NCBI GenBank assembly: GCA_009782175.1
Contig: WRKR01000030.1
Location: 1-35,850, forward strand
Source of the DNA: Cystobacterineae bacterium
GTDB taxonomy: Bacteria; Myxococcota; Myxococcia; Myxococcales; Myxococcaceae
Reading direction: 5' to 3'
Length of the DNA stretch: 35,850 nt
Positions 1-35,850 of this stretch are shown piece after piece (positions within the stretch are counted from its first letter, which is position 1; each line of letters begins with the position of its first letter). The notes beneath the pieces are model-generated. The model worked only from the letters and a program-made list of their open reading frames with translations, did no database searches and was not told the origin of the DNA. Position numbers and translations under genes: made by a program.

Positions 1-38
1 CTCGCCCGCCTCGACCTCATGTCCAAGCGGAGCGGAGG

Positions 39-70
39 GAATGAAGAAAAAGCATCCTTTTTCTTCATTC
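39..70. repeat. Perfect 14-bp inverted repeat
   Basis: Arms at 39-52 and 57-70 are exact reverse complements around a 4-base loop, so either strand can form a strong hairpin. It lies about 100 bases past the stop of the minus-strand NHL lipoprotein and may help end that transcript. It lacks a clean one-sided T-run, so I do not call it a terminator. The flanking bases 31-46 (AGCGGAGGGAATGAAG) recur in reverse complement at about 7532-7548, at the 3' end of the glycosyltransferase gene. Confidence 0.6.
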
Positions 71-84
71 ATGGAGCGTAGTGC

Positions 85-152
85 AGGCGAGCTTTAGCTC
101 GCCTCAATTGAAACCGGTCTGGAGAATCAAATCAGTTCTAAGTGGAAGCGGG
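85..152 (+). repeat. Dispersed structured repeat R1, copy A
   Basis: A 9-bp hairpin (85-93 against 96-104) is followed by a tail that begins CCTCAATTGAAACCGGTCTG and runs to about 152. The tail recurs almost unchanged at 12081-12133 and 31833-31884, and its first part recurs inverted at 6493-6513. The copy sits beyond the 3' end of the NHL gene. It encodes no recognisable protein and resembles REP/BIME-type intergenic repeats in style, although the family itself is not one I recognise. Confidence 0.75.
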
Positions 153-169
153 CTAGCCTCTTTATTCTT

Positions 170-1843
170 TTATTCTATCAGAATTTTGCGTATCCGGTGG
201 TTTCCGCTGTCTGCCACATAGAGGGTGCCTGCTGCGTCTATGGCAATTCCCCTGGGCTCATTAAACAAAGCAATGCTTCCATCCCCGTCCAAATAGCCTC
301 CAGCGGGAGTTCCATAATAATAAAAATAATAAAAGTTTGAGGCGCCGGCTATAAAGCTGATTTTTCCTTCAGGTGAAACTTTGCGGATCCTATGCCCCAC
401 GGAAAAACTGCCGGATTTTCCAATGCTGTAGCCCTCCGTCACATAGAGGTTGCCTTCCTTGTCTATGGCAATGCCGCCGGGGTTTATAAAAGCATTTTCG
501 CCAACTTCGCCTATGGCTGTGACTATTCCCGAAGGTGAAAGCTTGCTCAGGCCACTCCATATCCACGGGCTGCCCCCATTCACGTAGCTCCCCCCTACAT
601 AGAGGTTGCCCGCCGGATCCATGGCAAGGCCTCTGGGGTGTATAGGTGTAGGCCAGCCGCTGGCCTCAAACTGCGCATCCAGTGTGCTGAGCGTTCCTTC
701 CATCAGTTTTCGTATATAACCACGGGGCCTATGGCCCTGGCCCTCTAGGAGGTTGCCATCCAACACATAGAGGAGGGTGCCTTCCGCATTTATAGCAATG
801 CTGGAAGGGGCGTTGAAGGCACCCATATAACCGTCGACAAAACCTTGCGTACTGCCGGCTATGCTTCTCGACACGCCTTCTGGTGTTAGCCTGCGTATAA
901 GGTAATTGCCGCTGTCTACTACATAGAGGAAGCCTTTCGCATCTATGGTTATTCCCATGGGGTGGTTCAGCAATACACGCTCTCCATAGCCGTCGGCAAA
1001 GCCTTGCGTGCTGCCCAAAAAGGTGCTGACCATGCCTTCAGGCGTTATTCGGCGGATCCGGTGGTTGCCCGTGTCTGTTACATAGAGGTTGCCTCCCTTG
1101 TCTATGGCAATGCCATAAGGAGCGTTAAACTGAGCAAACTTTCCAGGCCCCTCCCTCAAGCCTTGCGCGCCGCCCGCAAAGGTGCTCACCGTTATGGTCG
1201 GCACATAGCTGAAAGCAGTGGTGGAAATGGCGGTTTTTCCAGCAACAGTTATGCGTATAAGGCCTGAAGCGCGCATGTCCTTGGGCACCTCAATGCGTAT
1301 TTCCTCAGGCGTGGCAGAGCTAACCCGCGCAGCTATACCATTGAGAGTAACACTGTTTTGCTCAGGGACGGCGCTAAAATTTTCTCCCACAATGCTGAGG
1401 CTGGCACCAAAGGGGGCCTCCAAAGGGCTAAAATGGATAATGCTTGGGGCAGGGCCTCGCCTCTTGGAGGCCGCAAACACCCTCAGCTGGCAAGCAGCTG
1501 TTGTGCCGCCCTCTTGTAGGGTGGCAACAATGCGGGCCTCGCCCGGGCTGAGCGCGGCAACGTGCCCGTCAGCATCCACCGTGGCCACAGCAGCGTCGCT
1601 GCTTGTCCAGCTGAGCCCCTTCTGGCTGGCCTCGGCAGGCATAACCGTCAGCCTTTCTGCCTCGCCCACCTCAAGGCTTAACTCCGCTTTGTTAAGCCAT
1701 ATTTCTGCAATACCCGCTGCTTGCTTGCCACCCATGGCCTCCTCCCATGGAAAAACATCAGCCTCCTCCTCTCCACACCCCGCCAAACTCAACACCCAAA
1801 TGGTGGCCAACAAAAAACGTATAAATGGAGCGTTGTGGAACAT
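170..1843 (-). CDS. NHL-repeat lipoprotein with Big2 and IPT/TIG domains
   Basis: 557 residues. The N-terminus is a lipoprotein signal peptide with lipobox LAGC (Cys23), so the mature protein is probably anchored facing outward or into the periplasm. Residues about 45-122 look like a bacterial Ig-like Big2 domain, with the typical SLEVGE start and SWTSSD..VATVD core. Residues about 131-217 look like an IPT/TIG domain. Residues about 225-557 are NHL repeats of the form FN.P.GIAID..GNLYVTD.GNHRIRKI, which fold as a beta-propeller. A purine-rich GGGAG lies upstream of this ATG. Such proteins usually bind protein or sugar ligands; no enzyme motif is visible. It is transcribed divergently from the RCC1 lipoprotein. 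The domain calls are firm, the role unknown. Confidence 0.9.
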   Translation of the reverse strand: MFHNAPFIRFLLATIWVLSLAGCGEEEADVFPWEEAMGGKQAAGIAEIWLNKAELSLEVGEAERLTVMPAEASQKGLSWTSSDAAVATVDADGHVAALSPGEARIVATLQEGGTTAACQLRVFAASKRRGPAPSIIHFSPLEAPFGASLSIVGENFSAVPEQNSVTLNGIAARVSSATPEEIRIEVPKDMRASGLIRITVAGKTAISTTAFSYVPTITVSTFAGGAQGLREGPGKFAQFNAPYGIAIDKGGNLYVTDTGNHRIRRITPEGMVSTFLGSTQGFADGYGERVLLNHPMGITIDAKGFLYVVDSGNYLIRRLTPEGVSRSIAGSTQGFVDGYMGAFNAPSSIAINAEGTLLYVLDGNLLEGQGHRPRGYIRKLMEGTLSTLDAQFEASGWPTPIHPRGLAMDPAGNLYVGGSYVNGGSPWIWSGLSKLSPSGIVTAIGEVGENAFINPGGIAIDKEGNLYVTEGYSIGKSGSFSVGHRIRKVSPEGKISFIAGASNFYYFYYYGTPAGGYLDGDGSIALFNEPRGIAIDAAGTLYVADSGNHRIRKILIE

Positions 1844-2269
1844 GCGTGCTTCTCCCTGCTGCCGGCCCTGCTGTTTTGCTTAAATAGCTGTTTTGCTTCA
1901 ATAGCTATGCCCCCGGAAACCCAGTGGAACTCAGGTGGAACTCAATGGGACACAACTCAATGGGACAGAGTGCCCCAGTGGAATAAATATAGGGCTATGC
2001 TTATTCGACTTTTGAAATATATGCAAGCCCCAGTGCAGCGTAGAGTATAAGGAGAAAATTCCCGCTGAGCTTCCCAGCTGAGCTGCGGATAAAAACTATT
2101 ACTCTGTGTGTTTGTTGGGGTTTTTTTGAAAAAACGCTGGACTTTCTCCCTCAGGGGGAATAAAATGCCTGGCCTGGGCTTTAGGTGCAAAAAGCCAGGC
2201 TTTAGGCGCAAAAATTCAGGCTTTAGTTGTTCAGTTGCAGGAAAAAGGGAAGGAAAAAGGTGCAGGACA
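1844..2269. other. Divergent intergenic region with three short tandem repeats
   Basis: This 426-bp stretch separates two divergent lipoprotein genes and should hold both promoters; I could not assign clear -35/-10 pairs. It contains a 17-bp unit twice (from 1872), a 15-bp step with AACTCAATGGGACA repeated (1939-1952 and 1954-1967), and a 21-bp unit about 2.5 times (2177-2227, each starting GGCTTTAGG). The plus-strand reading frame of the RCC1 gene stays open back to 2108 and would turn the 21-bp units into 7-residue repeats. The signal peptide starting at 2270 argues against using that upstream start. Confidence 0.55.
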
Positions 2270-3565
2270 ATGAAAAACAGGGTTTCCACCATAAAAACTG
2301 TCGTTTTAACCATGGTGTTGGGTTTTGGTTTTTTAAGTTGTGAGGATCCGGATCCCAAAACAGGGCCACAAGACGAGCAAAGAGGGACAAAACAACCGGG
2401 AGCTATAAGCACTTCGCGGAATGTGGTGTCTGTTGCTGCGGGAGAGCAGCATAGCTTAGCTATAGATGCGGATGGCAACTTATGGGCTTGGGGAGAGACG
2501 GATGAGGGTCAAATTGGCAATGGGACTTATTTGCATGGATCTGAACAAACACCTGTTCAAATAAAAGCGGGGACGAAGTGGAGCGCGGTTGCCGCAGGAA
2601 GGTTTCATAGTTTAGCCATAGACGCCGGTGGCAATTTATGGGGGTGGGGGAGCAATCGTTATGGCCAGCTTGGCAATGGGAATATGGGCTATTATCAGAT
2701 CGGGGATCTTACATATGAAGAACCCATCCCCATTCAAATAAAAGCGGGGACAAAGTGGACTGCAATAGCAGCAGGTTCAGATCATAGCTTGGCTATAGAC
2801 GCTGATGGCAATTTATGGGTTTGGGGGCATAATTATTATGGCCAGCTTGGCAATGGGAATAGTGGGGAAGGAGCTCATGAGCTTGTTCCTGTTCAAATAA
2901 GAGCCGGGACGAAGTGGAGCGCAATAGCGGCAGGTTGGGATCATAGCTTGGCTATAGACGCCAGTGGCAATTTATGGGCGTGGGGATATAATGGCTTTGG
3001 CCAGCTTGGCAATGGAACGGGTGGTATATCCAGCGCCGACCAAGCCATCCCTGTTCCAATAAGCCCTGAGACAAAATGGACTGCAATAGCGGCAGGTTGG
3101 TTTCATAATTTGGCTATAGACGCCAGTGGCAATTTATGGGCTTGGGGGCTCAATTCTCATGGCCAGCTTGGCAATGGGAAGAATGGAAATTATGGAAGCA
3201 ACTATTATGAAAATTATGAAAATACCCCCGTTCAAATAAAAGCGGGGACGAAATGGACTGCAATAGCAGTAGGTTCAGATCATAGCTTGGCTATAGACGC
3301 CAGTGGCAATTTGTGGACTTGTGGCCTCAATGAATATGGCCAGCTTGGCAATGGGACAAGCGGGGATGGATCTGACAAAAACATCCCCATTCAAATAAAA
3401 GCGGGAATAAAATGGACTGCAATAGCGGGAGGCTGGAACTATAGCTTGGCGGCAGGCGCTGATGAAGGCTTATGGGCTTGGGGTTATAATGGCTATCGGC
3501 AGCTTGGCCTTGGGGAGTCGTCTCCTGATCAAATAGCCACCCCCGAGCAAGTGCATTTTCCTTAG
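2270..3565 (+). CDS. RCC1-repeat lipoprotein
   Basis: 431 residues from the chosen ATG. That start is preferred because it directly begins a lipoprotein signal (MKNR..., hydrophobic core, lipobox FLSC with Cys24) and has a GGAAAAAGG ribosome site about 10 bases upstream. After a short charged linker there are seven RCC1/BNR-type blades of about 50-60 residues, each with the pattern W(S/T)AIAAG..HSLAIDA.GNLWAWG.N.(Y/F)GQLGNG. Seven blades fit a closed propeller. The blades are very alike at DNA level, suggesting recent duplication. Eukaryotic RCC1 is a Ran exchange factor, but bacterial exported RCC1 repeats generally serve as binding scaffolds, and nothing here suggests nucleotide exchange. 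The ligand is unknown. Confidence 0.9.
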   Translation: MKNRVSTIKTVVLTMVLGFGFLSCEDPDPKTGPQDEQRGTKQPGAISTSRNVVSVAAGEQHSLAIDADGNLWAWGETDEGQIGNGTYLHGSEQTPVQIKAGTKWSAVAAGRFHSLAIDAGGNLWGWGSNRYGQLGNGNMGYYQIGDLTYEEPIPIQIKAGTKWTAIAAGSDHSLAIDADGNLWVWGHNYYGQLGNGNSGEGAHELVPVQIRAGTKWSAIAAGWDHSLAIDASGNLWAWGYNGFGQLGNGTGGISSADQAIPVPISPETKWTAIAAGWFHNLAIDASGNLWAWGLNSHGQLGNGKNGNYGSNYYENYENTPVQIKAGTKWTAIAVGSDHSLAIDASGNLWTCGLNEYGQLGNGTSGDGSDKNIPIQIKAGIKWTAIAGGWNYSLAAGADEGLWAWGYNGYRQLGLGESSPDQIATPEQVHFP

Positions 3566-4130
3566 CCCTAACTTAGCCCTAACATGCCCCAAGCCGCGCT
3601 AAGCTTCTCAGCAAACCATGGGGCGGCAGGCCTCTGGGTTTTATATTCTCCTTAAAAAAAACAAAGGTTCGAGGTATTGCATTCCACCATGGAATGTGCT
3701 AAGGCCTTTTTTGGGTGCTCATATACACCTCAGGGTAGGGGCCAGTGTTGTAAAAACCGGTTGCCTAAAACAACCGGTGGCAGAAATGCCATATACCAAG
3801 GCCCACCAAGGCCTTAAGCCCTTTGTCAAAGGGTATCTGTTTTTCAGGGTTTGAAAAACTTTATATCCGGACAATGGCTGCGGTTTTTGTATAAAAAGCC
3901 CTGAAAAGTATATGCTTTTTGGCTGTTAGCGCTGTTGGCGCAGCCATCGGCCTCCCTCCACAGGGAGGGAGCTTCAGCCCAGCTTTGCAAGCTTTGTATG
4001 GCAAGCTTTGTGTTGCAGGCTTTGTGTTGCAGGTTTTGTGTTGCAGGCTTTGTATGGCAGGTTTTGTATTGCAAGCTTTGAAGGTGGAGGAGGGGCTTTA
4101 TTGAGAAAGGTATAAATAGAAAGCGGACGG
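3566..4130. other. Gene-free region with several hairpins and a tandem repeat
   Basis: About 565 bases without a convincing gene. Inverted repeats seen: CATTCCA/TGGAATG near 3680-3696; ACCGGTTG (3756-3763) with CAACCGGT (3771-3778); CCTCCCT (3951-3957) with AGGGAGG (3962-3968). The 3' part is a 14-bp tandem array, listed separately. A 78-codon open frame at 3618-3854 has no ribosome site and no protein-like pattern. The region lies between the RCC1 stop and the SEFIR-NTPase start and probably holds a terminator for the former and a promoter for the latter. Confidence 0.5.
3987..4084. repeat. 14-bp tandem repeat, seven copies
   Basis: Seven consecutive 14-bp units with consensus GCARGYTTTGTRTK at 3987, 4001, 4015, 4029, 4043, 4057 and 4071. 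Units differ at only a few positions and the last is truncated in similarity. Since 14 is not a multiple of three, the array is unlikely to be selected as coding sequence. It ends 46 bases before the ATG of the SEFIR-NTPase gene, so copy-number change would alter promoter or leader spacing. Confidence 0.85.
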
Positions 4131-6476
4131 ATGAAGGCCTCATTTCCCGTGAAAAAAATATTCATCAGCTATGCCCATAAGGACAATATACAAAGCCAGG
4201 TGGGTGCATTGTTGCAGTGGCTCAACAGGCAGGAAGGCATTGAGGCCATGGCGGATCTGCTCTATGCGGATGTTCCGCCTGCGCAGGGTTGGCAAGCGTG
4301 GATGTTGCACGGCATAGAGGAGGCCGATGTAGTTTTGTGTATTTGCGGAGAAGCCTATAAAAAAGGCTTTGAAAAAAGGGGCGGCGGCATGGGCGTCACC
4401 TGGGAGGGCGCCATTGTCAACATGGGCTTGTGTGAAAGCCACGGTTGGAATAAAAAATATTATCCCATTTTGGCCAAGGAGGGCGCGCACTCCTGTGTAC
4501 CCACGCCGCTAAAGCCCTGGGACAATGGCATTGCTTTGAGAGAGTGGGAGAGGATTTTTGCTCTGGCACGGGCCGGTGGAATGTCCCTTGCGCCCGACCC
4601 GCATGGGCTTTTAAAAATAGACACAAAACGCCCGGCATTTCGCCATTTGCAGCGGGAAACCGACGAAAAACAAGCACGCTCCTCCACCTTCCTGCGCCTG
4701 CGCTTTGCCGAGCGCGCTGTGGATTATGTGCGCCATGAAGAAGTTTGGCAGGCATTTGAAGGGTTTTATAACTCGACGGCTCCTTTCTCGTGGTGGTTGA
4801 TTATAGGTGGCGCGGGGAGCGGAAAAAGCCGGACAGCACTCGAGTTTTGTGAATTTCTCAAACAGAAAAAATGGAGCGCAGGCTTTTTAAGCCTTGAAAA
4901 TACGGACACGGAAATATGGCATACATGGTGCCCACAAGAGGATACCCTGCTGATCATCGACCATGTGGCACGAGAGTTTTCTGAATGTCCACCCGATATT
5001 TCCCGTATTTTCACTACACTTGCACGCCGTGCGGAGAGGGAGGCGTGGGGAAAAAAGCGCATCCGCATTGTGCTTTTGGATAGGGAATATAAGGAGCAGG
5101 GAGGGGCAGGGTGCTTGCTCGAATGGTATCAATGGCTGGATAAAAACATGTGTTATCAGCCGCCTTTTGTCTTGAGCACCGTCAGCAATGAGGGGCTCTA
5201 TCGCATCGCCCAACAGACGGCCCAATATATTTGGAAATCCCCCCATCCGCTCCCGGAGCTCTCGGAGTTTCTGTGCAAGCTGGAACAGTTGGACGAAAAA
5301 AAACGCCCGCTCTTTGCCATGTTGCTGGCGGGGAAAAGCAACCCCAAAAGCGAAATTTCTACCAACGAGGTGTTGGACTTCCTCATTGAGCAGGAGTTTG
5401 AGCGCTCATGGGGCCCCGCAGGCATAGAAGAAAGCACCACCTTGCTCCATGCCCTGCTCTTATCCACATGTACCTTCGGCAGGTGGGGCGCCTGCACCCT
5501 GCCACCTCACCACCGCTTGTGGAATTCCGGTTTGGGGAGCCTCCATGAGAAAAACGGCGAAAACCGCTTCCTCTTCCACCCCGTCGAGCCGGATCTGCTC
5601 GGCGAGCGCTTTGTGCTGACACGCGCAGGCGGCAACCGTTTTGGGCGCATAGGCAAAAAAAAGTTGGGCACATTGCTTCGGGGGTGTTGGCGAGAGACTC
5701 CCCTGGAAATAACCTTCTTTTTCAAACGCTGTGCGCAAGACTTTGCCGCGTCTGATTCGGAAAACATCGCCAACCTCTTCCTCTCGTCTATGCCGGTAGA
5801 GTTCATGAAGCAGGTGCCATGGCTTATAAACAGTGTACAGCTGATGGCTTTGCTCGACCTTCCCGCCGCAAGCAAAATATGGCAGAGCGCAGACAAGCTT
5901 ATGAGCAACAGTCCGATGCTTGAGGTTATTCGCCCCGATATTGTTTCTTCTCTGGTCAGCGAATATTGCAAGGCTCAAAAGCTCCCGGAGGCTCGGAAGG
6001 TGTTTGAGGGCATGGCCATCTTGGGTGACACGCCTAAAGTTTTGGTTTTTAGAGCCTATGCGGCCTTCTCTCTTATTTGTGGATATTGCGAAGCTCAAAA
6101 CCTCAAAGAGGCACAAAATGTGTTTGAGGGGATGGCCATGTTGGGTGACACGCCTAGGCTAAGGCTTAAGCGTGCCAAAGCGGCCTCCTATCTCATTGAT
6201 GAATATTGCAGAGCAGAAAACCTCCCAGAGGCACAAAAGCTGTTTGAGGGCATGGCCATGTTGGGTGAAATGCCAGAGCTAAAGCTTGAGCGTTCCAAAG
6301 CGGCCGTCCATCTTATCCGTGGATATTGCAGAGCAAAAAAACTCAAAGAGGCACAAAAGCTGCTTGAGGCCATAACCATGTTGGGTGAGATGCCGGAGCT
6401 GGAGCTTGAATGCAGAAATACAGAGCTCTCTTTAATTTGCTTATACTATGAAACTGGATATTTCCAAGGAGCCTAG
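4131..6476 (+). CDS. SEFIR-NTPase-repeat protein (NLR-like)
   Basis: 781 residues, probably cytosolic. Residues about 8-140 form a SEFIR/TIR-type domain: strand motif KIFISYAH, an acidic loop, helix WQAWMLHGIEEADVVLCIC, and a later GVTWE with W91-E92. Residues about 221-330 hold a P-loop NTPase with Walker A GGAGSGKS (226-233) and a Walker B-like LLIIDHV (273-279). Residues about 603-781 are four or more 40-residue helical repeats (YC.A..L.EA...FEGMAMLGD.P) that resemble PPR/TPR motifs and are nearly identical at DNA level. Effector-NTPase-helical array matches the layout of NLR/STAND immune receptors; bacterial SEFIR proteins are known from phage defence through NAD depletion. Its function here is inference. 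A GTG at 4149 is an alternative start. Confidence 0.85.
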   Translation: MKASFPVKKIFISYAHKDNIQSQVGALLQWLNRQEGIEAMADLLYADVPPAQGWQAWMLHGIEEADVVLCICGEAYKKGFEKRGGGMGVTWEGAIVNMGLCESHGWNKKYYPILAKEGAHSCVPTPLKPWDNGIALREWERIFALARAGGMSLAPDPHGLLKIDTKRPAFRHLQRETDEKQARSSTFLRLRFAERAVDYVRHEEVWQAFEGFYNSTAPFSWWLIIGGAGSGKSRTALEFCEFLKQKKWSAGFLSLENTDTEIWHTWCPQEDTLLIIDHVAREFSECPPDISRIFTTLARRAEREAWGKKRIRIVLLDREYKEQGGAGCLLEWYQWLDKNMCYQPPFVLSTVSNEGLYRIAQQTAQYIWKSPHPLPELSEFLCKLEQLDEKKRPLFAMLLAGKSNPKSEISTNEVLDFLIEQEFERSWGPAGIEESTTLLHALLLSTCTFGRWGACTLPPHHRLWNSGLGSLHEKNGENRFLFHPVEPDLLGERFVLTRAGGNRFGRIGKKKLGTLLRGCWRETPLEITFFFKRCAQDFAASDSENIANLFLSSMPVEFMKQVPWLINSVQLMALLDLPAASKIWQSADKLMSNSPMLEVIRPDIVSSLVSEYCKAQKLPEARKVFEGMAILGDTPKVLVFRAYAAFSLICGYCEAQNLKEAQNVFEGMAMLGDTPRLRLKRAKAASYLIDEYCRAENLPEAQKLFEGMAMLGEMPELKLERSKAAVHLIRGYCRAKKLKEAQKLLEAITMLGEMPELELECRNTELSLICLYYETGYFQGA

Positions 6477-6492
6477 GCCGCTTTCAGGTTAT

Positions 6493-6533
6493 CCAGACCG
6501 GTTTCAATTGAGGCAAGCTTTAGCGTGCCTCAA
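6493..6533 (-). repeat. Dispersed repeat R1, copy D (inverted, partial) with hairpin
   Basis: Bases 6493-6513 are the reverse complement of the first part of R1 (CCTCAATTGAAACCGGTCTGG). They overlap a hairpin with arms TTGAGGCA (6508-6515) and TGCCTCAA (6526-6533), whose loop AGCTTTAGCG matches the loop region of copy A. The copy lies immediately past the stop of the SEFIR-NTPase gene and may act in 3' end formation. Confidence 0.65.
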
Positions 6534-6562
6534 GTGGAAGCAGTTTATAAAAACATAAATTT

Positions 6563-6596
6563 TTGACAACTTGAGCCTCATGTGCTGGTTAATTAT
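6563..6596 (+). promoter_or_regulatory. Possible htpX promoter
   Basis: An exact TTGACA (6563-6568) is followed after about 20 bases by an AT-rich TTAATTAT (6589-6596) that could serve as a -10. The spacing is longer than the usual 17, so this is tentative. It lies 48 bases upstream of the htpX ATG. No clear heat-shock sigma motif was seen. Confidence 0.35.
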
Positions 6597-6643
6597 TCAC
6601 CACATTTACGCTCTCAACAAGCTTAATAAGCCAAGGAGAATGC

Positions 6644-7510
6644 ATGAAACGGGTCTTTTTATTTGTTGTCACCAATATGGCCGTCATGTTGGTGGTGTCG
6701 GTCATCTGCTTGCTGCTGGGTATAGATGGTTATTTGACACAAGAAGGAATACACCTGGGCTCCTTGCTGGCCGTGTCCGCTGTTTTCGGCTTCTGTGGCG
6801 CATTTATTTCGCTGGCCATGTCAAAATTTATGGCCAAGCGCTCTGTGGGCGCCTATGTCATCAGCGTTCCGCGCAATGATACTGAAGCTTGGTTGCTGAA
6901 GACTGTGGGCGAGCTGGCGCAGCGCGCTAAAATAGGCATGCCGGAGGTGGCCATTTATGAAGGGCCGCCGAATGCTTTTGCCACGGGTGCTCGGCGCAAT
7001 GCCTCACTGGTTGCCGTTTCTACGGGTTTGCTGCAAGCGATGAGCCGCAGTGAGGTTGAGGCTGTGCTCGGCCATGAGGTTGCGCACATTGCCAATGGGG
7101 ATATGGTGACGCTGACGCTGATCCAAGGGGTGGTTAATACCTTCGTGTTTTTCCTGGCACGGGTAGTAGGGCACCTCGTGGACAAAGTGGTTTTCAAAAC
7201 CGAGCGTGGTGTGGGCCCAGGCTATAGAATAACCGTATTCATCTGCCAAATATTGCTTGGCATATTGGCAAGCCTCGTTGTGGCCTGGTTTTCGCGACGC
7301 CGTGAATTCCGTGCAGATGCCGACAGCGCAGCCTATTTGGGCCACCCACAGCCGATGATTGATGCCCTGCGACGCTTGGGTGGAATGCACTCTGAAGAGT
7401 TGCCAGAAACCATGAAGGCTTCCGGCATTGCCGGGGGCAAACTCTCCTCATTGTTTGCCACCCACCCACCCATTGAAGTGCGTATTGCCGCATTGCAAGA
7501 GCCAAAGTGA
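6644..7510 (+). CDS. htpX: Membrane zinc metalloprotease HtpX
   Basis: 288 residues, close to the family norm. The start has a good AGGAG ribosome site. Two N-terminal membrane helices (about 4-26 and 36-60) precede the cytosolic M48 peptidase domain. The zinc site HEVAH (144-148) and the third ligand in EFRAD (Glu221) are present, and FATG plus NGD around the site match HtpX. Two further hydrophobic segments lie at about 157-178 and 195-216. HtpX degrades misfolded or damaged inner-membrane proteins alongside FtsH and is often stress induced. It ends 24 bases from the convergent glycosyltransferase gene and shows no operon link to the SEFIR genes on either side. Confidence 0.95.
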
Positions 7511-7534
7511 GGCGGAGCACAAAACGCTCTCGCT

Positions 7535-8590
7535 TCATTCCCTCCGCTCTGTGGGGTTGTTTGCCAGAGAGAGGGTGTTTTCTATTTTTTCAATGAGCAT
7601 TTGCGGGCTGATCAGAGAGAGGCATTCCATGTTTTTGCGGTGGCAAGCTTTGTTGCCATAAACAGAGCATGGGCGACAAGAAAGCTTGGCCTGCATGGCA
7701 TGGGCCGGCAGTTGGCCATAGCCATAAAAGCCGGCATAGGGGTGAGTGGCACCCCATATGGAAATAACAGGCGTTGCCGTCAGCGAGGCAAGGTGCATGT
7801 TGGCTGAATCCATAGAAAGCATGAGATCTAAATGGCCAATTAATATCAGCTCCGCAGACAGCTCCAGCTTTTGAGGCACTGAAATGGCTTGAGGGTATTT
7901 TTGGCTCCATTCCTCCAACATTTTTTTTTCAGTGGCTCCCCCCCCAAAAAGGAAAAGTGTGGTGTTGGCCCTGCGAGAAAAATGCGCCACCACCTGCTCC
8001 ATACGCTCTGGGGGAAATGTCTTCGTCGGGTGTTTGGCAAAGGGAGCTATGCCTATCCATGCGCCTGATTTTTTGCCGGTGAGTGCCTCAATTTTTCTGA
8101 AATTGCCACGCGTTAAACCAAAAATGGACTGAAACCCCACCCGCTCAGGGCCTTGCCCTAAAGCATGAAAAACATCCGCATAACGTTCCGTTATGGGTTT
8201 TAATGGCCTATATATTTTGTTTCTTTTCCTCGTCAGCCGCCGCTTTTCTTTTCTGCCTTTGTCAAGCTGTTGGGTTTTTATGCCACGGCAACAAAACAAC
8301 ATCCTCAAAAATTGGCTGCGCAATACATTGTGCAAATCAGCTATGGCATTAAAGCTTTGTTTGGATAACTCCCTATAAAGCCTATATATCTCGACAAGGC
8401 TCATGTGTTTTTTTGTGCCCCAAAACCGTACATTTGGGGGGCAATAAGCAAAGAGGGGGCGGAAAAACTCCTGGGAGAGCACCGTATAAACTGTTTCAGG
8501 GTATTGCCGCGCCAAGGCATCCACAACGGGGACGCTCATGGCCACATCTCCCATGGCCGAAAAACGAATAATTAAAACATGGTTGGCCAT
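7535..8590 (-). CDS. Glycosyltransferase family 9 (heptosyltransferase-like)
   Basis: 351 residues. The N-terminal LIIRFSAMGDVAMSVPVVDAL and the C-terminal signature SMDSANMHLASLTATPVISIWGATHP are classic for GT9 enzymes such as the LPS heptosyltransferases, which add heptose or related sugars from nucleotide donors to LPS core at the cytoplasmic face. A Cys-containing CRPCSVYGNK segment near the C-terminus is, from memory, common in Bacteroidota members. GIAPFAKHPTKTFP matches the start of the donor-binding half. There is no clear Shine-Dalgarno before the ATG. The acceptor sugar cannot be told from sequence. The gene is convergent with htpX and stands alone rather than in an LPS cluster. 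Confidence 0.9.
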   Translation of the reverse strand: MANHVLIIRFSAMGDVAMSVPVVDALARQYPETVYTVLSQEFFRPLFAYCPPNVRFWGTKKHMSLVEIYRLYRELSKQSFNAIADLHNVLRSQFLRMLFCCRGIKTQQLDKGRKEKRRLTRKRNKIYRPLKPITERYADVFHALGQGPERVGFQSIFGLTRGNFRKIEALTGKKSGAWIGIAPFAKHPTKTFPPERMEQVVAHFSRRANTTLFLFGGGATEKKMLEEWSQKYPQAISVPQKLELSAELILIGHLDLMLSMDSANMHLASLTATPVISIWGATHPYAGFYGYGQLPAHAMQAKLSCRPCSVYGNKACHRKNMECLSLISPQMLIEKIENTLSLANNPTERRE

Positions 8591-8944
8591 AAGAGACGGA
8601 GCTTCAACGGAGCTTCAACAATGTCTGCACAACAGTGAAAACAGTGTATACCCATCAACACCAGGGGCAAATAATACATGGGTAGCTCATATAGGGAAAA
8701 TAATATTTAACAAATAACACATAAGGGCATATATATGCCCACAATATATGCCCCCAATATATGGCTACATAGGAAAAATGCCTTTTAAAAACTTCACCCA
8801 AGCAACAAAAGCAGAAGCTCATATTCTTCAAAATGGCCCAAGCACTCCAGTTGGCAGAGCAGTTGGCAGAGCAGGTGGCAGAGGCTGCCCACCGTGGACA
8901 GCGTGGCCTCTGGGGTGTGGAATATCTGGAGCAACGTGGCGCTC
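8591..8944. other. Intergenic region with 16-bp palindrome and 12-bp tandem repeat
   Basis: This region lies between the divergent GT9 and second SEFIR genes. It holds a perfect 16-bp palindrome GGGCATATATATGCCC (8725-8740), followed by CAATATATG twice (8742-8750 and 8755-8763). Near the SEFIR start, a 12-bp unit GTTGGCAGAGCA is repeated about three times (8850-8885). The AT-rich part at 8660-8770 is the likely promoter zone. A 44-codon open frame (8833-8967) overlaps the SEFIR start; its status is uncertain. Confidence 0.5.
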
Positions 8945-10129
8945 ATGAAGGTGTTTGTCAGCTATAGCCATGAAAATAAGGCACACAGCGCTCGTGTTTT
9001 GGAGCTTGCGGATGCTTTAAATATAGCAGGAATAGACACAGAGTTGGATCAATACCATTCAACCAGCGAGTTGTCCTGGTGGCGCTGGTGTGAGGAGCAG
9101 ATAAGAAGAGCCCATTTTGTGCTGATGATCTGCACGCCTGTTTATAGGGAAAGAATTGAAAACCCCTATGAGAATCCGGATACAGGCCTGGGGGTTTGCT
9201 GGGAGGCGGACTATATTTATGAAAAACTTTATGAGCTTAAAGGGCGCAACAAAAAATACCTTCCTGTCTTGCTGGACGAAAACGATCGCTCCAGCATTCC
9301 TGAGAGGCTGCGCGGCTATTCCTGTTATGCACTTGTGCGCCCCTATCCCAAATGTGAGGGCTTTCAAAAGCTGGTCGATCGCCTCAATGAAGTGAACCGA
9401 ACCCCCAAGCCACCACTGGGTGAGCCGGCTCCTCTACAGGCCATGCCAGCAAGCATCAATGCCATGGAAAGCCTCAATGAAGATGGGGCGCTGTTGCACC
9501 AACGGCCCATGCGCTCCCCTGTATTTAACCACACAACACGGGAAAGCAGGCATACAACACGGAAAAGCAGGGAAAGCCCCCAGAAGGCTGAGCGCGCCAG
9601 CGCGGCACTGGCACTCGAGAGCGCCCAGGCAGCTCTGCATTTGATTGAGAGTTATAGCAAAACCGGAAACCTTCAGGTGGCACTCAAGATGTTTGAGGCC
9701 ATGGCTGAGCTGGGCAATACGCCGGATATTGCGCTTTGTCGCGCCAAAGCAGCTCTCAACCTCATTGATGATTATGGTAGAGCCGCAGACCTCCCCAAGG
9801 CGCATATGCTGTTTGAGTCCATGGCCGAGCTGGGCGATAGGCCGGAAATTGCACTTTGTCGCGCCAAGGCTGCTGCCCGTTTGATTGATGATTATGTGAA
9901 GGCCCAAAACCTCTATAAAGCGAAAAAGCTGTTTAAACCCACAGCTAAATTGGGCAGTACGAAAACCACGCATGAGTCTAGCCAAGAAACGGCTCCGCTG
10001 ATGGAGGATGGCACCAAAGCCCAAAACCTCCCAGAAATAGAAAAGCTGCTTGAAACCATGGCCCAGCTGGGTGATGCGCCTGAACTCAGACTCGAACGCG
10101 CCAAGGCCGCATTCTCCTTGAAAAGCTAG
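8945..10129 (+). CDS. SEFIR-domain protein with PPR-like repeats
   Basis: 394 residues from the ATG chosen because it puts MKVFVSYSHE, the canonical first strand, at the N-terminus; the frame is open back to 8894. Residues 1-150 are a clear SEFIR domain: FVSYSH, GIDTELDQY, WWRWCEEQIRRAHFVLMICTPVY, and GLGVCWEADYIYE with W86-E87, followed by KKYLPVLLDE. After a low-complexity linker (about 160-220), residues about 228-394 contain four 40-residue helical repeats, the third degenerate. They are of the same family as those in the SEFIR-NTPase protein at 4131-6476, but no NTPase is present. It may be a partner or a stand-alone effector of that receptor. The paralogy is seen directly; the shared pathway is inferred. 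Confidence 0.85.
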   Translation: MKVFVSYSHENKAHSARVLELADALNIAGIDTELDQYHSTSELSWWRWCEEQIRRAHFVLMICTPVYRERIENPYENPDTGLGVCWEADYIYEKLYELKGRNKKYLPVLLDENDRSSIPERLRGYSCYALVRPYPKCEGFQKLVDRLNEVNRTPKPPLGEPAPLQAMPASINAMESLNEDGALLHQRPMRSPVFNHTTRESRHTTRKSRESPQKAERASAALALESAQAALHLIESYSKTGNLQVALKMFEAMAELGNTPDIALCRAKAALNLIDDYGRAADLPKAHMLFESMAELGDRPEIALCRAKAAARLIDDYVKAQNLYKAKKLFKPTAKLGSTKTTHESSQETAPLMEDGTKAQNLPEIEKLLETMAQLGDAPELRLERAKAAFSLKS

Positions 10130-10208
10130 GGCGCTTTCACTGAATAATTCCACCGGCTCCTGCCACTCCTTTTACAGCAACCGATGCCCCGATGAATAAA
10201 CCATATCT

Positions 10209-10236
10209 TTGCCGAAATAATTTATATTGATATAAT
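10209..10236 (+). promoter_or_regulatory. Probable promoter of the FkbM-like gene
   Basis: TATAAT (10231-10236) is preceded after 16 bases by TTGCCG (10209-10214). Transcription would begin close to 10243, leaving a very short leader before the ATG at 10252. This fits the lack of a strong ribosome site there. Confidence 0.5.
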
Positions 10237-10251
10237 GACTAAAGTGAAATT

Positions 10252-11073
10252 ATGTTTGATTTTAAGAAATGTCATCCTGTTGAATTAGATGAGCCGGTTC
10301 GCGTTGGGAATAAGAATGACGGTGGATATGTATTATCCAGGAGACACATAGAAAGGACGAAGACCGTTTTGTCTTTTGGCATAAAAGATGACTGGATGTT
10401 TGAAGCGGATTTTTCAAAACGCAAAAAAATTAAAGTGTATTCTTATGATTATTCAACAAAAAGATTGCCGTTTTTAACTAAAAAATTTGCAAAAACTTAT
10501 GCTGCCATTGCATACAACTTATTTTTTCTGAAGTTTTCGCGGGCTAAAGTTTATTATAAACATTTAAGTCTGGCAGAAGAGTTTTATAGGTTTTTTAATG
10601 CTGATGAAGGCAGGTTTTTCATCCCAAAATTTCTTGGAGAATATGACGGTGATAATACGGTCTGTTTTGATACTGTTTTTAAGGGATTGGGTGAAGTTGA
10701 GGATTTGTCCGTATTTTTAAAAATGGATATTGAGGGTGGCGAATTTTTTTGTTTGCCGCAGCTTGTACCCTACTTCAATAAGCTAAACGGCATGGCAATA
10801 GAATTTCACAATTTAGCTGTTAATGCCGTGAAGTTCGATGCGTTACTTGACGATCTCGGCAAGCATTTCTATGTAAGCCATGTACACGGCAATAATTATG
10901 GGAAGTTAATTGCCGGTACCGATATTCCGTCAACGCTAGAAATGACCTTTATTCATAAAAGTATCGTTCAGGGAAATGCTTCATTATCAAAACGGGATTA
11001 TCCGCTTGAAGGCATAGATGCGCCCTGCAAAAAGAATAAGGGAGATTATAAATTGGTTTTTCCGGAACATTGA
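10252..11073 (+). CDS. FkbM-like SAM-dependent methyltransferase
   Basis: 273 residues. NDGGYV (22-27) and VLSFGIKDDWMFE (39-51) look like the SAM-binding start, and FLKMDIEGGE (155-164) matches the FkbM-family motif (K.D.EG.E). Such enzymes O-methylate sugars or natural products, often in surface glycan synthesis. The gene is visibly more AT-rich than its neighbours (many AAA, TTT and TTA codons), and gene debris and a repeat element follow directly. These are signs of acquisition by transfer. It has its own promoter and no operon partners. A surface-glycan role is suggested only by family and by the nearby glycosyltransferase. Confidence 0.75.
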   Translation: MFDFKKCHPVELDEPVRVGNKNDGGYVLSRRHIERTKTVLSFGIKDDWMFEADFSKRKKIKVYSYDYSTKRLPFLTKKFAKTYAAIAYNLFFLKFSRAKVYYKHLSLAEEFYRFFNADEGRFFIPKFLGEYDGDNTVCFDTVFKGLGEVEDLSVFLKMDIEGGEFFCLPQLVPYFNKLNGMAIEFHNLAVNAVKFDALLDDLGKHFYVSHVHGNNYGKLIAGTDIPSTLEMTFIHKSIVQGNASLSKRDYPLEGIDAPCKKNKGDYKLVFPEH

Positions 11074-11087
11074 TGAATAGAATATTG

Positions 11088-11358
11088 AAGATTCACCCAA
11101 AGGAACGATAGTGTTTGATATGGGCACTGATCTATACCGACCAAACGAATCGCAACCCCTGTTTGATGCGTATATCAGATGTCCGGGCTGCTGACGGTAT
11201 GCTGTTCTTTTCGCATGCAAGCGGCTGGCTTCCCAAAGGGATGCTGACAACGCCCCTTTCGGCGCCCGTCGACCAACAATACATGGATGAGACCGGCTTG
11301 CGTTCGCTGGTTATTGACAGAGGCCAGGGTGCAGCCTTTGAGAATGTCATCAAATGTT
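11088..11358 (+). pseudogene. Possible gene remnant
   Basis: Between the methyltransferase stop and the 43-bp repeats, protein-like reading switches frame. One frame reads GTIVFDMGTDLYRPNESQPL (about 11106-11165) and continues to a stop after RCPGC. A second frame reads SHASGWLPKGMLTTPLSAPV and VIDRGQGAAFENVIKC, ending at the TGA that overlaps the first TTGACA of the repeat. Base composition is higher in G+C than the preceding gene. I do not recognise the family. It could equally be non-coding. Confidence 0.3.
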
Positions 11359-11457
11359 GACATTTTGTTGTTGAAAACATGACATTGTGTCAGGTTTTGT
11401 TGACATTTTGTTGTTAAAAACATGACATTATGTCAGGTTTTGTTGACATCTGAATGC
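11344..11457 (+). repeat. 43-bp repeat element, copy 1
   Basis: TTGACA recurs at 11357, 11400 and 11443, giving two full 43-bp units plus a partial third. Each full unit contains the 13-mer TGACATTRTGTCA (11380-11392 and 11423-11435), an imperfect palindrome with arms TGACA/TGTCA. The same element occurs inverted at 33384-33466. Here it lies between gene debris and the 3' end of mscL. It does not look like a CRISPR, because the whole unit is conserved and no variable spacer is present. It could be a protein-binding array or a small mobile repeat. Confidence 0.8.
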
Positions 11458-11513
11458 CGAGCAACAAAAAAACGGTGGCAAGAAAAACGGTGCCGCCCAC
11501 ATTGTTGCCCACA

Positions 11514-11936
11514 TTATTTGAGTTTGTCAGCGGCCTTGTCAGCGGCCTTCTCGGCGGGCTTGTCGGTTTTGCTTGCAGCGAGGAGGCTTTGGGTGGCTGC
11601 TTGGGCCTTAGCTGCAAATTTGTTGAAGGCTTTGACGACGATGAAAATACAGAAGGCGATGATGAAGAATTCAACCGCAGTATTCAAAAAAATACCCACA
11701 TTCAGCGTGGGTGCATTGGCCGCTTTGGCCGCTTCTAAGTTGGCATAGCTTTGGCCATTGAGGGCAATAAACCAACTTTTGAAGTCAATTTTTCCAAGCA
11801 AAAGCCCCATGGGCGGCATGATGATGTCGCTGACCAGGGAGTTGACAATTTTGCTGAAAGCAGCGCCAACAACAATACCCACAGCCATTTCAATGGCATT
11901 GCCGCGAGCAATAAATGTTTGAAATTCTTTGAGCAT
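11514..11936 (-). CDS. mscL: Large-conductance mechanosensitive channel MscL
   Basis: 140 residues from the ATG at 11936, chosen because it has a GGAGG ribosome site 8 bases upstream and gives the conserved N-terminus MLKEFQTFIARGNAIEMAVG. The first membrane helix (about 15-45) carries VGIVVGAAFSKIVNSLVSDIIMP. A periplasmic loop follows, then the second helix (about 88-108, FFIIAFCIFIVVKAFNK). The C-terminus is a Lys/Ala/Asp-rich tail with KAADKAADKLK-type repeats. MscL forms a pentameric inner-membrane pore that opens under high tension to release solutes in hypo-osmotic shock. It is a single-gene unit. Confidence 0.95.
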   Translation of the reverse strand: MLKEFQTFIARGNAIEMAVGIVVGAAFSKIVNSLVSDIIMPPMGLLLGKIDFKSWFIALNGQSYANLEAAKAANAPTLNVGIFLNTAVEFFIIAFCIFIVVKAFNKFAAKAQAATQSLLAASKTDKPAEKAADKAADKLK

Positions 11937-12299
11937 TTTGAAACCTCCGGTGTGCAGGGCACTTAAGGCCATTGCAATATGAGAAAATTAATCAGCACCC
12001 CAGCGGGTTGCTTTCTATTTTTTTCACCTTCCCAACGCTTTTTGCCCATTCAGGCAAGCTTTTAAGCTGAGCTTTGGCTCACCTCAATTGAAACCGGTCT
12101 GGAGAATCAAATCAGTTCTAAGTAAAAACGGTCTACTTGGGGGTTGCCATTTTGCCTTGGCCTTCGTCTTTTATGGCACGCCTTGCTGATTCAACTGTTC
12201 AATCGACCCTAAGTCGCATAATAGCATTTTTGGTTTTATATTTTGCTTTATAAGAAAATAACCGTAGAACTATAAAAAAACTCCAGCCCCTCCACATCC
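11937..12299. other. Intergenic region holding dispersed repeat R1, copy B
   Basis: This region divides mscL (minus) from the radical SAM gene (plus). Bases 12081-12133 are R1 copy B, with the same tail as copy A apart from AAAAA in place of GGAAG near the end. It is preceded by a TGAGC/GCTCA hairpin at about 12068-12081. The rest (12134-12299) becomes AT-rich towards the GTG start and should contain the radical SAM promoter, for which I cannot name firm boxes. No protein-like frame was seen. Confidence 0.65.
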
Positions 12300-14237
12300 G
12301 TGCACCGCAAAATTCTTGTCGTTATAATCAAACCTTCTAAATATGATGATGACGGCTATGTTATCCGTCATTTGCGCGGCGTGCTTCCCAGCAATACGCT
12401 TGCCTGCTTGTCGAGTCTGACTTTGGATGTTGCCCAGCGCAAGCTTCTGGGAAGCGATACCCAACTCGAAGTTGAGCTTTGGGATGACACGGTGCAGAAA
12501 ATTCCTGTAGCAAGCATTATCCGCAAGCAAAAACTCCCACAGCGGCGCGTTGTGGTGGCTTTGGCCGGTGTGCAGACCAACCAATTCCCTCGAGCGGCCG
12601 ACTTGGCGAAAAAATTCCGCGCGGGCGGCTTGCAAGTTCTGCTTGGCGGATTTCACGTCAGCGGAGCACTGGCTTTGTCGCCTGGCGTTACGCCGGAAAT
12701 TCAGGAGCTTCTGGACATGGGCGTCACTGTTGTCAAAGGCGAAGTGGAAGACACCTGGGGGGAGGTTTTGCGCGACGCCGACGCTGATTGTTTGCAGCCC
12801 ATTTATGACTTTTTGGACAGAAAGCCGGACTTAAGGCACAAGCCTATTCCGGTGGTTAATGGAAAATATTTAAAAAAATTCATTGCTTCCAATTTCGGTA
12901 CCATTGATTGCAGCCGCGGCTGTCCTTTCAATTGCAGTTTCTGCAGCATCATCAACGTGCAGGGGCGGAAAATGCGCGTTCGCGACGCCGAGACGATGAT
13001 CCATGCGCTGCGTGAAAACCACCGCAAACAGAAAATCCATTTCTATTTTTTTACGGATGATAATTTTGCCCGAAACACCAACTGGCGCGCCATTTTCCAC
13101 GGCCTGACGAAACTGCGTGAAGAAGAGAATATTCCCATCCAGTTTATGATCCAGGTGGATACGCAGTCGCACAAAATACCTGATTTTATTCCACTGGCCG
13201 CCAGAGCTGGCTGCTCGCAGGTTTTTATTGGCATGGAGAGCATTAATCCGCAAAACCTGAAAGCCGCGGGCAAGCACCAGAACAATGCGGAAGACTATAA
13301 AAACCTCATTGCTGCGTGGCATGAGGCGAAAATTATTACGCATGCTGCATATATTTTTGGATTTCCTTTTGATGCTTCAGACTCTCTGCGTGAAGATGTT
13401 CGGCGGCTGCAGGACGAGTTGCGTGTGGATTTGGCCTCCTTCTTCATGTTGACGCCCATACCCGGCTCGAAGGATCATGCCCAAATGGTCGCGCGCGGCG
13501 AGGAAACACACCCGGATCTGAATGAGTATGACTCATTCCATGAGACCATACGGCATCCCAACTTTGCTCCCGGCGAGCTTTTGGCCTCCTACCGCGAGGC
13601 GTGGAAAAATTTCTATTCCTTTGGGCATATGAAAGACGTCCTCTCGCGCGCCCACCCCAAAAACTATTGGAACCTCCTCCTGGACTTTTTGTGGTATAAA
13701 AATTCCGCACTGGTTGAAGGTGGACACCCTATGCTGAGCGGATTTTTCCGCCTGAAACCCCGCAAGGACAGAAGGGCCGGCTATGCGGTGGAATCCCCCC
13801 TTCCTCACTTTTTCCGCCGTACGCGTGAAATAGCCCAAGCGCTTCGCGGCTTGCTGTTGTTGCTGCTGGAAATGGAAGAGCTCTGGCTGCAGACGCGTAT
13901 ACGCTCAGAGCCGGAAAAGCGTCTGCGCTTGGAAATAGAAGCCTTGCGCAAACAACTCAAACGGAACCTGCGCTCGGCCGAGCTGCAGCTGGCCCACATC
14001 AGGACGCGTCTGCATTTTCCAGAAATCCGCGTGCCTTCGCGGCTCTCCCTCGCCTTCCGTAATTTTAGTTTTTCTATGTCCAAACGTTTAATTTATTCGC
14101 GTCGCGATCTAAAACTTTTCTGGCGGCGCAGCTTCCGTGCCAAAACGCTTTTCGCACGGCCACACAAGGTTGCGTTTCACCTGCTGAAAGATCTGCAGCT
14201 CTTTCTTATTTTTATAAGAGACATGGTGCGGACCTAA
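12300..14237 (+). CDS. B12-binding/radical SAM enzyme
   Basis: 645 residues with a GTG start. That start gives HRKILVVIIKPSKYDDDGYV, typical of this family's N-terminus. Residues about 50-165 resemble a cobalamin-binding Rossmann domain (VVVALAGVQTN..., VLLGGFHVSG) without an obvious DxHxxG. The radical SAM cluster motif is CPFNCSFC (Cys208, Cys212, Cys215), followed by FFTDDNFARN and the later FIGMESINPQNL and AYIFGFPFD, as in Elp3/MiaB-type folds. The last 130 residues are a basic helical extension of unknown role. The family covers methyltransferases and rearrangement enzymes, and the substrate cannot be named. There is no visible Shine-Dalgarno and no operon partner. Confidence 0.85.
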   Translation: MHRKILVVIIKPSKYDDDGYVIRHLRGVLPSNTLACLSSLTLDVAQRKLLGSDTQLEVELWDDTVQKIPVASIIRKQKLPQRRVVVALAGVQTNQFPRAADLAKKFRAGGLQVLLGGFHVSGALALSPGVTPEIQELLDMGVTVVKGEVEDTWGEVLRDADADCLQPIYDFLDRKPDLRHKPIPVVNGKYLKKFIASNFGTIDCSRGCPFNCSFCSIINVQGRKMRVRDAETMIHALRENHRKQKIHFYFFTDDNFARNTNWRAIFHGLTKLREEENIPIQFMIQVDTQSHKIPDFIPLAARAGCSQVFIGMESINPQNLKAAGKHQNNAEDYKNLIAAWHEAKIITHAAYIFGFPFDASDSLREDVRRLQDELRVDLASFFMLTPIPGSKDHAQMVARGEETHPDLNEYDSFHETIRHPNFAPGELLASYREAWKNFYSFGHMKDVLSRAHPKNYWNLLLDFLWYKNSALVEGGHPMLSGFFRLKPRKDRRAGYAVESPLPHFFRRTREIAQALRGLLLLLLEMEELWLQTRIRSEPEKRLRLEIEALRKQLKRNLRSAELQLAHIRTRLHFPEIRVPSRLSLAFRNFSFSMSKRLIYSRRDLKLFWRRSFRAKTLFARPHKVAFHLLKDLQLFLIFIRDMVRT

Positions 14238-14538
14238 GCTTGGCGCAACTTTGGGCCAACTCGGCTGCGTGCGCGCATTCATGGGCGTGCGCTTGAGTGC
14301 AATCCCTTCGCGAAACCGAAGTAGCCGGCACGGAATGGAGCGTGGAGTAGGCGAGCAAAGCGAGCCTCACGGAATAGAGCGTGGAGCAGGCGAGCAAAGC
14401 GAGCCTCACTTTAGTTCTTCTCACGAAGAGCTCATGTCAAAGTGGAAGTGGTCTAAAAAGCAGGAGCTGAGCAACAAGCTGCATGGCATATGAACCTGCA
14501 TTTCTTGACAGTGAGTCCATGTCACCTATGCTATAAAT
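14238..14538. other. Intergenic region with 39-bp direct repeat
   Basis: Contains two adjacent 39-bp units (14329-14367 and 14368-14406), each beginning CACGGAAT and ending GCGAGCCT. The unit resembles the stretch before copy A of R1 (GGAGCGT...GGCGAGC). Further on is CTCATGTCAAAGTGGAAG (about 14431-14448), whose reverse complement occurs at about 31735-31752. The open frame across the repeats (14251-14493) reflects the 13-codon length of the unit and is not called as a gene. Confidence 0.6.
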
Positions 14539-14922
14539 ATGGGTTTTTTCAGAAAGTTGTTTTCGCCAACACCAGAAGATGAGGTGGATGAGAGCAGTCG
14601 CCGTCCGGAAGAGGAGTCGGCCGAGGGGAGGCGTCGTATAGAGTCATGGTTCGCGGCGGCGCCGTGCCCGACTCACGGCTCCACCAGCCTTACAACCATG
14701 CTCATGCACCCTAGACACTATGGGCCGATCTTCGCATATGGTGATGAGGAGAAAACTCTGAATTTTATCCGCGTGAGCCGGAGCCTTTTGGCGACGAGTC
14801 GGACTCCGATTTTTATCGTCTGCCATGCGTGTGGCCGCATTAGCGGAGCTTTCGTGGCCAATATTTCCCCGCCACCACCCTGGCTGAAGGGCGGCAGTAT
14901 TCGGAGCGACGGGGAACCCTAG
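14539..14922 (+). CDS. Small hypothetical protein
   Basis: 127 residues, family not recognised. The N-terminal third is charged (PEDEVDESSRRPEEESAEGR) and probably disordered. The middle and C-terminal parts look folded (TLNFIRVSRSLLATSRTPIFIV) and contain a CHAC pair that could bind metal. There is no signal peptide and no clear ribosome site, which lowers confidence that it is expressed. It lies alone between the radical SAM gene and the convergent Sel1 cluster. A degenerate R1 piece (CCTCAACCGGTCTGG, 14943-14957) follows its stop. Confidence 0.45.
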   Translation: MGFFRKLFSPTPEDEVDESSRRPEEESAEGRRRIESWFAAAPCPTHGSTSLTTMLMHPRHYGPIFAYGDEEKTLNFIRVSRSLLATSRTPIFIVCHACGRISGAFVANISPPPPWLKGGSIRSDGEP

Positions 14923-14992
14923 CTTAGAGAAGCTCAACTCAACCTCAACCGGTCTGGCCTGCCATTTTGTCTTCCCTGAGGGTGAAAGGAGA

Positions 14993-16960
14993 TCACCTCC
15001 TATTTTTCTTCGTCGGCAAACCGGTTTTAAAATCAACCCCCTTCTTCAAAGCCATTTCCTCAATATGTTTCTCCGGAAGAGGCGGCAAAGCGTCCTCCTT
15101 CTCCCTGTTTTTTAGCCACATCATCTGCCCATCCCACGCGGGGAGTTTGGCCGGAGGCAAGGGGACAATTTCGTCAATTTCATCCACAGTGGCGTTGAGG
15201 CGTTTATTCTCATCAAGGTGTTTTTTAATTTGTTTATAGCGGCTGGCGCGCTCCTCATCCTTGGTTTGGCCCAAGTCATCCAAGCGCGCATTCGGAGGAG
15301 CTCCTGAAAAGGCATTTTGCAACATATAAGCCGCTTTGGAATTTCCCGCTCGGGCAGCCATTTGCAAATATTGTATTGCCTGCGCATATTCCTTTCTTCC
15401 CTTCAGCTCGTCTGCCACCTCAATGGCCGCCTCCGCATGCCCCTGCGCCGCCGCACAATATTTCATTTCCAAACCCATTTTATAGAGGGCGGGGTGAGCA
15501 GGGCCCAGGGAAGTCAGCTTGTTTCCCATAAAATATTGCGCCTCCGGGTTGCCCAAGTCGGCAGCCTTCCGGAAATGTTGGATTGCTGTTTTGGAGTCCT
15601 TCTGAACGCCATGGCCCTTGTCGAGCAAGTGCCCCATCAACATATAGCCTTCAGCTATGCTGCGCTGAATGAGTTGTTCGGCAAGCTCAACGGGCTGGGT
15701 GACAAAGTCATCATGCGCTGTGTGGCCCTCCACCATCATCCCTGCCAGGAGGACGGCTGCCTTGTCGTGTCCCCACGCAGCAGCAATTCTATAGAGTCGC
15801 TCAACTTGCAGAAAAACCGTCTTGTCGGCCTTCAGCAGGTTTTTCTTGTGGAGCCCATGGGCATGTTTGAAGAGTTTGTCGGCATCTGCATTGCGCTTTG
15901 GAATTTGCACTTCCTCAAAGGCACAGCTAAATGGCGGCTGGGTTTCCAGTTGGAGAGGTGCCTCAAGGCCAGTCTCCGCTTCAAGGCCTTTGGCCAGCGC
16001 CATTGTTTGAATGCGTTTCTCACTGGGCAGCGGTGGAGGTGTGTCGAATTTCAATTGCGCAATTTCCCCATCCCATGCAGGGAGTTTCGCCGGTGGAAGC
16101 GGAACAATTTGCTCAATCTCGTCGATGGTGACATTGAGATAAGAGTGTTGCTTCAAAACCTTCGACAGCTCAGCATAACGACGTGCACGTTCCTCGTCTT
16201 TGGTTTGGCCCAAATCATCAGAACTGTCTTCTGAGGGGCCATTGAAGGCCTTGCTCAATTGATTGGCCGCCTGGGCACTGCCTGCTTGGGCAGCTATCTG
16301 CAAATATTTGAGCGCTTCTTCAGGTTTATCCTCCCTCGCCATGTGGTGTGCTGCCTCGGCATGCCCCTGCACTGCCGCGCAGCGCCTCATCTCTTCGTGA
16401 TCGGCAACAAAATATTGCGCCTCCGGGCTTCCCAACTTTGCCGCTTCCCGGAAATATTGCCGCGCCGCCTTCTTGTCCTTCTCCACGCCATAGCCATTTT
16501 CGAGCATTAAACCCATTAAAACATAGCCCTGAGGGCTGCCGCGGCGGATAAGCATTCCGCTTATTTCCACGGCCTCAGTGGCGGCATTTTCGGAGGCCAA
16601 ATAACCCTGCATGAGCATGAGTACCAACTCCTTGGCCGCCAAATTATTCCCCCATGCAGCAGCAATTCTATAAAGCCGTCCAGCCTCCGCAAACAATACG
16701 GGGCTTCTTGTTTCCATCAGGTTTTTTTTGCGGAGCCAGCTTGCGTGCTCAAAAAGTTTGTCTGCGTCCGGGTTGCTCAAAGAGGTGTGGTGTTTTTCAT
16801 AAGTGCATATAAAGGGAGAGGCGCTCTCTTGTGGGCTGTCAGGCATGGGAAACAGGTTGGGCGTTTTGACAACCTGAAAACCCGTTGCGGCGCAGCCCGC
16901 GAAAAACAGGCCAAAGAGCAGTGCCAAAACAGGGCAAGAGGTATTGTGCAGTGTTTTCAT
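14993..16960 (-). CDS. Sel1-repeat lipoprotein, two modules (Sel1-A)
   Basis: 655 residues. Lipobox FAGC (Cys23) marks an exported lipoprotein. Two tandem copies of a roughly 315-residue module follow. Each opens with PF.C..E, then a DADKLF.HA..L helix pair, LYRIAAAWG, Sel1 repeats (GYVLMGLMLENGYGVEKDKKAARQYFREAAKLGSPEAQYF type), a CAA.QGHAEAA helix, DEERA.RY, and the motif IVPLPPAKLPAWDG (near 16090-16123 and 15152-15180 in DNA). The proline-rich motif recalls a domain I remember as DUF6396 in Sel1 proteins. Sel1 repeats mediate protein-protein contacts. Its ATG overlaps the stop of the upstream gene by 4 bases, so it is probably translationally coupled. It is the last gene of the three-gene unit. 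Confidence 0.85.
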   Translation of the reverse strand: MKTLHNTSCPVLALLFGLFFAGCAATGFQVVKTPNLFPMPDSPQESASPFICTYEKHHTSLSNPDADKLFEHASWLRKKNLMETRSPVLFAEAGRLYRIAAAWGNNLAAKELVLMLMQGYLASENAATEAVEISGMLIRRGSPQGYVLMGLMLENGYGVEKDKKAARQYFREAAKLGSPEAQYFVADHEEMRRCAAVQGHAEAAHHMAREDKPEEALKYLQIAAQAGSAQAANQLSKAFNGPSEDSSDDLGQTKDEERARRYAELSKVLKQHSYLNVTIDEIEQIVPLPPAKLPAWDGEIAQLKFDTPPPLPSEKRIQTMALAKGLEAETGLEAPLQLETQPPFSCAFEEVQIPKRNADADKLFKHAHGLHKKNLLKADKTVFLQVERLYRIAAAWGHDKAAVLLAGMMVEGHTAHDDFVTQPVELAEQLIQRSIAEGYMLMGHLLDKGHGVQKDSKTAIQHFRKAADLGNPEAQYFMGNKLTSLGPAHPALYKMGLEMKYCAAAQGHAEAAIEVADELKGRKEYAQAIQYLQMAARAGNSKAAYMLQNAFSGAPPNARLDDLGQTKDEERASRYKQIKKHLDENKRLNATVDEIDEIVPLPPAKLPAWDGQMMWLKNREKEDALPPLPEKHIEEMALKKGVDFKTGLPTKKNRR

Positions 16961-19900
16961 TTCGCCTCCTTCTGCATCGGCCTGCCCGTTGTGGGCTCAA
17001 GGCCTTTGGCGCGCGCCATTTCTGCAATGCGTTTTTCGCTCAGCGGTGAGGCTTTGTCTTTTCCCCATTTTTCTATCCATGCAAGCTGGCCGTTCCACGC
17101 AGGGAGTTTGGCTGGGGGAAGCGGCACAATTTGCTCAATCTCATCAACGGTAACATTGAAATGAAAATACTCATTCAAAACTGCCAAAACTTTCGCCATT
17201 TCTTTATAGCGCGCAGCGCGCTCTTCGTCTTTGGGAAGCCTCAGCTTTTGGAGCGACCTCAGTTGGAATTCATGCGGTGAAGAAAAGTGCATTCTTTCTC
17301 TGAGGGAATGGTTTTCCTCGTCCTCTTCAGGAGCGGAGCTCATAAAGAGGTAATGCAGAAGGTTTGCCATCTGGGCATCTCCTGCCCTAACGGCAAGCTG
17401 GAGGTATTGGAGTTTCCCGGCATCCTTCTTCGGAGCCCTCTCCTCCTCCTCCGTTGCATATGCATATGCCCTCTCGTCCTCTTCACTTTCTCTGTTGCCA
17501 AGGAAAGCCATGTGCCTTGCTGCACCGGCATGCCCCTGAGCTGCCGCGCAACGCATCATCTCATGGCCCACCTCGTGTGGAAGGAGATGGCTCTCTCTGC
17601 CTTTCTCATTGCTCAACCGGTTGCCCACCCAATATTGCGCCTCGGGGTTGCCCAAGTCAGCCGCTCTCCGGAAATATTGCAGTGGAGGTTTGGAGTCCTC
17701 TTCTATGTTATGGCCCTCTTCCAGCAGTTTTCCCAGGAGATAATAGCCGCGCGGAATGCCGCGGTGGATGAGTTGCTTTGAAATTTCAACGGCCTCAGCA
17801 AGGGCAGCTGCACAAGCCCCTGCGTTTTCGGCAAGCAAATATACCACGGCCTCTGCGGCCTTCTCATGCCCCCACGCGGCGGCAATGCGATAGAGCCGAT
17901 CGACTTTTGCGGATATTTCGGGTTTTCGCTCTTCGGTTTTCAGGTTTTCTCTATGAAGCTCCTGTGCATGCCGAAAAAGCTTGTCCGCTTCTGTTTCGCC
18001 CTGTGGAATGCGGCTTTTTTCATGGGTGCAGACAAAAGGCAGTTGCCTTGCGAGGGAGCCGGGTATTTGAGACAGCTCATCCACCACTTTCCCGTCCGCA
18101 TCTTTTTTTAGGGGGTAGCCAGTTTGAGGGTGGAGGCCTTTGAGCAGTGCCATTTCTTCAATGCGTCTCATGGCGGGCAGCGGCGGGGGAATGTTGGATT
18201 CCCACTTTTGCATTCCCTTGAGTTTTTCATTCCACGCAGGCAGCTCAGCAGGAGGCAATGGCACAATGTTGTCTATGTCGTCCACTTTAATGTGGATATA
18301 GTCATTGGCATAGTTGTTGAGGTTGATGGTGCGAGAGATATAGGGATGGTGGATGTTCTCCTCTGAGGGAATAGAGTCAAAGAGGTTTTGAAGATGCTCA
18401 TAGCGCCTTGAGCGCTCCTCGTTGTTTTTTTCGTCTCTGTTTTGGAGCGGGCTTTTTTTCTTGCCACGTCTGCCGTGTTTTTCGTCTTCTCCTTCACCGT
18501 CTGCGGCCAAATACCATTCCTCATTAAAGTCGGCATCCCCCTCAGCGTTAACCTTGGCATATAGGAAGAATTTTTTCAAATATCTCGCAGCCCTTGTATT
18601 GCCTGCTTGGGCTGCCCTTTGGACATATGTGAGTGCTTCATCCTCTTTCTTTTCTTCTATGAGCTCCTGCGCCAAAAGGATCAACGCTTCGACATGCCCC
18701 TGGGCTGCCGCGCAGTGTATCATCTCTTTGCCTATTTTCGGTTGCTTCTGTTCGCTCAGCCGGTTTCCCAGGAAATATTGTGCCTCTGGGTTTCCCAAGT
18801 CGGCTGCTTGTCGGAAAAATTGAAGGGCCGCTTTGGAGTCCTTTTTAAGGCCATGGCCTTTGTCGAGCAAGACGCCCATCAGCCTATAGCCATGGGGAAT
18901 GCCTCGGCGGATTAAATCCTCGGCAAGCTCGACAGGCTTGCTCAAAAAGTCACTCGACACAGGCTTCAAAAACGCGCTTCTGTCCATGAGCAGATGGGCC
19001 AAATTGTTGGCCGCCTTGTCGTGCCCCCACGCGGCGGCAACTCGATAGAGTCGCTCCATTTCATGGAATTCACCCGAGGTTTTCTCTTCTTCATAGAAGC
19101 CTTTTTGGCTCATTTTTTCGCGAAGGCTTTTTTTATAGAGCCAGTTGGCACGCTGAAAAAGCTTCTCTGCGTCCGGGTGGTTGGGAGGAATTCGGTCCTC
19201 TTCAAAGGCGCAGGTGAAAGTGGGTTGTTCTTCCAGTTGGGGGGTTTTGGGAAGGCCGGTTTTGAAGTCGAGGTTTTTGGCGCGCGCCATTTCCTCAATG
19301 CGTTTTTCACTGGGGAGCGCGGGGGCTTTGGCTGGGCTCCACTTTTTCAGCCAGGCTTCTCTTTTGTGTTTTTTCACCCATGCAATGTGCCCATCCCATG
19401 CGGGGAGTATGGCCGGGGGGAGGGGGACAATGCTGTCCATTTCGTCCACAGTGGGAGAAGGGCGGTTCCAATAAGGACTGGAATGGTGCCCGGGGTGATG
19501 CTCCGGGAGAAAGTTGCTGATCCTTTCATAGCGGGCGGCGCGCTCTTCGTCCCTTTCTTGCCCCAAATAGTCCTCATCAGAAACATCCACCCCTGAGAAT
19601 GCTTTTTGCAGCCGCTTTGCCGCCTCCTGGCTCCCTGCTTTGGCGGCCTTCTGGAAATATTCGAGCAACTCGGCATGGCTCTTCTCTCCTTTCGAGCAGC
19701 AAGCCTCGAGGTATAACGCTCTGGCATTTCCTTGCTCTGCCGCGCATTGAAGCATTTCCCTGCTTATTCTGGAAATATAGTTGGAATTGAAAACCACGGG
19801 GTTCTGGCAGTCGGTCAACTGACTCCACAACGCATATTGTGCCTCCTTGTTGCCCAGCTCAGCCGCTTTGCGGAGGTATTGCAGTGAAACAGGGTTTTGT

Positions 19901-21531
19901 TTGCTGTCCTGGTTGCCCAGCAAATAGCCCTTCAAATAATAACCGCGGGGAACGCCTCGTTGGATGAGCGCATCCGCATGCTCGTGGGTAAACGCGTTGC
20001 TCTCTTCGCCTTCCAGGAGAACCATCAGCTTGTTGGCTGCCTCCTCATGTCCCCACGCGGCGGCAATGCGATAGAGCCGTTGGGCTTCGCTCATTCTTTT
20101 TTCAGAGTCCTTCTGCTCATCCTTTGGCTTTTCTTCTTCTTCCTCTTCGCTCTCCTCGTCGAGGCTTTTGTTTTTTTTCAGTTCGTCTTGCGCATAAAGC
20201 CAGTTGGCGTGTTGATAGAGCATTTCGGCTTCTGAAGGAGGTGGAGGCAAAGGAGGCATGTTTTCTTTCTCATGGGTACAAGAGAAAGGCAGTTGTTCTT
20301 CGAGGCTGGCGGGCATGGAGGACAAGTCAGGCAACTTGAAAATGCCAAAATGTTTTTCCAGTCCACTGGGGGCGGCAGAAGCAGCCACAGGTATTTTTGG
20401 GCTCCCTATGTTGTGTGTATAGGCTTTGCTGTGCGCGGTTTTGGGAGGCTGTGCATTCTGTGCAGCCATGGCCTCCATCCTCTGTATGGAGTGGCCGGTT
20501 TTAAAGTCAAGGCCCTGGGTGTGGGCCATTTCCTGAATGCGTTTTTCGCTTGGCAGCGGTGGGGCCTTGCCTTTCACATATTTCAGCCCTGCGAGTTGCC
20601 CGCCCCACCCGGGGAGTTTGGCCGGGGGGAGGGGGACAATGTTGTCAATGTCGTCGACGGTGAGGTTGGCATTGTCATATGAGGAGAGGGCCCCATAAAT
20701 TTTGCCATAGCGCCTTGCGCGCTTCTCGTCTTTGGCCAAGCCCATATAACTCCACTCGCCGGGCTTGGCCAAAAAGGCTTCTTGCAATGTTTCCGCCGCA
20801 TATTTGTTTCCTGCTTTGGCAGCCTTCTGAAAATATTTGAGTGCATGGGCATGCTTTTTTTCTTGGTGCAGCTTTAAGGCCACCTCATATGCCGCTTTGG
20901 CGTGCCCCTGATCTGCCGCGCACTGCTTCATTTTCTCCCCCATTTCATGGAGGAGGGGCGCTTTTTCCTTCTCCAAACCCGTCAACTGCTTCCCCATGAA
21001 ATATTGTGCTTGGGGGTTACCCAAATCAGCGGCCCTTCGGAAATATTGCAGCGCAGTTTTTCTGTCCCAAACAACGCCATGGCCCCCATCGAGGAGGCGG
21101 CCCATAAAATAATAACCCTGGGGAATGTTGCGGCGGATGAGCCATTCCACCAAGTCCACCACCAGGCTTTCGTTGTCTGGTGCTTCCACCAACCCCTCCA
21201 CCAACACCTCCGCAAGCATTTGGGCCGCCCTCTCATGCTCCCACGCAGCGGCCATGCGATAGAGACGCACAGCTTGGTTGAGGCGGCCCTTGTTATGGAG
21301 CCACTTGGCGTGTTGGAAAAGTTTTTCCGCGTCCGGGTGGGGCTTTGAGGGTCGGCTTTTTTCAAAAATGCAAGTGAAGGGCAATTGCTCTTGCAAGTTG
21401 TTTGGGCTTTTGGACACATCCGCCGGCACGTCTATTTTTCGAAGCTCCTGTGCGGATGCGTTGCCCAACACAAGCAACCAGCCAAGCAGCAACGCCGAAA
21501 TTCGGCCGGAAATATTTTTCAATATTTTCAT
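16957..21531 (-). CDS. Giant exported Sel1-repeat protein, four modules (Sel1-B)
   Basis: 1524 residues. The signal peptide ends NASA before QEL, indicating ordinary Sec export rather than lipidation, unlike its two neighbours. Four copies of the same module follow, enlarged to about 380-400 residues by charged or glutamate-rich insertions (for example the EESEEEEEEKP run in module 2). The IVPLPPA..LP motif lies in DNA near 17108, 18246, 19416 and 20626. Each module keeps the two invariant cysteines (PF.C and CAA.QG). The protein could be periplasmic or secreted and bind several partners or copies of one ligand. The gene sits 150 bases downstream of Sel1-C and overlaps Sel1-A by 4 bases. Confidence 0.85.
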   Translation of the reverse strand: MKILKNISGRISALLLGWLLVLGNASAQELRKIDVPADVSKSPNNLQEQLPFTCIFEKSRPSKPHPDAEKLFQHAKWLHNKGRLNQAVRLYRMAAAWEHERAAQMLAEVLVEGLVEAPDNESLVVDLVEWLIRRNIPQGYYFMGRLLDGGHGVVWDRKTALQYFRRAADLGNPQAQYFMGKQLTGLEKEKAPLLHEMGEKMKQCAADQGHAKAAYEVALKLHQEKKHAHALKYFQKAAKAGNKYAAETLQEAFLAKPGEWSYMGLAKDEKRARRYGKIYGALSSYDNANLTVDDIDNIVPLPPAKLPGWGGQLAGLKYVKGKAPPLPSEKRIQEMAHTQGLDFKTGHSIQRMEAMAAQNAQPPKTAHSKAYTHNIGSPKIPVAASAAPSGLEKHFGIFKLPDLSSMPASLEEQLPFSCTHEKENMPPLPPPPSEAEMLYQHANWLYAQDELKKNKSLDEESEEEEEEKPKDEQKDSEKRMSEAQRLYRIAAAWGHEEAANKLMVLLEGEESNAFTHEHADALIQRGVPRGYYLKGYLLGNQDSKQNPVSLQYLRKAAELGNKEAQYALWSQLTDCQNPVVFNSNYISRISREMLQCAAEQGNARALYLEACCSKGEKSHAELLEYFQKAAKAGSQEAAKRLQKAFSGVDVSDEDYLGQERDEERAARYERISNFLPEHHPGHHSSPYWNRPSPTVDEMDSIVPLPPAILPAWDGHIAWVKKHKREAWLKKWSPAKAPALPSEKRIEEMARAKNLDFKTGLPKTPQLEEQPTFTCAFEEDRIPPNHPDAEKLFQRANWLYKKSLREKMSQKGFYEEEKTSGEFHEMERLYRVAAAWGHDKAANNLAHLLMDRSAFLKPVSSDFLSKPVELAEDLIRRGIPHGYRLMGVLLDKGHGLKKDSKAALQFFRQAADLGNPEAQYFLGNRLSEQKQPKIGKEMIHCAAAQGHVEALILLAQELIEEKKEDEALTYVQRAAQAGNTRAARYLKKFFLYAKVNAEGDADFNEEWYLAADGEGEDEKHGRRGKKKSPLQNRDEKNNEERSRRYEHLQNLFDSIPSEENIHHPYISRTINLNNYANDYIHIKVDDIDNIVPLPPAELPAWNEKLKGMQKWESNIPPPLPAMRRIEEMALLKGLHPQTGYPLKKDADGKVVDELSQIPGSLARQLPFVCTHEKSRIPQGETEADKLFRHAQELHRENLKTEERKPEISAKVDRLYRIAAAWGHEKAAEAVVYLLAENAGACAAALAEAVEISKQLIHRGIPRGYYLLGKLLEEGHNIEEDSKPPLQYFRRAADLGNPEAQYWVGNRLSNEKGRESHLLPHEVGHEMMRCAAAQGHAGAARHMAFLGNRESEEDERAYAYATEEEERAPKKDAGKLQYLQLAVRAGDAQMANLLHYLFMSSAPEEDEENHSLRERMHFSSPHEFQLRSLQKLRLPKDEERAARYKEMAKVLAVLNEYFHFNVTVDEIEQIVPLPPAKLPAWNGQLAWIEKWGKDKASPLSEKRIAEMARAKGLEPTTGRPMQKEAK

Positions 21532-21606
21532 TCTACGTCATCTTCCTTTTTCAACAGCCGATGGGTTTTGAGGTGTGGAGGGCACAAAATTTCGGCCAGA
21601 AATTTT

Positions 21607-21657
21607 TTGCAACATTGGGTTTTTTGCAGCATTGGGTTTTTTGCAGCCTTGGGCGCC
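21607..21657. repeat. 17-bp tandem repeat between Sel1 genes
   Basis: Units TTGCAACATTGGGTTTT (21607-21623) and TTGCAGCATTGGGTTTT (21624-21640), then a third diverged copy, lie in the 150-bp gap between Sel1-C and Sel1-B. No hairpin with T-run was noted, so read-through between the two genes is plausible. Confidence 0.7.
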
Positions 21658-21681
21658 CGGCATTCTCATGCAACTTCACGC

Positions 21682-24600
21682 TCATTTCGTTTTTTTATGT
21701 ATAGGCAAACCCGTCTCGGGGTGAAGGCCCTTCTTGAGGGCCATTTCCTTTATGTGCTCTGCCTCAGGCAGCGGGGGAAGTGCATTCCCCTCCAACTTCT
21801 TCACCCATTCAATTTCACCATTCCACGGGGGAAGTTTGGCCGGGGGGAGGGGCACAATTTTGTCAATTTCCTCAATGGGGCCCCAGCTCTTCTCCTGGTA
21901 GAAGCTTGGGGAGAATGCTTTGAAAGCTTCATATATTTTTACATAGCGCTTTTCGCGCTCTTCATCCCTGGCCTGCCCCATATAGTCTTCATGAGAAGGG
22001 GCCACGCCGGAGAAGGCTTTTTGCAACTCATAGGCTGCCCACCTGTTTCCTGCTTTGAGGGCCATGTGGAAATATTGGAGTGCTTCGGCATATTTTTTTT
22101 CGTCCTTCAAAACCTTCGCCACCTCATATGCCTCTTCGAAATGGCCTTGCTTCGCCGCACAGTGTTGCATTGCTTTGCTCAGCTCACCGGACAATTCTCT
22201 TTTTAAAAAATATTGTGCTTCCACGTCGCCCAAGTCGGCAGCTTTTCGGAAATATTGCAAAGGCTCATAGAGTCCGTCCCCCCTGCCATAACCTTGTTTG
22301 AGCAGAGAGCCCATCAGGAAATAGCCCTGGGGAGCGCCGCGACGGATGAGCTCCTCGGCAATCTCAAAGGGTTTGCTGCTGTGGCGGCTATAAGCGGCTT
22401 GGCCGTGCACCATCATCTGCACAAGCTCATAGGCGGCCTTCTCATGGCCCCAGGCAGCGGCGATGCGATAGAGGCGCTCTATTTCCGCATGGCTCTCCCT
22501 ATGCTCCCTATGCCTCTGTTTTTCGCTTTGCTCCATAAGCCAAAAGGCATGCTCAAAGAGTTTGTCTGCTTCCGCGTTGTGCTGCAACATTCGGTCTTTC
22601 CCGGTGGTGCAGACAAATGGCCATTGCTCCTCCTGCGTGCGCGCTATGTTCGACAAGTCCTCGTGGGAACCGCGCACAATTTTCTTTTTCGGGCGACCAG
22701 TCCCGGGCTCAAGGCCTTTGGCGCGCGCCATTTCTGCAATGCGTTTCTGGCTTAAAAGCGGCGGTGGCTCGTCTTTTCTTTTTTTCCACTTTATTGCGCC
22801 ATTCCACGGAGGGAGTTTGGCCGGGGGGAGCGGCACAATTTTGTCAATTTCGCTGACAATGGCTTTGGCGCCTTCAAAGTCATATCCCTCTTTGGCATAG
22901 CTGTCTAAGGCGAGGGTTTTTTCAATTTTCTCATAGCGCTTTGCACGCTCCTTGTCTTCGGCCTGGCCATAATAGTCCCACTCATCCTTCGGTGGGGGGT
23001 TTGAGAAGGCTTTTTGCAAAGCCTGGGCTGCAAAGCGATCTCCCGCCTTCGCGGCCTTCTGGAGATATTTGAGCGCCTCGGCATATTTCTTCTTTTCCCT
23101 CAAATGCCGAGAGAGCATAGAGGCTGCTCTGGCTTCTCCCTGATCTGCCGCGCAGCGAAGCATCTGCATGCCCACCTCGTTGGACAAGCTGTTTGCCAAA
23201 AAATATTGTGCCTCCGGGTTTCCCCAATCGGCCGCCTTTCGAAAATAGCGAATGGCCGCTTCTGTGTCTTTTTTGACGCCATATCCTGTGTCGAGCAGGC
23301 GCCCCATCCAATAATAACCCAGGGGAATACCGCGGTGGATGAGGCTTTCGGCCAGGCCCAGGGGCAGGCTCCTCCCGTCCACCCCTTTGTTATGAGACAG
23401 CTTATCCATCATCATCACCACGAGGTTGTTGGCTGCCTTCTCGTGTCCCCATGCGGCGGCAATGCGATAGAGTTGCTCGGCACTCACAGCGTCTTCCGAG
23501 CGGTTTCGGTGGTGCTGCAGCCAATTCGCATGCCTAAAAAGTATATCCGCATCCGCATTGCGTTTTGGGAGGCGGGTTTTCTCATGTACACAGCTAAACG
23601 GCAGTTGTCCTTTGAGCGTGCCGGGCAACTCCTCTAGGGGAATGTTGGCAATGTTTTTCACCAAGGGCCAACCGTTTTCTGGATAGAGTTTTTTGGCTTG
23701 AGCCATTTTGGCCACCTGCTTTTCGCTGGGGAGTGCCGGAGCTTCTTTGCGCTTCAGCTTGCCATCCCACGCGGGAAGTTTGGCCGGGGGCAGCGGCACA
23801 ATCTGCTCAATGTCGTCGACGTTGGTTTCGTTATAATAAAGGAGTTCAGAAATGTGTTTATAGCGCATGGCGCGTTTTTCATTTCCGGCCAAGCCCAAAT
23901 AACTTGCAGAGCCAGGATAAGGGAAACGAAATCCGCTTTCGAGCGTGCTTGCTGCGCTCCTGGAGCCCCGTTTGACGGCAAGCTGATAATATTCGACGGC
24001 TTCACCATATTTCTTTTGAGCCTGCAAACGCTCCGCCACCTTATATGTCGCGTCAGCATGCCCTTGCTCTGCCGCGCAGCGAAGCATCTGCATACCCATG
24101 TCTTCAAAGAAGCTGTTTCCCAGGACATATTGCGCCTCCGGGTTGCCCAAGTGGGCAGCATCCCAGAAATGCCCTTGTGCAGTTATGGTGTTCTTCGGAA
24201 TGCCATGGCCTTTCTCAAGCAGGCGCCCCATCAAATAATGGCCGCTGGGTATACCGCGCCGCATAAGCTCCTCGGCAATTTCAACGGGCTTGGTGCGGGT
24301 ATAGGCTGTGTGGCCCTCCATCATCATCTCTACCAGGAAGACGGCGGCCTTGTCATGCCCCCAAGCGGCGGCAATGCGATAGAGTCGTTCAATTTCTAAA
24401 TAAGCCTTTTCGTCGCCCTTGTGTCGGTTTTGCTTGTGCAGCCCATGGGCATGCTCAAAGAGTTTGTCTGCCTCTGCATTGCGCTTTGGAATGCGCTCTT
24501 TCTCAAAGGTACAGGTGAAAGTCCGTTGCTCTTCTATGGGCTTGGGCGCCTCGTCACTTGGGGCATGGGACTGTGTTCCGCTGGGCAGCTTCTCCGTTGA

Positions 24601-25827
24601 GGCCTCTAGGCCCTTTGGCCAGCCGGTTTTGGGGTTAAGCCCCTTGGCAAGCGCCATTTCTTCAATGCGTTCTTCGCTGGGCAAGGGGGAGCTCCATGGG
24701 GTTGCTTTCCCATCCCATGCAGGGAGTGGGGCGGGAGGCAGGGGGAGGATGGTGTCAATTTCATCCGCTGTAGGGGGGGTATGCTCCTTGTTAAAGAAGA
24801 GCTCTGAGAGTTTGAGATAGCGTCTTGCACGCTCTTCATCCTCGGCCAAACCCCAAAAATCCTCGTCACCCAGAAAGTCCTCATCATCCGGCTCAGCAGC
24901 AACCCCTGAAAAAGCTCTGTATAGCTTATATGCCGCTGAAGCGGCATATGCTGCCCAGTCAAAATGCCCCGTTGTGTTCCCCCCCGTTTTAACAACCCTT
25001 TGCAAATGTTGTATTGCTTCTTCGTATTTCCTGTTGCGCCTTAGCCAGTCTGCCATGAGCGATGTCATCAAAGGGTGACCCTGCTCTGCCGCGCAGAGCA
25101 ACATTTGCTCGCTTAACTCAAGCGAGTTGAAGCGCCCATATAAGTTAAACCCCAAATCCGCCTGCGCCACCGGGTTGCCCAAGTCAGCCGCCCTGCGCAG
25201 GTATTGCCAATAGCCATGGGTGTCTCCCTCCTCGCTTATACCCTTGAGCCACAAAAGAGCCCTCAAATAATAACCGTGAGGAATGCCGCGGCTGATGAGC
25301 TCCTTGGCAACCTCCAGAGGCTTGGTGGTGCGATCGCCGGCCTCAGAGTCGTCAGAAATCAGCAGGAGAGCCAGGGAATGGGCCGCCCTGTCATGTCCCC
25401 ACGCGGCGGCAATTCTATAAAGTCGCTCAATGGTGGCTTTGTCTTCCTTGGACGGGTTTTTCTTGTGGAGCCAATGGGCATGCTTAAAGAGTTTGTCGGC
25501 ATCTGCCTCACCCGGAGAAATTTGCTCTCTCTCAAAAACACAGGTGAAAGGGGGCTGGTTTTCCAGCGTATCCGGAAGCTGGGAGAGGCTGGGCAACTCC
25601 TGGCTTGGGGCAGGGGTATTGTTGAGCCCAAGGGCCTCGTGTGTGGCAGGGGCGTTGTGTGTAGCAGGAGTATTGTGTGTAGCAGGAGTATTGTGTGTAG
25701 CAGGAGTATTGTGTGTAGCACAACTTGCAAGCCACAAGCTCAACCCCAACGCTCCCCACGCTCCACGCCGGCCAAAACCCTTTTGCAAGCCCAAGCCCAC
25801 CTTATTTTGGAACAACTTTGCGCTCAT
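21682..25827 (-). CDS. Sel1-repeat lipoprotein, four modules (Sel1-C)
   Basis: 1381 residues. The ATG has an AAGGGTG ribosome site. The N-terminus is long and basic before the hydrophobic core and lipobox LASC (Cys36). The mature protein starts with a hexapeptide repeat (THNTPA three times, then THNAPA), a flexible tether from the membrane. Four modules of about 320-330 residues follow, with the PLPPA.LP.W motif near 24735, 23783, 22821 and 21838 in DNA. Modules contain the Sel1 signature (GYYLMGRLL..GHG..KD...A.. FRKAADLGNPEAQYF) and the conserved cysteine pair. It is the first gene of the minus-strand cluster. Its role is unknown; scaffold or sensor functions are typical of Sel1 proteins. 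Confidence 0.85.
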   Translation of the reverse strand: MSAKLFQNKVGLGLQKGFGRRGAWGALGLSLWLASCATHNTPATHNTPATHNTPATHNAPATHEALGLNNTPAPSQELPSLSQLPDTLENQPPFTCVFEREQISPGEADADKLFKHAHWLHKKNPSKEDKATIERLYRIAAAWGHDRAAHSLALLLISDDSEAGDRTTKPLEVAKELISRGIPHGYYLRALLWLKGISEEGDTHGYWQYLRRAADLGNPVAQADLGFNLYGRFNSLELSEQMLLCAAEQGHPLMTSLMADWLRRNRKYEEAIQHLQRVVKTGGNTTGHFDWAAYAASAAYKLYRAFSGVAAEPDDEDFLGDEDFWGLAEDEERARRYLKLSELFFNKEHTPPTADEIDTILPLPPAPLPAWDGKATPWSSPLPSEERIEEMALAKGLNPKTGWPKGLEASTEKLPSGTQSHAPSDEAPKPIEEQRTFTCTFEKERIPKRNAEADKLFEHAHGLHKQNRHKGDEKAYLEIERLYRIAAAWGHDKAAVFLVEMMMEGHTAYTRTKPVEIAEELMRRGIPSGHYLMGRLLEKGHGIPKNTITAQGHFWDAAHLGNPEAQYVLGNSFFEDMGMQMLRCAAEQGHADATYKVAERLQAQKKYGEAVEYYQLAVKRGSRSAASTLESGFRFPYPGSASYLGLAGNEKRAMRYKHISELLYYNETNVDDIEQIVPLPPAKLPAWDGKLKRKEAPALPSEKQVAKMAQAKKLYPENGWPLVKNIANIPLEELPGTLKGQLPFSCVHEKTRLPKRNADADILFRHANWLQHHRNRSEDAVSAEQLYRIAAAWGHEKAANNLVVMMMDKLSHNKGVDGRSLPLGLAESLIHRGIPLGYYWMGRLLDTGYGVKKDTEAAIRYFRKAADWGNPEAQYFLANSLSNEVGMQMLRCAADQGEARAASMLSRHLREKKKYAEALKYLQKAAKAGDRFAAQALQKAFSNPPPKDEWDYYGQAEDKERAKRYEKIEKTLALDSYAKEGYDFEGAKAIVSEIDKIVPLPPAKLPPWNGAIKWKKRKDEPPPLLSQKRIAEMARAKGLEPGTGRPKKKIVRGSHEDLSNIARTQEEQWPFVCTTGKDRMLQHNAEADKLFEHAFWLMEQSEKQRHREHRESHAEIERLYRIAAAWGHEKAAYELVQMMVHGQAAYSRHSSKPFEIAEELIRRGAPQGYFLMGSLLKQGYGRGDGLYEPLQYFRKAADLGDVEAQYFLKRELSGELSKAMQHCAAKQGHFEEAYEVAKVLKDEKKYAEALQYFHMALKAGNRWAAYELQKAFSGVAPSHEDYMGQARDEEREKRYVKIYEAFKAFSPSFYQEKSWGPIEEIDKIVPLPPAKLPPWNGEIEWVKKLEGNALPPLPEAEHIKEMALKKGLHPETGLPIHKKTK
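25639..25720 (-). repeat. 18-bp coding tandem repeat (hexapeptide tether)
   Basis: Four full 18-bp units (25639-25656, 25657-25674, 25675-25692, 25693-25710) plus a partial fifth; the middle three are identical. In the Sel1-C gene they encode THNTPA-type hexapeptides just after the lipidated Cys. Unit loss or gain keeps the frame and would change tether length. Confidence 0.9.
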
Positions 25828-26219
25828 TTTGCACCCTTAGCAGCGAAGCCCACACAAGAAGACAGCAAGGAGAATAGGCAAACAAAGCCCCCAGCCAACA
25901 GCACAGAGGGGTGGTTTGCCAGAAACAACCACCTTGTCATACCTCATGCATATACTTTGGAAAGCCCAACCCGAAGCCTATAGATAGGTGTTGAATTTTA
26001 TTTAAAAATCTACCCCTTGGTCTACTTTTGTTAACAGCCTGGGCGTATAGTGTGGTATCCAGTGGACAAGCTGGGGTGGGCCCGGTTTAAGCTCAAAACG
26101 ACTAAACTCAAAACGACTAACCTCAAAACGACTAACCTCAAAACGGCTTTTGGGTTTAATTTTTTATAGCCGTTTAAATGCGGCGGACCGGTGCTGTTGT
26201 CCTGACGGAGAAGAAGTAT
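25828..26219. other. Divergent intergenic region, Sel1 cluster and beta-propeller gene
   Basis: About 390 bases that should contain both promoters. Bases 25985-26035 are AT-rich. A four-copy 15-bp repeat (listed separately) lies 70-130 bases before the propeller gene. No protein-like frame was found, and no confident -35/-10 pairs could be assigned. Confidence 0.5.
26092..26151 (+). repeat. 15-bp tandem repeat, four copies
   Basis: Units at 26092, 26107, 26122 and 26137 with consensus CTCAAAACGACTAAC; the last ends GGCTTTT. Being phased at 15 bp (about 1.5 helical turns) and upstream of a gene start, it could be a regulator-binding array, but it may also be a neutral slippage repeat. Confidence 0.8.
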
Positions 26220-28112
26220 ATGCGTTATTCAGGTTTTTTGTTAACCGCCTCATTGGCGGTTGGCATTTTTTTCTCTTTTGCGTGCCCTGTGGAGCGGTCG
26301 AATGGAGAAGGCACCTTAAAAGCCTTTTCATCCGAGAAAGAGTTAAAACAATGGTTGCAAAAGAAGAAAAAAGCGTTTGAAAACGAATACCAGAAGGGTG
26401 CTGACGCCACCAGCTCGTCCAGTGAATGGGAGGTGGCTTTTTCCCCTGTTGAAGCCGACTCTGTGACAAACACACAAACGGAAGGCGTCGATGAAGGGGG
26501 GATAGTTAAACTGCATGGTGAGCATCTGGTTATTCTGCGCCGTGGCCGTCTTTTTAGTGTGGACACCCAAAATGACAGTTTGAAGCCGGTTTCTGTTGTG
26601 GATGCTTTTGCGCCGGGAAGCAGCGGGCATGCCTGGTATGACGAAATGCTGATTTCAGACAACACTGTTGTTGTCATTGGATATAGCTACCAGAAGCAGG
26701 GGACGGAGGTGGTTTTGTTCCACATTGACGAGGGTGGGGTGCTTTCCTATGAATCCACCTATATTCTCCGCTCGAACGACTATTATTCTTCGCGCAACTA
26801 TGCCAGCCGCCTGGTGGGCAGCAAGTTGATTTTTTATACGCCATTATATTTGGATTTTTATGGCGACCCGCTGGACAATTTTCCCGCCATGCGGCGTTGG
26901 CAGGAAAACCAACCTGCTGAGTTTATTCACCTGGCGCCTGCGACAAAAATCTATCGCGGGGATGATGGGCTTGAGCCCAACGCGGGCATTGCTTTGCACA
27001 CCGTGCACACATGCGAGTTGGCTGCCAAGCCCATGGAATGCACGGCCAGAGGCATTCTCGCTCCGCCCGGGCGCGAGTTTTATGTCTCGCAGGAGGCGGT
27101 CTATATCTGGACAGTCCACTATTCGTTTGCACATTTTTCTGAAGACGCTTCCTATTCGCCCGTACATTCTGCCCTGTTTCGTTTCCCCTTGGATGAGAGC
27201 CAAGCCCCCACTTCCCTCAAAACCATGGGCAGCCCCATTGATCAGTTCTCCTTTCTGGAAAGCGACGGCCATTTGAATGTTTTGCTTCGCGCCGAAGGGA
27301 AAAGTGCTTCCATGTGGTCTTCCGAGGTGGGCAGCAAAAACCTGGCCTTGTTGCGCATTCACACAGAGCAGTTGGGGAACGGCACTTCGGCAGCCCCACT
27401 CCAAAACTATTATCCCTTGCCGGAGCCAGAAGGCGGGTGGAGCATTCAAAACCGTTATGTGGGCGACTATCTCCTCTATGGCGCAGGCGAAACCTGGCGC
27501 CCGCACGGGAATGAAGCAGAGCAGTCCTCATATATATTGAATTGGCAGCACCCACATGTTGCCCCCGTCCTTTTGCCTATAAAGCATTCGGTGGACCGTA
27601 TAGAAGCCCTGGGCCGCTATCCTTTGTTGGTGGGCAGCAAGGATGGAAACCTGCATTTTTCGGCAATATCCGCTTCCTTGGAAGGGCCAGAGTCGGGCAT
27701 TCAAGCGGAATTGCTGAGTGAATTTGTTTTGGAAGCGGCCTCTCAGGGTGAAACACGCAGCCACGGTTTCTTTTATAGAGCAAGCGACGACAAGAATGGC
27801 ATTCTTGGGCTTCCTTTTCGTGGTGGGGGTGCATCTGGCTGGCAGCAGCTTTGGGAAGCTTCCCAGGGTATAGTCTATCTTCGCAACCATCAACTGAAGT
27901 TAGGTGAGTTGGGCAGGCTTGACGCCAAGGTGCCGTCCCATGGAAATGACAACTGCAAGGCTTCCTGTGTGGATTGGTATGGCAATTCCCGTCCACTTTT
28001 TCTGGGGACGCGTATTTTTGCGTTAATGGGTTATGAGTTAATAGAAGGAAAGCTTGAGGGGGATCAAATGAGAGAAATACGGCGTGTAGATTTTACCCCC
28101 CAAACAAGGTAG
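26220..28112 (+). CDS. Exported beta-propeller lipoprotein (COG4880-like)
   Basis: 630 residues from the ATG at 26220, chosen for its GGAGAAGAAG ribosome site and because it starts the signal peptide (MRYSGFLLTASLAVGIFFSF, then Ala-Cys). The lipobox SFAC is atypical but usable. Residues about 75-110 carry the family hallmark VTNTQTEGVDEGGIVK followed by H.E.LVILR.GRLFSVD. The remainder reads as propeller strands (LLRIHTEQLG..., SYILNWQHPH, PLLVGSKDGNLHFSA). I recall this as the secreted C-terminal beta-propeller group, distantly WD40-like, found in archaea, Bacillus and myxobacteria. Its function is unknown. C-terminal CKASCVDW supplies two cysteines that could form a disulfide. Confidence 0.8.
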   Translation: MRYSGFLLTASLAVGIFFSFACPVERSNGEGTLKAFSSEKELKQWLQKKKKAFENEYQKGADATSSSSEWEVAFSPVEADSVTNTQTEGVDEGGIVKLHGEHLVILRRGRLFSVDTQNDSLKPVSVVDAFAPGSSGHAWYDEMLISDNTVVVIGYSYQKQGTEVVLFHIDEGGVLSYESTYILRSNDYYSSRNYASRLVGSKLIFYTPLYLDFYGDPLDNFPAMRRWQENQPAEFIHLAPATKIYRGDDGLEPNAGIALHTVHTCELAAKPMECTARGILAPPGREFYVSQEAVYIWTVHYSFAHFSEDASYSPVHSALFRFPLDESQAPTSLKTMGSPIDQFSFLESDGHLNVLLRAEGKSASMWSSEVGSKNLALLRIHTEQLGNGTSAAPLQNYYPLPEPEGGWSIQNRYVGDYLLYGAGETWRPHGNEAEQSSYILNWQHPHVAPVLLPIKHSVDRIEALGRYPLLVGSKDGNLHFSAISASLEGPESGIQAELLSEFVLEAASQGETRSHGFFYRASDDKNGILGLPFRGGGASGWQQLWEASQGIVYLRNHQLKLGELGRLDAKVPSHGNDNCKASCVDWYGNSRPLFLGTRIFALMGYELIEGKLEGDQMREIRRVDFTPQTR

Positions 28113-28252
28113 TTAGGGGAGGGGAGGGGACTGAAGCTCAAAACAAGCCTCGTGGCCAGCAAAGCATACAGTCCCCCCAAGCTCCCGCAGCGCAAAGGAG
28201 TTATATTCAAATATTGCTGAGCTGTGAATGCAATGTTTGTATTTGAAAGCAG

Positions 28253-28334
28253 CAGGGGGTTCCCCTGGGGGGGGGTGCGGTGAAAATGGACAATCTGCAT
28301 TCCATATGGACAAGCTGTATTCCATTTATATAGA
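28253..28334 (+). promoter_or_regulatory. Possible glnN control region
   Basis: A hairpin CAGGGG (28253-28258)/CCCCTG (28262-28267) runs into a nine-G tract. It is followed by two tandem 20-bp units (28288-28307 and 28308-28327) of the form GGACAA.CTG.ATTCCAT. TGGACA (28307-28312) and TATAGA (28329-28334), 16 bases apart, could be a promoter, which would place the tandem units over and just upstream of it. An operator role is inferred from position only. Confidence 0.4.
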
Positions 28335-28375
28335 GCAGAGGGCTCTGGAGAAGGGCATTTGGCTGCTCTAAAAAC

Positions 28376-30466
28376 ATGAAAAACATTCCCGAGCTGTTTG
28401 CAAGCATGGTGTTCAACGACGAAACGATGCGCTCACGTCTGCCTAAAGACATTTATCAGGCGCTCAAAAAAACAATGAAAGAGGGCACGCACCTGGAGAT
28501 GGAGCTTGCGAATGTTGTGGCGAATGACATGAAGGAGTGGGCGCTGGAAAAGGGTGCGACGCATTTTTCGCACTGGTTTCAGCCGATGACGGGCTTTACT
28601 GCGGAAAAGCATGACAGCTTTATTTCCCCGGTGGATGACGGGAAGGTTATTATGGAGTTTTCGGGCAAGGAGCTTGTACGCGGCGAGCCCGACGCCTCCA
28701 GCTTTCCGTCGGGTGGTTTGCGCGCGACATTTGAAGCGAGGGGTTATACGGTTTGGGACATTACCAGCTATGCGTTTATTAAGGATGGCACACTGTGCAT
28801 TCCTACCGCATTTTGCTCCTATGGTGGTGAGGCGCTGGATAAAAAAACACCGCTCTTGCGTTCCATGGACGCCATCGACAAACAGGCGCGGCGCGTTTTA
28901 AAGCTGTTTGGCAACACCTCGGTGCGCCGGGTTTTTCCCACCGTAGGCCCTGAGCAGGAATATTTTCTCATAGACAAAAATGCTTATTTAAAGCGTGCGG
29001 ATCTGGTTTTTACGGGCAGGACATTGTTCGGCGCGCGCCCGCCTAAAGGGCAGGAGTTGGATGACCATTATTTTGGGAGTTTGTCCCCGCGTGTTTCGGC
29101 CTTCATGAAGGAATTGGAAGAGGAGCTTTGGAAACTGGGGATAATGGCAAAAACCAAACATAACGAGGTGGCTCCCGCACAGCATGAGTTGGCGTTGATT
29201 TTTGCTACTGCAAACATTGCCACAGATCATAACCAGCTGACGATGGAAATGATGAAGAGTGTTGCCTATAAGCACGGCCTTGTTTGTCTATTGCATGAAA
29301 AACCTTTTGCGGGCTTAAACGGCAGCGGCAAGCACAACAACTGGTCCCTTTCTACGGATACAGGGGCAAACCTTTTGGAGCCTGGAGATACACCTCACGA
29401 AAATGCACAGTTTTTGCTGTTTTTGGTTGCTGTGGTGAAGGCTGTGGATGATTATCAGGAGTTGCTTCGCGTTTCGGTTGAAAATGCGGGGAACGATCAT
29501 CGCCTGGGGGCGAATGAGGCGCCGCCCGCCATTGTGTCCATTTTTTTGGGCGACGAGTTGACGCAGGTTTTGGAGTCCATAGAGTCAGGCTCGGCATACC
29601 ACAACAAGGAAAAATATCCGATGGAAATAGGGGTGACGGCATTGCCGCATTTCCCCAAAGATGCGACGGACAGAAACCGCACCTCGCCCTTTGCTTTTAC
29701 GGGCAATAAATTTGAATTCCGAATGACAGGCTCATCGGTTTCCATTGCAGGTCCAAACATTGTTCTGAACACAGCTGTGGCCGAAACGCTGTCGCAGTTT
29801 GCTGATCTGCTTGAAAACACAAAGGACTTTAACGCCTCACTCGCCAGGCTGATCCAAGAAACTTTTAGAGCGCACAAGCGCATTGTTTTCAATGGCAATA
29901 ATTATAGTGTGGACTGGGTGAAGGAAGCGGCGGCTCGGGGTTTATCCAATTTAAAAACAACGGTGGACGCGCTTCCGGCATTTATTTCTGAAAAAAGCAT
30001 AAGCGTGTTTGCCAGGCATTGCGTCTTTTCAAAGACAGAAATTCATTCGCGTTATGAAATTCTCACGGAATGTTATTCTAAAACGCTGTGCATTGAAGCT
30101 TTAACCATGCTCTATATAACCAAGGGAGAAATAATACCTGCGTCTATTGCCTACCAACATGAGCTTGCCTCCCTTTTGGAGTCTAAAAAAGCCTGCGGCA
30201 GTTATGACAGCTCTCTCGAAAGTTTTTTGCTTGGGCAAATTGCCAGTGTGTCCGCAAGGCTGTTAGAAAAATTAAATGCCCTCGAGCATGCGGTTGAAGA
30301 AGCCAAGAGGGAGCAAAACATGGAAGCGCAAGCGGCTTTATTGGGCAGCAAGGTGCTTGGCTGCATGTCGGAATTGCGGCTTGCCGCGGATGAGCTGGAA
30401 AGCCTTATTGCCAAAAAACATTGGCCTCTGCCCTCTTATGCTGAGCTGCTTTATAGCGTTATATAA
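28376..30466 (+). CDS. glnN: Glutamine synthetase type III
   Basis: 696 residues, in the range of GSIII and far longer than GSI (about 470). The enzyme joins ammonia to glutamate using ATP. Family marks include the early F.......M...LPK start, [10 protein letters not shown], the metal-binding [26 protein letters not shown] (the NEVAPGQ-type loop of GSIII), [12 protein letters not shown] and [18 protein letters not shown]. These cover the ATP- and metal-binding sites, so the enzyme should be active. GSIII is typical of Bacteroidota, cyanobacteria, some spirochaetes and others. There is no strong Shine-Dalgarno. No nitrogen genes lie next to it. The gene is followed after a ten-C tract by a lipoprotein gene on the same strand. 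Confidence 0.95.
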
Positions 30467-30478
30467 ATGTGTTTCATT

Positions 30479-30488
30479 CCCCCCCCCC
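30479..30488 (+). other. Ten-C homopolymer tract
   Basis: A run of ten C follows the glnN stop by 12 bases and precedes a TATAAT (30503-30508). Such tracts are slippage-prone. The frame of the next lipoprotein is open through the tract from 30467, so length change would affect only the longest (unlikely) start or promoter spacing. Confidence 0.6.
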
Positions 30489-30592
30489 AAGCCCCTCAGA
30501 GGTATAATATAGCCATGAGAGCGTCACCCGTTCCCCCTGAAAAAACCAAAAGCACAAAGAAGCGGCACCTCAAGGGTATAACCCAAGCATAT

Positions 30593-31726
30593 ATGAGGAA
30601 TTTTTTAGCGCTTTTCCTTTTGGCCCTGTTTTGTGTTGCCTGTGCTCAAACGAAAAAAGCCCCTGTCCTTGCGCCCCTTAAAGAGGCCACCGCGCAACAA
30701 GAAGAGGCCAGCATGCCAGCGACGGACATGTTTGTGGACTTGTCTGTGTTGGACGAGCATGAAGCGGGCTGCACGTGGAGCCGCCTCCGTCTGCCGGAAG
30801 GGGAGCTGACAAGCATCGCTCAATTTTCGACCTCATGCGCTGGGGTGGATGTGGCGTGGAGCGCGGATTTAAAGCGCGCACTTGTCTCCTTTCATCCACA
30901 GCGTGCCGCCAGGAGCGCACCGCCGGGAGCCAACATCAGCCCCTTGCAGGCCTTTGAAGTGGAGATGGCGAGTGGAAAGCTGACGCTGCTTCCGTCTACC
31001 CGACAGCTTCGCGGTGAGGTAGAGGTGTTTGGACTTGGCCCTGAGGGCATCGTGGTATTGTCGTTGGAAGCTTCTCGAGAGCTTGAGGAGGCAATGTCCC
31101 AGGCGATGCAGAAGCAGGAGAAGAGCTTTCAACTGAGCGGGGGCGACGAGAAAATATCCATTGAGCTTCCCCATCCCGAAGAGTCTCCCGCAGGAGGCAT
31201 GTATGCCGTGGCACATGCCTGGCTGTTGAAAGAGGGCCGGTGGCAGCGGACAGAGTCCAAGTTTACAACCACGGGGTGGGATTATGGCCTTGACGTGAAG
31301 GAATTGGACGTTTATTCCCGACTGGGTCCACAGGCCAACCGTATGCTGGTGGTCCACTCTCTCCCCGAAGGGCAGGAGGTGAAGGAGGTGGGGCCGCTTG
31401 TGGCGTGGACACCGAAGAGCAACGACGAGCGAGACAACTGGAACAAGCAGTCCACGCCTTATGGTGAGTTGTTTGCTTGGATGACCTCCGGGGAATTCAG
31501 CATTATAACCGGCCTTCTTCTCTATCAGCAGAAGGGAGGGGAAATATTGCCGCTTCCCGGGTTGGGTTTTACGGAGAAAGAGTTTGTCGCCATACACATT
31601 CAAGGCCCATGGCTTTTGGTGGGGACCGCAGGCGTAGGGAAACGGCCTCGCGTCTATGACTTGAGGAGCGGCGCGTTGCTATGGTCTTCAGACAGCGCAC
31701 GCGCCGTTGTTTTTTGGCCGAACTAG
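30593..31726 (+). CDS. Lipoprotein of unknown function
   Basis: 377 residues from this ATG, chosen because it begins a lipoprotein signal (MRNFLALFLLALFCVAC, lipobox CVAC, Cys17). In-frame ATGs at 30467 and 30515 would add a basic extension; 30515 has AGAGG upstream and cannot be excluded. After an Ala/Glu-rich linker the sequence suggests beta-strand segments such as LPEGELTSIAQFSTS, ALVSFHPQ, VVLSLEAS, LLVGTAGVGKRPRVYDLRSG and LLWSSDSARAVVFWP. The last of these read like propeller or WD-like strands. I do not recognise the family. GTAGVGK is not a credible P-loop in an exported protein. Confidence 0.7.
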   Translation: MRNFLALFLLALFCVACAQTKKAPVLAPLKEATAQQEEASMPATDMFVDLSVLDEHEAGCTWSRLRLPEGELTSIAQFSTSCAGVDVAWSADLKRALVSFHPQRAARSAPPGANISPLQAFEVEMASGKLTLLPSTRQLRGEVEVFGLGPEGIVVLSLEASRELEEAMSQAMQKQEKSFQLSGGDEKISIELPHPEESPAGGMYAVAHAWLLKEGRWQRTESKFTTTGWDYGLDVKELDVYSRLGPQANRMLVVHSLPEGQEVKEVGPLVAWTPKSNDERDNWNKQSTPYGELFAWMTSGEFSIITGLLLYQQKGGEILPLPGLGFTEKEFVAIHIQGPWLLVGTAGVGKRPRVYDLRSGALLWSSDSARAVVFWPN

Positions 31727-31884
31727 ACCGCTTCCACTTTGACATGATCTCTTCGTTGGACTCGTTTTTGTTCGGGTCATGCACTTAAGTGCACTCCCCT
31801 CACAAAAGCCTCGTCCGCCTCGACCTCATGTCAAATTGAAACCGGTCTGGAGAATCAAATCAGTTTTAAGTAAAAACGGTCTAG
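31727..31884. repeat. Composite repeat region with R1, copy C
   Basis: Bases 31833-31884 are R1 copy C. Directly before it, CCGCCTCGACCTCATGTC (31815-31832) is identical to bases 6-23 of the window. TGCACTTAAGTGCA (31780-31793) is a perfect 14-bp palindrome. Bases 31728-31752 are the reverse complement of a TCATGTCAAAGTGGAAGCGG-type element also seen near 14431. The region follows the stop of the lipoprotein gene and precedes the terminator of the convergent peroxidase. Confidence 0.7.
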
Positions 31885-31893
31885 GCTTAAGCC

Positions 31894-31923
31894 ATAAAAA
31901 AAGCAGAGCGCATGGCTCTGCTT
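31894..31923 (-). terminator. Rho-independent terminator of the peroxidase gene
   Basis: Read on the minus strand, AAGCAGAGC (31915-31923) pairs with GCTCTGCTT (31901-31909) around a 5-base loop and runs into TTTTTTT. It lies about 40 bases past the peroxidase stop. A weaker T-run on the other side may also stop plus-strand transcripts. Confidence 0.8.
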
Positions 31924-31964
31924 TTGGCTTTGCTTTTGTTTTTCTCTTCAAGAGGCGGGGCTGA

Positions 31965-33002
31965 TCAGCTTGCGTCCGGCTCTGGAGTTGTGGCTGTGCT
32001 TTGGGGGAGTGTTGGTTTTTGGATGAAGTCCGTTGGAATTTCTCCCGTAAGCGCATTCAGAAAGCTGAGAATGGACTGTATATCCGCTTCGCTCAGCGTC
32101 TTTGCGAGTTGGTATTTGGCCATATTCCGCACCGCCTCTTCCAGAGTGGCTGTCTGGCCGTTGTGGCCATAGGGTGCTGTTTTGGCAACGTTCAGCAAAG
32201 TGGGGACTTTGAAAAAATGCTCGTCCTCGGGCACTGTTGTCACATCTCTTCGGCCTTTGTCTTCAATCCCCGGCCAAGCCTCCATTTCCCCCAGCTTCCT
32301 ATATTGAGTGCCGCCGACACCGGGGCCTCTATGGCAGCTTGCACAACCTGCCTCCAAGAAGGTTTTGAGGCCGCGTTGCTCCGCTTGCGTCAACGCCTTT
32401 TCGTCGCCCGCGAGGAATGCGTGGAAGCGCGTGGGTGTTATGAGGCGGCGCTCAAAGGCGCCAATGGCTTTGCCGATGTTTTCCATGGAAACAGGCTGGG
32501 CCTCGCCAGGGAATAGCCTTGTGAAGGCTTCCACATAGGCAGGCATGGACTCCAGTGTGGCAACAACGCGGTTGCCGTCTTCGGGCATGGCCATTTCCAC
32601 AGGGTTTGTTATTGGCCCCAGGGCCTGCTCTTCGACGGTTTTGGCGCGCCCATCCCAAAACTGAACAAATTGCATAGAGGCATTATAGACGGTGGGGGAG
32701 TTGCGCCCTCCGAGTTGGCCGCGGTGCCCAGCGCTGAAAGCTTCATTGTCAACACCAAAGGTGGCCAAATTATGGCAAGTGTTGCAGCTGATGTCATGCG
32801 CCTTTGAGAGGCGCTCCTCATAAAAAAGCATGCGGCCCAAGGCTACCAACTCATCCGAAATTTGGGCGCCTGCCTGGACGAAGGACTCAATGGTTGAGGT
32901 TTTAAACGGCGCCAATGCCGCCTCTTCAACAATGGGCTCATCGTCATTGCAGGCAAAGAGTGTGGCGGCAACAACAGAAAAAATGAACACGGACTTTCGC
33001 AC
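31965..33002 (-). CDS. Di-haem cytochrome c peroxidase (MauG/CcpA family), lipidated
   Basis: 345 residues from a GTG start at 33002. That start is preferred over the ATG at 33080 because AGGAAA lies 8 bases upstream and it directly opens the signal VRKSVFIFSVVAATLFAC. Lipobox LFAC (Cys18) predicts a lipoprotein. Two c-type haem sites are seen: CNTCH (73-77) and CASCH (220-224). GGRNSPTVYNA, FWDGRA, GPITNPVEM and the C-terminal FKVPTLLNVAKTAPYGHNG are standard for the bacterial di-haem peroxidase family, which reduces hydrogen peroxide in the periplasm using electrons from small cytochromes or quinols. Membrane anchoring is less usual than the soluble form. The tail is proline-rich. The gene has its own terminator. 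Confidence 0.92.
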   Translation of the reverse strand: MRKSVFIFSVVAATLFACNDDEPIVEEAALAPFKTSTIESFVQAGAQISDELVALGRMLFYEERLSKAHDISCNTCHNLATFGVDNEAFSAGHRGQLGGRNSPTVYNASMQFVQFWDGRAKTVEEQALGPITNPVEMAMPEDGNRVVATLESMPAYVEAFTRLFPGEAQPVSMENIGKAIGAFERRLITPTRFHAFLAGDEKALTQAEQRGLKTFLEAGCASCHRGPGVGGTQYRKLGEMEAWPGIEDKGRRDVTTVPEDEHFFKVPTLLNVAKTAPYGHNGQTATLEEAVRNMAKYQLAKTLSEADIQSILSFLNALTGEIPTDFIQKPTLPQSTATTPEPDAS

Positions 33003-33208
33003 AGCTAAATTTCCTTTCTCTGAAAAAAAACGAGTATGGCTTTCTGATTTTTCAAATAGAAATATTTTGGCAAGAGACATTTTGGAAAATTCTCAAATAA
33101 ATCATCAAGTTGTAAGTATAGTTGAGCCCATGAAGGTGTTTGCAGCCTGGAGAAATACAGCGTCTTCCTGGAGCTCTGCGGGGTATTTTTTGTGCACAAC
33201 ACAAAATT

Positions 33209-33388
33209 TCAACGAGGTTGTGCAGAGGGCAGCGTGGCTTTTTTCTCCGCGTGGGTTGTATTCAGAAAACCCAGCCCTTCAAGAAGGGTTGCTGCGCTCA
33301 CCACCCTTTGCACGCAGGCGGTGGAAAACAGCTTTTCGTCCAAGGCTTTTTTGGCCTTCAGGCGTGCTGAGGTCGCAAACCCATGCAC
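33209..33388 (-). pseudogene. Possible small gene or C-terminal fragment
   Basis: A 59-codon open frame on the minus strand, from a GTG, reads like protein: ARLKAKKALDEKLFSTACVQ, then VVSAATLLEGLGFLNTTHAE. It starts within the end of the 43-bp element and has no ribosome site, so it may be the surviving 3' part of a gene cut by that element. The family is not recognised. The rest of 33003-33604 holds no convincing gene. Confidence 0.3.
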
Positions 33389-33466
33389 TCAAATGTCAAC
33401 AAAACCTGACATTGTGTCATGTTTTGAACGACAAAATGTCAATATTTGCTGACATCATGTCAACAA
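33384..33466 (-). repeat. 43-bp repeat element, copy 2 (inverted)
   Basis: This is the reverse complement of the element at 11344-11457. TGTCAA occurs at 33394 and 33437, and palindromic 13-mers TGACATTGTGTCA (33407-33419) and TGACATCATGTCA (33450-33462) are again exactly 43 bases apart. The second is a perfect palindrome around one base. The element lies about 140 bases upstream of the GLUG lipoprotein. Confidence 0.8.
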
Positions 33467-33604
33467 AAGGCTACATTTTTGGGGAGCGAAAAGCGTGCTC
33501 TTTCGACCCAAAGCTAAAAAAAAAATTTTTTTTGAAACAACACTCAGCAACAAACGCCCTATTGCAGACAGGCCAAAACAACCCTGAAGAATAGGAATGT
33601 AGGA

Positions 33605-35503
33605 ATGAAAACCACTCAAAATTTAAGCCCCCAAAGGGGATTCCCCCTGAAACGCTTTTCCCCTGGCACGCTTTATTTATTGCCGTGTGTATTGCTGAGC
33701 GCAGCCTTGAGTGCCTGCCCTCCTCCGAATAAAGGTGAGGGCACCCCTTTGGAAGAGGTTTATACGGTTATTTTTGACAAAAATGGTGGGGACACGGAGG
33801 CCAACCCGCAAAGCAAAACGGTGGGGCCGCATATGTCCACCATAGACGCTTTGCCCGAAGCACCCACACGAGAGGGCTATAAATTTTTGGGGTGGAACAC
33901 GCAGGCCGATGGGAGTGGAGCACCCTTCACTGTCCTCACACCTGTTTTGGAGGACCTCACGGTTTATGCCCAGTGGGGGCCACCCTCAAAAGAGGGGCTG
34001 CATGTGGCCATTAGCCCTAGCACGGCAACGCTCACCCCCATAAGGGATGGCACTTATGGTGAGCATTCGGCCACTTTCAGGGTGGTGGTTTCAGGCTTTG
34101 ACAACATAGACGGCGCCAGCAGGGCGCGGCTCAGCATAGACTTTATAAGTGGGCTAAGTTTTGAGGTGGCAATTGACCCCGAGGAAACGACGGAGACAAG
34201 CCAAACTTTTTATATAACAGTGGAATATGATGGGCAGACGGCTTTCCCCGAAAGTTTTGCAACCTTCAACCTGGGGCTGACCAATATATCGGGCTATAAC
34301 GCTGAAAGCAGAAGCATCCGCATGAATATTATAGATGGGCAGGCGACCAGCCGCGCCATTCCGCTGAACCAAGCCAATATTTTGGCCTTTAACCGCTATG
34401 CCAACACGGCGGCGGGCTTGACGCGGCACTATAGGTTGACAGAAAACATTAACCTTGCCGAGCCGGCGCAACCCACAGAAAGCAATTGGACGGCGATTGG
34501 GACAACTGAGGCCCCATTTGTGGGCAGTTTGAATGGTGAAAACCATGAGTTTCTCCGCCTTCGCATGCGTGCTTCTGGCAGCGACTTCCAAGGTTTGTTT
34601 GGGCATATAGGCGAAGGTGCCACCCTGGAGAACCTTAGGCTAATAGAAGCCAGTGTTTCCGGAAACAGCTATACCGGCGGCCTGGTGGGCTTTAACTACC
34701 GCGGCACCGTGCAAAACAGCTATGCCACGGGCAATGTCACCGGGAGCGGCCAGTCTGTCGGCGGCCTGGTGGGCTCTAACCGAGGCACAGTGCAAAACAG
34801 CTATGCCACGGGCAGTGTCAACGGCAGCGGCAATGTCGGCGGCCTGGTGGGCTATAACTATGACGGCACAGTGCAAAACTGCTATGCCACGGGCAGTGTC
34901 AGCGGCAGCAGCTATAGTGTCGGCGGCCTGGTGGGGACTAACTCCGGCACAGTGCAAAATAGCTATGCCACGGGCAGTGTCACTGGCAACATGGATGTCG
35001 GCGGCCTGGTGGGCCATAACTACGACGGCACCGTGCAAAACTGCTATGCCACGGGCAGTGTCAACGGTGATTGGAGCAATCAAGGCGGCCTGGTGGGCTA
35101 TAACTCCGGCACCGTGCACAACAGCTATGCCACGGGCAGTGTCACTGGCAACCAGCTGGTCGGCGGCCTGGTGGGCTATAACGTCGGCACAGTGGAAAAC
35201 AGCCTGGCGCTGAACCCCAGCGTGAGCAGCACCCTCGGTGCCGAACGTGTGGCGGGAGCAAACAACGGCACTTTGACAAACAACCATGCCTTCGGCGGCA
35301 TGCAAAACAGTGCAGGCAGCAGCACCAGTTGGAACAACATAGGCTTAAATAACCTCGGCGGCGCCAACATCAGCGCCGGACTGTTGCGAAGAAGAGACGG
35401 TTTCCCGGCGGCATTCCTCACCACCCCGTGGACATATGTGGAAGGCCAACTCCCGGGCCTTTTAGGGCAGCCGGTGGAAATGCCTGCGCATATTCCTCAA
35501 TAG
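33605..35503 (+). CDS. InlB/GLUG-repeat surface lipoprotein
   Basis: 632 residues. The start has a GGAATGTAGGA ribosome region, and the signal peptide ends LSAC (Cys38). Residues about 53-125 form one InlB B-repeat (Listeria-Bacteroides repeat: YTVIFDKNGG..., PTREGYKFLGWNT, LTVYAQWG). Residues about 130-240 look like an all-beta domain. Residues about 355-530 hold seven GLUG-type repeats of about 22-26 residues (GGLVG.N.GTVQNSYATGSV.G), which build a beta-solenoid. The GLUG coding units are highly similar at DNA level and could change in number. Such proteins are surface-exposed adhesins or peptidase-associated proteins, and no catalytic site is seen. The gene is convergent with the 50-residue gene, 12 bases away. 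Confidence 0.9.
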   Translation: MKTTQNLSPQRGFPLKRFSPGTLYLLPCVLLSAALSACPPPNKGEGTPLEEVYTVIFDKNGGDTEANPQSKTVGPHMSTIDALPEAPTREGYKFLGWNTQADGSGAPFTVLTPVLEDLTVYAQWGPPSKEGLHVAISPSTATLTPIRDGTYGEHSATFRVVVSGFDNIDGASRARLSIDFISGLSFEVAIDPEETTETSQTFYITVEYDGQTAFPESFATFNLGLTNISGYNAESRSIRMNIIDGQATSRAIPLNQANILAFNRYANTAAGLTRHYRLTENINLAEPAQPTESNWTAIGTTEAPFVGSLNGENHEFLRLRMRASGSDFQGLFGHIGEGATLENLRLIEASVSGNSYTGGLVGFNYRGTVQNSYATGNVTGSGQSVGGLVGSNRGTVQNSYATGSVNGSGNVGGLVGYNYDGTVQNCYATGSVSGSSYSVGGLVGTNSGTVQNSYATGSVTGNMDVGGLVGHNYDGTVQNCYATGSVNGDWSNQGGLVGYNSGTVHNSYATGSVTGNQLVGGLVGYNVGTVENSLALNPSVSSTLGAERVAGANNGTLTNNHAFGGMQNSAGSSTSWNNIGLNNLGGANISAGLLRRRDGFPAAFLTTPWTYVEGQLPGLLGQPVEMPAHIPQ

Positions 35504-35515
35504 CTTAAGTTTGTC

Positions 35516-35668
35516 TTATTGCGGCGGCCCAGCTGCGCCCTCCATATAGGAGCGCTGTTGGGTCTCCGAACAACCTTTATAGCCCAGGCTAAAACCCAAG
35601 AGGAAACACAACACAGCAACTGGAGGCCACAGCACTCGCACAATTTCCCTGAGGATTTTCTTATTCAT
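35516..35668 (-). CDS. 50-residue single-pass membrane peptide
   Basis: A short gene with a strong GGGGGAG ribosome site just before the ATG. The product starts MNKKILREIVRVLWPP, continues with a hydrophobic helix (about 11-30, VLWPPVAVLCFLLGFSLGYK), then a short polar tail CSETQQRSYMEG ending GPPQ. It lies 74 bases downstream of the probable ArsR-type regulator on the same strand, so the two may share a transcript. I do not recognise the family. The translation signal is the main support. Confidence 0.6.
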   Translation of the reverse strand: MNKKILREIVRVLWPPVAVLCFLLGFSLGYKGCSETQQRSYMEGAAGPPQ

Positions 35669-35742
35669 GACTCCCCCTTTGTGTTTTGCGCTCCGCCAAA
35701 ACTTTGTGCTCCCGCTCTCTGCGCCAACAAATGCTACTCTCT

Positions 35743-35850
35743 TTATTTCGGTGCATATAGCCGCTCCAATGTTTTGAGGAGTTCAGAAATTTTCTCGTCA
35801 GCAAGGGAATAAAAAACCATCGGCGAACTTTTTCTGCTCGCAACCGCGCC
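35743..35850 (-). CDS. C-terminal end of a probable ArsR-family regulator (partial)
   Basis: The gene runs off the right edge; 35 residues are visible before the TAA. They read GAVASRKSSPMVFYSLADEK, then ISELLKTLERLYAPK. This matches the wing and last helix of ArsR/SmtB winged-helix repressors, where G.V.SRK....V(Y/F)YSLAD..I..LL..L is typical. Metal-binding or redox residues would lie outside the window. It likely regulates its own operon, including the small membrane peptide downstream. PadR or another winged-helix family is the alternative. Confidence 0.6.
   Translation of the reverse strand, partial: GAVASRKSSPMVFYSLADEKISELLKTLERLYAPK

Follow-up and report, generated by a model that had tools for sequence, protein, structure and literature searches.

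Arrays of fused Sel1-DUF6396 modules in a Cystobacterineae genome: candidate polyimmunity proteins related to the immunity proteins of PldB

Three adjacent genes in a 35,850-nucleotide stretch of Cystobacterineae DNA (the window, i.e., the whole stretch that was analysed) encode ten copies of one large Sel1-DUF6396 module. The explanation that we consider probable is that the modules are Tli5b-type orphan immunity domains, directed against T6SS phospholipase D, which arrived by horizontal transfer, then multiplied, became fused and diverged, and now make up periplasmic "polyimmunity" proteins.

Layout of the array

The three minus-strand ORFs carry 4, 4 and 2 copies of one module (n=10). ORFs and Pfam matches agree on this count, which a preliminary description of the DNA had already given. 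The features are as follows:

21682..25827, minus strand: protein A, 1381 aa, predicted lipoprotein (LASC lipobox by eye, then a THNTPA-type repeat linker), 4 modules
24616..25560, minus strand: module A1, 315 aa
23665..24531, minus strand: module A2, 289 aa
22690..23610, minus strand: module A3, 307 aa
21703..22629, minus strand: module A4, 309 aa, whose tree neighbours are the modules of a second array on contig C44
21532..21681, minus strand: gap between A and B, 150 bases
16957..21531, minus strand: protein B, 1524 aa, predicted signal peptidase I substrate (signal by eye), 4 modules
20488..21390, minus strand: module B1, 301 aa
19249..20298, minus strand: module B2, 350 aa
18112..19230, minus strand: module B3, 373 aa
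16978..18048, minus strand: module B4, 357 aa
14993..16960, minus strand: protein C, 655 aa, predicted lipoprotein (FAGC lipobox by eye), 2 modules
15962..16825, minus strand: module C1, 288 aa
15014..15943, minus strand: module C2, 310 aa, modelled with AlphaFold2

B and C share 4 bases where B stops and C starts, and only the 150-base gap separates A from B, so A, B and C are likely to form one transcription unit. The module cores span 288-373 aa, with linkers of 6-63 residues between them. The earlier impression of one large repeated module was thus sound, but its size of 315-400 residues had included the linkers. Judged by eye, the N-termini show lipoboxes in A and C and a cleavable signal with AxA in B. 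From these, A and C are predicted to be lipid-anchored and B to be secreted, in line with the preliminary description.

Other genes of the window were also inspected. Two plus-strand genes (4131-6476 and 8894-10129) encode an N-terminal TIR/SEFIR domain (PADLOC bSEFIR) together with PPR-type repeats, which are unusual in bacteria. The gene of an RCC1-repeat protein (2108-3565, plus strand) has a GC3 of 0.43, lower than its neighbours. A type III glutamine synthetase (GSIII; 28376-30466, plus strand) has a 74% identical counterpart in one same-genus genome, and elsewhere in the sampled family and order only short, weak matches were obtained. The adjoining 419-residue ORF (30467-31726, plus strand) has no match in Pfam, PADLOC or PHROG.

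Module sequence and fold

In a Pfam profile search, DUF6396 (PF19933) closes each of the ten window modules, with Sel1 repeats before it; the family is therefore Sel1-DUF6396, as the preliminary description had it. The whole-protein DUF6396 E-values for the three window proteins are 1.5e-64, 9.5e-105 and 9.2e-104, and all ten window modules as well as those on C44 exceed the curated cut-off of 28.2 bits. Chance resemblance to DUF6396 is excluded. Membership of the Sel1 superfamily (PF08238) is seen in both the profile match and the helical repeat fold. Weak matches to PADLOC DRT and to NCBIfam MerG, MotX and AlgK, the NCBIfam ones far below cut-off, were set aside as general Sel1 resemblance.

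A failure of the modules to align throughout had been envisaged, but the ten window modules are alignable over their full length. Pairwise identity among the 14 modules of the genome, including those of the second array, is 41-54% (average 47%). The alignment has more than 40 invariant columns, among them F5, C7, RxAAAW, CAAxQG, RxxRY and IxPLPPAxLPxW. Across the 14 modules 33 positions never vary, and outside relatives conserve these same positions to at least 90%, so the modules look constrained, not decaying. The column entropies of own modules and outside relatives correlate (0.69) and the variable surfaces are largely the same; a special diversifying interface is therefore not demonstrated.

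Structure prediction, one of the checks proposed at the outset, gave an AlphaFold2 model of module C2 (mean pLDDT 86, pTM 0.81; input alignment, the ten window modules). A two-module model reached a pTM of 0.46 and does not fix the relative placement of the modules. In a comparison of the C2 model with the PDB, the top Z scores belong to PA5087 (22.3), PA5086 (22.3) and PA5088 (21.9), and the next Sel1 protein scores 16.7. The same three proteins are the top three in Foldseek, and phmmer aligns whole modules to their chains. The modules are thus related over their full length, in sequence and fold, to the Tli5b-type immunity proteins. PA5088, PA5087 and PA5086 are the three immunity genes of PldB, a periplasm-targeting T6SS phospholipase D (PMC6099711). 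According to the discussion section of PMC13133936, the PldB immunity proteins form a "saucer" around part of the catalytic domain. For a phospholipase D encoded in a Salmonella VgrG island, a lipidated TPR-DUF6396 protein was predicted to provide immunity (2026 survey, PMC13304343).

The preliminary description had proposed a multivalent periplasmic or surface scaffold for a repeated ligand, several toxins or peptidoglycan enzymes. Multivalency holds, as do export and lipidation as predictions by eye, and fold, sequence and gene neighbourhood favour "several toxins" as the ligand, namely T6SS phospholipase D (Tle5/PldB). Nothing was found pointing to peptidoglycan enzymes or to a repeated surface ligand.

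Sel1 proteins such as LpnE and LceB of Legionella and Hcp of Helicobacter are believed to serve in host contact. Immunity-derived modules could likewise have been recruited as a scaffold for contact with a eukaryotic host or prey. The 2.7 Mb genome, in a family of mostly 4-13 Mb, suggests a host-bound life, TIR/SEFIR, RCC1 and NHL repeat proteins are encoded nearby, and the folds that rank next for the C2 model include LpnE and LceB. By its size the genome may be that of a reduced relative of myxobacteria with large genomes, perhaps near Pajaroellobacter. The host-interaction Sel1 proteins are nevertheless clearly lower in the fold comparison (Z 15 vs 22) and align by sequence search to the Sel1 part only. 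The immunity-family signature is, moreover, kept at the 33 positions in every module, and such a recruitment is considered unlikely.

Single-module relatives in other genomes

A scan of one genome per species yielded 78 outside loci. Of these, 64 have a gene for a PldB-like phospholipase next to the single-module gene or genes, usually immediately upstream; the PldB-like profile was seeded with 27 of these phospholipases, whose matches hold by construction. Nine of the 14 loci without a PldB-like gene are cut by a contig end less than 400 bases before the module gene. The full-length modules of the 78 loci occur one per ORF, with up to five such genes in series; in one Vogesella ORF the full module is accompanied by a brief additional match at the tail. 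In locus L017, the order is integrase, VgrG, phospholipase (PLD) and two DUF6396 genes. The sample code of this MAG, Nt197, refers to the gut of Neocapritermes taracua (PMC7024585). On a Rahnella plasmid, a PLD-DUF6396 pair is followed by a PLD gene with three DUF6396 genes. Behind these two units (L125:549-10937), the plasmid carries genes with DUF2235 and DUF2931 that may form a further effector-immunity set.

DUF6396 was found in 18 of 399 genomes sampled from the order of the L018 genome. No multi-module DUF6396 protein was found outside the window's genome in the 78 loci or the 399-genome sample. Arrays of this size had been unfamiliar from the start, and homologues of the whole three-gene unit, which might have proved common, were not seen in this material.

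Another possible function would be dose: all modules may bind the same toxin, and fusion would just add binding sites as a stockpile. P. aeruginosa has three immunity genes for one PldB (PMC6099711), an arrangement called a stockpiling mechanism in the title of a paper cited by PMC13133936, and tandem module genes are common in the relatives. However, tandem copies within one locus elsewhere have a median identity of about 80% (40 loci), against the 41-54% seen among the 14 modules here. Dose without breadth is therefore judged quite improbable.

Missing effector and T6SS

In the window's genome, neither the T6SS sheath protein VipB nor a VgrG-type hub was found, with E. coli positive as the control. 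A PldB-like effector or relative of the L018 phospholipase was not found there either, by a search that does find genomes holding one. Location beside a PldB/Tle5 phospholipase, typical of 64 of the 78 outside loci, is thus not seen in this genome. The genome's two other PLD-domain proteins do not fit as effectors. One of them, of 680 aa, has no match to the PldB-like profile, and its N-terminus, judged by eye, resembles polyphosphate kinase. No toxin-like gene was seen next to either array.

Because the effector was sought and not found, the arrays are "orphan" relatives and not part of a cognate effector-immunity pair. A missed effector is possible because the genome is in 65 contigs, but unlikely given its completeness of 99.95%. 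The related idea is that the modules protect against a self-toxin, encoded elsewhere in the genome, which belongs to a different effector family or leaves the cell by a different route. It draws on the same fragmentation and on the fact that immunity proteins are usually found together with toxins. It would have to accommodate the searches without PldB-like protein, VgrG or sheath and the lack of a toxin-like gene adjoining either array, and we give it very little credence.

Second array and assembly integrity

Contig C44 of the same genome carries a second array of 2+2 modules in two genes, directly upstream of rpsB-tsf-pyrH-frr (gene names by eye), which brings the total to 14. In two same-genus genomes, secA sits beside rpsB at this position, so the C44 array appears to be an addition at the rpsB site; the contig ends just before the array. 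Contamination of the assembly is unlikely, as tsf on C44 is 80-83% identical to that of the two same-genus genomes and the gene order is common to them. Together with the GSIII identity on the window contig, this makes it most likely, judging from sequence, that the arrays belong to this lineage. When the window-array site was compared with the G001 contig, GSIII was the sole match. The base composition of the array resembles its flanks, so composition gives no sign of recent transfer.

Origin of the modules

DUF6396 occurs in one of the 195 genomes searched of the phylum, that of the window; the other 194 are without it. A module-level tree with outside homologues, as had been suggested, was built from 146 modules. 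The 14 own modules fall together with L035, a betaproteobacterial protein from a termite gut, at 97% support, and this group adjoins proteins of Betaproteobacteria from higher-termite guts. A single clade of the 14 is not rejected by the data; the branches are long and the inner order of the tree is therefore unsure. The closest outside protein is at most 57% identical to any module. The L035 gene (7581-8984), which falls inside the group, has no PldB-like neighbour.

Horizontal acquisition is the best reading of these data, and the transfer probably ran from such Betaproteobacteria to the window's lineage. Six related betaproteobacterial MAGs were searched, and five contain a T6SS sheath gene. 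Four of the six are taken by us to be of termite origin. The sample codes of the other two, Nt197 and Th196, denote termite species (PMC7024585). Since higher-termite guts also yielded Polyangiaceae MAGs (PMC7024585), co-habitation is possible, and the window organism may live in termite guts alongside such Betaproteobacteria.

Comparison with known systems

PA5086, PA5087 and PA5088 (Tli5b1-3; PDB 6LCH, 5JKP, 5JJO) resemble the modules in full-length fold and sequence, in the PFxC N-cap and in CAAxQG, and their homologous genes stand in series as in the arrays. In contrast, they hold one module per protein and are encoded with PldB, whereas here 2-4 modules are fused per protein and neither effector nor T6SS was found. 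The Salmonella TPR-DUF6396 lipoprotein (PMC13304343) shares DUF6396, the lipoprotein signal (predicted by eye for A and C) and the predicted phospholipase link. Unlike the orphan arrays, it is a single protein with its effector, and is itself a prediction only. Sel1E of Klebsiella has Sel1 repeats like the modules and is a T6SS immunity protein, modelled on PA5087, but it protects against VgrG4 and not against a phospholipase (PMC7108748).

Polyimmunity proteins and loci, in which immunity exceeds toxins and for which pre-emptive defence was proposed, were described by Zhang et al. (2012, PMC3482391). As here (4, 4 and 2; 2 and 2 on C44), several immunity domains share one polypeptide, and the arrays would thus qualify as polyimmunity proteins if the modules are, as homology indicates, immunity domains. 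The domains described in the portion of that paper used here are SUKH, SuFu, Imm and similar ones, with no Tli5b/DUF6396 example among them. The rAID arrays of gut Bacteroidales (PMC12247911) resemble the present arrays as orphan, diverged immunity genes against the T6SS of neighbours. They are separate recombinase-associated genes, with the SUKH domain studied, whereas the modules here are fused. No recombinase was identified by Pfam among the window genes flanking the array. The arrays would combine polyimmunity, known since 2012, with orphan immunity arrays, for a phospholipase-immunity family.

Proposed mechanism and significance

Under the explanation preferred here, that of acquired Tli5b-type immunity domains, the ancestral gene probably encoded a periplasmic lipoprotein with one module and came from a Betaproteobacterium resembling those found in the guts of higher termites; neither its effector nor the T6SS would have come along. 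Copies of this gene would then have been joined in frame, giving exported proteins with 2-4 modules each, and would have diversified. The proteins would reside in the periplasm, where a lipid anchor would tether two of the three. Once a neighbour injects a PldB-like phospholipase, the fitting module would clamp the enzyme and stop the breakdown of membrane lipids, while divergent modules would cover different effector variants. Binding, inhibition and one specificity per module are likewise proposed. As the modules share only 41-54% identity with each other and at most 57% with the closest outside protein, their specificity could have been lost or changed.

The most far-reaching version is put forward tentatively: a small-genome bacterium without a T6SS may own a polyvalent shield, its 14 diverged modules being matched to different PldB-like phospholipases that armed neighbours use, and fused in lipid-anchored or secreted proteins. 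If true, polyimmunity would extend to periplasmic phospholipase immunity, and the 14 natural variants would be a ready-made series for asking how immunity specificity diversifies. The arrays would also point to pressure from the T6SSs of others on a lineage where the searches met none.
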